NCBI RefSeq assembly: GCF_023556315.2
Contig: NZ_CP116221.1
Coordinates: 2,181,001-2,245,000, forward strand
Direction of reading: 5' to 3'
DNA: 64,000 nt
From: Psychroserpens ponticola
GTDB taxonomy: Bacteria; Bacteroidota; Bacteroidia; Flavobacteriales; Flavobacteriaceae
Position 1 is the stretch's first letter. Every line of letters begins with the position of its first letter. The notes beneath the pieces were generated by a model. That model made no database searches. It worked only from the letters and a program-made list of their open reading frames with translations, and was not told the DNA's origin. Positions 1-64,000 of this stretch are shown in pieces. The position numbers and the translations under genes were made by a program.

Positions 1-302
1 AACTTGTGTCAACAAAATTAAACATTAACAAACTACATAGTAATAGTCATCTTTATACATCAAATACACTCTTCGCATTTCCTGGAAGACGTTTTCAAAT
101 AGACAAGGTCTTACCTTATCATAAACAACGTCTAAAAAAAGAGCATTTAAAAAAGGCAAATATCACTATTAGAAACTTTCCTGAAACGGTTCAGAATATT
201 CGAAAAAAACTAGATATAAAAGAAGGTGGTAATAATTACCTCTTCTTTACAACAAACGTATTGAACGAAAAAATAGTTTTAATCTGTTCTAAAGTTGAAT
301 AG
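1..302 (+). CDS. C-terminal end of a class I SAM-dependent methyltransferase with THUMP-like tail (partial)
   Basis: The reading frame is open from the left edge, so this is the 3' end of a longer gene; the in-frame GTG at position 6 is not its start. About 100 residues remain. They include the segment NITIRNFPETVQNIRKKL, then GGNNYLFFTT and a final hydrophobic strand ending in CSK. From memory this resembles the C-terminal THUMP-like region of a Bacteroidota SAM-dependent methyltransferase (PG_1098-like), but the catalytic domain lies outside the window. The role in RNA modification is therefore only inferred. The last 14 bases overlap tail-to-tail with the next gene on the minus strand. Confidence 0.6.
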   Translation, partial: LVSTKLNINKLHSNSHLYTSNTLFAFPGRRFQIDKVLPYHKQRLKKEHLKKANITIRNFPETVQNIRKKLDIKEGGNNYLFFTTNVLNEKIVLICSKVE

Positions 303-714
303 GATCGTCAGTATTTAATTGATTGTTTACATCAATTTCAACTTCATAAATCATACAGTTTTCCATATCAATTTTTATTTCTTTTGAAAATATTTCAGTA
401 CTAACAATAAAAGTAGTTACACCATCAGGAAATGTTAAAACGGAAGAAACATCACCAGCAGCAACTCCATAAGCATGAGTTATTAAAAGTCCAAATTGAT
501 CTAACACCTCAAAATCAACTGGCAATAAACTATTATTAGTTAATACTGCTTGAGGATCTTGACTAGAACATTGAACCTCTGGAGCTACAAAACTAGCTAG
601 GTCTTCTTGAGTTGTTAAAGATTCTTCTTGGGTGGTTTCAGCTGATTCAACAGAACAACTATAACATGAAATCATAACAACTGCACAAGCAGTTGCTCTT
701 AGTAGGTTTTTCAT
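289..714 (-). CDS. Small exported protein, possible lipoprotein, unknown function
   Basis: The product is 141 residues. It starts with a short basic n-region and a hydrophobic stretch ending in ISCYSC, so it is probably exported. A lipid-modified cysteine at residue 17 or 20 is possible, but the lipobox is not canonical. An acidic, Thr/Glu-rich linker (residues about 22-45) follows, then a compact domain with two further cysteines (in VQCSSQ and ENCMIY) that could form a disulfide. I recognise no family. It overlaps the 3' end of the preceding convergent gene by 14 bp. The start is the ATG at 714; no strong ribosome binding site is visible, which is usual here. Confidence 0.6.
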   Translation of the reverse strand: MKNLLRATACAVVMISCYSCSVESAETTQEESLTTQEDLASFVAPEVQCSSQDPQAVLTNNSLLPVDFEVLDQFGLLITHAYGVAAGDVSSVLTFPDGVTTFIVSTEIFSKEIKIDMENCMIYEVEIDVNNQLNTDDPIQL

Positions 715-867
715 CGGTTTGGGGTTTAATGAAAATTATTCTACAAATGTAGCTGAAATAAAATCAAAACCACATCATTTTACCGCCAAAATGTTTGATA
801 TTTTCGACGAAATACACAATTTCAATTCAATTATCGACGAAATGCAACTATAAATCGACTAAAAACA

Positions 868-899
868 AAAAAGACCTAACATTTCTGTTAAGTCTTTTT
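868..899 (-). terminator. Terminator of the tRNA operon
   Basis: Imperfect hairpin: 13-nt arms at 868-880 and 887-899 with one mismatch around a 6-nt loop, A-rich on one side and T-rich on the other. It lies directly downstream of tRNA-Arg on the transcribed minus strand and fits a Rho-independent terminator. Confidence 0.65.
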
Positions 900-900
900 G

Positions 901-974
901 TGAGCCCTGAAGGATTCGAACCTTCGACCGCCTCCTTAGAAGGGAGGTGCTCTATCCAGCTGAGCTAAGAGCCC
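901..974 (-). tRNA. tRNA-Arg (anticodon TCT)
   Basis: Read on the minus strand the gene begins GGGCTCTTAGCTCAG and contains GGTTCGAATCC in the T arm. The anticodon stem CCTCC/GGAGG encloses the loop CTTCTAA, giving anticodon TCT, which reads AGA codons. The 74 nt fold into a normal cloverleaf with discriminator A; CCA is not encoded. It is the last of three tRNA genes in one operon. Confidence 0.95.
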
Positions 975-1024
975 TTACTCATAAATTTCAAAATAAAAAA
1001 ATTTTGAATACTGCAAAAAATTAG

Positions 1025-1099
1025 TCGGAGTGGCAGGATTCGAACCTGCGACCTCCGCGTCCCAAACGCGGCGCGATAACCGGGCTACGCTACACTCCG
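1025..1099 (-). tRNA. tRNA-Pro (anticodon TGG)
   Basis: The acceptor stem CGGAGTG/CACTCCG with discriminator A closes a 75-nt cloverleaf. The anticodon loop TTTGGGA in a GC-rich stem gives anticodon TGG, and the T arm has GGTTCGAATCC. It is the middle gene of the Ser-Pro-Arg tRNA operon; CCA is not encoded. Confidence 0.95.
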
Positions 1100-1136
1100 A
1101 AGGCTATCTAATTAATAAAATTTCAAATGAAATTAG

Positions 1137-1225
1137 CGGAGAGACAGGGATTCGAACCCTGGGTACCTATTTCTAGGTACGACGATTTAGCAAACCGCTC
1201 CTTTCGGCCACTCAGGCACCTCTCC
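1137..1225 (-). tRNA. tRNA-Ser (anticodon GCT)
   Basis: The acceptor stem GGAGAGG/TCTCTCC with discriminator G closes an 89-nt class II tRNA with the long variable arm expected of serine tRNAs (stem around GTACCTAGAAATAGGTAC). The anticodon loop TTGCTAA gives GCT, which reads AGC/AGT. It is the first gene of the tRNA operon, about 35 nt downstream of the promoter's -7 box. Confidence 0.95.
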
Positions 1226-1259
1226 AATTGTATATGAACTTAGCAATAAATTGCGGATG

Positions 1260-1290
1260 CAAATGTAACTTATCATTACAAAGAACGCAA
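1260..1290 (-). promoter_or_regulatory. Promoter of the tRNA-Ser/Pro/Arg operon
   Basis: On the minus strand there is a TTG (-33 element, complement of 1288-1290), then exactly 20 nt, then TACATTTG (-7 element, complement of 1260-1267). This matches the Bacteroidota primary-sigma consensus TTG-N17-23-TAnnTTTG at every fixed position. Transcription would begin near 1253, leaving a leader of roughly 28 nt before tRNA-Ser. It is the best promoter in the window. Confidence 0.75.
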
Positions 1291-1317
1291 CTATTTTTTT
1301 AAATTTTTTATGAAAAT

Positions 1318-3360
1318 TTATTCTGGGTATTCTATTCTAAGATGGAATATGTTGGCTAACTTCGTTTTAAGGACTTTCTTAATAGATTGTATTTCTTTAA
1401 ATGTAATATTTGCATTCAAGAATTGCCCATCATCCATTTGCTTTGCTATTATAGATTCAACAAACTTATCAATTTTAGAAGAAGACGGTTCCTTTAAACT
1501 TTTTGAAGCTGCTTCAACACTGTCACACATCATTAAAATTGCAGTTTCCTTACTATATGGTTTAGGACCAGGATATCTAAAATCATCTTCACTGGTATTT
1601 TCATTAAGTGCTTTCTCTTTCATATAAAAGTAATATACCATACTTGTTCCATGATGGGTTCTAATAAAATCGATAACACGATCTGGTAAATTATTTTTCT
1701 TAGCGATCTCAATTCCATCTATAACATGGTCAATAATAATTTTTGAACTTTCCTTTGAAGACAACTCATCATGAGGGTTGATTCCAGTAGCTTGGTTTTC
1801 TGTAAAATAGGTAGGAGATTTCATTTTACCAATATCATGATATAAAGCTCCTACTCTAACCAACATTGCATTAGCACCAATTTCATTTGCAGAGGCTTCA
1901 GCTAAATTTGCAACATTTAAAGAATGGTGAAAAGTCCCAGGCGCTTTATTTGACAACTCCTTTAAAAGCTTAGTATTTGTATCTGAAAGCTCTAAAAGTG
2001 ACACATCTGAAACTAAACCGAATAATTTTTCATAAATATAAATTAACGGCTGAACAAACAATGTCGCTAATCCGCATAAAATAAAAAGCCCGAAAGTTTC
2101 AAGTTTTAAGTTTGTGATATTTCCTTCATGAATTACAAAAAATGCAAAATATGCTATAATATATATGAGTGTAATCTGACCTACAGAAATAAATAAATTC
2201 GCTCGCTTATATAATTCTGAAACTGTTAATATAGTAACTATACCTGCGATAATTTGTAAAAACATATACTCATAACTATTAGGAACTATAAAGCCTAATA
2301 GCAAAACAGTTAATACATGAGCAAACAATCCTAATCGTGCATCAAAAAATGCTTTTAAAACTAAAGGAAGAATACATAAAGGGATGACATAAACTTGACT
2401 AGAATTGTATTTAATAATAAGGGTTGTCAACAAAATCATCAATAATATATTGAAGAAAATAAAGGTGACTTTAGTATTATCTAAAAAGACTTCAATTCTA
2501 TACTTACGTAAGAAAAGCAGTAGCATTAGAAGTGCCAAAGCTACAAGTAAAGCATATGCAAAAAGAACTAAGTTATAGTTTGAGGCATTCCAAACTTGAG
2601 ATTCATACTCTGTTTCAAGAGATTTTAAAATATCATATTTATTACCTTCAACAATCTCTCCTTTAGAAATAATCAAGGTTTCTTTTTCTATACTTCCTCT
2701 AACAGTCGAAATACTGTTTAATTCTTCTTGAAGTGCATTATCAGTAAGTGATGAATTTATTGATACATTAGATTTAACTATATCAAAAAACAACGATACA
2801 AATGTGGTTTTATAAGATGATAAATCGTTATAAATTAAAGCATCTTCTAAAATTGTTCTAAATTCATCAATCTTTGTTAATTGATCAAAAGTAGTTCTTG
2901 AAATTAGCTTCTGATCTTCAACTAAAATGATGTTTTTATTTTCAGGATATTTATAATCCTCATCAAGAACACCATAGCCATATAAAGTTTCTACAGCAGA
3001 CTTTCCTACATCATATAACACTCTTTTTTTAGGTATGGTATCTGAAAATTTATTTTCAAAATTTAGAGCATACATTTCTAAAACTTCAAATTTGGTCTTT
3101 GTCTTTATATCAAAATATATAGGACTAGCATCCTTAATGTCTTGTTCTTCTTCATCTATTTCTTCAAACGATTTTTTTATAGCAAAATCAAAAGGTGCAT
3201 ACAGATTTTCAGATTGCCAAGGTTTACCTTTATCAAAATTATATTTAAACTTTCCACTTTTTGGAAATAGGTATACAATTAAAAATGTAGTGCTTAAAAA
3301 CAAAAGCACTTTATAAAAAAGTGAATGATTTTTATACCATTTATTAATTAAATCTTCCAT
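1318..3360 (-). CDS. pgpH: 7TM-HD family membrane phosphodiesterase (PgpH-like)
   Basis: The product of about 680 residues has the domain order of the YqfF/PgpH family. An N-terminal membrane anchor (residues about 17-36) is followed by a large extracytoplasmic region to about 255, then a block of about seven hydrophobic segments (about 262-450), then a cytoplasmic HD domain. The metal-binding HD motif is visible as FHHSLNVANLAE and ALYHDIGKM (near residue 507), with further histidines in IIDHVIDG and RTHHGTS. Family members characterised elsewhere hydrolyse cyclic di-AMP; that substrate is assigned by homology. The ATG at 3360 is a better start than the in-frame TTG two codons upstream. It stands alone upstream of the tRNA operon. 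Confidence 0.88.
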   Translation of the reverse strand: MEDLINKWYKNHSLFYKVLLFLSTTFLIVYLFPKSGKFKYNFDKGKPWQSENLYAPFDFAIKKSFEEIDEEEQDIKDASPIYFDIKTKTKFEVLEMYALNFENKFSDTIPKKRVLYDVGKSAVETLYGYGVLDEDYKYPENKNIILVEDQKLISRTTFDQLTKIDEFRTILEDALIYNDLSSYKTTFVSLFFDIVKSNVSINSSLTDNALQEELNSISTVRGSIEKETLIISKGEIVEGNKYDILKSLETEYESQVWNASNYNLVLFAYALLVALALLMLLLFLRKYRIEVFLDNTKVTFIFFNILLMILLTTLIIKYNSSQVYVIPLCILPLVLKAFFDARLGLFAHVLTVLLLGFIVPNSYEYMFLQIIAGIVTILTVSELYKRANLFISVGQITLIYIIAYFAFFVIHEGNITNLKLETFGLFILCGLATLFVQPLIYIYEKLFGLVSDVSLLELSDTNTKLLKELSNKAPGTFHHSLNVANLAEASANEIGANAMLVRVGALYHDIGKMKSPTYFTENQATGINPHDELSSKESSKIIIDHVIDGIEIAKKNNLPDRVIDFIRTHHGTSMVYYFYMKEKALNENTSEDDFRYPGPKPYSKETAILMMCDSVEAASKSLKEPSSSKIDKFVESIIAKQMDDGQFLNANITFKEIQSIKKVLKTKLANIFHLRIEYPE

Positions 3361-3499
3361 CTTCAATATTAAGGAGTTACAAATACCTTTAAGTTAATGT
3401 GTATTTGTATTGGTTTGAATTCATTCAAAAGTAATAAAATATAATAGATTAAACTTTTGATGTTATCAATTTGATAGCAAAAAATCTATTAAAATTGAT

Positions 3500-3507
3500 T
3501 AATTTTG
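3500..3507 (+). promoter_or_regulatory. Candidate -7 promoter box for the thiolase gene
   Basis: TAATTTTG matches TAnnTTTG exactly and lies 26 nt before the ATG at 3534. The nearest upstream TTG (3471-3473) is 26 nt away, longer than the usual spacer, so only the -7 element is well supported. Confidence 0.35.
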
Positions 3508-3533
3508 CATCAAATAACACAAAAGGAATTAAA

Positions 3534-4712
3534 ATGAGTAAAGAAGTCGTAATTGTTTCCGCTGCAAGAACACCTATAGGAAGTTTTTTAGGTGCTTTAT
3601 CAACAGTTCCAGCTCCCAAACTTGGAGCTACAGCAATAAAAGGAGCTTTAGATAAGATCAATTTAAAACCAGAAATGGTACAAGAAGTGTTGATGGGTAA
3701 TGTTGTTCAGGCTGGGACTGGACAAGCTCCAGCAAGACAAGCTGCTATTTATGCTGGCATACCTGATTCTGTTCCGTGTACGACTATAAATAAAGTATGT
3801 GCTTCTGGCATGAAAGCCGTAATGCAAGCGGTACAATCTATAGCGCTAGGTGATGCAGATATTATTGTTGCTGGCGGAATGGAAAACATGAGTTTAATAC
3901 CTCATTATTACCACGCAAGAACTGGAACTAAATTTGGTCCTGCTACCATGGAAGATGGAATGCAAAAAGACGGATTAGTTGATGCTTACGATAAAAATGC
4001 TATGGGAGTTTGTGCAGATGCCTGTGCTTCTGAATACAATTTTTCACGTGAAGATCAAGATGCTTTTGCTATTCAATCATATAATCGTTCTGCTGCTGCT
4101 TGGGACGCTGGAAAATTTAATAATGAAGTTGTTCCTGTAGAAGTGCCTCAACGTCGTGGTGATGCAATCATTGTGTCTAAAGATGAAGAATACAGCAATG
4201 TTAGAATGGAAAAAATACCTGCTTTGCGTCCTGCTTTTACTAAAGAAGGAACTGTTACTGCAGCAAATGCTTCAACAATTAATGATGGAGCTGGCGCAAT
4301 GGTATTAATGAGTAAAGATAAAGCTGAAGAATTAGGATTAAAACCACTAGCTACTATTAAAGGTTATGCTGATGCTGCACAAGAACCGAAATGGTTTACG
4401 ACTGCACCTGCTAAAGCGCTACCTAAAGCATTAGATAAGGCTGGGATTTCAATAGATGATGTAGATTATTTTGAATTCAATGAAGCTTTTTCTGTTGTAG
4501 GTCTTGCCAATATGAAACTACTCGGACTTACTGATAGTAATGTAAATGTAAATGGAGGCGCTGTTTCGTTAGGACATCCATTAGGTTGTTCTGGTGTTAG
4601 AATTTTGATTACATTGCTTAACGTATTAGAACAAAACAATGCTAAAACTGGAGCCGCAGCTATTTGTAATGGTGGTGGTGGTGCTTCTGCTGTAGTATTA
4701 GAACGCAATTAA
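3534..4712 (+). CDS. Acetyl-CoA C-acyltransferase (thiolase)
   Basis: The 392-residue protein is a full-length thiolase. It catalyses thiolysis of 3-ketoacyl-CoA or, in reverse, condensation of two acetyl-CoA. The nucleophilic cysteine is Cys89 in [10 protein letters not shown]. The other active-site motifs are present as [15 protein letters not shown] (catalytic His) and CNGGGGAS (second catalytic Cys). The start is set at the ATG of [14 protein letters not shown], because the 21 upstream in-frame codons do not resemble thiolase and overlap the promoter region. An NlpC/P60 gene follows after 9 nt and is probably cotranscribed. Substrate chain length cannot be read from the sequence. Confidence 0.93.
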
Positions 4713-4721
4713 TTTATCGTA

Positions 4722-5471
4722 ATGCAATACGGAATTTGTAATCTGAGTATTGTTCCACTTAGAGTTGAACCTAGTGACGCTTGCGAGTTGATCTCTCAAG
4801 TACTTTATGGTGAAATTTTCAAGGTGCTAGAACAACGTAAATCTTGGAGTAAAATTCGTTTAGCATATGATAAATATGAAGGTTGGATAGATAACAAACA
4901 GTATTTAGAAATCACAGAAGATGAATACAAGTCTATTAAGATTGAAAATCACATGCTTTCAAATGATTTAGTAGAATATATTGAAGATGAAAATCAACAA
5001 TTATCTACAATACCACTTGGAGCTTCTTTAAATGGGTTGAGTCTTCTAAAGCATACGTTTGATGGTCGTACAACGTCTACAAAACACCCTAAAGAAAACC
5101 TGATTAAAACTGCATTTATGTATTTAAATGCTCCATATCTTTGGGGAGGAAAAACACCTTTTGGAATTGATTGCTCAGGTTTTACTCAAATGGTATATAA
5201 ATTAAATGGATACAATTTACTTCGTGATGCTTCACAACAAGCTACTCAAGGCCTTGCATTAAGTTTTATTGAAGAAAGCGAACCTGGAGATCTGGCTTTT
5301 TTTGACAATAATGAAGGGCTAATTACACATGTTGGCATTATTATGGAAGATAATTATATCATCCATGCACATGGTAAAGTACGAATTGATCGTTTAGACC
5401 ATTCTGGCATTTATAATATTGACAAGAATATACATACTCATAAACTTAGAGTTATCAAAAAAATTATATAA
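4722..5471 (+). CDS. NlpC/P60 family cysteine hydrolase with N-terminal SH3-like domain
   Basis: The product of 249 residues has an N-terminal bacterial SH3-like region (about 1-65, with the GWIDNKQ strand) and a C-terminal NlpC/P60 domain (about 125-245). The catalytic cysteine is Cys151 in GIDCSGFTQ. The histidine is His203 in THVGII, and a third polar residue is supplied by the HAHG motif near 215. Members cleave peptidoglycan stem peptides, for example D-gamma-glutamyl-diaminopimelate bonds. No signal peptide is visible, so it may act on recycled muropeptides in the cytoplasm like YkfC; that is an inference. It lies 9 nt after the thiolase gene and ends at a terminator. Confidence 0.85.
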   Translation: MQYGICNLSIVPLRVEPSDACELISQVLYGEIFKVLEQRKSWSKIRLAYDKYEGWIDNKQYLEITEDEYKSIKIENHMLSNDLVEYIEDENQQLSTIPLGASLNGLSLLKHTFDGRTTSTKHPKENLIKTAFMYLNAPYLWGGKTPFGIDCSGFTQMVYKLNGYNLLRDASQQATQGLALSFIEESEPGDLAFFDNNEGLITHVGIIMEDNYIIHAHGKVRIDRLDHSGIYNIDKNIHTHKLRVIKKII

Positions 5472-5502
5472 AAAAAGCCATTCAAATTGAATGGCTTTTT
5501 TT
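5471..5502. terminator. Bidirectional terminator
   Basis: A near-perfect hairpin (AAAAAGCCATTCAA opposite TTGAATGGCTTTTT) lies between the convergent NlpC/P60 and TPR genes, with T runs on both strands. It would end transcription from either side. Confidence 0.85.
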
Positions 5503-5522
5503 ATATAACTTAGACTATTAAA

Positions 5523-6788
5523 TTATTCTTTAATCATGGCTTTATACATTTTAGCCTTTTCAACTTCTCCAACAGCTAAATAGATATTATTCAGTTGTTG
5601 AAAAATACCATTACTTCCTTCTGGATTAGCCTCTAAAAATTCAACCAATATGTTTGCTCCTTCTTGAAACAGATTAACTTTTTGAGCTTTTAACTCATCA
5701 TATCTCTCAAAATCAGCACTAGATGTACCAAGACTATTCATTTCTTCTAAAAGTTTATTTCCTTCTTCAATATAAGTAGTAGAAATATTCAACGCAGCAT
5801 CTTTCATTGTTGGATCAAATTCTAAAGCTTTACTGAATGCCGCTCTAGCAGTCTCATATTCGCCTTCCTTCATGGTCATCACACCAACATTATAACGAAG
5901 CGTTGCATTGTTAGGATCCTTCAAAATGGCTTCCTCCATTAAGCTTTTATATTTATCATTATTACCAAGTTTATATTCAATATTAGCTTCAGCAATAATA
6001 AGAGTTGCATCATCTGGATTTTCAGCTCTAGCTTCTTTAATTGCTGCAATAGCTTTATCGTCTTCTCCTTTGAAGATATAAATATCTGCAAGCATTTTTT
6101 TAATTAAAGGCAATTTTGAATCTGTAAGTGTTTCTTTAGGAACAATATGAGTTCCAGCCTTTAAAGCAAAATCTCTTAAAGATTTACTATCAAAACTTTC
6201 AGACTCACCAGTATTTTTAATCGTAGCTGAGTACTCCTTAACAATACCAGTATATCCCATCTCTCTTAACTCTTCATATAATTTTAATGAAGTATCATAA
6301 TCTTGTGCATTCACTGCTGAAGATGCTGCATAATAAAGGTATAAGGTATCTTTAGTAGACATACGATATGCTTTGTTAAATCCATCTGAAGACTCAACAA
6401 AACGTTTCTCTTGCCAAGCTGTATTTGCCTTAGTTAAAAAATTAGCTAGCATTTGTTGCTTTAATTCATCTACGTTAGAAGAATACTTTCCTTTACCAGC
6501 TTTAGCTTCAATATCTTTTACCTTATTAAAACTCGCAATAGCTTTATCTGTATCGTCATTAGATCCAGCACCATTTGCATATAACGCTTGTCCTTTTAAG
6601 AAATAAAACTTTGCTTTCATCTTATCATCTGCTGAATCTATAAGTGATTCTGCTGATTGAATTGCCGTTTTAGCATCAGCAAAATTTTTGCTTTTTATTG
6701 CTTTCTCAGCTGCTTTTAGTTCGTCTTTCTGAGAAAAAGAAAAGGTACTAACTAATAGTGCTAAAGCAATTATAATTTGTTTTTTCAT
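5523..6788 (-). CDS. Exported tetratricopeptide-repeat protein
   Basis: The 421-residue protein begins with a clear signal peptide (MKKQIIIALALLVSTFSFSQ). The rest is alpha-helical with several tetratricopeptide-like repeats, for example LRYNVGVMTMKEGEYETARAAF-type segments near residues 295-335 and earlier copies around 130-180 and 235-290. TPR proteins scaffold protein-protein contacts; the partner here is unknown. The gene starts 27 nt after the gyrA stop on the same strand and is likely cotranscribed with it. No enzyme motif is visible. Confidence 0.8.
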   Translation of the reverse strand: MKKQIIIALALLVSTFSFSQKDELKAAEKAIKSKNFADAKTAIQSAESLIDSADDKMKAKFYFLKGQALYANGAGSNDDTDKAIASFNKVKDIEAKAGKGKYSSNVDELKQQMLANFLTKANTAWQEKRFVESSDGFNKAYRMSTKDTLYLYYAASSAVNAQDYDTSLKLYEELREMGYTGIVKEYSATIKNTGESESFDSKSLRDFALKAGTHIVPKETLTDSKLPLIKKMLADIYIFKGEDDKAIAAIKEARAENPDDATLIIAEANIEYKLGNNDKYKSLMEEAILKDPNNATLRYNVGVMTMKEGEYETARAAFSKALEFDPTMKDAALNISTTYIEEGNKLLEEMNSLGTSSADFERYDELKAQKVNLFQEGANILVEFLEANPEGSNGIFQQLNNIYLAVGEVEKAKMYKAMIKE

Positions 6789-6815
6789 TATTACTATGTT
6801 TAGTTTTTATTGTTG

Positions 6816-9365
6816 TTATTCTTCTTCGTTGGTATCAAGAGTTGTGCCATCTTCATTAAGACCTTGAATGCCAGAGTCTTCAACATCTAATTCATCTTCA
6901 TCTTCATCTTTCATGACTTTGGCTACAGCTGCGATAGAATCACTTCCTTTAAGGTTAATCAATTTAACACCTTGAGTAGCACGACCCATAACACGTAAAT
7001 CATTTACTGCCATTCTAATTGCAATACCAGACTTATTAATAATCATTAAATCATCTTCATCTGTAACCGTTTTGATAGCAACTAGATGTCCTGTTTTTTC
7101 AGTGATTGAAATGGTTTTAACACCTTTACCTCCACGGTTTGTAATTCTGTACACTGCTTCTCCATCTTCTGGGTCATCAATATACGTTCGTTTTCCGTAA
7201 CCTTTTTCAGAAACAACTAGTACAGATTCTTCTTGTGGATTTTCAACAGTAACCATTCCAACAACTTCATCTTTGTCATGCTGTAGTCTAATTCCTCTAA
7301 CACCTGAAGCATTTCTTCCCATTGGACGCGTTTTAGCTTCTTCAAACCTGATGGCTTTACCAGATTTAAGAGCCAGCATAACTTGACTATTTCCTGTAGT
7401 TAATTTTGCTTCTAACAATTCGTCATCTTCCTTAATGGTAATGGCATTGATACCATTGGTTCTCGGACGAGAGTATTGCTCTAAAGATGTTTTCTTTACC
7501 TGACCATTTTTAGTCGCCATGATTACATAATGACTATTGATGTAGTCTTCGTCTTTTAAATCTTGAGTACAAATGAAAGCCATTACTTTATCATCTTGCT
7601 CAATATTTATAAGGTTTTGAATTGCTCTTCCTTTAGATGTTTTACTTCCTTCAGGAATTTCATAAACACGCATCCAGAAACATTTTCCTTTTTGAGTAAA
7701 GAATAACATATATTGGTGGTTAGTTCCAACAAATAAATGCTCTAAGAAATCTTCATTTCTAGTCGTCGATGCTTTTTGACCAACACCTCCTCTATTTTGA
7801 GTTTTATATTCTGTAAGTGATGTTCTTTTTATATAACCAGCATGTGAAATAGTAATCACTACTTGTTCATCTGGAATCATATCTTCGATACTTAAATCTC
7901 CTCCAGCATATTCGATTAATGAACGACGCTCATCACCATATTTATCTTTAACATGTAAAAGTTCGTCTTTAATGATATCCATACGACGCTCTTTTTTGTC
8001 AAGAATGTCTTTCAAATCTTCAATGGTTTTCATCAATTCTTCGTACTCGTTACGAAGTTTGTCTTGTTCTAGTCCAGTTAATTGACGCAAACGCATTTCG
8101 ACAATGGCTTTCGCTTGAATTTCTGAAAGTTTAAAACGTTCAATTAGCTTTTCTCTAGCTTCATCTGCATTTGAAGATGCTCTTATAAGTGCAATAACTT
8201 CGTCGATATTATCTGAAGCGATAATTAAACCTTCTAATATATGAGCACGTTCTTCTGCTTTTCGCAACTCATATTTAGTACGTCTTACAACCACTTCATG
8301 TCTGTGTTCCACAAAGTGATGAATCATGTCTTTAAGATTCAACAATTGTGGACGTCCTTTAACTAATGCAATATTATTAACACTAAAAGATGATTGTAAT
8401 GCTGTATACTTATACAACATGTTTAAAACAATGTTAGGAATGGCATCACGTTTTAATACATAAACGATACGCATACCATTTCTATCAGATTCATCTCTAA
8501 TTAAAGAAATACCATCAATCTTTTTATCATTAATAAGGTCAGCCGTTTTCTTAATCATATCAGCTTTATTAACCTGATATGGTATTTCGGTAACGATAAT
8601 AGTTTCTCTTCCTTGTACTTCTTCAATAATAGCTTTTCCTCTCATGACAATTCGTCCACGACCTGTCTTAAAAGCTTCACGAACACCATCGTATCCATAA
8701 ATGGTTCCACCTGTTGGAAAATCTGGTGCTTTTACATGCGTAATAAGTTCATCTATTTCAATGTCATTATTTTCAATGTAAGCTACAGTTCCATCAACAA
8801 CTTCACTCAAATTATGAGGTGGCATATTGGTAGCCATACCAACTGCAATACCAGATGCACCATTAACTAAAAGACCTGGAATACGCGTAGGCAATACAGT
8901 AGGCTCTTGTAAAGTGTCATCAAAATTTAATTTATGATCAACAGTTTCCTTATCAATATCGGCAAGCATATCTTCAGATATCTTACGCATACGCGCTTCT
9001 GTATAACGCATTGCTGCAGGACTATCTCCATCAATAGAGCCAAAGTTTCCTTGTCCATCGACTAACATATATCGTAAGCTCCATTCTTGAGCCATACGAA
9101 CCATTGCATCATAAACTGAAGTATCACCATGTGGATGGTACTTACCAAGAACTTCTCCAACAATTCTAGCCGATTTCTTGTGGGCTGTATTAGATCGAAC
9201 TCCTAATTCATGCATACCATATAATACACGTCTGTGAACAGGTTTTAAGCCGTCTCTTACATCTGGTAATGCACGTGACACAATGACTGACATTGAATAA
9301 TCAATGTAAGCCGATTTCATTTCATCTTCTATGTTAATAGGAATCAATTTTTCTCCTTCTGCCAT
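6816..9365 (-). CDS. gyrA: DNA gyrase subunit A
   Basis: This 849-residue protein is the breakage-reunion subunit of DNA gyrase, which introduces negative supercoils together with GyrB. The active-site tyrosine is Tyr121 in [10 protein letters not shown]. The quinolone-pocket loop reads [17 protein letters not shown], with Thr82 where E. coli has Ser83 and Asp86 where E. coli has Asp87. The C-terminal beta-pinwheel carries a GyrA box variant (QNRGGVGQK), which separates it from topoisomerase IV ParC. The tail is strongly acidic ([11 protein letters not shown]). A TPR gene follows after 27 nt. The start at [16 protein letters not shown] matches the family. Confidence 0.96.
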
Positions 9366-9622
9366 AAATAAAATTATTAGATTTTTTGTAGGTTTTCAAA
9401 ACATGCTAAGATAACCAATTTCATAGTGTTTACAGAACTTATAAATCCCTTTTTTAATATTTTTTATTAACAAATTTTAACGCTTTTTTTTAATAAGTTA
9501 CTTGTTAAAAACTTTGATTTTGTAAAGTTTTTTTAGTCTATTAGACTATTCAAATATTTTAAGGTATAGTTTTTGCCTTTTTATACTTGTTTTTACTATT
9601 TTTAATGCAGAAAGAGATTAAT

Positions 9623-12172
9623 ATGGATGATAATTTTTCCCCAAGAGTTAAAGATGTTATAGCGTTTAGCAAAGAAGAAGCTTTACGTTTAGGCCACGAT
9701 TTTATAGGCACCGAACATTTAATGTTGGGCTTGCTTCGTGATGGAAGCGGAAAGGCAATAGATATTTTAAGTGCTTTAGATATTGATTTGAATCACTTAA
9801 GACGGAAAGTAGAAATTCTTAGTCCTGCTAATCCTAATATTACAATAACATCAAATGAAAAGAAAAACCTTCATTTGACTCGACAAGCAGAGCGTGCTTT
9901 AAAAACGACATTTTTAGAAGCTAAACTCTTCCAAAGCACGTCTATTAATACAGCACATTTATTATTGTGCATTCTAAGAAATGAAAACGATCCAACAACT
10001 AAGCTTTTAAATAAGCTGAAAGTAGATTACGATAATGTTAAAGAACAATTCAAATTTATGATTACAAACGATGATGATTTTATAGATGAGCCAAAAGCAG
10101 AATCTTTTTCTGATGATGAGCCAATAGAAGATGATGATGCTAAACAAAATCCTTTTGGTCAAACAGGGTCAAAATCAACCAAAAAATCTAAAACACCTGT
10201 TTTAGATAACTTTGGTAGAGATTTGACTGTAATGGCTGAAGAAGGCAAATTAGATCCCGTTGTAGGTCGAGAAAAAGAAATACAACGTGTGTCACAAATA
10301 TTAAGTAGACGCAAAAAAAACAATCCCTTACTTATTGGTGAACCTGGTGTTGGTAAATCTGCCATTGCTGAAGGTCTTGCTTTAAGAATTGTAAAGCGTA
10401 AAGTATCACGTATTCTTTTTAATAAACGTGTGGTTACATTAGATTTAGCTAGCTTAGTTGCAGGAACAAAATATAGAGGACAGTTTGAAGAACGCATGAA
10501 AGCTGTGATGAATGAACTTGAAAAGAATGATGATATCATTTTGTTCATTGACGAAATACATACTATTGTTGGTGCAGGTGGAGCAACTGGTAGTTTGGAT
10601 GCTTCTAATATGTTCAAGCCTGCATTAGCTCGTGGAGAAATACAATGTATTGGAGCAACAACATTAGATGAATACAGACAATATATTGAAAAAGATGGTG
10701 CATTAGAACGTCGTTTTCAGAAAGTAATTGTTGAACCTACAACTGTTGAAGAAACCATTGAAATCCTTAATAATATTAAAGGAAAATACGAAGAACATCA
10801 CAATGTTGATTATACAGACGAAGCTATTGAAGCTTGTGTGAAATTGACCAATAGATATATGACTGAACGGTTTTTACCAGACAAAGCTATTGATGCCTTA
10901 GACGAAGCTGGATCTAGAGTCCACATCACAAATATTGATGTTCCTAAGCAAATATTAGAGCTTGAAAAGAAACTTGAAGAAGTAAAAGAAACTAAAAACA
11001 CGGTTGTTAAAAAGCAAAAGTATGAAGAAGCTGCTAAACTAAGAGATGATGAAAAACGCTTAGAAAAGGAATTAGCATTAGCACAAGAAAAATGGGAAGA
11101 AGAAACCAAACAACATAGAGAAGTAGTGTCAGAAGATAATGTTGCCGATGTTGTTTCTATGATGACTGGAATCCCTGTAAATAGAATTGCTCAAACTGAA
11201 AGTAATAAACTCGCTCAATTACCTGAATTAATAAAAGGAAAGGTAATTGGTCAAGACGAAGCTGTTGCTAAGGTTGTTAAAGCTATTCAGCGTAATCGTG
11301 CTGGACTTAAAGATCCTAATAAGCCAATTGGTTCATTTATATTTTTAGGACAAACAGGTGTTGGTAAAACGCAGTTAGCTAAAGTATTAGCTCGTGAATT
11401 ATTTGATAGTGAAGATGCCTTAATAAGAATAGATATGAGTGAATATATGGAGAAATTCGCTATTTCTAGACTTGTTGGAGCACCTCCAGGATATGTTGGT
11501 TATGAAGAAGGTGGACAACTTACTGAAAAAGTTAGACGTAAACCCTATGCTGTTATTTTATTAGATGAAATTGAAAAAGCACATCCAGACGTTTTTAATA
11601 TGATGCTTCAAGTTCTTGATGATGGTTTCTTGACAGATAGTTTAGGTCGTAAAATCGATTTCAGAAACACGATTATTATCATGACCTCTAATATAGGTGC
11701 CAGAAAATTGAAAGATTTTGGTCAAGGTGTTGGTTTTGGTACTTCAGCTAAAGCCGCTCAGGCAAGTGACAACTCTAGAAGCATTATTGAAAATGCACTA
11801 AAAAAAGCTTTTGCTCCTGAATTTCTTAACAGAATAGATGATGTAATGGTATTCAATGCACTTGAAAAAGATGATATCAATAAAATTATTGATATCGAAT
11901 TAGCATTCTTAATTAAACGCATAAAAGATTTAGGCTATAAACTTAAATTAAGTACTAAGGCTAAAGATTACATAGCTGAAAAAGGGTTTGATAAGCAATA
12001 TGGAGCAAGACCTTTAAAACGAGCTATACAGAAGTATATTGAAGATGCATTGGCAGAAGAAATTATTAATTCACAATTGCAAGAAGGTGATACTATTATT
12101 ATGGATTTAGATACAAAATCTGATGAATTAACTATAAAAATAGAGAAGCCTAAAAAGCAAGCTGAATCATAA
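9623..12172 (+). CDS. clpC: ATP-dependent Clp protease ATP-binding subunit ClpC
   Basis: The 849-residue AAA+ unfoldase feeds substrates to ClpP. Domain order: two Clp N repeats (about 1-145), an acidic linker, AAA-1 with Walker A GEPGVGKS near residue 238, a UVR motif (KYEEAAKLRDDEKRLEKEL) near 462, AAA-2 with Walker A GQTGVGKT near 576, and the D2-small domain. The UVR motif in the middle region identifies ClpC rather than ClpA or ClpB. The start is the ATG of MDDNFSPRVKDVIAFSKEEA; the 12 preceding in-frame codons are not family sequence. It is divergent from gyrA across 257 bp in which I could find no perfect promoter. Confidence 0.95.
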   Translation: MDDNFSPRVKDVIAFSKEEALRLGHDFIGTEHLMLGLLRDGSGKAIDILSALDIDLNHLRRKVEILSPANPNITITSNEKKNLHLTRQAERALKTTFLEAKLFQSTSINTAHLLLCILRNENDPTTKLLNKLKVDYDNVKEQFKFMITNDDDFIDEPKAESFSDDEPIEDDDAKQNPFGQTGSKSTKKSKTPVLDNFGRDLTVMAEEGKLDPVVGREKEIQRVSQILSRRKKNNPLLIGEPGVGKSAIAEGLALRIVKRKVSRILFNKRVVTLDLASLVAGTKYRGQFEERMKAVMNELEKNDDIILFIDEIHTIVGAGGATGSLDASNMFKPALARGEIQCIGATTLDEYRQYIEKDGALERRFQKVIVEPTTVEETIEILNNIKGKYEEHHNVDYTDEAIEACVKLTNRYMTERFLPDKAIDALDEAGSRVHITNIDVPKQILELEKKLEEVKETKNTVVKKQKYEEAAKLRDDEKRLEKELALAQEKWEEETKQHREVVSEDNVADVVSMMTGIPVNRIAQTESNKLAQLPELIKGKVIGQDEAVAKVVKAIQRNRAGLKDPNKPIGSFIFLGQTGVGKTQLAKVLARELFDSEDALIRIDMSEYMEKFAISRLVGAPPGYVGYEEGGQLTEKVRRKPYAVILLDEIEKAHPDVFNMMLQVLDDGFLTDSLGRKIDFRNTIIIMTSNIGARKLKDFGQGVGFGTSAKAAQASDNSRSIIENALKKAFAPEFLNRIDDVMVFNALEKDDINKIIDIELAFLIKRIKDLGYKLKLSTKAKDYIAEKGFDKQYGARPLKRAIQKYIEDALAEEIINSQLQEGDTIIMDLDTKSDELTIKIEKPKKQAES

Positions 12173-12189
12173 TATTGATATATCAAATT

Positions 12190-12222
12190 AAAAACGTCTT
12201 GAAATTTCAAGACGTTTTTTTT
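12190..12222 (+). terminator. Terminator of clpC
   Basis: A perfect hairpin (AAAACGTCTTGAAA opposite TTTCAAGACGTTTT) followed by a T run lies 18 nt after the clpC stop codon. Confidence 0.85.
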
Positions 12223-12287
12223 GCTTTCCATCGTAGTAATTACTAATTTTAGATGTGACTGATGTATTAAAATATGATTTTTGTACC

Positions 12288-12623
12288 ATGCATATTTACG
12301 ATTACTATATGATAGTAGTTATAAATGAAGGCATTACTGTTACAACTACGCACAACGATGTATTATTAAATGTTGCTGATACCTATTATAAAAATAAACC
12401 TTTTGTTTATATCACTCATCGCTTACATTCTTATTCAGTAGATCCTGCCATTTATAAAGAAACTTCTAAAATTAAAAATCTAGCAGGATTTTGTGTAGTT
12501 TCCGCAGATTATAAAGCTAAACGCAATGCTGAAATTGAAAAGCTCTTTTTAAATAAACCTTTTGAAATTCTTGATACTATTGAAGAAGCTACTATTTGGG
12601 CTAATACAGTCCTTTCTATTTAA
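12288..12623 (+). CDS. Small STAS/SpoIIAA-like protein
   Basis: The protein is about 111 residues from the ATG of MHIYDYYMIVVINEG; an upstream in-frame start at 12255 would add 11 unconvincing residues. The alternation of beta strands (YYMIVVINEGI, KPFVYITHR, LAGFCVVSAD) and helices resembles the SpoIIAA-like STAS fold found in small Flavobacteriia proteins. It has no catalytic motif that I can name. It follows clpC after a terminator, so it probably has its own promoter. Family assignment is from secondary-structure pattern only. Confidence 0.65.
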   Translation: MHIYDYYMIVVINEGITVTTTHNDVLLNVADTYYKNKPFVYITHRLHSYSVDPAIYKETSKIKNLAGFCVVSADYKAKRNAEIEKLFLNKPFEILDTIEEATIWANTVLSI

Positions 12624-12871
12624 TGGTATTCCTATAAAAGCATCTTTCTTTATTTTTAACAACTATAAATTACACTTTAAATCAACCATCTGTCAAATTA
12701 ATTGTAATTGAAACCTTTTAAAATAAAAGTCATTTTTATTTATTTTAGGCTCATAACAATCTTACCATTTAATGATATCAATATTTTAATTCAACAAGAT
12801 ATCTCGTTTCTCATGCTTCGTTCTGTCGATGTGACAAAACACATATTTCAAATCTCAAAATAATGCATACA

Positions 12872-12899
12872 AAAAGGCAGCTATTTCTAGCTGCCTTTT
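12872..12899 (-). terminator. Terminator of giant gene copy A
   Basis: A perfect 12-bp hairpin (AAAAGGCAGCTA opposite TAGCTGCCTTTT) with a 4-nt loop lies 45 nt beyond the stop codon. Both arms end in A/T runs, so it can work on either strand. The copy downstream of gene B is identical. Confidence 0.8.
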
Positions 12900-12909
12900 A
12901 TATATACCC

Positions 12910-12925
12910 TTAGGGAATTCCCTAA
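12910..12925. repeat. Perfect 16-bp palindrome downstream of giant gene A
   Basis: TTAGGGAATTCCCTAA is its own reverse complement and lies between the stop codon and the terminator hairpin. The same palindrome flanks copy B at 21820-21835. It may be a binding site or simply part of the 3' untranslated region. Confidence 0.7.
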
Positions 12926-12943
12926 TTATTTAAATCTAATTTA

Positions 12944-15900
12944 CTATTTCCCTGAAGATACTAACTTCTTAGTAACTGAACCTTGATTTGTCGTTAACTT
13001 CACATAGAAGACTTGATTAGAAGTTCTTGATAGATCTAATTTAGTTCTACCTGTGGAACCTGCAACATATCTAGTGTTTGTTTCAGTTAATACTAATAAA
13101 CCTTTAGTATCAAAGAACTCAATAGTTACGTCTGTTCTGTAATCAAACTCATATGTAAGTGTTACCTCATTATCAAATGGTACTGGGAACGCTTTGAAAT
13201 CAATTTTAGATTCTTCTTTTGAACCAGTTAATGATAGTGGTCTAACATCGCTATTAGAACCTACAGTATAACTAGAATTTCTAGCAGATGGTTCATTATC
13301 AATTACCCAAGTATAAACGACATCACAAGTATCTTCATTACCACAATCATCTGTAGCAGTAAATGTTCTTGTTTTAGTATACTCTGTATAATCTAACTCT
13401 GCGAATCCACAATCAACAAAGATTGAATCACATCTACTTGAGTTAATATCCCAATCTGCTGGATCACAAGAAGGTGCATTATCAGACGAAGGTGAGAACC
13501 ATATATTTGATAAGAACACTCCATTCTGATACTCTTCTGTTATCCAAGTACTTGTAGACGAATCGTAAATCAATTCATATGTCAATTCTGGAGCATCATC
13601 TCTTGTACCAGTTGCATACTCTGCAATACCATCTCCATTGAATCCTGTTCTTACAAAATTAACTACGGCAAATAAAACGCCATCTTCAATACAACCTATA
13701 CTCAATTCAGTTGACTCTCCAAAGTACTGTTCTGAACTATCAACATCTGAATATGTTTCAGTTGTTCCTCCTGCATTTCCTTCATCACTGTAAGGTGCTG
13801 AAGTTGCAAATGCTGTTGGTGCTGTTTGTACAATACCAAAGTCTTCATCTGCTGGACACTCTAATACTGGTGCAACATCATCACAAGCTTGACCGATAGT
13901 CCAAGTGTAAGTAGTCTCACATTCACCAATATTTCCACATCCATCATCTGCTGTAAATGTACGTACTAATGTGTAAGTCGTTGTGCTTGAGTATTCAGGA
14001 CACTCTAAAGTAAATGCTTTATTATGACCATCTTGCTCTTCAAAGTACCATGCATCAGCATCACATGTTTCAAATGCATCTGCACTTGCTGTTCCTGCTA
14101 CGAATGGTCCATTTCCGAAATCTTGCATAACTTCATACTGCCCACTACCTGAATTATAAATAACTTCGAAAGTACCATACTGTGGTGATGGGTTTCCGTT
14201 AGTTGTTATAGATCCTGCATAATATGGTTTATCATTTTGAGTACCTGCTGGTTGACCTCCCAATGTTAGCACATAGCCTGCTTCAAAAGTAAACACATAA
14301 TCACCTTCTACATATGCAACTTCTCCTTGCTCTTCAGTAAGTACATCTGTATAATCAGCCGTTTCACCATTACCTTGACAGTTATCTGTCCAAGTTGCTT
14401 TATCAATAAAGTCTGGTGTTTCAGTTACAGTACCAAAGTCTTCACCTGCTGGGCAAGTTAATTCTGGTGCTGTTGTATCATTTATAATAAATGTACATAC
14501 TAATGGATCTGCTGATTTGTTTCCACAACTATCCTCTACATCAAATGTAACTGTTAATGTCGTTGAACAATCTGATTTAGATTCCTCTAATCCGATTACA
14601 GTAAATGTTAAGTCTTCAACTGCAGTACAGTTATCAGTATAACATCCGTAAATTGATCCTATTGCTCCTGCTGGAATTCCTCCTACAGTCCATTCTGAAT
14701 CTACTGATATTACATCTCCATCTACCAGAGAAAGACTTGCATCTTCTGGACAAGCTAAGCCATCCCAATCACTAGTATTAAGAACCATAACTTCATCTGT
14801 ACACTGACCAGTAGCCATTGGACCTTCAGAATCACCTCCTTGGTAGTTCACTTTGAATGTAGGGTAAACATTACCACAATCATCTTTAACGATGTATTCA
14901 AATACTCGTATCCACTCACAATCTGATCCTATAGCTAATTTTTCAATCTTAGTTACATTATCTGCTGTAATATCTGTACAGTTATCTGAGAATAATGCTG
15001 CTATATCTTCTTCTGTTGGTTCTCCCAAATCAGAATCTTTACATGCATTTACTGTATTCTCTCCCATTGGAATCTCTCCATCTAATTCTGGAGCCATTGT
15101 ATCTGCACCACTGTTTACAATTACTAAGTTTGGTAATTTGTTTCCACAAGTATCTTTAATCTCATACTCGTAAGTAGCAGTCCATCCACAATCATCTCCT
15201 TGAATATTAGGCTCAAATGGCGTAACCATTACATCTCCACAGTTATCTGTATAAGCATCCTGAATAGCTCCTAAATCTGGCGCTCCTGGATTTTCGCTTA
15301 AACACTGTAAGCCTGTAACACCTTCTGGTAAGTTTCCTACCAATTCTGGTGCAGACTTATCTCCACCGTTATGGTAAATTTTAACTGGTGCTGCATAGTT
15401 TCCACAGTCATCAACAATTGTATATCTGTATAATACTGCCCATAAGCAATCTGTATTCTCCTCTGGAGATGTGATTACTAAGGTTGCATTTACATTTCCA
15501 CAGTTATCTGTAAATAAGGCTTCAATCTCCTCCTCTGTTGGTGGAGCTGGTGCTCCTGATAAACATGCGTTTACATCTGATAATCCTTGAGGCAACTCTC
15601 CTACTAATATTGGAGCTGTTTCATCAATTACTGTGATTGTTTGTTTTGATGTTATCTCTACGCCACAAGAAACATATGAGAAATGAACTTCAAATGTTCC
15701 ACAGCTTCCTGTAAATTCATCAGCAACTCCTTGAACCTCTCCATTTATTCCACATGTTCCATCAATACCATTGCTGTAGCCTAAGAATTCTGGCTCATAA
15801 CTTGCTAAATCCTCACATGCAATACTAACGGATTCGATTGAATCGAATACTGGTGCTGGTGCTGGATTTACTTCTATATCAATCGGACCTGCACTTAATG

Positions 15901-18900
15901 GACGTCCACATACGTCATATCCTGACCAAGTTACAGTTAACTTTCCACCACATGCATCGTAATCTGGTACGATTGTAGCTTCTAATTCTCCTGAGATATT
16001 ACATGTTCCTTCTAAACCATTTGTATAGCTTGCATTTGCTGCCATATAACCTGCGGCATCTACACAATCAATACTAGCTGGAAGTAATGGTGTTGTTACA
16101 CTTGCTTCTGGTGCTGGGTTAACAATGATCTCAATTGGACCTGCACTTAATGGACGTTGACATTCGTCATATCCTGACCAAGTTACAGTTAATTTTCCTC
16201 CACATGACGTATAATCTGGTACGATAGTAGCTTCTAATTCTCCTGAGATATTACATGTTCCTTCTAAACCATTTGTATAGCTTGCATTTGCTGCCATATA
16301 ACCTGCTGCATCTGAACAATCAATACTAGCTGGAAGTTCTGGTGTTGTTACACTTGCTTCTGGTGCTGGATTAACGATGATCTCAATTGGACCTGCACTT
16401 AATGGACGTTGACATTCGTCATATCCTGACCAAGTTACAGTTAACTTTCCTCCACATGACGTATAATCTGGTACGATAGTAGCTTCTAATTCTCCTGAGA
16501 TATTACATGTTCCTTCTAAACCATTTGTATAGCTTGCATTTGCTGCCATATAACCTGCTGCATCTGAACAATCAATACTAGTTGGAAGTTCTGGTGTTGT
16601 TACACTTGCTTCTGGTGCTGGGTTAACAATGATCTCAATTGGACCTGCACTTAATGGACGTTGACATTCGTCTAAGCCTCTCCAAGTTACAGTTAACTTT
16701 CCTCCACATGACGTATAATCTGGTACGATAGTAGCTTCTAATTCTCCTGAGATATTACATGTTCCTTCTAAACCATTTGTATAGCTTGCATTTGCTGCCA
16801 TATAACCTGCTGCATCTGAACAATCAATACTAGTTGGAAGTAATGGTGTTGTTACACTTGCTTCTGGTGCTGGGTTAACGATGATCTCAATTGGACCTGC
16901 ACTTAATGGACGTTGACATTCGTCTAAGCCTCTCCAAGTTACAGTTAATTTTCCTCCACATGACGTATAATCTGGTACGATAGTAGCTTCTAATTCTCCT
17001 GAGATATTACATGTTCCTTCTAAACCATTTGTATAGCTTGCATTTGCTGCCATATAACCTGCGGCATCTGAACAATCAATACTAGCTGGAAGTTCTGGTG
17101 TTGTTACACTTGCTTCTGGTGCTGGGTTAACGATGATCTCAATTGGACCTGCACTTAATGGACGTTGACATTCATCATATCCTGACCAAGTTACAGTTAA
17201 TTTTCCTCCACATGACGTATAATCTGGTACGATAGTAGCTTCTAATTCTCCTGAGATATTACATGTTCCTTCTAAACCATTTGTATAGCTTGCATTCGCT
17301 GCCATATAACCTGCGGCATCTGAACAATCAATACTAGTTGGAAGTTCTGGTGTTGTTACACTTGCTTCTGGTGCTGGATTAACGATGATCTCAATTGGAC
17401 CTGCACTTAATGGACGTTGACATTCGTCATATCCTCTCCAAGTTACAGTTAATTTTCCTCCACATGACGTATAATCTGGTACGATAGTAGCTTCTAATTC
17501 TCCTGAGATATTACATGTTCCTTCTAAACCATTTGTATAGCTTGCATTTGCTGCCATATAACCTGCTGCATCTGAACAATCAATACTAGTTGGAAGTTCT
17601 GGTGTTGTTACACTTGCTTCTGGTGCTGGATTAACGATGATCTCAATTGGACCTGCACTTAATGGATTTTGACATACGTCATATCCTGACCAAGTTACGG
17701 TTAGCTTTCCTCCACATACAGTATAATCTGGTACGATAGTAGCTTCTAATTCTCCTGAAATCTCACATAAACCTGTTAAGCCATTTGTATAGCTTGCGTT
17801 TGCTGCCATATATCCTGCTGCATCTGAACAATCAATACTAGCTGGAAGTTCTGGTGTTGTTACACTTGCTTCTGGTGCTGGCAAAACTGTAATTGTTTTT
17901 CTGTATTCGATTTCTCGTCCACAATCATCTACAAATTTCCAGTCTACATATAAAGTTCCTCCACATGCATCATAGCTTCCTGTTTTTACTCCTGGTACAT
18001 CTCCATTGATTCCACAAGTTCCTTCTAAACCATTACTATATGCTAAATTAGTAACGATATAATCGTCTGCTAAATCACATGTTACATTGATATTTGGTAA
18101 AGGATTTATAAATTCAGCCATTGGTGCTGGATCTACTGATATCGTTTGTGAAGCACTTAATGCACGTCCACAAACATCTTCTCCTGACCATGTTACTGTG
18201 ATTTCTCCGCCACACTCATCAAAATTATTCGTTTGAGTTGGCTCTAAATATCCTGAAATATTACATGTACCTTCTAATCCATTTGTATAATACAATGAGT
18301 CTGCTTGATAAGAATCTGCATCTGAACAACTTAACATCTCATCCTCTAATGTATCTAACGTTGCCTCTGGTGCTGGACCTACTTTTAATTGCTTTCTTGC
18401 TGTAATTGTTCGTCCACATTGATCTGTATAAGTCCAATCTACAAACAATAAACCTCCACATGAGTTAAACTCTCCACTTAATACTCCGTCTACTGAACCA
18501 TTAATTCCACATTCACCTTCTAAACCATTAGAATATGATAATAATCCTGCTTCATAATTTGCTGCTTCTGAACATGTAATATCTTCGTGTTCTGTTTCTT
18601 CGAAACTAGCCTCTGGCGCTGGTGTAACATTGATTACAAATGGTCCTGCCATCAAATCTCTATCACAAGCATCTTTAGTTAAATAATTAACAGTAATTGT
18701 TCCTCCGCAAAGGTCATAGTTAAAATCTACATCAGCATTAATAGCACCTGTTAATCCACAAGCAGTACCATCTAAACCATTACTATAAGTAGCATCCGCA
18801 GCTGTAAAGTTTGCTGCTTCTGAACACATAATATCTGATGGGAATTCTGGAACTGACACTGTAGGTTGTGGTGCTGGAATTACAATAATTTCAAATGGAC

Positions 18901-21049
18901 CTGCATTTAGTGGACGTCCACATGCATCTTCTCCTGAATATGAAACTGTAATAAATCCACCACAATTTCCATAACTATTCTGTACTGTTGCTTCAAGTTC
19001 TCCTGAAATATTACAAGTACCATCTAATCCATTTGTATATGTTGCGTTTGCCGCATTGAAAGCATTAGCTTCTTCACAAGACAGTGATTCAGCAAACTCT
19101 GGAGTAGTTACACTAGCTTCTGGAGCTGGTAATACATTAATATCTACTGTTGCGCTTAATGGGTTTCCACAAGCATCTTCTCCTGTCCAAGTTATTGTGA
19201 TTTTTCCGCCACATGAATCAAAATCATTTACTTGTTCTGGGTTTACTGATCCATCTAAACTACAATCTCCTTCTAAGCCATTTGAATAATTTAATGCTGC
19301 TGCTACATAACCGGATGCATCTGAACATGATAATTCTGACTCAACATCAATAGCTTCAAACTCTGCCGCTGGTGCTGGTAAGACTACGATATCTACTAAT
19401 GTACTTAATGGATTACCACATGTATCTTCTCCGATATAGTTTACTGTGATTTTTCCGCCACAAGCATCAAATAAATTCTTTTGAATTGGTGCTATTGAAC
19501 CATTTATACTACAATCTCCTTCTAAGCCATTACTATAGCCTAATGATCCTGCAACATATGAGGATGCTTCCTCACAACTTAATGGTGTATTATCTGTTGC
19601 GTCTAATGTCGCTGCTGGTGCTGGTGTTACGGTATAAACCTTCTCCGCGTTTATTGTTCGTCCACAGTCATCTGAATACGTCCAGTTTACAGTAATATCT
19701 CCTCCACAAAGTGTAAAGTTTGGTGTTACTGTTCCTGATACTGATCCTTGAATTGAACATGCACTTTTTGATATACCATTGCTATATAATAAATCTTCTG
19801 CTTGGAAGTTAAATGCTGCTTCACATGAAATTGTCTCTGGTGAAACTGGTGCAAATTCTGCCATTGGTGCTGGTAACACAACTATTGTTTGAGTACCTAC
19901 AACGGCCATGTTTCCACATAGATCCATTGCTGACCATGTTCTTACTAATTCTCCGCCTTCACAAGCTAATCCTAGATTATCATAATTCTCATTAAGAATT
20001 ACTTCAACATTTGCTGTACAGTTATCTGTTGCTGTAACATTAGCTGCTGCTGGTATTAAATCTATACATGATACTTCTGTATTTGCTGGAACGCCACTTA
20101 ATACTGGTGCTTCTGAATCACCTCCCATGTACTCAATAAAGATTGGCTCTGCAAAGTTCCCACAGTCATCTTGAATTGTATACTCAAATGCTGATAACCA
20201 TTTACAATCATCATTACCTTTTTCTGTCGTTAATGTTTTTGTTACCGTTACTGTTCCGCAATTATCCCAATATAAGGCTGCTATTTCTGCTTCTGTTGGA
20301 CCTAATGGTTTCTGATCATAACATAAGTTTAAACCATTCATTCCTGTTGGAACTTCTGATCCTTTATTTAATTGTGGCGCTTGAGTATCGCCTCCACTAT
20401 AATGAATATCTAAATCCGCTAACATGTTACCACAAGTATCCATAATTGTATACTTGTAATTTGCTGTCCATGAACAATCATCGCCTTGAGGGGAACCAAA
20501 CTTCTCTACTAGAACTTCTCCACAGTTATCTGTGTAAAGACCTGCTATTGTTGATAATTTTGGACCGCTTGGTGCTTGATTAAAACATAAGTTTAAACCT
20601 GTTGCTCCACTTGGAACTTGAGCGCCTTCATTTAATAATGGAGGTGTTCTATCTCCTCCTGTATAAGGAATCTTTATCTCGCCTTCGAATGAACCACACT
20701 TTATAGAGTAAGTGTATTCAACTGTCCAATCACAATCATTACCTGACATGATTGATGACTTGATAACTTCTGCTGGAGTGTCGCCACATTGATTTAAATA
20801 CAAGTTCGCTACATCTGCCTCACTTGGTCCTGCTGGTGCCTCGTCTTGACAGCCTTCGATGAAAGATCTTCTCTCTAACGATTGTGCTGCGACTGTACTT
20901 ATACTAAACCCAAAAAGCATCACAAAGGCAAACGCCTTCATAACTCTTGTTTGATTTGTAATAAGATCAAGGCTACAACACGATAAATTTGTGATAGACT
21001 GCCAGATTTTGGCGCGACCACCACTTCGGGTAAAATTGCTCATAAACAT
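12944..21049 (-). CDS. Giant T9SS-exported HYR-like repeat protein, copy A (2701 aa)
   Basis: A surface or secreted protein of unknown function. A hydrophobic signal (MKAFAFVMLFGFSISTVAAQ, residues 37-56) follows an unusual 36-residue N-terminal extension. Then come three cysteine-rich modules of about 95 residues ending in DxCGN-type strands, one HYR-like domain, and 17 modules of about 84 residues. Each of these 17 begins PAP and usually carries four cysteines around a YTNGL.G.C...CGG core. Modules 9-16 (about 1057-1728) are nearly identical. Further HYR-like modules follow, with inserted domains around 2236-2358 and after. The last roughly 85 residues form a T9SS type A sorting domain. The four-cysteine modules resemble HYR-like repeats of Bacteroidota adhesin-like proteins. 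It is a paralogue of 21854-30955. Confidence 0.9.
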   Translation of the reverse strand: MFMSNFTRSGGRAKIWQSITNLSCCSLDLITNQTRVMKAFAFVMLFGFSISTVAAQSLERRSFIEGCQDEAPAGPSEADVANLYLNQCGDTPAEVIKSSIMSGNDCDWTVEYTYSIKCGSFEGEIKIPYTGGDRTPPLLNEGAQVPSGATGLNLCFNQAPSGPKLSTIAGLYTDNCGEVLVEKFGSPQGDDCSWTANYKYTIMDTCGNMLADLDIHYSGGDTQAPQLNKGSEVPTGMNGLNLCYDQKPLGPTEAEIAALYWDNCGTVTVTKTLTTEKGNDDCKWLSAFEYTIQDDCGNFAEPIFIEYMGGDSEAPVLSGVPANTEVSCIDLIPAAANVTATDNCTANVEVILNENYDNLGLACEGGELVRTWSAMDLCGNMAVVGTQTIVVLPAPMAEFAPVSPETISCEAAFNFQAEDLLYSNGISKSACSIQGSVSGTVTPNFTLCGGDITVNWTYSDDCGRTINAEKVYTVTPAPAATLDATDNTPLSCEEASSYVAGSLGYSNGLEGDCSINGSIAPIQKNLFDACGGKITVNYIGEDTCGNPLSTLVDIVVLPAPAAEFEAIDVESELSCSDASGYVAAALNYSNGLEGDCSLDGSVNPEQVNDFDSCGGKITITWTGEDACGNPLSATVDINVLPAPEASVTTPEFAESLSCEEANAFNAANATYTNGLDGTCNISGELEATVQNSYGNCGGFITVSYSGEDACGRPLNAGPFEIIVIPAPQPTVSVPEFPSDIMCSEAANFTAADATYSNGLDGTACGLTGAINADVDFNYDLCGGTITVNYLTKDACDRDLMAGPFVINVTPAPEASFEETEHEDITCSEAANYEAGLLSYSNGLEGECGINGSVDGVLSGEFNSCGGLLFVDWTYTDQCGRTITARKQLKVGPAPEATLDTLEDEMLSCSDADSYQADSLYYTNGLEGTCNISGYLEPTQTNNFDECGGEITVTWSGEDVCGRALSASQTISVDPAPMAEFINPLPNINVTCDLADDYIVTNLAYSNGLEGTCGINGDVPGVKTGSYDACGGTLYVDWKFVDDCGREIEYRKTITVLPAPEASVTTPELPASIDCSDAAGYMAANASYTNGLTGLCEISGELEATIVPDYTVCGGKLTVTWSGYDVCQNPLSAGPIEIIVNPAPEASVTTPELPTSIDCSDAAGYMAANASYTNGLEGTCNISGELEATIVPDYTSCGGKLTVTWRGYDECQRPLSAGPIEIIVNPAPEASVTTPELPTSIDCSDAAGYMAANASYTNGLEGTCNISGELEATIVPDYTSCGGKLTVTWSGYDECQRPLSAGPIEIIVNPAPEASVTTPELPASIDCSDAAGYMAANASYTNGLEGTCNISGELEATIVPDYTSCGGKLTVTWRGLDECQRPLSAGPIEIIVNPAPEASVTTPLLPTSIDCSDAAGYMAANASYTNGLEGTCNISGELEATIVPDYTSCGGKLTVTWRGLDECQRPLSAGPIEIIVNPAPEASVTTPELPTSIDCSDAAGYMAANASYTNGLEGTCNISGELEATIVPDYTSCGGKLTVTWSGYDECQRPLSAGPIEIIVNPAPEASVTTPELPASIDCSDAAGYMAANASYTNGLEGTCNISGELEATIVPDYTSCGGKLTVTWSGYDECQRPLSAGPIEIIVNPAPEASVTTPLLPASIDCVDAAGYMAANASYTNGLEGTCNISGELEATIVPDYDACGGKLTVTWSGYDVCGRPLSAGPIDIEVNPAPAPVFDSIESVSIACEDLASYEPEFLGYSNGIDGTCGINGEVQGVADEFTGSCGTFEVHFSYVSCGVEITSKQTITVIDETAPILVGELPQGLSDVNACLSGAPAPPTEEEIEALFTDNCGNVNATLVITSPEENTDCLWAVLYRYTIVDDCGNYAAPVKIYHNGGDKSAPELVGNLPEGVTGLQCLSENPGAPDLGAIQDAYTDNCGDVMVTPFEPNIQGDDCGWTATYEYEIKDTCGNKLPNLVIVNSGADTMAPELDGEIPMGENTVNACKDSDLGEPTEEDIAALFSDNCTDITADNVTKIEKLAIGSDCEWIRVFEYIVKDDCGNVYPTFKVNYQGGDSEGPMATGQCTDEVMVLNTSDWDGLACPEDASLSLVDGDVISVDSEWTVGGIPAGAIGSIYGCYTDNCTAVEDLTFTVIGLEESKSDCSTTLTVTFDVEDSCGNKSADPLVCTFIINDTTAPELTCPAGEDFGTVTETPDFIDKATWTDNCQGNGETADYTDVLTEEQGEVAYVEGDYVFTFEAGYVLTLGGQPAGTQNDKPYYAGSITTNGNPSPQYGTFEVIYNSGSGQYEVMQDFGNGPFVAGTASADAFETCDADAWYFEEQDGHNKAFTLECPEYSSTTTYTLVRTFTADDGCGNIGECETTYTWTIGQACDDVAPVLECPADEDFGIVQTAPTAFATSAPYSDEGNAGGTTETYSDVDSSEQYFGESTELSIGCIEDGVLFAVVNFVRTGFNGDGIAEYATGTRDDAPELTYELIYDSSTSTWITEEYQNGVFLSNIWFSPSSDNAPSCDPADWDINSSRCDSIFVDCGFAELDYTEYTKTRTFTATDDCGNEDTCDVVYTWVIDNEPSARNSSYTVGSNSDVRPLSLTGSKEESKIDFKAFPVPFDNEVTLTYEFDYRTDVTIEFFDTKGLLVLTETNTRYVAGSTGRTKLDLSRTSNQVFYVKLTTNQGSVTKKLVSSGK
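13976..14342 (-). other. Copy-A-specific exchanged domain segment (367 bp)
   Basis: Inside an otherwise near-identical gene pair, this stretch is unrelated at the nucleotide level to its counterpart at 22886-23246. The flanks agree to the base (ending ..GTGTA on one side, starting ACATCTG.. on the other). It encodes about 122 residues inserted in a HYR-like domain, with the pattern FEVIYNSGSGQYEV then CDADAW. The same pattern recurs in the copy-B segment (SLIFNSGNNRWEL, CNSSDW) and in the next, shared domain (ELIYDSSTSTWIT, CDPADW). All three are therefore divergent members of one domain family. Confidence 0.85.
15866..17881 (-). repeat. Tandem array of eight 252-bp modules, copy A
   Basis: Exactly 2016 bp, equal to 8 x 252 bp, each unit encoding 84 residues from PAPEASVTTP to EIIVN. 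Modules differ at a few positions: E/L before LP, A/T in LPAS/LPTS, and WSGY/WRGY/WRGL. They also differ at some silent sites, in mosaic combinations. The first module (..LTGLCEIS..TVCGG..DVCQN) and the last (IDCVDAAG..DACGG..DVCGR) are distinctive and shared with copy B. Confidence 0.95.
18630..19096 (-). other. Copy-A-specific exchanged module pair (467 bp)
   Basis: Sequence between sharply defined identical flanks differs from its counterpart at 28542-29002. It covers most of two 84-residue modules (starting near EFAESLSC and EFPSDIMC). The segment is 6 bp (two codons) longer than in copy B and the reading frame is kept. Confidence 0.85.
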
Positions 21050-21205
21050 AGAATTTGGTTTTAAATTAAAATTATTTTAACATTTATATTTGACTACATT
21101 TCTGTAATCTGATATAACCTAAAGCTAGTTTTAGCTTAGGCAATAGGTTTGCTTTAAATGAGTAAAATTAACATACGAAATATCGCAAGGTCAAATCACT
21201 CTAGT

Positions 21206-21284
21206 CTTGAATACATTACATATTCAAAAATCAATAAATGTGCTAATAATCAATTGTTGTGCTATCAAACAATTTTATGGTAAG
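21206..21284 (-). promoter_or_regulatory. Conserved leader island with candidate promoter and operator, copy A
   Basis: These 79 bases are perfectly identical to 31111-31189, while the surrounding leaders differ at many positions. On the minus strand they hold TTG (complement of 21251-21253), 18 nt, then GATTTTTG (complement of 21225-21232), one mismatch from TAnnTTTG. An inverted repeat AATTGTT-N9-AACAATT (21252-21274) overlaps the -33 element and could be an operator. The inferred leader is about 170 nt. Promoter function is inferred from conservation and motif. Confidence 0.5.
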
Positions 21285-21285
21285 G

Positions 21286-21322
21286 ACATGAAAAATAATT
21301 GCTATAATTCTACTTTTCATGT
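21286..21322. repeat. Inverted repeat with a compensatory change between copies
   Basis: Arms ACATGAAAA and TTTTCATGT (21286-21294, 21314-21322) form a perfect 9-bp stem. The copy-B counterpart (31191-31199, 31221-31229) has C-G where copy A has T-A at the fourth pair. A paired change of this kind suggests the dyad is maintained. It may be a regulatory dyad upstream of the giant genes or an end signal for hutH. Confidence 0.45.
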
Positions 21323-21441
21323 AGTTAAAATGAATAAAACTCACCTTAACTTGATTCCAAAAATATATTATAGAAAGTTTGCTTCCAAATAAATTTATTG
21401 TTTTTTCTTACATTAAACAGTTCAACTTTTCTTTTATGCAT

Positions 21442-21522
21442 TTGGTCGGAAACTAATTGATTCAGTATGTAAAAATCGTCGATAAAAAGCATAGTGATTT
21501 TCGTCTTTTTATAAAAAATACT
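21442..21522 (-). pseudogene. Decayed fragment of the 3' end of hutH
   Basis: These 81 bases align without gaps to 31347-31427, the last 26 codons and stop of intact hutH, at 59 of 81 positions by hand count (about 73%). The fragment still encodes LFIDDFYILNQLVSD against HFIDDFCIENELLFD, and the hutH stop TAA has become CAA. Homology ends at about 21522. The fragment has no start and cannot be functional. It is a scar of the tandem duplication. Confidence 0.85.
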
Positions 21523-21781
21523 CAAATAAAAATTGAAATACTTAAAAATCAAAAACGATTTAAACTAAAAATTTTAATGCTATTTTTTCTCATTTACTAC
21601 TCTTTAAAATCATAGAATTTATATCAATCTGATACAACCCAAACAATATTATTCACAATACAATAAAAAATAATTAAAACTAGCATCGTCATTATTTATT
21701 AATATAAGATATCTCGTTTCTCATGCTTCGTTCTGTCGATGTGACAAAACACATATTTCAAATCTCAAAATAATGCATACA

Positions 21782-21809
21782 AAAAGGCAGCTATTTCTAG
21801 CTGCCTTTT
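21782..21809 (-). terminator. Terminator of giant gene copy B
   Basis: Same 12-bp perfect hairpin as downstream of copy A (AAAAGGCAGCTA opposite TAGCTGCCTTTT), 45 nt after the stop codon. Confidence 0.8.
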
Positions 21810-21819
21810 ATATATACCC

Positions 21820-21835
21820 TTAGGGAATTCCCTAA
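21820..21835. repeat. Perfect 16-bp palindrome downstream of giant gene B
   Basis: TTAGGGAATTCCCTAA, identical in sequence and position to the copy-A palindrome at 12910-12925. Confidence 0.7.
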
Positions 21836-21853
21836 TTATTTAAATCTAATTTA

Positions 21854-24800
21854 CTATTTCCCTGAAGATACTAACTTCTTAGTAACTGAACCTTGATTTG
21901 TCGTTAACTTCACATAGAAGACTTGATTAGAAGTTCTTGATAGATCTAATTTAGTTCTACCTGTGGAACCTGCAACATATCTAGTGTTTGTTTCAGTTAA
22001 TACTAATAAACCTTTAGTATCAAAGAACTCAATAGTTACGTCTGTTCTGTAATCAAACTCATATGTAAGTGTTACCTCATTATCAAATGGTACTGGGAAC
22101 GCTTTGAAATCAATTTTAGATTCTTCTTTTGAACCAGTTAATGATAGTGGTCTAACATCGCTATTAGAACCTACAGTATAACTAGAATTTCTAGCAGATG
22201 GTTCATTATCAATTACCCAAGTATAAACGACATCACAAGTATCTTCATTACCACAATCATCTGTAGCAGTAAATGTTCTTGTTTTAGTATACTCTGTATA
22301 ATCTAACTCTGCGAATCCACAATCAACAAAGATTGAATCACATCTACTTGAGTTAATATCCCAATCTGCTGGATCACAAGAAGGTGCATTATCAGACGAA
22401 GGTGAGAACCATATATTTGATAAGAACACTCCATTCTGATACTCTTCTGTTATCCAAGTACTTGTAGACGAATCGTAAATCAATTCATATGTCAATTCTG
22501 GAGCATCATCTCTTGTACCAGTTGCATACTCTGCAATACCATCTCCATTGAATCCTGTTCTTACAAAATTAACTACGGCAAATAAAACGCCATCTTCAAT
22601 ACAACCTATACTCAATTCAGTTGACTCTCCAAAGTACTGTTCTGAACTATCAACATCTGAATATGTTTCAGTTGTTCCTCCTGCATTTCCTTCATCACTG
22701 TAAGGTGCTGAAGTTGCAAATGCTGTTGGTGCTGTTTGTACAATACCAAAGTCTTCATCTGCTGGACACTCTAATACTGGTGCAACATCATCACAAGCTT
22801 GACCGATAGTCCAAGTGTAAGTAGTCTCACATTCACCAATATTTCCACATCCATCATCTGCTGTAAATGTACGTACTAATGTGTACTCTTCAACACTTCC
22901 AGATTCACATATTACATCAAGAATTGAGCAATCAGGATGAACATCAGTCCAATCGGAAGAATTACAAGAAGGTTCAAATGTATTTACATAACTTACAGCA
23001 ATAATTGCAGCATTGCTTACAAGTCTTAACTCCCATCTATTATTTCCTGAATTAAAGATTAAAGAATATGGTTCTGTATTAACTTGACCTTGATACTCAT
23101 TAACACTCACGTCATAAAGATTATATCCATCTATATCAGTACCAATAGCATCTTCGAAATTAATTAGGAATGAATTTCCAACATAAAAACAATCAAATGT
23201 AATTCCACTTACACCATTTCCTGATGTACTTGTACTAGATGAAATCACATCTGTATAATCAGCCGTTTCACCATTACCTTGACAGTTATCTGTCCAAGTT
23301 GCTTTATCAATAAAGTCTGGTGTTTCAGTTACAGTACCAAAGTCTTCACCTGCTGGGCAAGTTAATTCTGGTGCTGTTGTATCATTTATAATAAATGTAC
23401 ATACTAATGGATCTGCTGATTTGTTTCCACAACTATCCTCTACATCAAATGTAACTGTTAATGTCGTTGAACAATCTGATTTAGATTCCTCTAATCCGAT
23501 TACAGTAAATGTTAAGTCTTCAACTGCAGTACAGTTATCAGTATAACATCCGTAAATTGATCCTATTGCTCCTGCTGGAATTCCTCCTACAGTCCATTCT
23601 GAATCTACTGATATTACATCTCCATCTACCAGAGAAAGACTTGCATCTTCTGGACAAGCTAAGCCATCCCAATCACTAGTATTAAGAACCATAACTTCAT
23701 CTGTACACTGACCAGTAGCCATTGGACCTTCAGAATCACCTCCTTGGTAGTTCACTTTGAATGTAGGGTAAACATTACCACAATCATCTTTAACGATGTA
23801 TTCAAATACTCGTATCCACTCACAATCTGATCCTATAGCTAATTTTTCAATCTTAGTTACATTATCTGCTGTAATATCTGTACAGTTATCTGAGAATAAT
23901 GCTGCTATATCTTCTTCTGTTGGTTCTCCCAAATCAGAATCTTTACATGCATTTACTGTATTCTCTCCCATTGGAATCTCTCCATCTAATTCTGGAGCCA
24001 TTGTATCTGCACCACTGTTTACAATTACTAAGTTTGGTAATTTGTTTCCACAAGTATCTTTAATCTCATACTCGTAAGTAGCAGTCCATCCACAATCATC
24101 TCCTTGAATATTAGGCTCAAATGGCGTAACCATTACATCTCCACAGTTATCTGTATAAGCATCCTGAATAGCTCCTAAATCTGGCGCTCCTGGATTTTCG
24201 CTTAAACACTGTAAGCCTGTAACACCTTCTGGTAAGTTTCCTACCAATTCTGGTGCAGACTTATCTCCACCGTTATGGTAAATTTTAACTGGTGCTGCAT
24301 AGTTTCCACAGTCATCAACAATTGTATATCTGTATAATACTGCCCATAAGCAATCTGTATTCTCCTCTGGAGATGTGATTACTAAGGTTGCATTTACATT
24401 TCCACAGTTATCTGTAAATAAGGCTTCAATCTCCTCCTCTGTTGGTGGAGCTGGTGCTCCTGATAAACATGCGTTTACATCTGATAATCCTTGAGGCAAC
24501 TCTCCTACTAATATTGGAGCTGTTTCATCAATTACTGTGATTGTTTGTTTTGATGTTATCTCTACGCCACAAGAAACATATGAGAAATGAACTTCAAATG
24601 TTCCACAGCTTCCTGTAAATTCATCAGCAACTCCTTGAACCTCTCCATTTATTCCACATGTTCCATCAATACCATTGCTGTAGCCTAAGAATTCTGGCTC
24701 ATAACTTGCTAAATCCTCACATGCAATACTAACGGATTCGATTGAATCGAATACTGGTGCTGGTGCTGGATTTACTTCTATATCAATCGGACCTGCACTT

Positions 24801-27800
24801 AATGGACGTCCACATACGTCATATCCTGACCAAGTTACAGTTAACTTTCCACCACATGCATCGTAATCTGGTACGATTGTAGCTTCTAATTCTCCTGAGA
24901 TATTACATGTTCCTTCTAAACCATTTGTATAGCTTGCATTTGCTGCCATATAACCTGCGGCATCTACACAATCAATACTAGCTGGAAGTAATGGTGTTGT
25001 TACACTTGCTTCTGGTGCTGGGTTAACAATGATCTCAATTGGACCTGCACTTAATGGACGTTGACATTCGTCATATCCTGACCAAGTTACAGTTAATTTT
25101 CCTCCACATGACGTATAATCTGGTACGATAGTAGCTTCTAATTCTCCTGAGATATTACATGTTCCTTCTAAACCATTTGTATAGCTTGCATTTGCTGCCA
25201 TATAACCTGCTGCATCTGAACAATCAATACTAGCTGGAAGTTCTGGTGTTGTTACACTTGCTTCTGGTGCTGGATTAACGATGATCTCAATTGGACCTGC
25301 ACTTAATGGACGTTGACATTCGTCATATCCTGACCAAGTTACAGTTAACTTTCCTCCACATGACGTATAATCTGGTACGATAGTAGCTTCTAATTCTCCT
25401 GAGATATTACATGTTCCTTCTAAACCATTTGTATAGCTTGCATTTGCTGCCATATAACCTGCTGCATCTGAACAATCAATACTAGTTGGAAGTAATGGTG
25501 TTGTTACACTTGCTTCTGGTGCTGGGTTAACAATGATCTCAATTGGACCTGCACTTAATGGACGTTGACATTCGTCTAAGCCTCTCCAAGTTACAGTTAA
25601 CTTTCCTCCACATGACGTATAATCTGGTACGATAGTAGCTTCTAATTCTCCTGAGATATTACATGTTCCTTCTAAACCATTTGTATAGCTTGCATTTGCT
25701 GCCATATAACCTGCTGCATCTGAACAATCAATACTAGTTGGAAGTAATGGTGTTGTTACACTTGCTTCTGGTGCTGGGTTAACGATGATCTCAATTGGAC
25801 CTGCACTTAATGGACGTTGACATTCATCATATCCTGACCAAGTTACAGTTAATTTTCCTCCACATGACGTATAATCTGGTACGATAGTAGCTTCTAATTC
25901 TCCTGAGATATTACATGTTCCTTCTAAACCATTTGTATAGCTTGCATTTGCTGCCATATAACCTGCTGCATCTGAACAATCAATACTAGTTGGAAGTTCT
26001 GGTGTTGTTACACTAGCTTCTGGTGCTGGGTTAACAATGATCTCAATTGGACCTGCACTTAATGGACGTTGACATTCGTCATATCCTGACCAAGTTACAG
26101 TTAATTTTCCTCCACATGACGTATAATCTGGTACGATAGTAGCTTCTAATTCTCCTGAGATATTACATGTTCCTTCTAAACCATTTGTATAGCTTGCATT
26201 TGCTGCCATATAACCTGCTGCATCTGAACAATCAATACTAGCTGGAAGTTCTGGTATTGTTACACTTGCTTCTGGTGCTGGATTAACGATGATCTCAATT
26301 GGTCCTGCACTTAATGGACGTTGACATTCATCATATCCTCTCCAAGTTACAGTTAATTTTCCTCCACATGACGTATAATCTGGTACGATAGTAGCTTCTA
26401 ATTCTCCTGAGATATTACATGTTCCTTCTAAACCATTTGTATAGCTTGCATTTGCTGCCATATAACCTGCTGCATCTGAACAATCAATACTAGTTGGAAG
26501 TTCTGGTGTTGTTACACTTGCTTCTGGTGCTGGGTTAACAATGATCTCAATTGGACCTGCACTTAATGGACGTTGACATTCGTCTAAGCCTCTCCAAGTT
26601 ACAGTTAATTTTCCTCCACATGACGTATAATCTGGTACGATAGTAGCTTCTAATTCTCCTGAGATATTACATGTTCCTTCTAAACCATTTGTATAGCTTG
26701 CATTTGCTGCCATATAACCTGCTGCATCTGAACAATCAATACTAGCTGGAAGTAATGGTGTTGTTACACTTGCTTCTGGTGCTGGGTTAACAATGATCTC
26801 AATTGGACCTGCACTTAATGGACGTTGACATTCGTCATATCCTGACCAAGTTACAGTTAACTTTCCTCCACATGACGTATAATCTGGTACGATAGTAGCT
26901 TCTAATTCTCCTGAGATATTACATGTTCCTTCTAAACCATTTGTATAGCTTGCATTTGCTGCCATATAACCTGCTGCATCTGAACAATCAATACTAGCTG
27001 GAAGTTCTGGTGTTGTTACACTTGCTTCTGGTGCTGGGTTAACGATGATCTCAATTGGACCTGCACTTAATGGACGTTGACATTCATCATATCCTGACCA
27101 AGTTACAGTTAATTTTCCTCCACATGACGTATAATCTGGTACGATAGTAGCTTCTAATTCTCCTGAGATATTACATGTTCCTTCTAAACCATTTGTATAG
27201 CTTGCATTCGCTGCCATATAACCTGCGGCATCTGAACAATCAATACTAGTTGGAAGTTCTGGTGTTGTTACACTTGCTTCTGGTGCTGGATTAACGATGA
27301 TCTCAATTGGACCTGCACTTAATGGACGTTGACATTCGTCATATCCTCTCCAAGTTACAGTTAATTTTCCTCCACATGACGTATAATCTGGTACGATAGT
27401 AGCTTCTAATTCTCCTGAGATATTACATGTTCCTTCTAAACCATTTGTATAGCTTGCATTTGCTGCCATATAACCTGCTGCATCTGAACAATCAATACTA
27501 GTTGGAAGTTCTGGTGTTGTTACACTTGCTTCTGGTGCTGGATTAACGATGATCTCAATTGGACCTGCACTTAATGGATTTTGACATACGTCATATCCTG
27601 ACCAAGTTACGGTTAGCTTTCCTCCACATACAGTATAATCTGGTACGATAGTAGCTTCTAATTCTCCTGAAATCTCACATAAACCTGTTAAGCCATTTGT
27701 ATAGCTTGCGTTTGCTGCCATATATCCTGCTGCATCTGAACAATCAATACTAGCTGGAAGTTCTGGTGTTGTTACACTTGCTTCTGGTGCTGGCAAAACT

Positions 27801-30800
27801 GTAATTGTTTTTCTGTATTCGATTTCTCGTCCACAATCATCTACAAATTTCCAGTCTACATATAAAGTTCCTCCACATGCATCATAGCTTCCTGTTTTTA
27901 CTCCTGGTACATCTCCATTGATTCCACAAGTTCCTTCTAAACCATTACTATATGCTAAATTAGTAACGATATAATCGTCTGCTAAATCACATGTTACATT
28001 GATATTTGGTAAAGGATTTATAAATTCAGCCATTGGTGCTGGATCTACTGATATCGTTTGTGAAGCACTTAATGCACGTCCACAAACATCTTCTCCTGAC
28101 CATGTTACTGTGATTTCTCCGCCACACTCATCAAAATTATTCGTTTGAGTTGGCTCTAAATATCCTGAAATATTACATGTACCTTCTAATCCATTTGTAT
28201 AATACAATGAGTCTGCTTGATAAGAATCTGCATCTGAACAACTTAACATCTCATCCTCTAATGTATCTAACGTTGCCTCTGGTGCTGGACCTACTTTTAA
28301 TTGCTTTCTTGCTGTAATTGTTCGTCCACATTGATCTGTATAAGTCCAATCTACAAACAATAAACCTCCACATGAGTTAAACTCTCCACTTAATACTCCG
28401 TCTACTGAACCATTAATTCCACATTCACCTTCTAAACCATTAGAATATGATAATAATCCTGCTTCATAATTTGCTGCTTCTGAACATGTAATATCTTCGT
28501 GTTCTGTTTCTTCGAAACTAGCCTCTGGCGCTGGTGTAACAGTAACAAATTGCTCATAATACAATTCTCTACCACATTCATCAACAAAATCCCAAGTCAC
28601 TAATAATTCTCCTCCACATATTGTAGAAGTTCCACTTAATACTCCTGTTACTGAACCTGAAATTTCACAAGTTCCTGCTAAACCATTACTATAATTTAAT
28701 GTGTCTGGCACAAATCCATCAACGTCAACACAAGAAATAACAATATCTCCTGGCCCATCTATTATTTCTGCCATTGGTGCTGGATTAACATCTACATCAA
28801 ATGGACCTGCGCTTAGTGGGCGACCACAAGCATCTTCTCCATTATATGTAATCGTAATTTTACCACCACATGAATCATATTCTTTAACTACGTTTGCTAC
28901 TAAAGATCCTGAAATTTCACAATCTCCTGTTAATCCATTAGTATAAGTAGCATCTCCTGCTGTAAAGCTTACTGCATCTGCACAATCAATACTTGTCGGA
29001 AGCTCTGGAGTAGTTACACTAGCTTCTGGAGCTGGTAATACATTAATATCTACTGTTGCGCTTAATGGGTTTCCACAAGCATCTTCTCCTGTCCAAGTTA
29101 TTGTGATTTTTCCGCCACATGAATCAAAATCATTTACTTGTTCTGGGTTTACTGATCCATCTAAACTACAATCTCCTTCTAAGCCATTTGAATAATTTAA
29201 TGCTGCTGCTACATAACCGGATGCATCTGAACATGATAATTCTGACTCAACATCAATAGCTTCAAACTCTGCCGCTGGTGCTGGTAAGACTACGATATCT
29301 ACTAATGTACTTAATGGATTACCACATGTATCTTCTCCGATATAGTTTACTGTGATTTTTCCGCCACAAGCATCAAATAAATTCTTTTGAATTGGTGCTA
29401 TTGAACCATTTATACTACAATCTCCTTCTAAGCCATTACTATAGCCTAATGATCCTGCAACATATGAGGATGCTTCCTCACAACTTAATGGTGTATTATC
29501 TGTTGCGTCTAATGTCGCTGCTGGTGCTGGTGTTACGGTATAAACCTTCTCCGCGTTTATTGTTCGTCCACAGTCATCTGAATACGTCCAGTTTACAGTA
29601 ATATCTCCTCCACAAAGTGTAAAGTTTGGTGTTACTGTTCCTGATACTGATCCTTGAATTGAACATGCACTTTTTGATATACCATTGCTATATAATAAAT
29701 CTTCTACTTGGAAGTTAAATGCTGCTTCACATGAAATTGTCTCTGGTGAAACTGGTGCAAATTCTGCCATTGGTGCTGGTAACACAACTATTGTTTGAGT
29801 ACCTACAACGGCCATGTTTCCACATAGATCCATTGCTGACCATGTTCTTACTAATTCTCCGCCTTCACAAGCTAATCCTAGATTATCATAATTCTCATTA
29901 AGAATTACTTCAACATTTGCTGTACAGTTATCTGTTGCTGTAACATTAGCTGCTGCTGGTATTAAATCTATACATGATACTTCTGTATTTGCTGGAACGC
30001 CACTTAAAACTGGTGCTTCTGAATCACCTCCCATGTACTCAATAAAGATTGGCTCTGCAAAGTTCCCACAGTCATCTTGAATTGTATACTCAAATGCTGA
30101 TAACCATTTACAATCATCATTACCTTTTTCTGTCGTTAATGTTTTTGTTACCGTTACTGTTCCGCAATTATCCCAATATAAGGCTGCTATTTCTGCTTCT
30201 GTTGGACCTAATGGTTTCTGATCATAACATAAGTTTAAACCATTCATTCCTGTTGGAACTTCTGATCCTTTATTTAATTGTGGCGCTTGAGTATCGCCTC
30301 CACTATAATGAATATCTAAATCCGCTAACATGTTACCACAAGTATCCATAATTGTATACTTGTAATTTGCTGTCCATGAACAATCATCGCCTTGAGGGGA
30401 ACCAAACTTCTCTACTAGAACTTCTCCACAGTTATCTGTGTAAAGACCTGCTATTGTTGATAATTTTGGACCGCTTGGTGCTTGATTAAAACATAAGTTT
30501 AAACCTGTTGCTCCACTTGGAACTTGAGCGCCTTCATTTAATAATGGAGGTGTTCTATCTCCTCCTGTATAAGGAATCTTTATCTCGCCTTCGAATGAAC
30601 CACACTTTATAGAGTAAGTGTATTCAACTGTCCAATCACAATCATTACCTGACATGATTGATGACTTGATAACTTCTGCTGGAGTGTCGCCACATTGATT
30701 TAAATACAAGTTCGCTACATCTGCCTCACTTGGTCCTGCTGGTGCCTCGTCTTGACAGCCTTCGATGAAAGATCTTCTCTCTAACGATTGTGCTGCGACT

Positions 30801-30955
30801 GTACTTATACTAAACCCAAAAAGCATCACAAAGGCAAACGCCTTCATAACTCTTGTTTGATTTGTAATAAGATCAAGGCTACAACACGATAAATTTGTGA
30901 TAGACTGCCAGATTTTGGCGCGACCACCACTTCGGGTAAAATTGCTCATAAACAT
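21854..30955 (-). CDS. Giant T9SS-exported HYR-like repeat protein, copy B (3033 aa)
   Basis: Paralogue of 12944-21049 with the same plan: a 36-residue N-terminal extension, signal peptide, three N-terminal cysteine-rich modules, a HYR-like domain, 21 four-cysteine modules of about 84 residues, further HYR-like modules with inserted domains, and a C-terminal T9SS type A sorting domain. The 12-module core spans residues about 1055-2062. The protein should pass the inner membrane by Sec and the outer membrane by T9SS, then be attached to or released from the cell surface. Changes relative to copy A outside the exchanged segments are very few; I noticed QVEDLL for QAEDLL. Adhesion or surface-layer function is plausible but unproven. 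Its leader separates it from hutH on the same strand. Confidence 0.9.
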   Translation of the reverse strand: MFMSNFTRSGGRAKIWQSITNLSCCSLDLITNQTRVMKAFAFVMLFGFSISTVAAQSLERRSFIEGCQDEAPAGPSEADVANLYLNQCGDTPAEVIKSSIMSGNDCDWTVEYTYSIKCGSFEGEIKIPYTGGDRTPPLLNEGAQVPSGATGLNLCFNQAPSGPKLSTIAGLYTDNCGEVLVEKFGSPQGDDCSWTANYKYTIMDTCGNMLADLDIHYSGGDTQAPQLNKGSEVPTGMNGLNLCYDQKPLGPTEAEIAALYWDNCGTVTVTKTLTTEKGNDDCKWLSAFEYTIQDDCGNFAEPIFIEYMGGDSEAPVLSGVPANTEVSCIDLIPAAANVTATDNCTANVEVILNENYDNLGLACEGGELVRTWSAMDLCGNMAVVGTQTIVVLPAPMAEFAPVSPETISCEAAFNFQVEDLLYSNGISKSACSIQGSVSGTVTPNFTLCGGDITVNWTYSDDCGRTINAEKVYTVTPAPAATLDATDNTPLSCEEASSYVAGSLGYSNGLEGDCSINGSIAPIQKNLFDACGGKITVNYIGEDTCGNPLSTLVDIVVLPAPAAEFEAIDVESELSCSDASGYVAAALNYSNGLEGDCSLDGSVNPEQVNDFDSCGGKITITWTGEDACGNPLSATVDINVLPAPEASVTTPELPTSIDCADAVSFTAGDATYTNGLTGDCEISGSLVANVVKEYDSCGGKITITYNGEDACGRPLSAGPFDVDVNPAPMAEIIDGPGDIVISCVDVDGFVPDTLNYSNGLAGTCEISGSVTGVLSGTSTICGGELLVTWDFVDECGRELYYEQFVTVTPAPEASFEETEHEDITCSEAANYEAGLLSYSNGLEGECGINGSVDGVLSGEFNSCGGLLFVDWTYTDQCGRTITARKQLKVGPAPEATLDTLEDEMLSCSDADSYQADSLYYTNGLEGTCNISGYLEPTQTNNFDECGGEITVTWSGEDVCGRALSASQTISVDPAPMAEFINPLPNINVTCDLADDYIVTNLAYSNGLEGTCGINGDVPGVKTGSYDACGGTLYVDWKFVDDCGREIEYRKTITVLPAPEASVTTPELPASIDCSDAAGYMAANASYTNGLTGLCEISGELEATIVPDYTVCGGKLTVTWSGYDVCQNPLSAGPIEIIVNPAPEASVTTPELPTSIDCSDAAGYMAANASYTNGLEGTCNISGELEATIVPDYTSCGGKLTVTWRGYDECQRPLSAGPIEIIVNPAPEASVTTPELPTSIDCSDAAGYMAANASYTNGLEGTCNISGELEATIVPDYTSCGGKLTVTWSGYDECQRPLSAGPIEIIVNPAPEASVTTPELPASIDCSDAAGYMAANASYTNGLEGTCNISGELEATIVPDYTSCGGKLTVTWSGYDECQRPLSAGPIEIIVNPAPEASVTTPLLPASIDCSDAAGYMAANASYTNGLEGTCNISGELEATIVPDYTSCGGKLTVTWRGLDECQRPLSAGPIEIIVNPAPEASVTTPELPTSIDCSDAAGYMAANASYTNGLEGTCNISGELEATIVPDYTSCGGKLTVTWRGYDECQRPLSAGPIEIIVNPAPEASVTIPELPASIDCSDAAGYMAANASYTNGLEGTCNISGELEATIVPDYTSCGGKLTVTWSGYDECQRPLSAGPIEIIVNPAPEASVTTPELPTSIDCSDAAGYMAANASYTNGLEGTCNISGELEATIVPDYTSCGGKLTVTWSGYDECQRPLSAGPIEIIVNPAPEASVTTPLLPTSIDCSDAAGYMAANASYTNGLEGTCNISGELEATIVPDYTSCGGKLTVTWRGLDECQRPLSAGPIEIIVNPAPEASVTTPLLPTSIDCSDAAGYMAANASYTNGLEGTCNISGELEATIVPDYTSCGGKLTVTWSGYDECQRPLSAGPIEIIVNPAPEASVTTPELPASIDCSDAAGYMAANASYTNGLEGTCNISGELEATIVPDYTSCGGKLTVTWSGYDECQRPLSAGPIEIIVNPAPEASVTTPLLPASIDCVDAAGYMAANASYTNGLEGTCNISGELEATIVPDYDACGGKLTVTWSGYDVCGRPLSAGPIDIEVNPAPAPVFDSIESVSIACEDLASYEPEFLGYSNGIDGTCGINGEVQGVADEFTGSCGTFEVHFSYVSCGVEITSKQTITVIDETAPILVGELPQGLSDVNACLSGAPAPPTEEEIEALFTDNCGNVNATLVITSPEENTDCLWAVLYRYTIVDDCGNYAAPVKIYHNGGDKSAPELVGNLPEGVTGLQCLSENPGAPDLGAIQDAYTDNCGDVMVTPFEPNIQGDDCGWTATYEYEIKDTCGNKLPNLVIVNSGADTMAPELDGEIPMGENTVNACKDSDLGEPTEEDIAALFSDNCTDITADNVTKIEKLAIGSDCEWIRVFEYIVKDDCGNVYPTFKVNYQGGDSEGPMATGQCTDEVMVLNTSDWDGLACPEDASLSLVDGDVISVDSEWTVGGIPAGAIGSIYGCYTDNCTAVEDLTFTVIGLEESKSDCSTTLTVTFDVEDSCGNKSADPLVCTFIINDTTAPELTCPAGEDFGTVTETPDFIDKATWTDNCQGNGETADYTDVISSSTSTSGNGVSGITFDCFYVGNSFLINFEDAIGTDIDGYNLYDVSVNEYQGQVNTEPYSLIFNSGNNRWELRLVSNAAIIAVSYVNTFEPSCNSSDWTDVHPDCSILDVICESGSVEEYTLVRTFTADDGCGNIGECETTYTWTIGQACDDVAPVLECPADEDFGIVQTAPTAFATSAPYSDEGNAGGTTETYSDVDSSEQYFGESTELSIGCIEDGVLFAVVNFVRTGFNGDGIAEYATGTRDDAPELTYELIYDSSTSTWITEEYQNGVFLSNIWFSPSSDNAPSCDPADWDINSSRCDSIFVDCGFAELDYTEYTKTRTFTATDDCGNEDTCDVVYTWVIDNEPSARNSSYTVGSNSDVRPLSLTGSKEESKIDFKAFPVPFDNEVTLTYEFDYRTDVTIEFFDTKGLLVLTETNTRYVAGSTGRTKLDLSRTSNQVFYVKLTTNQGSVTKKLVSSGK
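22886..23246 (-). other. Copy-B-specific exchanged domain segment (361 bp)
   Basis: Counterpart of 13976-14342 with identical flanks but different content. It encodes an inserted domain of about 120 residues with SLIFNSGNNRWEL and a CNSSDW...C...C tail. That tail is closer in layout to the shared downstream domain (CDPADW...C...C) than to the copy-A segment. Confidence 0.85.
24770..27793 (-). repeat. Tandem array of twelve 252-bp modules, copy B
   Basis: Exactly 3024 bp, equal to 12 x 252 bp. The first three modules and the last two carry the same residue variants as the corresponding ends of the copy-A array. The middle seven form a different mosaic of the same variants. This fits expansion and contraction by unequal recombination anchored at the ends. 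Confidence 0.95.
28542..29002 (-). other. Copy-B-specific exchanged module pair (461 bp)
   Basis: Counterpart of 18630-19096. It encodes most of two modules (starting near TSIDCADAVSF and GDIVISCVDVDG) that differ from those of copy A. The flanking modules look identical in both copies and the frame is preserved. Confidence 0.85.
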
Positions 30956-31346
30956 AATGTTTGGTTTTAAATTAAAATTATCTTAACATTTATTTTGACA
31001 ACATTTCTGCAGTCTACATAACTAAAGCAACAAGTGCTAAATAATAGGTTTGGGACCAAATTTGAGAAATATTACTTTACATGATAATGTAAAATAAAAT
31101 CACTCAAAAACTTGAATACATTACATATTCAAAAATCAATAAATGTGCTAATAATCAATTGTTGTGCTATCAAACAATTTTATGGTAAGAACACGAAAAA
31201 ATAATTGCTATAATTCTATTTTTTTGTGTAGCTAAAATGAACAAAATTCACCTTAGAATAGTTTAAAAATAAAAGATAAAATATTGACTACCAAATAAAT
31301 TTAACGTTTATTTAAAAATTAAACAGTTGAACAATTTTTTATGCAT
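30956..31346. other. Leader region of giant gene copy B
   Basis: These 391 bases between hutH and giant gene B contain no gene. They are homologous along their whole length to 21050-21441 but clearly diverged, except for the 79-bp identical island. A short inverted repeat TTTACAT-N4-ATGTAAA (31075-31092) is found only here. Confidence 0.8.
31111..31189 (-). promoter_or_regulatory. Conserved leader island with candidate promoter and operator, copy B
   Basis: Identical to 21206-21284. It places TTG (complement of 31156-31158), 18 nt, then GATTTTTG (complement of 31130-31137) about 175 nt upstream of the start codon. The same dyad AATTGTT/AACAATT overlaps the -33 element. Confidence 0.5.
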
Positions 31347-32858
31347 TTAATCGAAAAGCAATTCATTTTCAATGCAAAAATCGTCGATAAAATGTATTGA
31401 TAATTTTATCTTTTCATGAAAAACACTATCCTCTTTTACGAATGGAACATGTACTCTGTAACTATTTAATAAAGAATTAATTAATGGTGATGACAACTTA
31501 GGATTTCGAAAGTTTAAAGCTTGAGAAGCATTAAGTAATTCTATGCCTAAAATACGTTCCACATTATGGATTAATAAATAAGCTTGAATTGCTGCATTTG
31601 CTCCCATACTGACATGATCTTCCTGACCATTACTAGAAACGATACTATCAATACTTGCTGGAGTCGCTAATTGCTTATTTGCGCTTACAATACTTGCAGC
31701 AGTATATTGTGGAATCATAAATCCAGAATTTAAACCAGGATTGTCAACTAAAAAAGTTGGCAAGCCTCTTAAGCCAGATACCAATTGATAAATTCTACGT
31801 TCAGAAATATTTCCTAATTCTGCCATTGCTATCTTCAAATAATCTAATGCTAATGCTAAAGGTTGTCCATGAAAATTTCCGCCAGAAATAATTTCATCTT
31901 CGCCAACAAATACATTTGGGTTATCAGTAACTGAATTGATTTCAGTTATAAAAGTCTTTGTTACAAATGCTAAAGTATCTTTTGTAGCTCCATGAACTTG
32001 AGGAATACATCTAAATGAATAAGGATCTTGAACATCTGTTTTTTCTTGATTAATTAATTCACTTCCTTCAAGAAATTCTCTAATCCGTTTTGCAGTTTTA
32101 AGTTGACCGTTATGAGGTCTCACTAAATGCACTAATTCGTTAAATGGCTCTATTCTTCCATCGAAAGCATCTAAAGAAATACTTGATATTAAATCTGCCA
32201 TATAAGACAATTTATACGATTTCAAAAGCAAGTGAATCCCATAAGCACTCATAAACTGAGTTCCGTTAAGTAATGCTAGACCTTCTTTAGATTGTAATAT
32301 AATTGGATCTAGGTTCAATTCTTTAAGGACAAATTCAGAATCACATATTTTGTCATTAAAATACACCTCTCCTTTTCCTATTAATGGCAATGCCAAATGT
32401 GCTAATGGCGCTAAGTCTCCAGATGCTCCTAATGAGCCTTGAGTATAAACTATTGGTAAAATATCATTATTATAAAAATAAACTAAACGCTCTACAGTTT
32501 TTACTTGTACACCACTATGACCATAACTGAGAGATTGTATTTTTAAAAGCAACATTAATTTAACAACTTCTTTAGGCACCAAATCTCCTATTCCGCATGC
32601 ATGAGACATCACAAGATTTTCTTGTAATTGTGTTAAATTATCTTTAGAAATTTTCACATTACATAAGGAACCAAAACCTGTATTAATTCCATAAATAGGA
32701 TTTTCCTCTTCTTGCATTTTAGTATCAAGATATGCTCTACACTTTGAGATTTTACTGATAGCTTCAGAAGATAATTCAATCTTCATTTGTTGAAAAACGA
32801 CATCATTAATCGTAGATAAATCTAAAGTTTTAGAAGATATTTTATGGACAGTATTCAT
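31347..32858 (-). CDS. hutH: Histidine ammonia-lyase
   Basis: This 503-residue enzyme deaminates L-histidine to urocanate, the first step of histidine degradation. The tripeptide Ala145-Ser146-Gly147 in GSLGASGDLAPLAHL cyclises to the MIO electrophile. The conserved YGINTGFG segment lies near residue 56, and length matches the family. No other hut gene is in the window, so it is not in a compact hut operon here. The gene is transcribed toward the giant genes; its last 81 bases form one end of the tandem duplication, with a decayed copy at 21442-21522. A candidate promoter lies just upstream. Confidence 0.94.
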   Translation of the reverse strand: MNTVHKISSKTLDLSTINDVVFQQMKIELSSEAISKISKCRAYLDTKMQEEENPIYGINTGFGSLCNVKISKDNLTQLQENLVMSHACGIGDLVPKEVVKLMLLLKIQSLSYGHSGVQVKTVERLVYFYNNDILPIVYTQGSLGASGDLAPLAHLALPLIGKGEVYFNDKICDSEFVLKELNLDPIILQSKEGLALLNGTQFMSAYGIHLLLKSYKLSYMADLISSISLDAFDGRIEPFNELVHLVRPHNGQLKTAKRIREFLEGSELINQEKTDVQDPYSFRCIPQVHGATKDTLAFVTKTFITEINSVTDNPNVFVGEDEIISGGNFHGQPLALALDYLKIAMAELGNISERRIYQLVSGLRGLPTFLVDNPGLNSGFMIPQYTAASIVSANKQLATPASIDSIVSSNGQEDHVSMGANAAIQAYLLIHNVERILGIELLNASQALNFRNPKLSSPLINSLLNSYRVHVPFVKEDSVFHEKIKLSIHFIDDFCIENELLFD

Positions 32859-32877
32859 TATAATGTATTTGTTTTTT

Positions 32878-32908
32878 CAAAAATCAACAATAGAAAGCTA
32901 GTATGCAA
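32878..32908 (-). promoter_or_regulatory. Candidate promoter of hutH
   Basis: On the minus strand: TTG (complement of 32906-32908), 20 nt, then GATTTTTG (complement of 32878-32885), one mismatch from TAnnTTTG. This is the same -7 variant as in the giant-gene leaders. It ends about 20 nt before the hutH ATG. Confidence 0.45.
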
Positions 32909-32954
32909 CAAATGTTAATAATTTATAAAATGTAAAAAAACACCTATAATCTAT

Positions 32955-32962
32955 TATTTTTG
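32955..32962 (+). promoter_or_regulatory. Candidate -7 promoter box of the TlpA-like gene
   Basis: TATTTTTG matches TAnnTTTG exactly and lies 21 nt before the ATG at 32984. No TTG sits at the expected distance upstream, so support rests on the -7 element alone. Confidence 0.35.
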
Positions 32963-32983
32963 GTGAAACTAAAATCATATCAA

Positions 32984-34021
32984 ATGAAAAGAATTTTATT
33001 AGTATTATGTGCAATCTCTCTTTTTGCATGTAAAGAAGAACCTAAAGATTATGTTACATTAAGCGGAACAATTACAAATTCTCATGAGAGCAAAACTTTA
33101 AAGGTATTCAAAGATAAAGCGTTTGAAAAAATAATAGTTATAAATGAAGATGGAACATTTAGTGACACACTAAAAGTGACTGATGGTGATTATTCTATAA
33201 AACATGGTGATGAATTTGGCTCTATCTATTTAAAGAATGGATTTGAATCTTCTATCGAAGTTAATTATGAAGATTTTGATAACACCATCGTTTATAATGG
33301 TGATGGATCAGATATTAATAACTATGTGATACAATCGTATTTATTGTCTAATACCTATTTTACTGAAGATTTATTCTCAGATCCAAATACAGAGCGTTTA
33401 AACAAAGCTGTTACAGATTACAAAGCTGGATTTAAAAATTTAGAAACTAATTATAGTGGATTAGACTCTTTGCATAAGGCTAATGGTGCCAAGAATATGG
33501 AAGGCACTATCAAATCTATAAAAAAATATTTATCTGGAAAAATTGCGTTACGAGAATCACTTCCTGAAGGAATGACTTCACCAACTTTTGAGAATTACAT
33601 CAATTTTAAAGGAGGAACAACGTCTCTTTCTGATTTAAAAGGAAAATATGTTTACGTTGATATTTGGGCGACTTGGTGTGGTCCGTGTAAACGTGAAATT
33701 CCGTCTCTTAAAAAAGTAGAAGAACAATTTCATGGCAAAAACATTGAGTTTGTAAGTATCTCTGTAGACGATGAGAGACGAAGTGGAACTAAAGAGAAAG
33801 CTTTTGAATCATGGAAAACAATGGTAAAAGATAAAGAATTAGGTGGCATTCAACTGTTTTCTGATAATGCGTGGCAATCTGATTTTGTTAAAAATTACAA
33901 AGTAAATGGGATTCCTCGTTTTATTCTAATAGATCCAAACGGAAACATTGTTAGTCCTGATGCTCCCAGACCTTCAAACCCTAAATTAGTAGAGCTTTTA
34001 GAAGAAAAACTTAGTGTTTAA
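32984..34021 (+). CDS. TlpA-like thiol-disulfide oxidoreductase lipoprotein
   Basis: The product of 345 residues begins MKRILLVLCAISLFACKEEP, a lipoprotein signal with the lipidated cysteine at residue 16. A beta-rich N-terminal region (about 25-120), like the DUF4369 domain of Bacteroidota TlpA proteins, and a helical linker precede a thioredoxin fold (about 200-345). The redox motif is WCGPCK (Cys232, Cys235), with the cis-proline in NGIPRFILID. It should act in the periplasm as a thiol reductant or in protein and cytochrome maturation; its partner is unknown. The ATG at 32984 is preferred because it starts the signal peptide. It is divergent from hutH and ends at a strong terminator. Confidence 0.9.
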   Translation: MKRILLVLCAISLFACKEEPKDYVTLSGTITNSHESKTLKVFKDKAFEKIIVINEDGTFSDTLKVTDGDYSIKHGDEFGSIYLKNGFESSIEVNYEDFDNTIVYNGDGSDINNYVIQSYLLSNTYFTEDLFSDPNTERLNKAVTDYKAGFKNLETNYSGLDSLHKANGAKNMEGTIKSIKKYLSGKIALRESLPEGMTSPTFENYINFKGGTTSLSDLKGKYVYVDIWATWCGPCKREIPSLKKVEEQFHGKNIEFVSISVDDERRSGTKEKAFESWKTMVKDKELGGIQLFSDNAWQSDFVKNYKVNGIPRFILIDPNGNIVSPDAPRPSNPKLVELLEEKLSV

Positions 34022-34040
34022 GCTATTTCATTATTAATAT

Positions 34041-34072
34041 AAAAAAGCCGCTCCATATGGAGCGGCTTTTTT
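34041..34072. terminator. Bidirectional terminator
   Basis: A perfect hairpin (AAAAAGCCGCTCCAT opposite ATGGAGCGGCTTTTT) with T runs on both strands lies between the convergent TlpA-like and nnr genes. Confidence 0.9.
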
Positions 34073-34095
34073 ATATGTATTTAACTACTATTTTA

Positions 34096-35649
34096 TTATT
34101 TATTCTCTTGTTGTTCTTCTTCAACCTGAGGTTGCTCTGGCTGTTTAAATAAATCTAGATACGCTTCGCCTAAAGTTTCAACAACATGACTTGCTATTAG
34201 ACTTTGATATCCTAAATCTTCAATAGCAATATCAGCAGATTTCCCATGAAGGTAAACACCAAATAAAGTCGCTTGTAAAGGATCATAACCTTGCGCAATC
34301 AAACCCGTTATTACACCTGTTAAAACATCACCAGTTCCCGCAGTTGCTAGCCCTGGATTCCCAGTGGTATTGACATAATATTTTTCATTGTATACTGTTA
34401 TTGTATTTGCGCCTTTAATTACAATTATGCTGTCGTATTTTTTTGAAAAAACTTTAACCTTTTCAAGTTTATCAAAATCATCTTTCCATTTTCCTATTAA
34501 ACATTCAAGTTCTTTTGGATGTGGTGTTAAAACAGTTTGTTTTGGTAATAATTTCAATACTGTTTTCTTTTTAGAAATGATATTAATTCCATCAGCATCA
34601 ATCACTAATGGCGCAGTATTGGACTTAAGAAATTTTTCTAAAGCAGTAGCAGATTTAGCAGCTGTTCCCATACCAATTCCTAAACCAATTACTTTAGGTG
34701 CGATATCAAAACTAATATCTGTAATTAAATTCTCATCCTTATCTGTAATAACCATAGCTTCAGGTAAAGCTGTTTGCAATATTGAATAACCACATTTAGG
34801 AACAAATGTAGTCACCAATCCTGCACCAGAAACTAATGCTGCTCTACTTGCTAAAAGTGTAGCTCCTATTTTCCCATAACTACCACCCAAAATTAATGCA
34901 TGGCCATAAGTCCCTTTATGAGAAAATTTTTCTCTAGATTGATACATTGGTAACACTTCATGCTTTCCAATAAGGGTGGCATCTGTTTCTGTATTGAATA
35001 AAAATTCCCTATCAATACCAATATCAATAACTTCCCATTGTAATGAAAATTTGGATGTGCCTGGTAAAAAGAAAATCAATTTTGGAGATTGAAAACTTAA
35101 GGTATGTTTTGCCCACACGACACTATCTTCATTATCAGTGATCTTATCTGTAAAAGCGCCTGATGGAATATCAACAGAAAGTGTATACGCTTGACTAGCT
35201 CTAAAATGCATAAACAATTGGGTAACCCATTCATCTACAGGACGATTTAAACCAATACCAAATATCGCATCAATAATTATATCATCCTTATGAATTTGAG
35301 GAAAGTCTTGCTTACAAGTCAACATTGCAGGCCATTCTTTTGTAGTTTCTTTAATACGATCATAATTAACTAAAAAGTCTTTTGAACGTTTATCACTACA
35401 ATTAACAATATAGGTTTTAACATTATAGCCGTGAGTGATTAAATGTCTTGCTACAACTAAACCATCTCCACCATTATTACCTATTCCACAAAACACATGA
35501 ATAGGAACTTGTGCTCCTTGCATTCTAATATGCAACCAATTAAAAATTTGGATGCCTGCGCGTTCCATTAATTCTGTAGAGGTAATGCCTTGTTTTTTAG
35601 CGGTTAACCTATCACCTTCATATATTTGTTCTTTGGAGAAAATTTTCAC
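34096..35649 (-). CDS. nnr: Bifunctional NAD(P)H-hydrate epimerase / ADP-dependent NAD(P)H-hydrate dehydratase
   Basis: The 517-residue fusion repairs hydrated NAD(P)H. The N-terminal YjeF_N domain (about 1-215) is the epimerase, with GIGNNGGDGLVVARHL binding the nucleotide. The C-terminal ribokinase-like domain (about 230-500) is the dehydratase, with VIDADG and the anion-hole motif TAGTGDVLTG near residue 441. A short Gln/Glu-rich tail (QPQVEEEQQENK) follows and looks disordered. It is divergent from thrA across 84 bp and convergent with the TlpA-like gene. Confidence 0.93.
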   Translation of the reverse strand: MKIFSKEQIYEGDRLTAKKQGITSTELMERAGIQIFNWLHIRMQGAQVPIHVFCGIGNNGGDGLVVARHLITHGYNVKTYIVNCSDKRSKDFLVNYDRIKETTKEWPAMLTCKQDFPQIHKDDIIIDAIFGIGLNRPVDEWVTQLFMHFRASQAYTLSVDIPSGAFTDKITDNEDSVVWAKHTLSFQSPKLIFFLPGTSKFSLQWEVIDIGIDREFLFNTETDATLIGKHEVLPMYQSREKFSHKGTYGHALILGGSYGKIGATLLASRAALVSGAGLVTTFVPKCGYSILQTALPEAMVITDKDENLITDISFDIAPKVIGLGIGMGTAAKSATALEKFLKSNTAPLVIDADGINIISKKKTVLKLLPKQTVLTPHPKELECLIGKWKDDFDKLEKVKVFSKKYDSIIVIKGANTITVYNEKYYVNTTGNPGLATAGTGDVLTGVITGLIAQGYDPLQATLFGVYLHGKSADIAIEDLGYQSLIASHVVETLGEAYLDLFKQPEQPQVEEEQQENK

Positions 35650-35733
35650 GTGTACTGTTTTATTTAAAAGTAAAAGTAATACTTTTGGAACTTAATATAA
35701 AAACAACTAAACGTAAGTTGTAAATCAAGAATA

Positions 35734-38181
35734 ATGAAAGTTTTAAAATTTGGAGGTACGTCTGTTGGTTCGGTAAATAATATCAATCAAGTCATTTCTA
35801 TATTAGAAGATAAATCTAAAACAGATAAGGTTATTTGTGTCGTATCTGCTGTTGGCGGAATTACAGATAAACTTCTTAATGTTGGTTACCTTGCTCAATC
35901 AAAAAATAACGACTACAAAGATGCTTTCATTGCTATTCAGCGTAGTCATATAAAATTAATTGAAGCTCTTATTCCAAAGAAAAATAAGGAGGTCATAACT
36001 TATGTTGAAACTAAACTTAAAGCACTTAAAGACCTCTTAGATGGTTTGTATTTGATAAATGAATTGTCTCCACAAACTTCTGATAAATTAGTAAGTTTTG
36101 GCGAATTATTGTCTTCATATATTATTGCAGAAACAATGAAATCGAGAGGGATTCATGCTGAAAGAAAGAACTCACAAGAATTAATAGTTACAAATTCAGA
36201 TTTCACAAAAGCAGAAGTCATCTACAAAGCCACTAATACTAATATTAAAACTTATTTTAAATCTGCTAATCAAGATATTACCATTTTACCTGGTTTTGTC
36301 TCAAAATCTAATCTAGGAGAGCTAACAACTTTAGGTCGTGGTGGATCAGATTTTACAGCTGCTATTGTTGCTGCTGCATTAAAAGTAAAGCAACTAGAAA
36401 TATGGACAGATGTTAGTGGTATGTACACCGCAAATCCAAAATTGGTAAAGCATGGATATCCTATAAAACGATTGTCTTATCAGGAAGCGATGGAATTGTC
36501 ACATTTTGGAGCAAAAGTATTATATCCTCCAACGGTTCAGCCTGCATTAGATTTAAATATTCCTATCCATATTAAGAATACATTAAAACCAGATGAACAA
36601 GGTACTGTCATTTCAACAGAAACCGAAACGACGATTGTTTCTCCTGTAAAAGGCATTACAAACATAAATGACATAGCACTTCTCACTTTACAAGGTAGTG
36701 GAATGGTTGGTATTCCTGGGTTTTCAAAACGATTGTTTGAAACCTTAGCACAAGAAAAAATAAATATCATTTTCATCACCCAAGCATCATCTGAACATTC
36801 GATTTGCTTTGGAATTGATATTAAAAATGCTGACCTAGCAAAAACAGCTATTGATACTGCGTTTGAAAATGAAATTTCTTTGCATAAAATTGATCCAATA
36901 CTTGTTGAAGACCAATTATCTATTATTGCTCTTATTGGTGATAACATGAAAAATTTTCAAGGTATTAGTGGAAAAATGTTTAGTACACTTGGCAAAAACA
37001 ACATCAATATAAGAGCCATTGCTCAAGGTGCTTCAGAGCGAAACATCTCGGCAGTTATCAATAAAAATGATGTTAAAAAAGCACTTAACGTATTACATGA
37101 ACGCTTCTTTGAGGTTAAAACAAAACAACTCAATGTATTTATTGTTGGCATTGGCAATGTAGGCGAAAAACTTATTGATCAAATTGCTCAGCAATACAAT
37201 TTCCTTAAGAAAAAACTAAAAATTGATGTTCGCATCATTGGCATGGCCAATTCTAAAAAGATGATCTTTAATGAAGATGGCATCAACCTAAATGATTGGA
37301 CAGCTCAGTTCCATTTTGCCGAAAAATCAAACTTACAAGGTTTTTTCAATAAGGTTGTTGATATAAATTTACGCAATAGCATTTTCGTGGATATTACTGC
37401 AAATGAAGGCGTTTCTAATTGGTATGATGATTATTTAAAACAAAGTATTGCTGTTGTTGCTTGTAATAAAATAGCATGTTCAGGAACGTACGAAAACTAT
37501 AAAAAGTTACAAGATTTATCTTTGAGTTACAATACTCCTTTCCTTTACGAGACTAATGTTGGTGCAGGTTTACCAATCATAAATACACTTAATAATTTAA
37601 TTGCATCAGGTGATAAAGTAACGAGTATTCAAGCTGTTTTGTCTGGAAGTTTGAATTTTGTTTTTAATAATTTCAGTGATCGTACAAACTTTCATGATAC
37701 AGTTAAACGTGCTCAATTTGAAGGTTATACAGAACCAGATCCTAGAATAGATTTAAGCGGAATTGACGTTGCAAGGAAAATATTAATTCTAGCTAGAGAA
37801 AATGGCGGAAGTATGGAAATTGAAAACATCGATAACCAGTCTTTTTTAACCCAAACTAATCTTGAAAGTTCAACCGTAGATAATTTCTACAAAACACTAA
37901 AAACTGAAGAAGCACATTTTCAAAAACTTTACGCTTCTGCAAAAGCAAACAACTGTCAGCTTAAATATGTCGCAGAATACAAAAATGGAAAAGCAAAAGT
38001 TGGCTTAAGAGAAATCCCAGAAGGTCATCCATTCTATAATCTCGAAGGTAAAGATAATATTGTCATGTTCTACACAGAACGTTATCCTGAACAACCTTTA
38101 ATAGTTAAAGGTGCTGGTGCTGGTGCAGATGTTACGGCTTCTGGATTATTCGCTGACATTATTAAAATTGGTAACAAATAA
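35734..38181 (+). CDS. thrA: Bifunctional aspartate kinase / homoserine dehydrogenase
   Basis: The 815-residue fusion catalyses the first and third steps from aspartate to homoserine. The kinase domain begins MKVLKFGGTSVGS and extends to about 290. Tandem ACT regulatory domains (about 310-460) suggest feedback control. The dehydrogenase starts with the NAD(P)-binding GIGNVGEKL near 471, and its catalytic region includes ETNVGAGLPII and the TEPDPRIDLSG segment. It is the first gene of thrA-thrB-thrC, with 25 nt to thrB. No attenuator or leader peptide is evident in the short upstream region. Confidence 0.95.
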   Translation: MKVLKFGGTSVGSVNNINQVISILEDKSKTDKVICVVSAVGGITDKLLNVGYLAQSKNNDYKDAFIAIQRSHIKLIEALIPKKNKEVITYVETKLKALKDLLDGLYLINELSPQTSDKLVSFGELLSSYIIAETMKSRGIHAERKNSQELIVTNSDFTKAEVIYKATNTNIKTYFKSANQDITILPGFVSKSNLGELTTLGRGGSDFTAAIVAAALKVKQLEIWTDVSGMYTANPKLVKHGYPIKRLSYQEAMELSHFGAKVLYPPTVQPALDLNIPIHIKNTLKPDEQGTVISTETETTIVSPVKGITNINDIALLTLQGSGMVGIPGFSKRLFETLAQEKINIIFITQASSEHSICFGIDIKNADLAKTAIDTAFENEISLHKIDPILVEDQLSIIALIGDNMKNFQGISGKMFSTLGKNNINIRAIAQGASERNISAVINKNDVKKALNVLHERFFEVKTKQLNVFIVGIGNVGEKLIDQIAQQYNFLKKKLKIDVRIIGMANSKKMIFNEDGINLNDWTAQFHFAEKSNLQGFFNKVVDINLRNSIFVDITANEGVSNWYDDYLKQSIAVVACNKIACSGTYENYKKLQDLSLSYNTPFLYETNVGAGLPIINTLNNLIASGDKVTSIQAVLSGSLNFVFNNFSDRTNFHDTVKRAQFEGYTEPDPRIDLSGIDVARKILILARENGGSMEIENIDNQSFLTQTNLESSTVDNFYKTLKTEEAHFQKLYASAKANNCQLKYVAEYKNGKAKVGLREIPEGHPFYNLEGKDNIVMFYTERYPEQPLIVKGAGAGADVTASGLFADIIKIGNK

Positions 38182-38206
38182 AGACTTCTTTTTTGTGGAA
38201 AAAGAC

Positions 38207-39127
38207 ATGAACCAAATACATATTTTCTCTCCTGCAACTGTTGCAAATGTCTCTTGTGGATTTGACGTCCTTGGCTTTTGTTTAGACACTATAGGAGATG
38301 AAATGATCATTAGAAAAACGCCTCAAAAAGGAATATGCATTTCAAAAATTGAAGGTTATGATTTACCTTTTGAAACTGAAAACAATGTGGCTGGAGTTTC
38401 TGCTCTTGCATTATATAATGATGCTAATCCAGACTTCGGATTTGAAATAGAAATCTATAAAAAAATCAAGCCTGGAAGCGGCATTGGAAGTAGTTCGGCT
38501 AGTGCTGCTGGAAGTGTTTTTGCAATGAACGAATTACTCGGAAAACCGTATAACAAAACACAACTCACCAACTTCGCTATGAAAGGCGAAGCTTTAGCAA
38601 GCAAGTGTGAACATGCAGACAACCTAGCTCCTGCCCTTTTTGGTGGTTTTACTTTAGTTAAAAGTCTGGCTCCCTTACAGGTTTTACAATTACCCACTCC
38701 TAAAGACCTTTATGCCGTTGTCATTCATCCACAAATAGAAATTAAAACCTCTGAATCTAGAGCGATTCTTCCTCAAGAAATCCCATTAAAAAATGCCATC
38801 ACACAATGGTCAAATGTTGGTAGCTTTGTTCATGCTTTACACACCGAAGATTATAATTTATTAAGTGATAGTCTTAATGATGTGATTGCTGAACCTTATC
38901 GCTGTCAACTAATTCCGTATTTTGATGATGTGAAACAAAGAGCTTTGAAACATGGTGCTTTAGGATCAGGAATTTCAGGATCTGGTCCTTCTATATTTAG
39001 TTTATGTAAAGGATTAGACAGTGCAGAAAAGGTAAAAACTGCAATTCAAAACGTTTATTCTCAAACTTCTATTGATTTTGAAATTCATTTGTCAAAAATT
39101 AACACAGAAGGTATAAAAATATTATAA
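38207..39127 (+). CDS. thrB: Homoserine kinase
   Basis: The 306-residue GHMP-family kinase phosphorylates homoserine. The ATP-binding glycine/serine loop is PGSGIGSSSASAAG (about residues 88-101), and the C-terminal GHMP motif is LGSGISGSGPSIFS. The start at MNQIHIFSPATVANVSCGFD is chosen because this strand is family sequence; the longer frame would overlap thrA with unrelated residues. It is the middle gene of the thr operon, 5 nt before thrC. Confidence 0.95.
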   Translation: MNQIHIFSPATVANVSCGFDVLGFCLDTIGDEMIIRKTPQKGICISKIEGYDLPFETENNVAGVSALALYNDANPDFGFEIEIYKKIKPGSGIGSSSASAAGSVFAMNELLGKPYNKTQLTNFAMKGEALASKCEHADNLAPALFGGFTLVKSLAPLQVLQLPTPKDLYAVVIHPQIEIKTSESRAILPQEIPLKNAITQWSNVGSFVHALHTEDYNLLSDSLNDVIAEPYRCQLIPYFDDVKQRALKHGALGSGISGSGPSIFSLCKGLDSAEKVKTAIQNVYSQTSIDFEIHLSKINTEGIKIL

Positions 39128-39132
39128 CGATC

Positions 39133-40434
39133 ATGAATTATTTCAGTTTAAACAAAAAAGCACCAAATACATCTTTTAAAGATGCTGTTATTAAAGGCTT
39201 AGCTCCAGACAAAGGCTTGTATTTCCCAGAACATATCACACCTTTGCCAAAGTCATTTTTTGAAAACATAGATCAACTTTCTTATTCTGAAATTGCCTTT
39301 CAAGCTATAAAGCAGTTTGTAAGTCCAGAAATTCCTGAATCGGTTTTAAAAGTGATTATTGAAGAGACATTGAATTTTAATTTCCCAGTTATTGAATTAG
39401 ATAACAACATCTCTACTTTAGAATTATTTCACGGACCAACAATGGCTTTTAAAGATGTTGGAGCGCGTTTTATGGCAAGGTGCTTAGGTTATTTTAATAC
39501 CAATAACACGAAAGTAACAGTTTTAGTTGCGACTTCTGGTGATACAGGAGGTGCAGTTGCAAATGGTTTTTTAGGAGTTAAAGGTGTAAATGTTGTGATT
39601 TTATATCCTTCAGGTAAAGTAAGTGATATTCAAGAAAAACAATTGACGACACTTGGTCAAAATATCACAGCACTTGAAGTTGATGGTGTTTTTGACGATT
39701 GTCAAGATATGGTGAAACAAGCGTTCTTAGATGAAGACTTAACTAGTAAAATGCAGTTGACCTCTGCAAACTCAATTAATGTTGCAAGATGGTTGCCTCA
39801 ACTGTTCTATTTTATGTTTGCTTATAAACAACTTCATCATAAACACAAAGAGATTGTATTCTCTATTCCTAGTGGGAATTTTGGAAATATTTGTGCTGGA
39901 ATGATGGCTCAAAAATTAGGTTTACCAATTCAACATTTTGTTGCCTCAAACAATGCAAATAATGTGGTGACTGAATACTTAAAAACAGAAACGTATATCC
40001 CGAAACCTTCTGTACAAACCATAAGTAATGCTATGGATGTTGGGAATCCGAGTAATTTTATTCGCATTCAAGAAATTTATAACAATGATTTTAGTATTCT
40101 CAAAGAAAATCTATCTTCTTATAGTTTCACTGATGAAGAAACAAGAGTTGCTTTAAAAGATATTTACACGACGTATAACTACATTGCAGATCCTCATGGT
40201 GCTGTTGGCTATTTGGGTTGTAAATCATATTTAAAAAACAATTCAAATTCGCACTGTGTGTTTTTAGAAACAGCACATCCAACAAAATTTTTAGATGTCG
40301 TAGAATCTGTTATTAAAACAAAAATTGATTTGCCACCTCAAATAGAAGCAGTTATGGATAAAGAAAAAGTAGCGACATCAATTTCTAATTACGAAGACTT
40401 AAAAGCATTTCTTATTCAGAAAAACAAAGCTTAA
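39133..40434 (+). CDS. thrC: Threonine synthase
   Basis: This 433-residue PLP enzyme converts O-phosphohomoserine to threonine. The PLP lysine is near residue 107 in TMAFKDVGARF, and the phosphate loop includes ATSGDTGGA and the PSGNFGN segment. Length and N-terminus (NKKAPNTSFKDAVIKGLAPDKGLYFPE) match the short bacterial form. It is last in the thr operon, and its stop overlaps the convergent HlyIII gene by 4 bp. Confidence 0.95.
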   Translation: MNYFSLNKKAPNTSFKDAVIKGLAPDKGLYFPEHITPLPKSFFENIDQLSYSEIAFQAIKQFVSPEIPESVLKVIIEETLNFNFPVIELDNNISTLELFHGPTMAFKDVGARFMARCLGYFNTNNTKVTVLVATSGDTGGAVANGFLGVKGVNVVILYPSGKVSDIQEKQLTTLGQNITALEVDGVFDDCQDMVKQAFLDEDLTSKMQLTSANSINVARWLPQLFYFMFAYKQLHHKHKEIVFSIPSGNFGNICAGMMAQKLGLPIQHFVASNNANNVVTEYLKTETYIPKPSVQTISNAMDVGNPSNFIRIQEIYNNDFSILKENLSSYSFTDEETRVALKDIYTTYNYIADPHGAVGYLGCKSYLKNNSNSHCVFLETAHPTKFLDVVESVIKTKIDLPPQIEAVMDKEKVATSISNYEDLKAFLIQKNKA

Positions 40435-41057
40435 ATCACAAAAAAATACACCATAAAAAAGTGGCAAATGGCACCTCCTAAAACGAAAAAATGCCAAATC
40501 ACATGGTTATAAGGGATTCTTTCTACCGCATAGAACACAATACCAACCGTATAGAATAAACCTCCTGCAAATAACAATAACAATCCGTTTGTAGCCATTC
40601 GATCTGCTAAAGTTGAAAAATCGAAAACAATCAGCCAACCCATTACTAAATATAAAATCGTAGAAAAGGCTTCAAATTTACCTGTAAAAAAGAGTTTTAA
40701 AATCACACCAAAAGCTGCTATTCCCCAAACTGTATAAAACAATTCCCATCCTAAACTATCAGGCAACGTAATGAGTAAAACTGGTGTATAAGTTCCTGCA
40801 ATAAGCAAATAAATACTAATATGATCTACAATTCTAAAATAGTGTTTCCGCTTTTCACCACTTACTGCATGATAAAATGTTGAAGCCAAAAACAGGATGA
40901 TAATAGAAATCCCATACACAATAACACTAAACAAAGCATAAGGAATATCCTGTTTTAAAAACACAATTAAAAGAATAAGTCCTGCGATACCTAAAGCAGT
41001 ACCAAAGCCATGACTCCAAGCATTTAAACGTTCTTCAAATGGCGATTGTATTCGCAT
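40431..41057 (-). CDS. Hemolysin III / PAQR-family membrane protein
   Basis: The 208-residue protein has about seven hydrophobic segments and the PAQR family landmarks: an early NAWSHGFG with histidine, STFYHA with a conserved Ser/His pair, and the late HVIWHFFVLGGAICHFF with a histidine cluster. These residues form a metal site in homologues. Its physiological role in bacteria is uncertain (membrane fluidity or lipid hydrolysis have been proposed for the family). Its ATG overlaps the stop of the upstream DUF4294 gene by one base, so translation is probably coupled. Confidence 0.88.
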   Translation of the reverse strand: MRIQSPFEERLNAWSHGFGTALGIAGLILLIVFLKQDIPYALFSVIVYGISIIILFLASTFYHAVSGEKRKHYFRIVDHISIYLLIAGTYTPVLLITLPDSLGWELFYTVWGIAAFGVILKLFFTGKFEAFSTILYLVMGWLIVFDFSTLADRMATNGLLLLFAGGLFYTVGIVFYAVERIPYNHVIWHFFVLGGAICHFFMVYFFVI

Positions 41058-41743
41058 TATTGTTTCGTTTGTGGTGTTTTATTATTGATCCATTTATTTG
41101 CTAAATCATAATAGTCAAAATCTAAAGCAGGATCTTGTCGTTTTAATCTTCCATCCTGAAACGCATGTTCAAGTATATCTTCAATAAGGAAATCTTCTTT
41201 GACATTAAGTGGATCAAATTCACGTTTTAATGAAATATCGAACAAATTTGCTGTGGTGTTAAACCAAAAAGCTCGCCAACCATTTCGTAATTTTTTAATC
41301 AGATTGAAGGTTGTAGTCCCAGTTTGCCTATGAATAAGTTTAATTAAAATCTGACCTTCAGTACGTGTTAATTTTTTGAGTTCTGCAGAAAACTCTTCTT
41401 CAATATATTTTTGAATAAGTTTTGCATATCGTCGTTTAGCACGTTTCGTTTCTAAGGTTTCTAGTCTTTCATTTAATGTCGTTAACCGTTCTGAAGCTAG
41501 CTTTGCATAAGGATATACTTTAATCGTTTTCCGTTTTAAAATTAAATACTTGATTCGGTCTTTTTTTGAATCAAATTTTAAGTTTTGCAATAATAAAACT
41601 TCATTCAGATCAATTGCTGTTGTAGGAATCGAATCGCCTTCAATCAAAATATACTCCACAGCAGTTGAGTCTTGTTGAATGGGTTCAATTTGAGCCATTA
41701 CAAAGACTGGGAACACAATAAAGATGTACTTAATTAATTTCAT
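41057..41743 (-). CDS. DUF4294 family exported protein
   Basis: The product is 228 residues from the ATG of MKLIKYIFIVFPVFVMAQ, a signal peptide. An in-frame start 11 codons upstream is less likely because it would bury the signal. The remainder contains long charged helices (about 85-160) and a globular region with LIKLIHRQTG and GWRAFWFNTTANLFD. I recognise it as a DUF4294 protein, common in Bacteroidota and of unknown function. It is cotranscribed with the HlyIII gene (one-base overlap). Confidence 0.8.
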   Translation of the reverse strand: MKLIKYIFIVFPVFVMAQIEPIQQDSTAVEYILIEGDSIPTTAIDLNEVLLLQNLKFDSKKDRIKYLILKRKTIKVYPYAKLASERLTTLNERLETLETKRAKRRYAKLIQKYIEEEFSAELKKLTRTEGQILIKLIHRQTGTTTFNLIKKLRNGWRAFWFNTTANLFDISLKREFDPLNVKEDFLIEDILEHAFQDGRLKRQDPALDFDYYDLANKWINNKTPQTKQ

Positions 41744-41877
41744 TATGTAGTGTTGAACCAAAACCATTCCAAACACGATTTAAACGTTATTCAAAATTAA
41801 ATATTTACAAAGTGTAAAACCTTAAAATCCTATTAATATTATACTTTAGAATCATAAATATAAGTCTCTAAGATAAA

Positions 41878-41903
41878 AAAGAGACTGTATAAAAAGTCTC
41901 TTT
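41878..41903 (-). terminator. Terminator of the ABC permease-peptidase gene
   Basis: Hairpin AAAGAGACT/AGTCTCTTT with an 8-nt loop; on the minus strand the right arm continues into a T run. It lies about 100 nt after the stop at 42002. Confidence 0.7.
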
Positions 41904-41915
41904 AAAAATTTTATT

Positions 41916-41993
41916 TGTCACATTGAGCGCAGTTGAAATGCAATACGAGTTAAAACTATAAGTTTTTCAACTGCGCTCAAAATGAAAAAGACG
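41916..41993. repeat. REP-like inverted repeat
   Basis: Perfect 16-bp arms TTGAGCGCAGTTGAAA (41923-41938) and TTTCAACTGCGCTCAA (41965-41980) are separated by 26 nt and flanked by TGTCACA and TGAAAAAGACG. It is the best-preserved member of a family seen in several intergenic gaps of this window. Confidence 0.8.
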
Positions 41994-42001
41994 CTTACTT
42001 T

Positions 42002-45000
42002 TTAGAGTCGTTGCCTGTTATCGTCAGAACGCGTATCAATAAGGATATTGAAAGGATCTACGCCTACTTCATTTGGTTTTTCATCCACAATAATCGATAG
42101 TTTATTATTGATCTCTGTAATTTTATGTTTTTGTAAATACAAAATACGCTCTTTCTTTTTTCCATCAATTTCATCTTCAGCGAATATCCCAATGTCTATA
42201 TAATCTTCTAATTTAACTGAAAGTAATGGCCTCTTCTTTCCTTCAGCTAAATACGAAATTGAATCACGACCAATTTCAGAATAAAAACGTTTTCCTTTTT
42301 CATCATTCCTGTATTTACTCACATTAAATTCTATATCGACTTTAAATTTACCATTATCCATTTCCGTAGAAGTAACATCTACAATACGATTATCATAAAG
42401 CGTGATGGTTTCAAACATATCTTTGATTACATATTGCAAGCTATCTGGAGTAACCGCTTTAATGTGATTCACCATATCTATTGATGTCGTATAAGGTGCT
42501 TCTTGAAATTTAACCTTTTCAACATAGGTTTTTAATGCATCATTAAGAACTCTTTCTCCAATATAATCACTCAATGCATAAAACACTAAAGATCCTTTTT
42601 GATAGCGAATATACCCTTGACCATCGTTATACATCAGTGCTTTTTCACGTTTAGACTCAAATGTTCTTTGTGTTAAATAATCATCTAAAGATTTCTTTAA
42701 AAATTTACGCATTTGAGGTTTTCCTAATTCTTTCTCAAGTACTTTAAGTGAGACATATTCTGATAAACTTTCTGATAACATTGTTGCTCCCAAAACATCT
42801 GCTCCTATCACCTGATGTGCCCACCATTGATGTGCTACTTCATGAACTGTAATTGCATACGTATAATCAATTCCACCTTCATCACTATCGTCAACATCTG
42901 CAATAAAACCAGTATCGCCTCCAAACGGAATTGTATTAGGAAACGATTGTGCAAATCCACCACTTGGGAATTCTACAATACGCAATTGCCTATGTTGATA
43001 CGGACTAAAATTCTCGCTATTGTACTCAAGTGATGCTTTCATTCCATCCATCATACGCTCTAAATTGTACTCATGACCTTTGTGGTAATAAATTTCTAAA
43101 TCGACATCCTTCCATTTATCACGTTTTACTTCGTAGTCTGCGGAATTATAAGCGTAAAAATTCAATATTTTACTATCCATTTTATAATGGAAATAACGAC
43201 GCCCATTTTCTGTCCATTCTTTCTGAAGATAACCAGGTGCAATAGCAATTTGATCTTCACTTGTACTCACGGTTGTTTCAAAATCTATCCAATCACTATC
43301 TTTTGCGATGTAAGTATTCCCTAAAGCTGTAGAATCACTTGGATGAGGCTTGAGCTCATTTGGTGGTAAATCAAATTTCTTTCTCGTTTTATCATCTGTA
43401 AGCTCATTACCTCCAGAATAGCCTAAACTCGGAAACAATTGCATGTTGTTAATAAATGTACCATTAGTAAGTACAGGAGAATTATTATTAATTAAGGTAT
43501 TGGCCTGATTTTTAACCGTAAAATTAAGTGTCATGGTGTCTCCTGGAACTAAAGGACGTTTTAACTCATAAATATTAAAATTAAAAATCGTATCCTCTTT
43601 AACTAACTCATTGTCGCGATCAAACTCAAACGTACTAAGATAGTCGTTATGATTCACAAAAATACTATCAATGGCTTCATTCGTTTTATTAATCATCAGA
43701 TATTCTCCAGACGCTGCAAAGTCTCTTTTCTTCGGAAAAATATCAACATCAACCTTTACTGAAACGACTCTCGGTTGTGCATAATTTTCAAACTTCTTAT
43801 ACGTTTTCTCCCAGTCTACTCTTAATTGTTCAGTTTCTTTAGAAGAATAACGAACATTGTCAATATTCGTTTCCTTATAAATACTATAACCTAAAGAAAA
43901 GAAACCAATAAGTAACACTACTAATGTTATTGCTACAGGTGTGCTAAATCTCGATTTAGCAATCGACAAACGCTCTTTAAATGAATGTGGCAAACCTCTT
44001 ACCCAAAATAAAGCAGTTACAATTAGCAAAATTAATCCAGATAAAAACCAATAGCTTTTATACAATAGATAACGACCTAGTGAATCACCATAGCCATTCA
44101 TATCATCATATCTAAAACCAGGACCTTCATTATATTTAAATATAGCTTGCTCTATACCAGCTAAAGATAAAAACGGAATACCAATAGATATCACAATTAA
44201 GACGAATAAGCCTAAATAAGGATTTCTAATTAGTGTTTGAATTGCTAGTGCTAAAAAAGCCCATAAAACATAATTAATCAGTTTTAAACCGAATAATTCT
44301 TTGATGTATAAACCAAATTCAAAATCGTAATACCCTTTATAAATTTGGAATAGAATTCCTGCAACCATAATTACAGCAAGTAAAAGAATTTGCATTTTTA
44401 CTATGGCGATAAATTTTGACAAAAACAAGGACCAGTTTGGAATTGGAGTCACATCAATCAAAAAGTTTATTCGTGTTGTTTTACTTCGATTCACTAGCAT
44501 TCCTGCATATAAAAACGTACAAATATTTATCGCAATTACAAATGCGCCTCCACTTCTTAACATACGCCAAGTTTTTGGATATGTAGGTGTTGCATAAGGA
44601 TTTCCAACATCTGCAAGCGCAATTAAAACGATGATTAATCCTACCAATACAATACTTATAAAAGCCCAACTTTTAACAATGTATTTGAAATCTATATTTG
44701 AGAGTTTCCAAGTGGTTTTTATATTCTGAAGTATTGAATAATCAAAATTAACTTTCGGAAGATTGATACGTGTGATTCCTCCAAAATTACGTTTGGTAGC
44801 ACGTTCTCCTTTTTCTTTTTTAAATAATAAAAATGACACAGCATTCTGACTAAACTGAAAGAATTTATACACCAAACCGAAAATCAAACTCGCAACGCCT
44901 AACCATAATAAACGGTTGTAAAGAATCAATTCTTTGATAGGTATGTGTAATTCGTTTTGTTCAGAAACTGTCCAATATCTTGTATAATAATCTGATGCAG

Positions 45001-45652
45001 CAGCTCCAAAAGGATCTAGTAATCCTGCAACATATCTGTTATCTGGATCAGACAATAAACTTTCAGTAACACCTTGAACAAACAATAAAAGAATGACTGT
45101 TATAAATCCTGCTGCAATATTTCTTGAAAACGTAACGACAGCAAATACAATAGCTCCAAAGAGTAAAATATTAGGAAGAATGAATAACCAATAGGCATCA
45201 AAATAGGACTTAAAATCGAAAGCAGTAACTAATTCAGAGTTAGTTCCAGGCATTCTAAATCCAATGAACATACCTAAACCAATAACTAAAACAATGCATG
45301 TCACAATTAAAATGGAGCTAAAGAATTTCGCAAATAAATAGCTTCCTTTTGAAAATGGATACGAATACAAAATGGTATGCATTTCACTTTTATAGTCACG
45401 ATATACAGACACACCAATAATTGACGGAAATAAGAAGAAAATAAAAACAGTCAATCCATTAAACAATCCTGTAACTCCACTAGGTGAATTTACAATTCGT
45501 GAAGAACCTGTTGTGGCTGTAATACTATCAAAAATCCCTGCTGTTGTCGCTGAAAAGAATAATGCTAAGGCAAAGAAAATTGCCATATAGATGTAAAATG
45601 CTGGTTTATTAAACCAATATTTTAATTCATGAAAAAATATAGTAGAAAACAT
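42002..45652 (-). CDS. ABC-2 type permease fused to an M1-family metallopeptidase
   Basis: The 1216-residue protein joins two functions. The N-terminal part (about 1-580) has around a dozen hydrophobic segments in two blocks and looks like an ABC-2 permease. The C-terminal part (about 640-1216) is an M1 (gluzincin) peptidase domain with the zinc motif HEVAHQWW near residue 935 and the third zinc ligand in LSESLSEYV. Topology suggests the peptidase faces the periplasm. It lies 26 nt downstream of its ABC ATPase on the same strand. Such fusions are known in Bacteroidota and Proteobacteria; the transported or cleaved substrate is unknown. Confidence 0.9.
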   Translation of the reverse strand: MFSTIFFHELKYWFNKPAFYIYMAIFFALALFFSATTAGIFDSITATTGSSRIVNSPSGVTGLFNGLTVFIFFLFPSIIGVSVYRDYKSEMHTILYSYPFSKGSYLFAKFFSSILIVTCIVLVIGLGMFIGFRMPGTNSELVTAFDFKSYFDAYWLFILPNILLFGAIVFAVVTFSRNIAAGFITVILLLFVQGVTESLLSDPDNRYVAGLLDPFGAAASDYYTRYWTVSEQNELHIPIKELILYNRLLWLGVASLIFGLVYKFFQFSQNAVSFLLFKKEKGERATKRNFGGITRINLPKVNFDYSILQNIKTTWKLSNIDFKYIVKSWAFISIVLVGLIIVLIALADVGNPYATPTYPKTWRMLRSGGAFVIAINICTFLYAGMLVNRSKTTRINFLIDVTPIPNWSLFLSKFIAIVKMQILLLAVIMVAGILFQIYKGYYDFEFGLYIKELFGLKLINYVLWAFLALAIQTLIRNPYLGLFVLIVISIGIPFLSLAGIEQAIFKYNEGPGFRYDDMNGYGDSLGRYLLYKSYWFLSGLILLIVTALFWVRGLPHSFKERLSIAKSRFSTPVAITLVVLLIGFFSLGYSIYKETNIDNVRYSSKETEQLRVDWEKTYKKFENYAQPRVVSVKVDVDIFPKKRDFAASGEYLMINKTNEAIDSIFVNHNDYLSTFEFDRDNELVKEDTIFNFNIYELKRPLVPGDTMTLNFTVKNQANTLINNNSPVLTNGTFINNMQLFPSLGYSGGNELTDDKTRKKFDLPPNELKPHPSDSTALGNTYIAKDSDWIDFETTVSTSEDQIAIAPGYLQKEWTENGRRYFHYKMDSKILNFYAYNSADYEVKRDKWKDVDLEIYYHKGHEYNLERMMDGMKASLEYNSENFSPYQHRQLRIVEFPSGGFAQSFPNTIPFGGDTGFIADVDDSDEGGIDYTYAITVHEVAHQWWAHQVIGADVLGATMLSESLSEYVSLKVLEKELGKPQMRKFLKKSLDDYLTQRTFESKREKALMYNDGQGYIRYQKGSLVFYALSDYIGERVLNDALKTYVEKVKFQEAPYTTSIDMVNHIKAVTPDSLQYVIKDMFETITLYDNRIVDVTSTEMDNGKFKVDIEFNVSKYRNDEKGKRFYSEIGRDSISYLAEGKKRPLLSVKLEDYIDIGIFAEDEIDGKKKERILYLQKHKITEINNKLSIIVDEKPNEVGVDPFNILIDTRSDDNRQRL

Positions 45653-45678
45653 AGTGTACTTTTTTAGTTATAAATTAA

Positions 45679-46566
45679 TTAGCTTAAAACAGGTTCGTCA
45701 TGTTTTAAGGCTATAAAGTACACGTCATCTAATTGTGGTTCTGATGTTTTAAAATCGGTGTCTGGCTGTTCTTCAGAAAACACTCTTATATTTAGCGTAT
45801 TGTCTTCATTATAATTAGAGGATAACACATTGTATTTAGCTTCATTTTGTTCTAAATCATCGCGCTCAACAATCTTAGTCCAAACTTTACCAATCAATTC
45901 CTTTCTAGCAAGAGATGGTGTGGTTTGTTTCAAAATTCGTCCTCCATTTAAAATGGCCATATCGTTACATAATTCCTTTACATCTTCAACAATGTGTGTT
46001 GAAAAAATAACAGTACAATTAGTCCCTACTTCTCTTAAAACATTTAAAAAACGGTGTCTTTCTGCTGGATCTAGTCCTGCTGTTGGTTCATCTACGATAA
46101 TTAATTTCGGATTATTTAATAGCAATTGCGCAATTCCAAAACGTTGCTTCATACCTCCAGAATATCCAGCTACATGCTTCTTTCTAACATCATACAAATT
46201 CGTGATTTCTAATACTTCTTTAACTAAAACGGCTCTATCCGTTTTTGAACTTACGCCTTTAAGCGTTGCAAAATAGTTTAGCAAATCTTCAGCAGACATT
46301 TTTGGATATACTCCAAAGGATTGTGGTAAGTATCCAAGCACTTTTCGCAATGACATATTATCTTCAAGCACATTGATGTCTCCAAAAGTAATCGAACCAG
46401 AATCAGGACTTTGTAAAGTCGCTATTGTTCTCATTAAAGACGATTTTCCTGCTCCATTTGGGCCTAATAAACCAAACATTCCACTACCTATTTCTAAGTT
46501 GAGATTGTCAATTGCTTTTACTCCGTTTTTATACGTTTTAGTTAAATCTTTAATGATAAGCTTCAT
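45679..46566 (-). CDS. ABC transporter ATP-binding protein
   Basis: The 295-residue ATPase has Walker A GPNGAGKSS, signature YSGGMKQR, and Walker B LIIVDEPTAGLDP. The start is the ATG of MKLIIKDLTKTYKNG; a longer frame adds 12 residues lacking family similarity. The C-terminal 70 residues form a small extra domain, as in other ATPases paired with ABC-2 permeases. It drives the permease-peptidase encoded immediately downstream and is divergent from the M42 peptidase gene. Confidence 0.92.
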   Translation of the reverse strand: MKLIIKDLTKTYKNGVKAIDNLNLEIGSGMFGLLGPNGAGKSSLMRTIATLQSPDSGSITFGDINVLEDNMSLRKVLGYLPQSFGVYPKMSAEDLLNYFATLKGVSSKTDRAVLVKEVLEITNLYDVRKKHVAGYSGGMKQRFGIAQLLLNNPKLIIVDEPTAGLDPAERHRFLNVLREVGTNCTVIFSTHIVEDVKELCNDMAILNGGRILKQTTPSLARKELIGKVWTKIVERDDLEQNEAKYNVLSSNYNEDNTLNIRVFSEEQPDTDFKTSEPQLDDVYFIALKHDEPVLS

Positions 46567-46696
46567 CTGTACTTGTTTTAGTTTATTTGTCAATAAGTAC
46601 AAAAATAAGAGGATTTGTTACAAAAACATTTTCCAAAGCCTTAAAAACAAAATAAAACCTTTTATTTTTACAGAAACACAAACAAAAGATACACAT

Positions 46697-47785
46697 ATGG
46701 CTTCAAAAAGCATACTTAATAAAAAATCAATTGATTTCTTAGAAAAATATTTAAACAATGCTGCACCAACAGGCTATGAATGGGACGGACAGAAAATCTG
46801 GATGGACTATTTAAAGCCTTATGTAGATGAATTCATTACAGATACCTACGGAACTGCTGTTGGAGTTATCAACCCAAAAGCTAAGTACAAAGTTGTAATT
46901 GAAGGTCATGCTGATGAAATTTCGTGGTATGTTAATTATATTTCAGACAACGGATTAATTTATGTAATTAGAAATGGTGGTAGTGATCATCAAATCGCAC
47001 CTAGTAAAATTGTAAATATTCATACAAAAAAAGGCATTGTAAAAGGTGTATTTGGTTGGCCAGCAATTCATACTAGAAATAAAGGAAAAGAAGAAGCTCC
47101 AAAACCAGATAATATTTTTATCGATTGTGGTTGCACGACAAAAGAAGAAGTCGAAAAACTTGGCGTTCATGTTGGTTGTGTGATTACCTATCCTGATGAA
47201 TTTCATATTCTGAATAAAGACAAATTCGTTTGTCGTGCTTTAGATAATAGAATGGGTGGATTTATGATTGCTGAAGTGGCTCGTCTTTTAAAAGAAAACA
47301 AAAAGAAACTGCCTTTTGGATTGTATGTAACTAACTCTGTACAGGAAGAAATTGGTTTACGTGGCGCACAAATGATTACTGAAACCATAAAACCTAATGT
47401 AGCAATCGTAACAGATGTAACTCATGACACGACGACGCCTATGATCGACAAGAAAAAAGAAGGTCATCTTGAAATGGGAAAAGGTCCAGTTATAGCCTAT
47501 GCTCCTGCCGTACAACAAAAATTACGTGATTTAATCACAGACACAGCTGAAGCTAAAAAAATTCCGTTTCAACGTTCTGCTTTATCAAGAGCAACAGGAA
47601 CTGATACTGATGCTTTTGCTTATAGTAATGGAGGCGTTGCTTCTGCATTAATTTCTTTACCTCTTCGTTATATGCATACCACTGTAGAAATGGTGCATCG
47701 TGATGATGTAGAAAATGTAATTAAAATGATTTATGAAACATTATTGAATATAAAAGATGGAGAGACATTCTCTTATTTCAAATAA
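46697..47785 (+). CDS. M42 family metallopeptidase (glutamyl aminopeptidase-like)
   Basis: This 362-residue di-zinc aminopeptidase has the M42 ligands in EGHADEISW (His), ALDNRMGG (bridging Asp), VQEEIGLRGA (catalytic and metal Glu), VTDVTHD and the late MHTTVEMVHRDD (His). It probably degrades cytoplasmic peptides as a large oligomer, as family members do. The start is the ATG of MASKSIL; the frame is open much further upstream but runs antisense through the ABC ATPase gene. It is followed by a REP-like element. Confidence 0.93.
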   Translation: MASKSILNKKSIDFLEKYLNNAAPTGYEWDGQKIWMDYLKPYVDEFITDTYGTAVGVINPKAKYKVVIEGHADEISWYVNYISDNGLIYVIRNGGSDHQIAPSKIVNIHTKKGIVKGVFGWPAIHTRNKGKEEAPKPDNIFIDCGCTTKEEVEKLGVHVGCVITYPDEFHILNKDKFVCRALDNRMGGFMIAEVARLLKENKKKLPFGLYVTNSVQEEIGLRGAQMITETIKPNVAIVTDVTHDTTTPMIDKKKEGHLEMGKGPVIAYAPAVQQKLRDLITDTAEAKKIPFQRSALSRATGTDTDAFAYSNGGVASALISLPLRYMHTTVEMVHRDDVENVIKMIYETLLNIKDGETFSYFK

Positions 47786-47794
47786 TTAATCATC

Positions 47795-47850
47795 TGTCAG
47801 TTCGAGCGCAATCGAAAACTATGTATTTTTTTGACTGCGCTCAACGTGAC
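47795..47850. repeat. REP-like inverted repeat
   Basis: Left arm GTCAGTTCGAGCGCAATCGA and right arm (reverse complement) GTCACGTTGAGCGCAGTCAA form an imperfect inverted repeat of the same family as 41916-41993. It lies between the M42 and aminotransferase genes and inside the open frame upstream of the latter. Confidence 0.75.
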
Positions 47851-47865
47851 TTTTATCATTTATGC

Positions 47866-49017
47866 ATGCAACATCAAAAACACTTATTCGACATTCCTGA
47901 AAAAATCACCTATTTAAATATAGCAAGCATCTCTCCTTCTTTTAAAGCTGTAGAACAAGCAGGAATAGATGCTGTACTTCAAAAAAGTAAACCTTATACG
48001 ATTACTGTTTCAGATTTCTTTGATCCTGTAACAGAACTGAAATCGTTATTTGCTAAACTCATTGACACGAATGAATCTGAACGTATTGTTACTATTCCTT
48101 CTGTCTCCTATGGAATAGCTACAGTTACCAACAATATTAAACTCAACCCTAATGATGAGATTTTAGTAATTGAAGAGCAATTTCCTAGTAATATTTATGC
48201 CTGGCAAAACCTTGCTGAAACATACAACGCAAAAATTATTACTGTAAAAAGCCCAAATCTTAAAACGAATAATGCAAAACAATGGAACGAAGGTCTATTA
48301 AAAAATATAACGCAAAACACTGCAGTTGTAGCAATTGGAAATATTCATTGGTCCAACGGAACGATTTTCGATTTAAAAGCTATCAGACAAAAAACCAACA
48401 AGCATAATGCTTTACTTATAGTTGATGGCAGTCAGACAATTGGTGCATTTCCTTTTTCGATAAGAGACATTCAACCAGATGCTCTTATATGTGCTGGCTA
48501 CAAATGGTTATTTGGCCCTTATGGCTGTGCTTATGCCTACTACGGAAAATATTTTGATAATGGTAAACCTATTGAAAACAGCTGGTCTAACCGATTACAT
48601 AGTGAAAACTTATCAGAATTAACTAATTACGAATCGCAATACAAACCACTTGCAAATCGCTATGCTGTTGGAGAAAATGGAAACTTCATTTATGTAAAAA
48701 TGCAAATTGAAGCTTTAAAACAAGTTATTCAATGGACACCTGAAATGATACAGAATTACTGTAAATCCATTTCTTTTGAAGCCTCTCAAGAATTGTCAAA
48801 ATTAGGATGTATTATCGAAAATGAAACCTATAGAACACATCACCTTTTTGGTGTTAAACTTCCTAAGAATCTAAATGTCGAACGATTAAAAACCGCACTT
48901 CAAGAGCAACAAATATTTGTTTCGTTTCGAGGTGAATATATCCGAATCTCTTGTCATTTATATAATACAAAATCTGATTTTGAGACTTTAGTAAATTGTA
49001 TAAAATCTGCACTATAA
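47866..49017 (+). CDS. Aminotransferase class V family PLP enzyme
   Basis: The 383-residue fold type I PLP protein has the cofactor aspartate in IVDGSQTIGAF and the Schiff-base lysine in CAGYKWLFGPYG. This is the layout of cysteine desulfurase and kynureninase relatives, but the precise substrate cannot be read. The start at MQHQKHLF is chosen because the 15 upstream in-frame codons lie in a REP-like repeat. A Nudix gene begins 9 nt after its stop, so the two are probably cotranscribed. Confidence 0.87.
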   Translation: MQHQKHLFDIPEKITYLNIASISPSFKAVEQAGIDAVLQKSKPYTITVSDFFDPVTELKSLFAKLIDTNESERIVTIPSVSYGIATVTNNIKLNPNDEILVIEEQFPSNIYAWQNLAETYNAKIITVKSPNLKTNNAKQWNEGLLKNITQNTAVVAIGNIHWSNGTIFDLKAIRQKTNKHNALLIVDGSQTIGAFPFSIRDIQPDALICAGYKWLFGPYGCAYAYYGKYFDNGKPIENSWSNRLHSENLSELTNYESQYKPLANRYAVGENGNFIYVKMQIEALKQVIQWTPEMIQNYCKSISFEASQELSKLGCIIENETYRTHHLFGVKLPKNLNVERLKTALQEQQIFVSFRGEYIRISCHLYNTKSDFETLVNCIKSAL

Positions 49018-49026
49018 ACTCTCGTT

Positions 49027-49578
49027 TTGGAAGAATACATAGACATCGTAGATATAAACGGAATACCAACAGGAGTTACAGCTCCTAAATCTGAAATCCA
49101 CTCAAAAGGGCATTTGCACAACACAGCTCATGTTTGGTTTTTTACTTCGGAAGGTCACATCCTACTCCAACAACGAGCTGCTTCAAAAGCTATTTACCCA
49201 TTACTTTGGGATGTGTCTGTTGCAGGACATATTGATGCTGGAGAAACTCCTAAACAAGCTACTGTAAGAGAAGCTAAAGAGGAAATTGGTATAACTATTA
49301 CAGAAGAACAACTAATGAAAATTGGCGTGTTTGAATGCTTTCAATCGTATACAAATGGAATTATTGATAATGAATTTCACAACACATTTATAGCTGAAAT
49401 TAATGTCAACATTGAAGACTTAACACTTCAAAAGGAAGAAGTTGAAGCTTTAAAATTAATATCAATCCCTGAATTTAAATTATTATTAAAAAACAGCGCA
49501 ACTAATGGTCATTTTATAGCTTCAAACAATTCCTATTATGAAACAGTACTTGATGAAATTTCAACTATACTAAAGTAA
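49027..49578 (+). CDS. Nudix hydrolase (YfcD-like)
   Basis: The 183-residue protein carries a complete Nudix box (GX5EX7REUXEEXGU) visible as GHIDAGETPKQATVREAKEEIGI. The frame starts with TTG at 49027 (reading MEEYIDIVDINGIPTG); no in-frame ATG occurs before the domain core, so a TTG start is likely. The N-terminal pattern resembles YfcD/IPP-isomerase-like Nudix proteins that hydrolyse nucleoside diphosphate derivatives; the actual substrate is unknown. It abuts the convergent DUF2341 gene without a gap. Confidence 0.88.
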   Translation: MEEYIDIVDINGIPTGVTAPKSEIHSKGHLHNTAHVWFFTSEGHILLQQRAASKAIYPLLWDVSVAGHIDAGETPKQATVREAKEEIGITITEEQLMKIGVFECFQSYTNGIIDNEFHNTFIAEINVNIEDLTLQKEEVEALKLISIPEFKLLLKNSATNGHFIASNNSYYETVLDEISTILK

Positions 49579-50733
49579 TTATTTTATCATTATTTTTCGA
49601 GTTGAATTCACTTTTTCAGAATTTATATTAACATAATACAATCCTGAATTAAAATCAGAAACATCAATTGCATTACCATCATAACTAACAACATCAACCA
49701 TACGTTTCCCTAAAGTGTTATAAATTGTCACCTTTGAATGGAGTGCGTTTTTTATAGAAAATTCAGTAGTAGTTGGATTTGGATAAACAAGCACGTTCTT
49801 CTTTGCGTAATCAAAATCAATATTAGATAACGTTTCACCTTCAGTCACTATAAGTTCGGCTTCGTAATTTCGAACAAAAATAGTATCAAAATTTGACTGT
49901 ACATTCCAACTATAAAAAATCATATCTCCTGGTATTCCGTTATTAGCAACTAAAGGGCTTTCAAAAGCACCTCTATCAACGATGGTTTTAGATTGATTAT
50001 TAGAAAAGTAAACTTCACTATAATGCCAACCAATACTTCTTGCAACTCCAGTATTACCATATCCAGCAGTATAATATGAATAGTTTGGCAGTGCTCCAGA
50101 TTCTACTCCAGAATAGACATCTGCTCCAAAAACACCACTCCATGTATTTGTAGAAGCACCTCCAAAACCATGATCATAATACGTAGAATGAATCGCAAAA
50201 TTGTTATCAGGAAGCAAATTAGACTGTAACCCATTAGCATTGGTTCCTGTGAGATTCATTTTAACCGAACTCATATCTGTATCTCCCATTGTATTATCAA
50301 TGGTAGCATTAGTATTTACATTCCATTTAGAAGTATCTAAACTCGCAGAAGTAAAATCATCGAAAAACATGAAGGTTGCTTCGCCATCACTTTCAGAAGT
50401 TGCAGAATTATCACCATAAGTCATATAAATATCTGTTCCTCCTGCTGGTATAGATAAAACTTTCACCCAAACCCGTGTCAATGTTGTATTACAACCAGAT
50501 TCTAACCAATAACTTAATTGTGTTGCACTACCAAGTGCTGGAATAAAACGAACATCGTCACAATCTACCTGCATTTTTCCTTCAGAAATTAATGCTTGAG
50601 TATCTAACTCTACAAGAATTTGATAATCTGTTAATTCAGTACTTAAGCTGTTAGACACTGAATACATTCTAGAATAATCTTGAGCATTAGCTCCAGTAAT
50701 TATTAGTAATATCAATAGTGTGATTTTTTTCAT
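49579..50733 (-). CDS. DUF2341 domain protein with T9SS sorting domain
   Basis: The 384-residue exported protein has a signal peptide (MKKITLLILLIITGANAQ). A DUF2341-like region follows (about 20-120, with LTDYQILVELDT and YWLESGC and IYMTYGD strands), then a concanavalin-like beta-rich region (FFDDFTSASLDTSKWNV, about 120-290). The last 80 residues are a T9SS type A sorting domain (VLVYPNPTTTEFSIKN to the terminal KIMIK). DUF2341 proteins often bind or act on glycans; the role here is unknown. Confidence 0.87.
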   Translation of the reverse strand: MKKITLLILLIITGANAQDYSRMYSVSNSLSTELTDYQILVELDTQALISEGKMQVDCDDVRFIPALGSATQLSYWLESGCNTTLTRVWVKVLSIPAGGTDIYMTYGDNSATSESDGEATFMFFDDFTSASLDTSKWNVNTNATIDNTMGDTDMSSVKMNLTGTNANGLQSNLLPDNNFAIHSTYYDHGFGGASTNTWSGVFGADVYSGVESGALPNYSYYTAGYGNTGVARSIGWHYSEVYFSNNQSKTIVDRGAFESPLVANNGIPGDMIFYSWNVQSNFDTIFVRNYEAELIVTEGETLSNIDFDYAKKNVLVYPNPTTTEFSIKNALHSKVTIYNTLGKRMVDVVSYDGNAIDVSDFNSGLYYVNINSEKVNSTRKIMIK

Positions 50734-50811
50734 CTTATCAGTATTTTAATTTATACACAAAACTACTTTGAAAATCAATTGATGTAAATACGTAATTTGT
50801 CGTATATTTTA

Positions 50812-50819
50812 TATTTTTG
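50812..50819 (+). promoter_or_regulatory. Candidate -7 box immediately before the PrsW-type gene
   Basis: TATTTTTG matches TAnnTTTG exactly and ends only 3 nt before the ATG at 50823. If used, transcription would start at or next to the start codon, giving a leaderless mRNA. No TTG lies at standard spacing. Confidence 0.3.
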
Positions 50820-50822
50820 ACT

Positions 50823-51497
50823 ATGAATTTACTATTAGCAGTTGCTCCTATTCTTATCATAATTATCTACATCTACTGTAAAGACAAATATGAAAAAGAA
50901 CCCAAAGGTTTGCTTCTTTTGTGTTTCCTTTTTGGTGCTATTGTTAGTATTATCATAACTACAATTCTATATCTTGGTTTTGATATTCTATTGCCATTAA
51001 AAGATGACTTTAGCGTTTGGCAACAATTCGTAAAAGCCTTTTTTGTAGTCGCTTTAATAGAAGAGTTTAGCAAGTATGTTATTGTTCGCTATTTTGCACA
51101 ACCAAAATATGAATTTAATGAACCTTTTGACGGTATTGTTTATGCTGTTATGGTATCTATGGGTTTTGCTGCTACCGAAAATGTATTCTACGTATTAGAA
51201 GGAGGAGCTCAAGTCGCTGTTTTAAGAGCCTTTACAGCAGTTCCTGCTCATGCAACTTTTGGGATTTTAATGGGTTACTTCATGGGAAAAGCTAAGTTTT
51301 CTTCTAATCGAATTAAGTTAAATCTTTATGGATTAGCCTTAGCCATCTTGTTTCATGGTGCTTATGATTTCTTCTTATTTATTGATTTCATTCCTGGTAT
51401 CTGGATTGGTGCTTTTGTATCTTTAATTATAGGTATTGTTTTATCTAGAAAAGCCATCGCAAAACATCAAGAGCGTTCTCAATTTAAATCATTGTGA
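50823..51497 (+). CDS. PrsW-family intramembrane protease
   Basis: The product of 224 residues has about seven hydrophobic segments. The PrsW family motifs are visible as EEFSKYVIVR, ATENVFYVLEGG and AVPAHATFGILMGYFMG, with a late FHGAYDFFLF histidine. In other bacteria PrsW cleaves anti-sigma factors; no sigma/anti-sigma pair is adjacent, so the substrate is unknown. The ATG at 50823 is preferred over a TTG two codons upstream that overlaps a promoter-like box. Confidence 0.88.
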   Translation: MNLLLAVAPILIIIIYIYCKDKYEKEPKGLLLLCFLFGAIVSIIITTILYLGFDILLPLKDDFSVWQQFVKAFFVVALIEEFSKYVIVRYFAQPKYEFNEPFDGIVYAVMVSMGFAATENVFYVLEGGAQVAVLRAFTAVPAHATFGILMGYFMGKAKFSSNRIKLNLYGLALAILFHGAYDFFLFIDFIPGIWIGAFVSLIIGIVLSRKAIAKHQERSQFKSL

Positions 51498-51582
51498 AGA
51501 AAAGCTAGAAATTTTTACAGTTTTCACATTTTAGAAGTGCTTATATTATTAACTTTACAATACCTTATTAAACTTCAATTTT

Positions 51583-52059
51583 ATGTATAAAATAAAAGTC
51601 AATGACACCCATAGTTTTGACATTTCAAAAGCAGATTTAGACAAACTAGATGCTATTGAAACCAACACAAGTAACTTTCATGTGTTACAGCATAATAGTT
51701 CTACTAAAGTTTCGGTATTAAACTCAGATTTCAACAAAAAAAACTACACTATAAAAGTTAATAGTAATACATATAATGTTGACATCAATGATGATTTAGA
51801 TCAACTTATCGAAGCTTTAGGTTTTGAGGTTGGAGCTACCAAACAAGTCAATGATATTAAAGCTCCAATGCCTGGACTTATTCTAGAAATTAATGCTAGT
51901 GAAGGTCAGGAAGTCAAAGAAGATGATGCGCTTTTAATTTTGGAAGCCATGAAAATGGAAAATGTGATTACCTCTCCTAGAGATGGTGTTATAAAATCTG
52001 TAAATGTAAACCAAGGTGAAACCGTAGACAAAAATTCTCTTCTAATTGAATTTAAATAA
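51583..52059 (+). CDS. Biotin carboxyl carrier protein of an acyl-CoA carboxylase
   Basis: The 158-residue protein has an N-terminal beta-rich region (1-85) and a biotinyl domain (about 90-158). The biotin-accepting residue is Lys124 in EAMKMEN, and PMPG marks the start of the domain. The N-terminal extension lacks the Ala/Pro linker of fatty-acid-synthesis AccB, which suits a propionyl-CoA-type carboxylase. It is the first of three genes (carrier, biotin carboxylase, carboxyltransferase) on one strand. Confidence 0.9.
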   Translation: MYKIKVNDTHSFDISKADLDKLDAIETNTSNFHVLQHNSSTKVSVLNSDFNKKNYTIKVNSNTYNVDINDDLDQLIEALGFEVGATKQVNDIKAPMPGLILEINASEGQEVKEDDALLILEAMKMENVITSPRDGVIKSVNVNQGETVDKNSLLIEFK

Positions 52060-52067
52060 TTTTTACT

Positions 52068-52155
52068 CGTCAGTTCAAGTGTTTTGAGAAGTATGAACAA
52101 AATGTATCGAGAACTTTTCAATATAATTTTCAGAAGAAAATCGCTAGATGTGACA
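52068..52155. repeat. Degenerate REP-like element
   Basis: CGTCAGTTCAAGTG near 52068 and the complement of CGCTAGATGTGACA ending at 52155 are recognisable as outer arms of the REP-like family. The interior is decayed. It lies in the gap between the carrier and biotin carboxylase genes. Confidence 0.45.
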
Positions 52156-52173
52156 TATTGATATATAATAAAT

Positions 52174-53613
52174 ATGAAAAAAATATTAGTTGCCAATCGT
52201 GGAGAAATAGCAATTCGTGTCATGCGAACTGCAAAAAAAATGGGCATTAAAACTGTCGCTGTATTTTCTGAAGCTGATAGAAATGCACCACACGTTCAAT
52301 ATGCAGATGAAGCCGTTTGTATTGGTCCTGCTCCTTCAAATCAATCCTATCTAAAAGGTGATAAAATTATAGAAGTCGCTAAATCTTTAAATGTAGATGG
52401 TATTCATCCAGGTTACGGATTTCTTAGTGAAAATGCAGATTTTGCTGAGATTGCCGAAAAGAATAATATTATCTTTATTGGTCCACGTTCTAAAGCCATC
52501 AAAATGATGGGAGATAAATTAGCTGCTAAAGATGCGGTTAAAGATTATAACATTCCTATGGTTCCTGGTGTTGACCATGCCATTACTGAACCAAAAGAAG
52601 CCATTCAAATTGCTAAAGACATCGGGTTTCCTATTCTAATTAAAGCTGCTGCAGGTGGTGGTGGAAAAGGAATGCGTGTTGTTGAAAAAGAAAAAGATGT
52701 TGAAGAACAAATGAAACGTGCCATTAGCGAAGCAACGTCTGCTTTTGGTGATGGCTCTGTTTTTGTTGAAAAATATGTCACGTCTCCTCGTCATATTGAA
52801 ATTCAAATCATGGCTGACAGTCATGGTAATATCATTCATTTATTTGAGCGTGAATGCTCCATACAACGTCGTCATCAAAAAGTAGTTGAAGAAGCGCCTT
52901 CAGTCATTTTAACACCTGAACTTAGAGAAAAAATGGGACAAGCTGCTATAGACGTAGCGCGTTCTTGTGATTATTTAGGTGCTGGAACAGTTGAATTTTT
53001 ACTAGATGCTGATCATAATTTCTATTTCTTAGAAATGAATACGCGATTGCAAGTAGAACATCCTGTTTCTGAATGGATTGCAGGTGTTGATTTAGTGGAA
53101 CTGCAAATTAAAGTCGCTCGTGGTGAAGCCTTAAACATCAAACAAGAGGACTTAAAAATTAATGGTCATGCTTTAGAACTTCGTGTGTATGCTGAAGATC
53201 CTATGAACGACTTCTTGCCTAGTGTTGGTAATTTAGAAGTCTATCAATTACCTGAAGGCGACAATATTCGTGTGGATAATGGTTTTGAAGAAGGCATGGA
53301 CATTCCTATTTATTATGATCCAATGCTCTCTAAATTAATTACCTACGGAAAAACACGTTCTGAAGCTATTCAGTTAATGATAAAAGCCATTGATAATTAC
53401 CATATCAAAGGTGTTCAAACCACATTACCTTTCGGAAGATTTGTATGCGAACATGATGCTTTTAAAAGTGGAGACTTTGATACACACTTTGTAAAAAACT
53501 ACTACTCACCTAGCCTTTTGGAAGCTAAACACAAGGAGGAAGCTGAACTAGCTGCAAAAATTGCTTTAAAATGCTATTTGGAAGATCATAAATTATTAAG
53601 GTTACCAAATTAA
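52174..53613 (+). CDS. accC: Biotin carboxylase subunit of an acyl-CoA carboxylase
   Basis: The 479-residue ATP-grasp enzyme carboxylates biotin on the carrier protein using bicarbonate and ATP. Visible motifs are MKKILVANRGEIAIRVMRTA at the N-terminus, the ATP-binding glycine loop AAGGGGKGMR, HIEIQIMADSHGN, and the catalytic EMNTRLQVEHPVSE. It is a free-standing subunit between the carrier and carboxyltransferase genes. The symbol denotes the enzyme type; the complex is probably not the fatty-acid ACC. Confidence 0.93.
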   Translation: MKKILVANRGEIAIRVMRTAKKMGIKTVAVFSEADRNAPHVQYADEAVCIGPAPSNQSYLKGDKIIEVAKSLNVDGIHPGYGFLSENADFAEIAEKNNIIFIGPRSKAIKMMGDKLAAKDAVKDYNIPMVPGVDHAITEPKEAIQIAKDIGFPILIKAAAGGGGKGMRVVEKEKDVEEQMKRAISEATSAFGDGSVFVEKYVTSPRHIEIQIMADSHGNIIHLFERECSIQRRHQKVVEEAPSVILTPELREKMGQAAIDVARSCDYLGAGTVEFLLDADHNFYFLEMNTRLQVEHPVSEWIAGVDLVELQIKVARGEALNIKQEDLKINGHALELRVYAEDPMNDFLPSVGNLEVYQLPEGDNIRVDNGFEEGMDIPIYYDPMLSKLITYGKTRSEAIQLMIKAIDNYHIKGVQTTLPFGRFVCEHDAFKSGDFDTHFVKNYYSPSLLEAKHKEEAELAAKIALKCYLEDHKLLRLPN

Positions 53614-53623
53614 TTCTTGTCAT

Positions 53624-53698
53624 GGAGGTTTCGACTGTGATCAGCCTGACAAAACAACTAAAGACACAAATGTCAGGTCGAGCGCAGTCGAGACCTTA
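53624..53698. repeat. REP-like inverted repeat
   Basis: Arms of about 27 nt (GAGGTTTCGACTGTGATCAG.. and the reverse complement of ..GGTCGAGCGCAGTCGAGACC) pair with a few mismatches around a 20-nt centre and share the outer CCTGACA/TGTCAGG. It fills the gap between accC and the carboxyltransferase gene. Confidence 0.75.
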
Positions 53699-53722
53699 TC
53701 AAAATAATGAAATTTTAAAATC

Positions 53723-55264
53723 ATGAATACCAAAATAAAAACCCTTAACGACAAACTTAAACTTTCCAAATTAGGAGGTGGACAAAAACGTATTGATAAA
53801 CAACATCAAAAGAAAAAACTAACCGCTAGAGAGCGTGTGCTATATCTTTTAGATGAAGGCTCTTTTGAAGAAATTGGTGCTTTGGTAACCCATAGAACAA
53901 AAGACTTTGGCATGGAAAAGCAAAAATTTTATGGTGATGGTGTGGTTACTGGATATGGAACCGTTGACGGAAGATTAATTTATGTATTTGCTCAAGATTT
54001 TACTGTATTTGGTGGTTCTCTATCTGAAACACATGCCGAAAAGATTTGCAAAATCATGGATATGGCTGTTAATGTTGGTGCTCCAATAATTGGTTTGAAT
54101 GATTCTGGAGGTGCTCGAATTCAAGAAGGTGTGCGTTCATTAGGTGGCTATGCCGATATTTTTTACAGAAACGTACAGGCTTCTGGTGTAATTCCACAGA
54201 TTTCTGCAATTATGGGACCTTGTGCTGGTGGTGCAGTGTATTCTCCTGCAATGACCGATTTTACACTTATGGTTCAAGATACCAGTTATATGTTCGTTAC
54301 TGGTCCGAATGTTGTAAAAACAGTCACTAATGAAGAAGTCACTAGTGAAGAATTAGGAGGAGCAAGTGTGCATTCTACTAAGTCTGGTGTGGCTCATAAA
54401 ACCTCAGCTAATGATGTTGAATGCTTAGAAGATGTTAAAAAACTACTGAGTTATTTACCTCAGAGTAATAAAGAAACGCCTAAAGATTTAGGGTTTGAAT
54501 TTCAGGAAGAACTGAGAGATAGTTTATCTGATATCGTTCCAGAAAACGCAAACAAACCTTACGATATGCATCAGGTGATTGAAGGCATTATTGATGAAGA
54601 CACATTTTACGAAATTCATAAAGATCATGCCGAAAATATCATTGTTGGTTTTGCACGTTTAGGCGGAAAATCTATTGGTATTGTTGCCAATCAACCTATG
54701 TTTTTAGCAGGTGTTTTAGATGTGAATAGCTCTAAAAAAGCTGCGCGTTTTGTACGTTTTTGTGATTGTTTTAATATTCCGTTATTGGTATTAGAAGATG
54801 TTCCAGGTTTTTTACCAGGAACAGATCAAGAATGGAACGGTATTATTGTACATGGAGCCAAACTCCTTTATGCATTTAGTGAAGCTACAGTACCAAGAGT
54901 GACTGTTATTACAAGAAAAGCTTATGGAGGAGCTTACGATGTAATGAATTCTAAACATATTGGAGCAGACATGAACTTTGCTTGGCCTAACGCTGAAATT
55001 GCTGTGATGGGAGCCAAAGGTGCTGCCGAAATTATATTCAAACGTGAAATTAATGCTTCTGAAGATCCTGAAGCCAAATGGAAAGAAAAAGAAGCCGAAT
55101 ATGCTGAATTGTTTGCAAATCCTTATAGTGCTTCAGAAAGAGGTTTTATTGACGAGGTCATTCTTCCGAAGAACACAAGACGGAAATTAATCAAAGCCTT
55201 TTCAATGTTAGAAAATAAAGATGTAAAGAAGCCTAATCGCAAGCATGGAAATATTCCGTTGTAA
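53723..55264 (+). CDS. Acyl-CoA carboxylase carboxyltransferase (propionyl-CoA carboxylase beta-like)
   Basis: The 513-residue carboxyltransferase transfers CO2 from carboxybiotin to an acyl-CoA. Oxyanion-hole glycines are in [15 protein letters not shown] and [12 protein letters not shown] in the N half, and [14 protein letters not shown] in the C half. The sequence resembles propionyl-CoA carboxylase beta more than methylcrotonyl-CoA carboxylase, so conversion of propionyl-CoA to methylmalonyl-CoA is the likely reaction. It is the last gene of the three-gene operon. Confidence 0.92.
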
Positions 55265-55265
55265 A

Positions 55266-55292
55266 ATTCCTGCGCAGGCAGGAATCTCATAA
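55266..55292. repeat. Short palindromic element (ATTCCTGC family)
   Basis: ATTCCTGC-GCAG-GCAGGAAT is a perfect 8-bp hairpin followed by CTCAT, directly after the carboxyltransferase stop. No T run follows, so it is more like a repeat element than a terminator. A related copy lies at 62677-62705. Confidence 0.6.
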
Positions 55293-55372
55293 CTATAAAC
55301 TATTAATAAAAATAGGTCAAAAATCTAAAGTCTTTAAAGCAAAAAAGGAATTTCAAATGATTTTTATAGAAA

Positions 55373-55906
55373 CTAAACATCAAACACGCGACCGTAATAA
55401 TTTAAATCTACTATGTCTCCTTTGGTAGTTCTATAGTCTTTACGAATGGTGCCTTCGAGTTCAAATCCGTTTTTTAGTATTACAGCAATACTACCTTTAT
55501 TTCGACTTCCTGCTCTGCATAAAAGTTTGACGAACTTATACTGCTTTACGATATGATCGACAACCAATTTAGTAGCTTCAGTCACGATGCCTTTCCCTTC
55601 GTAATTACCATCTATAAAAGAACCCAATTCTGCTTTTGGCACATTCAAATCGATATTCTTTACATCTACTAATCCAACAAATTCATTAGTTTCAATATCT
55701 GTAATCATATAAGGCAAATAGCTTTTATTTTCAATCCGCTTCTGAATGTCAACACAGTAGTTTTCAGTAGTTTCTAGCGTTAAGGTTTTAGAAACCGTTC
55801 CAGCAAAGAAATCTTCTAAACGTGGTCTATTAGTATCAATTAAATTGAAAAATGCTTCGCTTTCATTGGCTTGAAGTAGATTAATTTTATAGTGATCAAA
55901 AGTCAT
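55373..55906 (-). CDS. GNAT-family N-acetyltransferase (RimJ/RimL-like)
   Basis: The 177-residue protein has the layout of RimJ/RimL-type acetyltransferases. Evidence includes the strand FVGLVDVKNID, the acyl-CoA-binding stretch around IDGNYEGKGIVTEATKLVVDHI, and the late RAGSRNKGSIAVILKNGFELEGTIRKDY segment. Its acceptor (ribosomal protein, other protein or small molecule) is unknown. It follows the DinB gene after 3 nt on the same strand. Confidence 0.87.
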   Translation of the reverse strand: MTFDHYKINLLQANESEAFFNLIDTNRPRLEDFFAGTVSKTLTLETTENYCVDIQKRIENKSYLPYMITDIETNEFVGLVDVKNIDLNVPKAELGSFIDGNYEGKGIVTEATKLVVDHIVKQYKFVKLLCRAGSRNKGSIAVILKNGFELEGTIRKDYRTTKGDIVDLNYYGRVFDV

Positions 55907-55909
55907 AAT

Positions 55910-56356
55910 TTACTTGTCTAAAAGTCGTCTATGATAATTTATTTGTCCAAGATGATACGATAAATGCGTACTTAGATGTACCAAGAAAAACGCAGTCGTC
56001 ATAGGTTCTTTAAAAACTTGATGCGTATAGTCTTTTTGTAAATCATCTTCAGTAATTTGTTTTAGTATTTGCGATACCATAACGCTTGCGTCATCTACCT
56101 GTTGTATTAAATCTTCTCGAGGAATATCTTTTAAAGAAAACTCGAGTTCTCGTTCTCTTACATATCCTGAATTACCTAAACCAGCTCCAATAAAATGATT
56201 TAAGTTTCCAATAAGATGTAAACATAAATTACCTGCGGAATTTGTAATTCCTTCTGGAGTTAACCACATGCTCTCCTCTTCATTATAAAGTTCAATTTCC
56301 TTTTTTAAAGCGTTTAAATCTCTATCGAATAATTTAATTAATGTATCTGTTAGCAT
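55910..56356 (-). CDS. DinB-like four-helix protein
   Basis: The 148-residue protein is predicted to be all-helical with the DinB/DUF664-type histidine triad: LCLHLIGNLNHFIG near residue 45, then LVHLSTHLSYHLGQINYHRR near 125-143. These residues bind a metal in homologues, some of which are thiol-dependent transferases. Function here is unknown. It is cotranscribed with the downstream acetyltransferase gene. Confidence 0.83.
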   Translation of the reverse strand: MLTDTLIKLFDRDLNALKKEIELYNEEESMWLTPEGITNSAGNLCLHLIGNLNHFIGAGLGNSGYVRERELEFSLKDIPREDLIQQVDDASVMVSQILKQITEDDLQKDYTHQVFKEPMTTAFFLVHLSTHLSYHLGQINYHRRLLDK

Positions 56357-56403
56357 TGGTTTCTATTTTAGTATTCTATAAATTTATTTAAAATATATTA
56401 AAT

Positions 56404-56506
56404 TCGTCAATTCGAATAAATTTTACGATTAGAAATAAGTGAAACTTGTATCAAGAATAAGTTCTCGTTACGATTTTTCATACTACAAAATCACTCGAAC
56501 TGACGC
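56404..56506. repeat. Degenerate REP-like element
   Basis: CGTCAATTCGAATAA near 56404 and the complement of TCACTCGAACTGACG at 56491-56505 are the two outer arms of the family. The centre contains GTATCAAGAATAAGTTCTCG. It lies between the MsbA-like and DinB genes. Confidence 0.55.
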
Positions 56507-56541
56507 TTCATAATATTCATGAATTCACAACTCACAACAAG

Positions 56542-58311
56542 TTAAATCTTAGCCTGATACGTGTACAAATCAAAGTATCGACCTTCAGTTGCTATGAGTT
56601 CATCATGAGTGCCACGTTCGGCTATTTTTCCGTTTTCAATAACCAAAATTTGATCTGCTTTACGAATGGTACTCAATCGATGCGCAATAACAATGGTTGT
56701 TCTATTTTTTGTCAATTCTCCTAAACTCTTTTGAATAAGCGCTTCACTTTCTGTATCCAAATTAGACGTCGCTTCATCTAGAATAATGATTTTAGGATCA
56801 GCCAAAATAGCTCTAGCAATGGCAATCCGTTGTCTTTGCCCACCAGATAACTTAACACCTCTTTCTCCTATCATCGTTTCTAAACCATCATCAAAACGGT
56901 CTGTAAATTCATTGACATAAGCGGCTTTTACTGCTGCTTGCACTTGTGCTTCGGAAGCATTAGGTCTTGGGAACATAATATTCTCACGAATGGTACCTTC
57001 AAACAAAAATTCATCTTGCAAGACGACACCTAAATGTTGTCTGAAACTTTTTAAATTCACTTGAGACAAATCTTTTCCATCAATGGTAATTTGTCCTGAT
57101 TTCGGATTCAAAAATGTTGCCGACAATCCTGCAATAGTAGATTTTCCTGAGCCAGAACTTCCTACTAAGGCAACCACAGAGCCAGATTCAGCTTTAAAAT
57201 TAATATTGTGTAATACAGGTTTTCCTTCTTCATATGCAAAAGAGACATCGCTAAATTCTAATTCACCATTAAAATCTTGAAGTTCTATACTTCGATTTGT
57301 ATCATCTTCTTCCGCAGCCATATTCATCAATTCTTCTGTACGATCTAAACCTGCTAATGCTTCGGTTAACTGACTTCCAATATTACTCATTTGCACAATT
57401 GGCGCAATCATAAAACCTAACACCAACGTAAAAAACAGAAAATCACCTGTCGTCATTTCTCCTAAGATCATATAATAACCACCAATTCCCATAATTCCTG
57501 TTGTGACAACTCCAATTAAAAAAGTCGATGAACTGGTCATTAAGGCTGTAGCTGTTAGACTTTTCTTTACGTTTTGATAGAGTCTATCAACCCCTTTTTC
57601 GAAGATTTTGTTTTCTTGATCTTCTGCATTAAAGGCTTTAATAACACGAACGCCTGCTAAGGTTTCCGTTAAACGACCTGTAACCTCAGCATTAATTTTT
57701 CCTCTGCTTCTAAAAATCGGACGAATATATTTGAAGGCTTTCAAGGCAATAATTCCGAAGATAGACAAAGGTACAAACACAAAAAGCGTCATCCATGCAT
57801 TGAGTTTTATCAGAATAATTAAGGATACAATTGCTGTAAAACTTCCGCCTACTAATTGTACTAATCCTGTACCAATAAGATTACGAACACCTTCAACGTC
57901 TGTCATAATTCGTGAGACTAAAGCACCTGATTTGGTGTTATCAAAAAAACTAATGGGTAAAGACAAGACTTTCTTTTGCACTTGTGCGCGTAATTCACTA
58001 ATTAAATATTGTGCTTGCACGCTTAGTATTTTTGTTAATAAAAAAGAGGTCACAGCTTGCACTGTAATTGCACAAATAACAATAATAATAAGTGTCCATA
58101 AAGCACTCGAATCACCATTTGGTACCACATCATCTAACAACACTTTACTTTGCCATGGTAAAATTAAACCAGATAAACTTCTAATAACAATTAGCAACAA
58201 ACCTATAAAAACGAGGTTTCTTCGTGGCCAAATAATCGTTTTAAAGGCTTGTTTTAAAGTCACCTTTGGATTTTTAGTATCTGATTTATCTGTAGTTTTT
58301 AAATGTTGCAT
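56542..58311 (-). CDS. ABC exporter, fused membrane and ATPase domains (MsbA-like)
   Basis: The 589-residue half-transporter has an N-terminal six-helix membrane domain (about 30-330) and a C-terminal ATPase (about 350-589) with Walker A GSSGSGKST, signature LSGGQRQRIAIARA, Walker B IIILDEATSNLD and the switch histidine in VIAHRLST. It works as a homodimer or heterodimer to export lipids or drugs; the substrate cannot be assigned. It is divergent from the Bcr/CflA transporter gene across 121 bp. Confidence 0.93.
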   Translation of the reverse strand: MQHLKTTDKSDTKNPKVTLKQAFKTIIWPRRNLVFIGLLLIVIRSLSGLILPWQSKVLLDDVVPNGDSSALWTLIIIVICAITVQAVTSFLLTKILSVQAQYLISELRAQVQKKVLSLPISFFDNTKSGALVSRIMTDVEGVRNLIGTGLVQLVGGSFTAIVSLIILIKLNAWMTLFVFVPLSIFGIIALKAFKYIRPIFRSRGKINAEVTGRLTETLAGVRVIKAFNAEDQENKIFEKGVDRLYQNVKKSLTATALMTSSSTFLIGVVTTGIMGIGGYYMILGEMTTGDFLFFTLVLGFMIAPIVQMSNIGSQLTEALAGLDRTEELMNMAAEEDDTNRSIELQDFNGELEFSDVSFAYEEGKPVLHNINFKAESGSVVALVGSSGSGKSTIAGLSATFLNPKSGQITIDGKDLSQVNLKSFRQHLGVVLQDEFLFEGTIRENIMFPRPNASEAQVQAAVKAAYVNEFTDRFDDGLETMIGERGVKLSGGQRQRIAIARAILADPKIIILDEATSNLDTESEALIQKSLGELTKNRTTIVIAHRLSTIRKADQILVIENGKIAERGTHDELIATEGRYFDLYTYQAKI

Positions 58312-58420
58312 CGTTCTAATTTATGATACAAAGATACACTTGATATTGGTACGCTGTTTTTTCCAAAAGTCAATGTTTTGTTAATTCATTTTATAAGGTC
58401 GTACGCACTTCCTTTTCTCG

Positions 58421-58428
58421 TACTTTTG
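58421..58428 (+). promoter_or_regulatory. Candidate -7 box immediately before the Bcr/CflA gene
   Basis: TACTTTTG matches TAnnTTTG exactly and ends 4 nt before the ATG at 58433, the same geometry as at the PrsW-type gene. This would give an mRNA with little or no leader. A -33 TTG at the usual distance is absent. Confidence 0.35.
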
Positions 58429-58432
58429 CGGC

Positions 58433-59638
58433 ATGCAAAATAAGCCTACATTTAAAGTCGAATTTATTGCACTCATGGCATCGTTGATGTCAATTGTTGC
58501 TTTATCTATTGATGCATTATTACCTGCTTTACCAGAAGTTGGCAAAGCTCTTGGTGTAACGAATCCTAGTGATAATCAGCTATTGATTACCATGATCTTT
58601 TTAGGTTTAGGCTTCGGACAATTAATCTTCGGTCCTTTGTCTGATAGTTTCGGACGAAAACCTATGGTTTATTTTGGATTTGCTGTTTTTGTGATTGCTA
58701 GTATTATTTGTGTGACTACCAATAGCTTTGAAGTAATGATTGTTGGTCGTATCCTTCAAGGTGTTGGTCTCTCCTCACCTCGTACGATTGCCATTGCCAT
58801 GACGCGTGATACTTATAGTGGTGACTTTATGGCGAAAGTGTTATCTATTATTGTGATGTTTTTTATTCTCGTACCAATTGTTGCACCAACCTTTGGTTTA
58901 TGGTTACTACACATTTTTAATTGGCAAGCCATTTTTAATGCCAATTTACTCATAGGACTACTTATCATTTTATGGTTTTGGAAACGACAACCCGAAACCT
59001 TAAAAGACGAGAATCGAATTAAATTCTCGCCTGCCATTTTTATTACAGGTACAAAAGAATTTTTACGACATAAAGAAGCTGTGGCAATTACCCTTGTTTC
59101 AGGGTTTATAACAGGATCATTTATGGTGTATTTAAGCACGTCTCAACACATCTTTCAAGAGCAATATGCATTGGGCGATTTGTTTCCTTATATATTTGCC
59201 AGTACAGCCTTTTCAGTGGGATTTGCGACGTTTACAAATAGTAGACTTGTGATTCGCTTTGGATCGTTTAATATTGCATATTATGCTACGATTGCCTATG
59301 CGGTTATTTCATTAATATATGTGATATTATTTCACTCCGGAAATAACCCAAGTATTGGGATCTTGATTACTTTCTTTTTAATACAGTTTTTTGCTATTGG
59401 TTTTCTCTTCGGAAATTTACGTTCACTTGCTATGGAGCCCTTAGGCCATATTGCTGGTATTGGTTCTGCTATTAATGGGTTTGTGTCTACGGTTATGGCT
59501 GTGCCTATTGCTAATTTTATTGGTGGCTTTGTGAAGACGTCTGTGTTACCTCTTTTTATTGGGTTTTCTGTTTTTGGAATCTTGTCGTTAGTAATATTTT
59601 TATGGCTGAAACGGAGACGAGTTGATTTAAAATGTTAA
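58433..59638 (+). CDS. Bcr/CflA-family multidrug MFS transporter
   Basis: The 401-residue protein has about 12 hydrophobic segments. The MFS motif A region is FGPLSDSFGRKPM (about 63-75), and the VGRILQGVGLSSPRTIAIAMTRD segment is typical of drug:H+ antiporters of the Bcr/CflA group. It likely exports small toxic molecules using the proton gradient; the substrate is unknown. It is followed by a strong terminator shared with the convergent GEVED gene. Confidence 0.92.
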   Translation: MQNKPTFKVEFIALMASLMSIVALSIDALLPALPEVGKALGVTNPSDNQLLITMIFLGLGFGQLIFGPLSDSFGRKPMVYFGFAVFVIASIICVTTNSFEVMIVGRILQGVGLSSPRTIAIAMTRDTYSGDFMAKVLSIIVMFFILVPIVAPTFGLWLLHIFNWQAIFNANLLIGLLIILWFWKRQPETLKDENRIKFSPAIFITGTKEFLRHKEAVAITLVSGFITGSFMVYLSTSQHIFQEQYALGDLFPYIFASTAFSVGFATFTNSRLVIRFGSFNIAYYATIAYAVISLIYVILFHSGNNPSIGILITFFLIQFFAIGFLFGNLRSLAMEPLGHIAGIGSAINGFVSTVMAVPIANFIGGFVKTSVLPLFIGFSVFGILSLVIFLWLKRRRVDLKC

Positions 59639-59674
59639 GTTACTTTCGTCTTTCGAACAACTTTTTAACAAAAC

Positions 59675-59709
59675 AAAACTGAATAACAATAGAATGGTTA
59701 TTCAGTTTT
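59675..59709. terminator. Terminator between the MFS and GEVED genes
   Basis: Perfect 13-bp hairpin, AAAACTGAATAAC opposite GTTATTCAGTTTT, with a 9-nt loop, between convergent genes. It has T-rich ends on both strands. Confidence 0.8.
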
Positions 59710-59742
59710 AATACTGGTCTAAAATATTTCATTAAGCGACTT

Positions 59743-61083
59743 TTATTGCTTTATAATTTTTAAGGTATGTACTGCTTCTTCCGAAAATAACTTCACAATA
59801 TAAGTTCCTATAGCTAGTGACGATAGGTCTAATTGTAAAGTTGCTGAAGCTGTTTCTTCAACAAACACTTCTTGTCCAACAAGATTATAAATCTTTACAG
59901 CACTTAGTACAGAATTGTAATTTACATTTAAAACATCTTTTGCAGGTATAGGATATACTGCTAAGGCATCAAGCTCAAACTGAGCGACACTTAAAGGCGC
60001 TTCTACCTCAAGAGTAAAATCTAATGCTTGTCCGTAACCGCCAAAAGGTCCAAAACCGAAGGGATAAAACAAAATTCCACAAGGATCTATTTCTGCAGGA
60101 GAATCTGGATCTTGATAGGTTTTTGTGATTCTAATACGTGTAGTTCCTAAAACAGCATTTGTTGGTATAGTAATATCCATAGTGACAGAAACGCCATCGC
60201 TTCCTGTGGAACCTGTAATGGTTCCTATTGAATAGATTTCGCCAGTATCGTCTAAAATGTCATTCTGATTCCAATCAATAAATGCAACAATATCATTGTC
60301 AAAAGCATTACCTCCACTATCGTAAGTGTTTCCTTGTACTTCAAGCGTATAAGTTTCGTCTTGATTTACAGTTATAATCGTTGCTGTTTCATCTATTGAA
60401 ACAGAAGTTAAATCTGAATTATTGATGGTTGTTCCTCCAAAAGTAACTGTTGTTATTTCTTCTACCAAAACATCTACTTCATCGACAACACAATATGGAA
60501 GAGGAAAAGCAAGTGCTTCTTCAACTTCTAAAGTAAAATCTAAAGCTTGTCCGTAACCTCCATAAGGCCCAAAACCGAATGGGTAAAACAAAATTCCACA
60601 AGGATCTATTTCCGCAGGAGAATCTGGATCTTGATAGATTTTTGTGATTCTAATACGTGTAGTTCCTAAAACAGCATCAGTTGGTATAATAATATCCATA
60701 CTCACAGTAGTACCATCATTCCCAGTGGAACCTGTAATAGTTCCTATTTGATAGATTTCGCCTACATCATCTAAAATATCATTCTGGTTCCAATCTATAA
60801 ATGCAACAATATCATTGTCAAAAGCATTACCTCCACTATCGTAAGTGTTTCCTTGTACTTCAAGCGTATAAGTTTCGTCTTGATTTACAGTTATAATCGT
60901 TGCTGTTTCATCAACTGAAAGTGATAATAAATCAGTATTATTGATTGTTGTTCCTCCAAAAGCAACAGTTGTAATTTCTTCTACAGATGTATCTGCCTCA
61001 TCAACAACACAATATGGGCTAGGAAAAGACTGTGCTTGAACTGTTAAAGTTAATAATGTAAGTACGAGTGTAATTTTCTTCAT
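59743..61083 (-). CDS. Secreted protein with two GEVED domains and T9SS sorting domain
   Basis: The product is 446 residues, with a signal peptide (MKKITLVLTLLTLTVQAQ) and two near-identical copies of a region of about 173 residues. Each copy contains the GEVED pattern (NDIVAFIDWNQNDILDD.GEIY) and the tail CGILFYPFGFGP.GGYGQALDF. A T9SS type A sorting domain forms the C-terminus (about 375-446). The duplication is also visible in DNA with an offset of 519 bp. GEVED domains occur in many secreted Bacteroidota proteins and are probably carbohydrate- or protein-binding; the role here is unknown. Confidence 0.88.
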   Translation of the reverse strand: MKKITLVLTLLTLTVQAQSFPSPYCVVDEADTSVEEITTVAFGGTTINNTDLLSLSVDETATIITVNQDETYTLEVQGNTYDSGGNAFDNDIVAFIDWNQNDILDDVGEIYQIGTITGSTGNDGTTVSMDIIIPTDAVLGTTRIRITKIYQDPDSPAEIDPCGILFYPFGFGPYGGYGQALDFTLEVEEALAFPLPYCVVDEVDVLVEEITTVTFGGTTINNSDLTSVSIDETATIITVNQDETYTLEVQGNTYDSGGNAFDNDIVAFIDWNQNDILDDTGEIYSIGTITGSTGSDGVSVTMDITIPTNAVLGTTRIRITKTYQDPDSPAEIDPCGILFYPFGFGPFGGYGQALDFTLEVEAPLSVAQFELDALAVYPIPAKDVLNVNYNSVLSAVKIYNLVGQEVFVEETASATLQLDLSSLAIGTYIVKLFSEEAVHTLKIIKQ

Positions 61084-61166
61084 AAATTCTTAAAGTTTGA
61101 TTGATTACACAAGGTATTAAAATAAAACACATTAACCGTTGAAGTATTCGTTTTTAACAGTATAGG

Positions 61167-61313
61167 CTACTCTTCTTTAGCCTTTTTAATAATCGCTTTT
61201 AAACGTTCTTTTCTTGTTGCCGCCTCAGATTTGAGTTTATTCTTTTTTTGAGCTATGAGCTTAGAGTGCTTGGCTTTATTGTTTCCGTTTTTTTGACCTT
61301 TGGGTTTTGGCAT
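61167..61313 (-). CDS. 48-residue lysine-rich basic protein
   Basis: A short frame starting ATG at 61313 encodes MPKPKGQKNGNNKAKHSKLI followed by a lysine/arginine-rich helical part ending KKAKEE. It lies 19 nt downstream of the RlmI-like gene on the same strand, so it is probably translated from the same mRNA. About a third of its residues are lysine or arginine, which suggests RNA or ribosome binding, but that is inference. I believe similar short proteins are conserved in Flavobacteriia. Coding is supported by position and composition only. Confidence 0.6.
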   Translation of the reverse strand: MPKPKGQKNGNNKAKHSKLIAQKKNKLKSEAATRKERLKAIIKKAKEE

Positions 61314-61332
61314 ATCTAAAAAGTATTAATTA

Positions 61333-62562
61333 TCAATCAAAAAATCTATAATAAGCGCATTTAAGATAAGCACCTTCCGGAAATCCAACAGGATGATCTA
61401 CATCATGCTGGGTTTTCTGTTCAATAGAGAATGAACGTTGCTGTTTATGCAAGGTCTGTGCATTAATATCATAAAATGCAGTAGCTGTTACTCGAGAAGA
61501 ACAAGATGCAAGAACTAAAACACCACATTTTGCTGTTAACTGAATTCCTAACTGAGCAAGTTGTGCGTATTTTTTCTTAGCTAAATTGACTTCAGTTTGT
61601 TGTTTCGCAAAACTTGGAGGATCTATAACGACAACATCAAATTGTTTTTTTTCTAAAATAAGCTGTTCTAATAGTTGAAAAGCATCACCAATTAATATTT
61701 TATGATGCCCAGAATGAGGATTTAATTTTCCGTTTTGAAGAGCTATGTCTAAAGCTTGCGAACTAATATCTAAACTAGTGACTTCATTTGCTCCATTAGC
61801 CAAAGCGTGCACTGAAAATCCGCCAGCATAAGAAAACACATCTAGAACCGTTTTGTTTCTACTTAAGAGTCCGACTTGCCTTCTATTCTCACGATGATCC
61901 AAAAAATAACCTGTTTTATGACCTTTAATAACATTTGCTGAAAAGCTAACGCCATGTTCTACAAACTGAACAACTTCACTTATTAAAGTACCAAAAACAA
62001 CTAGTCCATCTTCTAATTGATGCGTCTTTGAGTTTTGCAAACCTCGACTCAAACGAATCACAACCGTTTTACATTTTGAAACTCGAACCAAGCTTTCTAG
62101 AATAGTTTCTAGGAAAGGCAACCATATTTCAGAATAGAGTTTTACGACCAATACTGAAGCATAGACATCTGCAATTAACGAAGGGAATCCGTCATTTTCA
62201 CCAAATAACAAGCGATAGCTATTGGTTTTCGTTTTAAGCAACGGAAGTCTTTTTTGATAGGCATTTTCAATCTTTTTAAAAAAGAAGGCTTCATCAATAG
62301 TTACAGGTTTTGTATCGCTGTAAATCATTTTGATTCGAATTGGAGAATTGGCATCGTATAAGCCTATACCTATCATTTTGTTGGCTCGCTTTCCAAATAT
62401 AATAGCTAAGTCTCCCGATTTTGCATCAGCATTTACCTTTACAATACTATCAGAAAACACCCAAGGATGTCCTTGTTGCACGTAATTTTCTCCTTTAGCT
62501 GTGAGTTTTACGGCTAGGCGTTTGGGTTTGTAATTGGTTTCTATATGTTTTGAAAAAGGCAT
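61333..62562 (-). CDS. Class I SAM-dependent rRNA methyltransferase (RlmI-like)
   Basis: The 409-residue protein has an N-terminal PUA-like RNA-binding domain (about 15-95, with GHPWVFSDSI) and a Rossmann methyltransferase domain with the SAM loop VLDVFSYAGGFSVHAL and the DPPSFAK motif. This is the RlmI/RlmK architecture; RlmI makes 5-methylcytosine in 23S rRNA. Target base is assigned by family only. A 48-residue basic protein is encoded just downstream. Confidence 0.9.
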   Translation of the reverse strand: MPFSKHIETNYKPKRLAVKLTAKGENYVQQGHPWVFSDSIVKVNADAKSGDLAIIFGKRANKMIGIGLYDANSPIRIKMIYSDTKPVTIDEAFFFKKIENAYQKRLPLLKTKTNSYRLLFGENDGFPSLIADVYASVLVVKLYSEIWLPFLETILESLVRVSKCKTVVIRLSRGLQNSKTHQLEDGLVVFGTLISEVVQFVEHGVSFSANVIKGHKTGYFLDHRENRRQVGLLSRNKTVLDVFSYAGGFSVHALANGANEVTSLDISSQALDIALQNGKLNPHSGHHKILIGDAFQLLEQLILEKKQFDVVVIDPPSFAKQQTEVNLAKKKYAQLAQLGIQLTAKCGVLVLASCSSRVTATAFYDINAQTLHKQQRSFSIEQKTQHDVDHPVGFPEGAYLKCAYYRFFD

Positions 62563-62619
62563 TTAGTAAGGTGTGAAATCGTTGCGCAAAGAAACGATAT
62601 TCTTTAATTTAATAGAAAT

Positions 62620-62651
62620 AAAAAACGCAACCATTTCTGATTGCGCTTTTT
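62620..62651 (-). terminator. Terminator of dnaK
   Basis: Hairpin AAAAAGCGCAA opposite TTGCGTTTTTT on the minus strand (one mismatch, 10-nt loop), about 60 nt after the dnaK stop. Confidence 0.7.
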
Positions 62652-62676
62652 CCAAATGTTAAGTAATTATGTTTAT

Positions 62677-62705
62677 GAGATTCCTGCCTTCACAAGAATG
62701 ACACG
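62677..62705. repeat. Short palindromic element (ATTCCTGC family)
   Basis: GAGATTCCTGCCTTCACAAG followed by AATGACACG resembles the element at 55266-55292 with a partly decayed right arm. It sits between dnaK and its terminator. Confidence 0.5.
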
Positions 62706-62709
62706 ATGT

Positions 62710-64000
62710 TTATTTTACTTCTTCAAAATCTACGTCTTCAACATCACTTCCTTCTGCTTCGCCATTTTGGCTTGCATCTGGTCCTGGTGCTTCAGCTCCA
62801 CCTTGAGCATCGGCTTGCGCTTTGTACATTTCTTCTGAAGCAACTTTCCAAGCTTCATTGATTTTCTCTAAAGCTGGTTCGATAACTTCAATTTCCTTAG
62901 TTTCGTAAGCTTTTTTCAATTCTTCAAGAGCTTCTTCGATTGGTTGTTTTTTATCATCAGATAATTTATCACCAAATTCTTTAAGCTGACTTTCTGTTTG
63001 GAAAATCATAGCATCAGCTTCATTTAATTTCGTTGCATTTGCTACTGCTTTAGCATCTGCATCAGCATTTGCTTCAGCTTCTTGTTTCATCTTTTGAATT
63101 TCTTCATCAGTTAATCCTGAAGACGCTTCAATTCTAATATCTTGTTTCTTACCAGTAGCCTTATCTTCTGCAGATACTTTAATAATACCATTTGCATCAA
63201 TATCAAAAATCACTTCAATTTGAGGTGTTCCTCTTTGCGCTGGCGGAATACCATCTAAATGGAAACGACCAATTGTTTTGTTATCAGCTGCCATTGAACG
63301 TTCTCCTTGCAATACATGGATTTCTACTGATGGCTGATTATCTGCTGCTGTTGAAAATACTTGAGATTTCTTAGTCGGAATCGTTGTATTTGCTTCAATC
63401 AACTTTGTCATCACATTACCCATAGTTTCAATACCAAGAGATAATGGTGTTACGTCTAATAACAGAACGTCTTTCACATCACCTGATAATACACCACCTT
63501 GGATTCCTGCTCCTAAAGATACAACCTCATCTGGATTAACACCTTTACTTGGTGCTTTTCCGAAGAACTTCTCTACCTCTGCTTGAACTACTGGAATACG
63601 AGTTGAACCACCTACTAAAATAACTTCGTCAATATCACTTTTTGATAAACCTGCTGCTTTTAAAGCTGCTGCACATGGCTCAATTGTACGTTTTACTAAA
63701 TCGTCTATTAATTGTTCAAATTTAGAACGTGTTAATGTACGTACTAAGTGTTTTGGCCCTGAAGCTGTAGCTGTTACGTAAGGTAAATTGATTTCAGTTT
63801 GCGCTGAAGATGATAATTCAATCTTCGCTTTTTCTGAAGCTTCCTTTAAACGTTGTAAAGCCATAGGATCTTTACGTAAATCAATATTTTCTTCAGCATT
63901 AAATTCGTCAGCTAACCAGTTGATGATCTTTTGATCAACATCATCACCTCCTAAGTGTGTATCTCCATCTGTAGATAATACTTCAAATACACCATCTCCT
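62710..64000 (-). CDS. dnaK: Molecular chaperone DnaK (C-terminal 429 residues, partial)
   Basis: The gene runs off the right edge; the reading frame is open to 64000 and encodes [20 protein letters not shown] at the edge, an ATPase-domain segment. The visible part covers the C-terminal half of the nucleotide-binding domain ([11 protein letters not shown]), the linker [15 protein letters not shown], the substrate-binding beta domain, and the helical lid. The C-terminus is [13 protein letters not shown], the acidic tail typical of DnaK. DnaK binds exposed hydrophobic segments of client proteins in an ATP cycle with DnaJ and GrpE. The internal ATG at 63864 is not the start. Confidence 0.96.

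What the first reader, a model, noticed from the sequence alone, without database searches (positions are those of the whole stretch)
21442..21522. Fossil 3' end of hutH marks the duplication end point and dates it as old
Seen: 81 bases between the giant genes align without gaps to the last 26 codons and stop of intact hutH (31347-31427) at 59/81 positions, with the stop changed to CAA. The giant-gene ends, duplicated in the same event, show almost no differences. Inference: the duplication is old and the giant genes are homogenised by gene conversion, while the useless hutH tail drifted freely.
Basis: partly seen in the sequence, partly recalled or inferred. Interest (0 to 1): 0.8.

Follow-up and report, generated by a model that had tools for sequence, protein, structure and literature searches.

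The report
Twin giant genes kept identical
A worn-out scrap of a neighbouring gene lies between two nearly identical giant surface-protein genes of a marine bacterium and shows that the pair is an old duplication whose coding parts keep being copied over one another, while their control regions and two inner segments stay different.

Summary
In detail: window 21442-21522 matches the hutH end (26 codons plus stop) at 59/81 without gaps; 1000 shuffles of the spacer reach at most 47. It is the hutH-side end of a tandem duplication of a giant, probably T9SS-exported surface-protein gene in a Psychroserpens-like flavobacterium. P. jangbogonensis (G020) has the pair with the same scrap, starting within a few bases of the same hutH position, with the same stop-to-CAA change. 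Upstream of the start codon copies group by position across species (W_A with G020_2, 100/100; W_A+W_B rejected, p-AU 2e-5); from the start codon on they group by genome (informative sites 327 to 0). So the duplication predates a split at dS about 0.5, yet W's copies differ at dS 0.002: concerted evolution. Corrections: homogenisation is patchy (two inner cassettes and the promoter regions escape), the other duplication end cannot be placed, and 81 bases alone resolve little. A third pair (G013) has a shorter scrap, probably from an independent duplication. A known kind; a clean, dated example. Conversion and unequal crossing-over are not separated.

The parts
21442..21522 (-). hutH 3' fossil (26 codons plus former stop, now CAA); hutH-side end of the tandem duplication
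   Evidence: 59/81 to 31347-31427, shuffles at most 47; also in G020, and a shorter one in G013
31347..32858 (-). intact hutH (histidine ammonia-lyase), parent of the fossil
   Evidence: TIGR01225 593 bits, cutoff 539; synteny nnr-tlpA-hutH-giant in relatives
12944..21049 (-). giant gene copy A (2701 aa), second after hutH; 8 units of a 252-bp repeat
   Evidence: ORF; HYR_4C 43.3 bits, cutoff 27; Por_Secre_tail 26.6 bits, just under its cutoff 27; repeats
21854..30955 (-). giant gene copy B (3033 aa), next to hutH; 12 units of the 252-bp repeat
   Evidence: ORF; HYR_4C 29.9 bits, FlgD_ig 39.3 bits, both cutoffs 27; Por_Secre_tail 26.4 under cutoff 27; repeats
21053..21441 (-). upstream/promoter region of copy A, diverged from that of B; groups by position with G020_2
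   Evidence: tree and AU test; site patterns
30957..31346 (-). upstream/promoter region of copy B; nearest sequence G020_1 (83.7%), though that pair is not itself a resolved clade
21206..21284 (-). 79-nt island identical in A and B (31111-31189) inside the diverged upstream region; regulatory element and/or short conversion tract (inference)
   Evidence: alignment; largely conserved in G020, partly in G012
19097..21050 (-). homogenised 5' block (B 29003-30956), 2 differences in 1954 bp
18630..19096 (-). divergent cassette 1 of copy A (B 28542-29002), about 59% in alignment
14343..18629 (-). homogenised middle block with the 252-bp repeat array (B 23247-28541); 14343-16150 and 17600-18629 have no difference, unit number 8 versus 12
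13976..14342 (-). divergent cassette 2 of copy A (B 22886-23246); no protein match between A and B; A-type shared with G012's last copy at 91% protein identity
12796..13975 (-). homogenised 3' block incl. terminator-like hairpin (B 21706-22885), 0 differences in 1180 bp
21523..21705 (.). spacer between B's homogenised 3' end and the fossil; origin not recognisable
   Evidence: no similarity beyond shuffles to the candidates tried

Best explanation
Shown: a segment running from within the last 27 codons of hutH through the whole giant gene was tandemly duplicated before the window's lineage split from P. jangbogonensis (G020). Since then the coding sequences of the two copies have become homogenised within each genome, while the sequence upstream of the start codon, including the hutH scrap, has evolved separately at each position. 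Inferred: the homogenisation is mainly RecA-type gene conversion between two long, closely spaced direct repeats. It spreads where homology is long (stalk repeats, conserved ends) and fails, or is selected against, where the copies already differ (two cassettes, promoters). The pair would then be two cell-surface proteins with a shared stalk, different variable modules and separately evolving promoters.
For: Upstream 470 nt: W_A-G020_2 80.9%, W_B-G020_1 83.7%, against W_A-W_B 79.5% and G020_1-G020_2 72.7%; first 1900 nt of CDS: W_A-W_B 99.9%, G020_1-G020_2 96.9%, between species about 81%. Trees and AU tests in opposite directions on the two sides of the ATG (16 of 21 extracted rows used). Four-sequence informative sites: upstream position 29, genome 11, cross 5; CDS genome 327, position 0, cross 0. 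Shared scrap and stop-to-CAA change in W and G020. dS between W's copies 0.002 (1 synonymous difference in 630 codons) against 0.50-0.52 to either G020 copy, ordinary for this locus (gyrA 0.47, clp 0.77, hutH 0.85, nnr 0.89). One copy in the same place in relatives whose locus is complete. No third copy of the N-terminal block in the genome.
Against: W_B+G020_1 is not itself recovered as a clade (log-likelihood difference 0.53, p-AU 0.37), so position grouping rests on the W_A+G020_2 side. Within the 81-base scrap alone the W fossil is slightly closer to W hutH (59/81) than to the G020 fossil (56/81). 11 upstream sites support genome grouping. G020 copy 2 is cut by a contig end after 679 aa; its 3' part was assigned to contig C60 by neighbourhood only. 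No reads were available to exclude assembly smoothing. Conversion and unequal crossing-over are not separated.
Confidence: 0.92

Rival explanations
1. Concerted evolution by cycles of unequal crossing-over (2 to 3 to 2 copies) between sister chromosomes rather than by non-reciprocal conversion. The inter-gene spacer with the fossil survives such cycles, and the genes become hybrids.
For: The copies are direct repeats 8.9-9.9 kb apart whose near-identical arrays differ by four 252-bp units, so unequal exchange happens at least inside the array.
Against: The alternation of identical and divergent blocks (five blocks inside one gene) needs several exchanges with switch points at the cassette borders; short tracts explain this more simply. 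Not excluded.
Confidence: 0.25
2. The duplication is recent, and the upstream region with the fossil simply mutates fast.
For: The coding copies are nearly identical in W.
Against: Position-specific upstream states and the stop-to-CAA change are shared with G020, a species at dS about 0.5; W_A+W_B as a clade is rejected upstream (p-AU 2e-5).
Confidence: 0.01
3. Independent duplications in W and G020, each young.
For: Coding copies group by genome. G013 probably is such a case: its copies group together upstream too (100/100), its scrap is shorter (43 of 46 bases ungapped, against 81 in W; a gapped alignment reaches 69) and keeps TAA, and its dS is 0.13 in the N-block.
Against: W_A+G020_2 upstream 100/100 and the shared stop-to-CAA change.
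Confidence: 0.02
4. Purifying selection alone keeps the two proteins alike.
For: The giant N-block is constrained between species (dN 0.15, dS 0.50).
Against: Silent sites are equally identical: 1 synonymous difference over 630 codons in W, and 148 bp past the stop are identical.
Confidence: 0.01
5. Assembly artefact: the consensus of one copy was written into both.
For: Long near-identical stretches are a known difficulty, and no reads could be inspected.
Against: The copies carry different cassettes, repeat numbers and flanks. G020 and G013, separate assemblies, show the same layout with 3.1% difference in the first 1900 coding bases.
Confidence: 0.03

Closest known systems
Concerted evolution of multi-copy bacterial genes by gene conversion (rRNA operons; tuf genes of Salmonella); passages of PMC6002687 read, the tuf case is cited there
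   Same: Copies within a genome nearly identical, copies between species divergent, attributed to non-reciprocal transfer
   Different: Here a tandem pair of giant surface-protein genes; the promoter side and two coding cassettes escape; a gene scrap marks and dates the junction
HMW1/HMW2 adhesin pair of Haemophilus influenzae (passages of PMC4849778 read)
   Same: Two paralogous large adhesins whose binding domains differ strongly (33.8% identity between HMW1 and HMW2 of strain 12) and whose places are swapped between strains
   Different: Other phylum and export route, two separate loci rather than one tandem pair; no homology tested or claimed
T9SS-exported repeat surface proteins of Bacteroidota (HYR_4C, Por_Secre_tail)
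   Same: HYR_4C above cutoff; C-terminal sorting domain hit just under cutoff
   Different: Function of this family untested; no paper on this gene in the listings

Membership tests
Concerted evolution of an orthologous tandem duplicate pair | Duplication older than the species split | tested here: met
   W_A+G020_2 upstream clade 100/100, shared scrap and stop change
Concerted evolution of an orthologous tandem duplicate pair | Copies more alike within than between genomes in the homogenised part | tested here: met
   99.9% and 96.9% within, about 81% between; tree and AU
Concerted evolution of an orthologous tandem duplicate pair | Silent sites homogenised too (not selection on protein) | tested here: met
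   dS 0.002 against 0.50-0.52
Concerted evolution of an orthologous tandem duplicate pair | Non-reciprocal, RecA-dependent transfer | not testable with these tools
   needs strains, reads or experiments
T9SS type A cargo | C-terminal sorting domain PF18962 | tested here: inconclusive
   26.6 and 26.4 bits, cutoff 27
T9SS type A cargo | N-terminal Sec signal peptide | not tested
   a hydrophobic stretch follows an inner Met in the consensus; no predictor was run
HYR-domain surface proteins | HYR_4C (PF23237) above gathering cutoff | tested here: met
   43.3 bits in A and 29.9 in B, cutoff 27

The most novel reading that the evidence does not exclude
The pair is a cassette-exchange surface-protein system: conversion keeps the stalk, ends and repeats of the two giant genes identical so that variable modules (cassette 2 above all) can be swapped between copies and strains by homologous recombination in the shared flanks, while separate promoters let the two versions be used separately. 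In each of the three two-copy genomes the C-terminal region differs between the copies (W; G013; G020, last copy assigned by neighbourhood), and C-terminal types recur across species (W_A cassette 2 with G012's last copy, 91% protein; G020's last-copy piece with G006, 63% over 742 columns).
Probability: 0.2. Interest if true: 0.65.

Novelty: new member of a known kind. Interest (0 to 1): 0.5.

Why it matters
Within-genome identity alone can mean a recent duplication as well as concerted evolution. Here a non-functional scrap and the promoter regions, copied in the same event, act as an internal clock: they keep the age and positional history while the coding sequence is rewritten, with the switch at the start codon. 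It warns against dating bacterial duplications by the identity of the genes, and it gives a natural map of where homogenisation stops inside a large surface-protein gene.

Tried and rejected
Tried without result: placing the other (3') duplication end by local alignment of the 183-bp spacer against the sequence downstream of copy A, hutH beyond the fossil, the G020 spacer and the sequence downstream of G020's last copy; none beat shuffles, nor did the G020 and G013 spacers against their own downstream sequence. G019 (P. mesophilus) and G012 could not be scored for copy number: one upstream region found in each, contigs end before or inside the gene. Cassette 1 shows no clear position or species grouping. 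Pfam gives nothing above cutoff for the cassettes. Structure prediction was not run; it does not bear on the fossil.

Rejected: young duplication, independent duplication in W and G020, selection alone (see rivals). Considered and dropped: recent import of W_A cassette 2 from the G012 lineage; its DNA identity to G012 (81-92% in 25-codon windows) is ordinary for descent between these genomes (gyrA-clp-orf122 87%, hutH 83%).

Rows dropped: the trees use 16 of the 21 extracted starts (left out: G008, G011, G014, G018, G027); the identity table uses 7 of 21. One search uses 12 of the 48 loci, namely those that hold hutH, one giant C-terminus and orf122.

Errors of mine: the query named giantC was one base out of frame and those rows are used for no count; one search read the G020 C60 and G012 C98 pieces in a wrong frame, redone. 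The G012 C98 piece holds some undetermined residues near its start.

Full report
The finding.

The scrap is real. 59 of 81 positions match the end of hutH without gaps and the stop reads CAA. No other place in the window apart from hutH exceeds 43/81, and 1000 shuffles of the spacer reach at most 47. It is continuous with about 390 further bases that match the region between hutH and copy B, about 79% overall. hutH itself is intact and meets its NCBIfam model (593 bits, cutoff 539).

The duplicated unit is a mosaic. In A's coordinates: upstream region and fossil 21053-21522 about 79%, containing an identical 79-nt island (21206-21284); 5' block 19097-21050 with 2 differences in 1954 bp; cassette 1, 18630-19096, about 59%; middle block 14343-18629, with no difference in 14343-16150 and 17600-18629 and a repeat array between; cassette 2, 13976-14342, 43-49%, which is no better than unrelated (no protein match between the copies); 3' block 12796-13975 with no difference in 1180 bp, 148 of them past the stop. 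The array of 252-bp units has 8 in A and 12 in B; six of A's eight units have an exact twin in B, the other two differ from their nearest B unit by 2 and 4 bases. Beyond 12796/21706 nothing aligns better than chance. A search of the genome with the N-terminal block finds only these two genes.

Relatives. The held set has 23 genomes of the genus, the window's own included. The order nnr-tlpA-hutH-giant, with orf122-clp-gyrA after the giant gene, is conserved. Copy number among the 23: two copies in three (the window, G020, G013); one copy on one contig in seven (G005, G006, G007, G011, G014, G016, and G022, where the frame from the first start motif is short); unknown in eleven because contigs break at or inside the gene (G001, G003, G004, G008, G009, G010, G012, G015, G017, G018, G019); G002 gave no match to the N-terminal block and G021 only weak ones. 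G027, another genus of the family, has one copy.

Test 1, the scrap elsewhere. G020 carries it before its second copy; it starts within a few bases of the same hutH position, ends in CAA, and matches the W hutH tail at 58/81 and its own at 53/81. G013 has a shorter one: 43 of 46 bases ungapped against its own hutH (a gapped alignment reaches 69), with TAA kept. In 12 single-copy loci, of the 48 found (those that hold hutH, one giant C-terminus and orf122), the spacer after the giant gene has no hutH tail that beats all shuffles; the closest are L090 (5 of 200 shuffles reach the score) and L092 (9 of 200); the three two-copy spacers beat all 200.

Test 2, grouping. Upstream of the start codon copies group by position: W_A with G020_2 at 100/100, W_A+W_B rejected (log-likelihood 36.5 worse, p-AU 2e-5), G020_1+G020_2 rejected (p-AU 6e-4); W_B+G020_1 is compatible but not resolved (p-AU 0.37). 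In the first 1110 bases of the gene W_A+W_B and G020_1+G020_2 are clades and the position clades are worse by 604 and 508 log-likelihood units. Site by site over the four sequences, upstream gives 29 position, 11 genome and 5 cross sites; the first 1900 coding bases give 0, 327 and 0 (Fisher p 3e-34 for position against genome, treating sites as independent). The last position-type site is two bases before the ATG. Against this: the 81-base scrap on its own does not decide (W fossil to W hutH 59, to G020 fossil 56; 6, 2 and 2 sites).

Age. W and G020 differ at dS 0.47 (gyrA) to 0.89 (nnr) around the locus and 0.50-0.52 in the giant N-block, while the two W copies differ at dS 0.002 (one synonymous difference) and the two G020 copies at 0.056. 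The duplication is older than that split, so without homogenisation the W copies should differ by at least as much as the species do.

G013. Its copies group together upstream as well as in the gene, its scrap starts elsewhere, and its dS is 0.13 in the N-block, ranging from 0.045 to 0.23 in 100-codon windows up to residue 2200. I read this as a separate duplication with a breakpoint in the same hutH tail; an older shared one with upstream conversion is not excluded.

What the differences may mean. Homogenisation stops at the start codon and skips two cassettes. In each of the three two-copy genomes the C-terminal region before the sorting-domain end differs between the copies (W: cassette 2; G013: residues about 2200-2600; G020: residues 340-712 of the last-copy piece on C60 are 43% identical to copy 1). 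W_A's cassette 2 is 91% identical in protein to that of G012's last copy and has no match in W_B, but its DNA identity to G012 (81-92%) is within ordinary descent. The reading 'one stalk, two variable modules, two promoters' is inference; no function was tested. The proteins have HYR_4C domains above cutoff and a T9SS sorting domain just under it.

Mechanism. Gene conversion between close direct repeats is the simplest account of alternating tracts, and it is the one given for other bacterial duplicates (PMC6002687, passages). Unequal crossing-over with later loss would preserve the spacer as well and is not excluded.

Literature. Seven searches (listings seen, passages of two papers) listed no report on this gene pair. 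This says little, since most subscription journals are not held.

Verdict. It is a new, well-dated member of a known kind.

Noticed in passing
window 20940-21049 and 30846-30955: All 21 giant-gene starts extracted begin with the same 20 bases (ATGTTTATGAGCAATTTTAC); a conserved leader of about 30-37 residues (different in G013 after residue 7) precedes what looks like a signal peptide. Its role is unknown.
   Followed up: no
window 12860-12943 and 21770-21853: After the stop, a TTAGGGA...CCCTAA palindrome-like stretch and a hairpin AAAGGCAGCTA...TAGCTGCCTTTT recur in nearly all the relatives printed (the palindrome-like part is weaker in G027).
   Followed up: no
L072 (G019, P. mesophilus), last bases: The contig after hutH ends about 19 bases into the upstream island, and no giant start is found in this assembly, as expected if a second identical island exists; not proof of a second copy.
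   Followed up: partly
window 32960-34021: The tlpA-like gene matches over nearly its full length in G020, G012, G013 and G027, but only as two separated pieces in the other relatives, suggesting a rebuilt middle part.
   Followed up: no
L110 14057-14842: orf122 is present twice in tandem after the giant gene of Aquaticitalea lipolytica.
   Followed up: no
L032/L033 (G020): The two G020 copies show more nonsynonymous than synonymous differences by count in the N-block (35.5 to 22.5; pN 0.024, pS 0.054), unlike G013 (9.5 to 48.5).
   Followed up: no
L043 (G022) about 10767: The open frame from the conserved start motif stops after 47 codons, while the giant-gene similarity goes on from residue 33-34; frameshift or sequencing error.
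   Followed up: no
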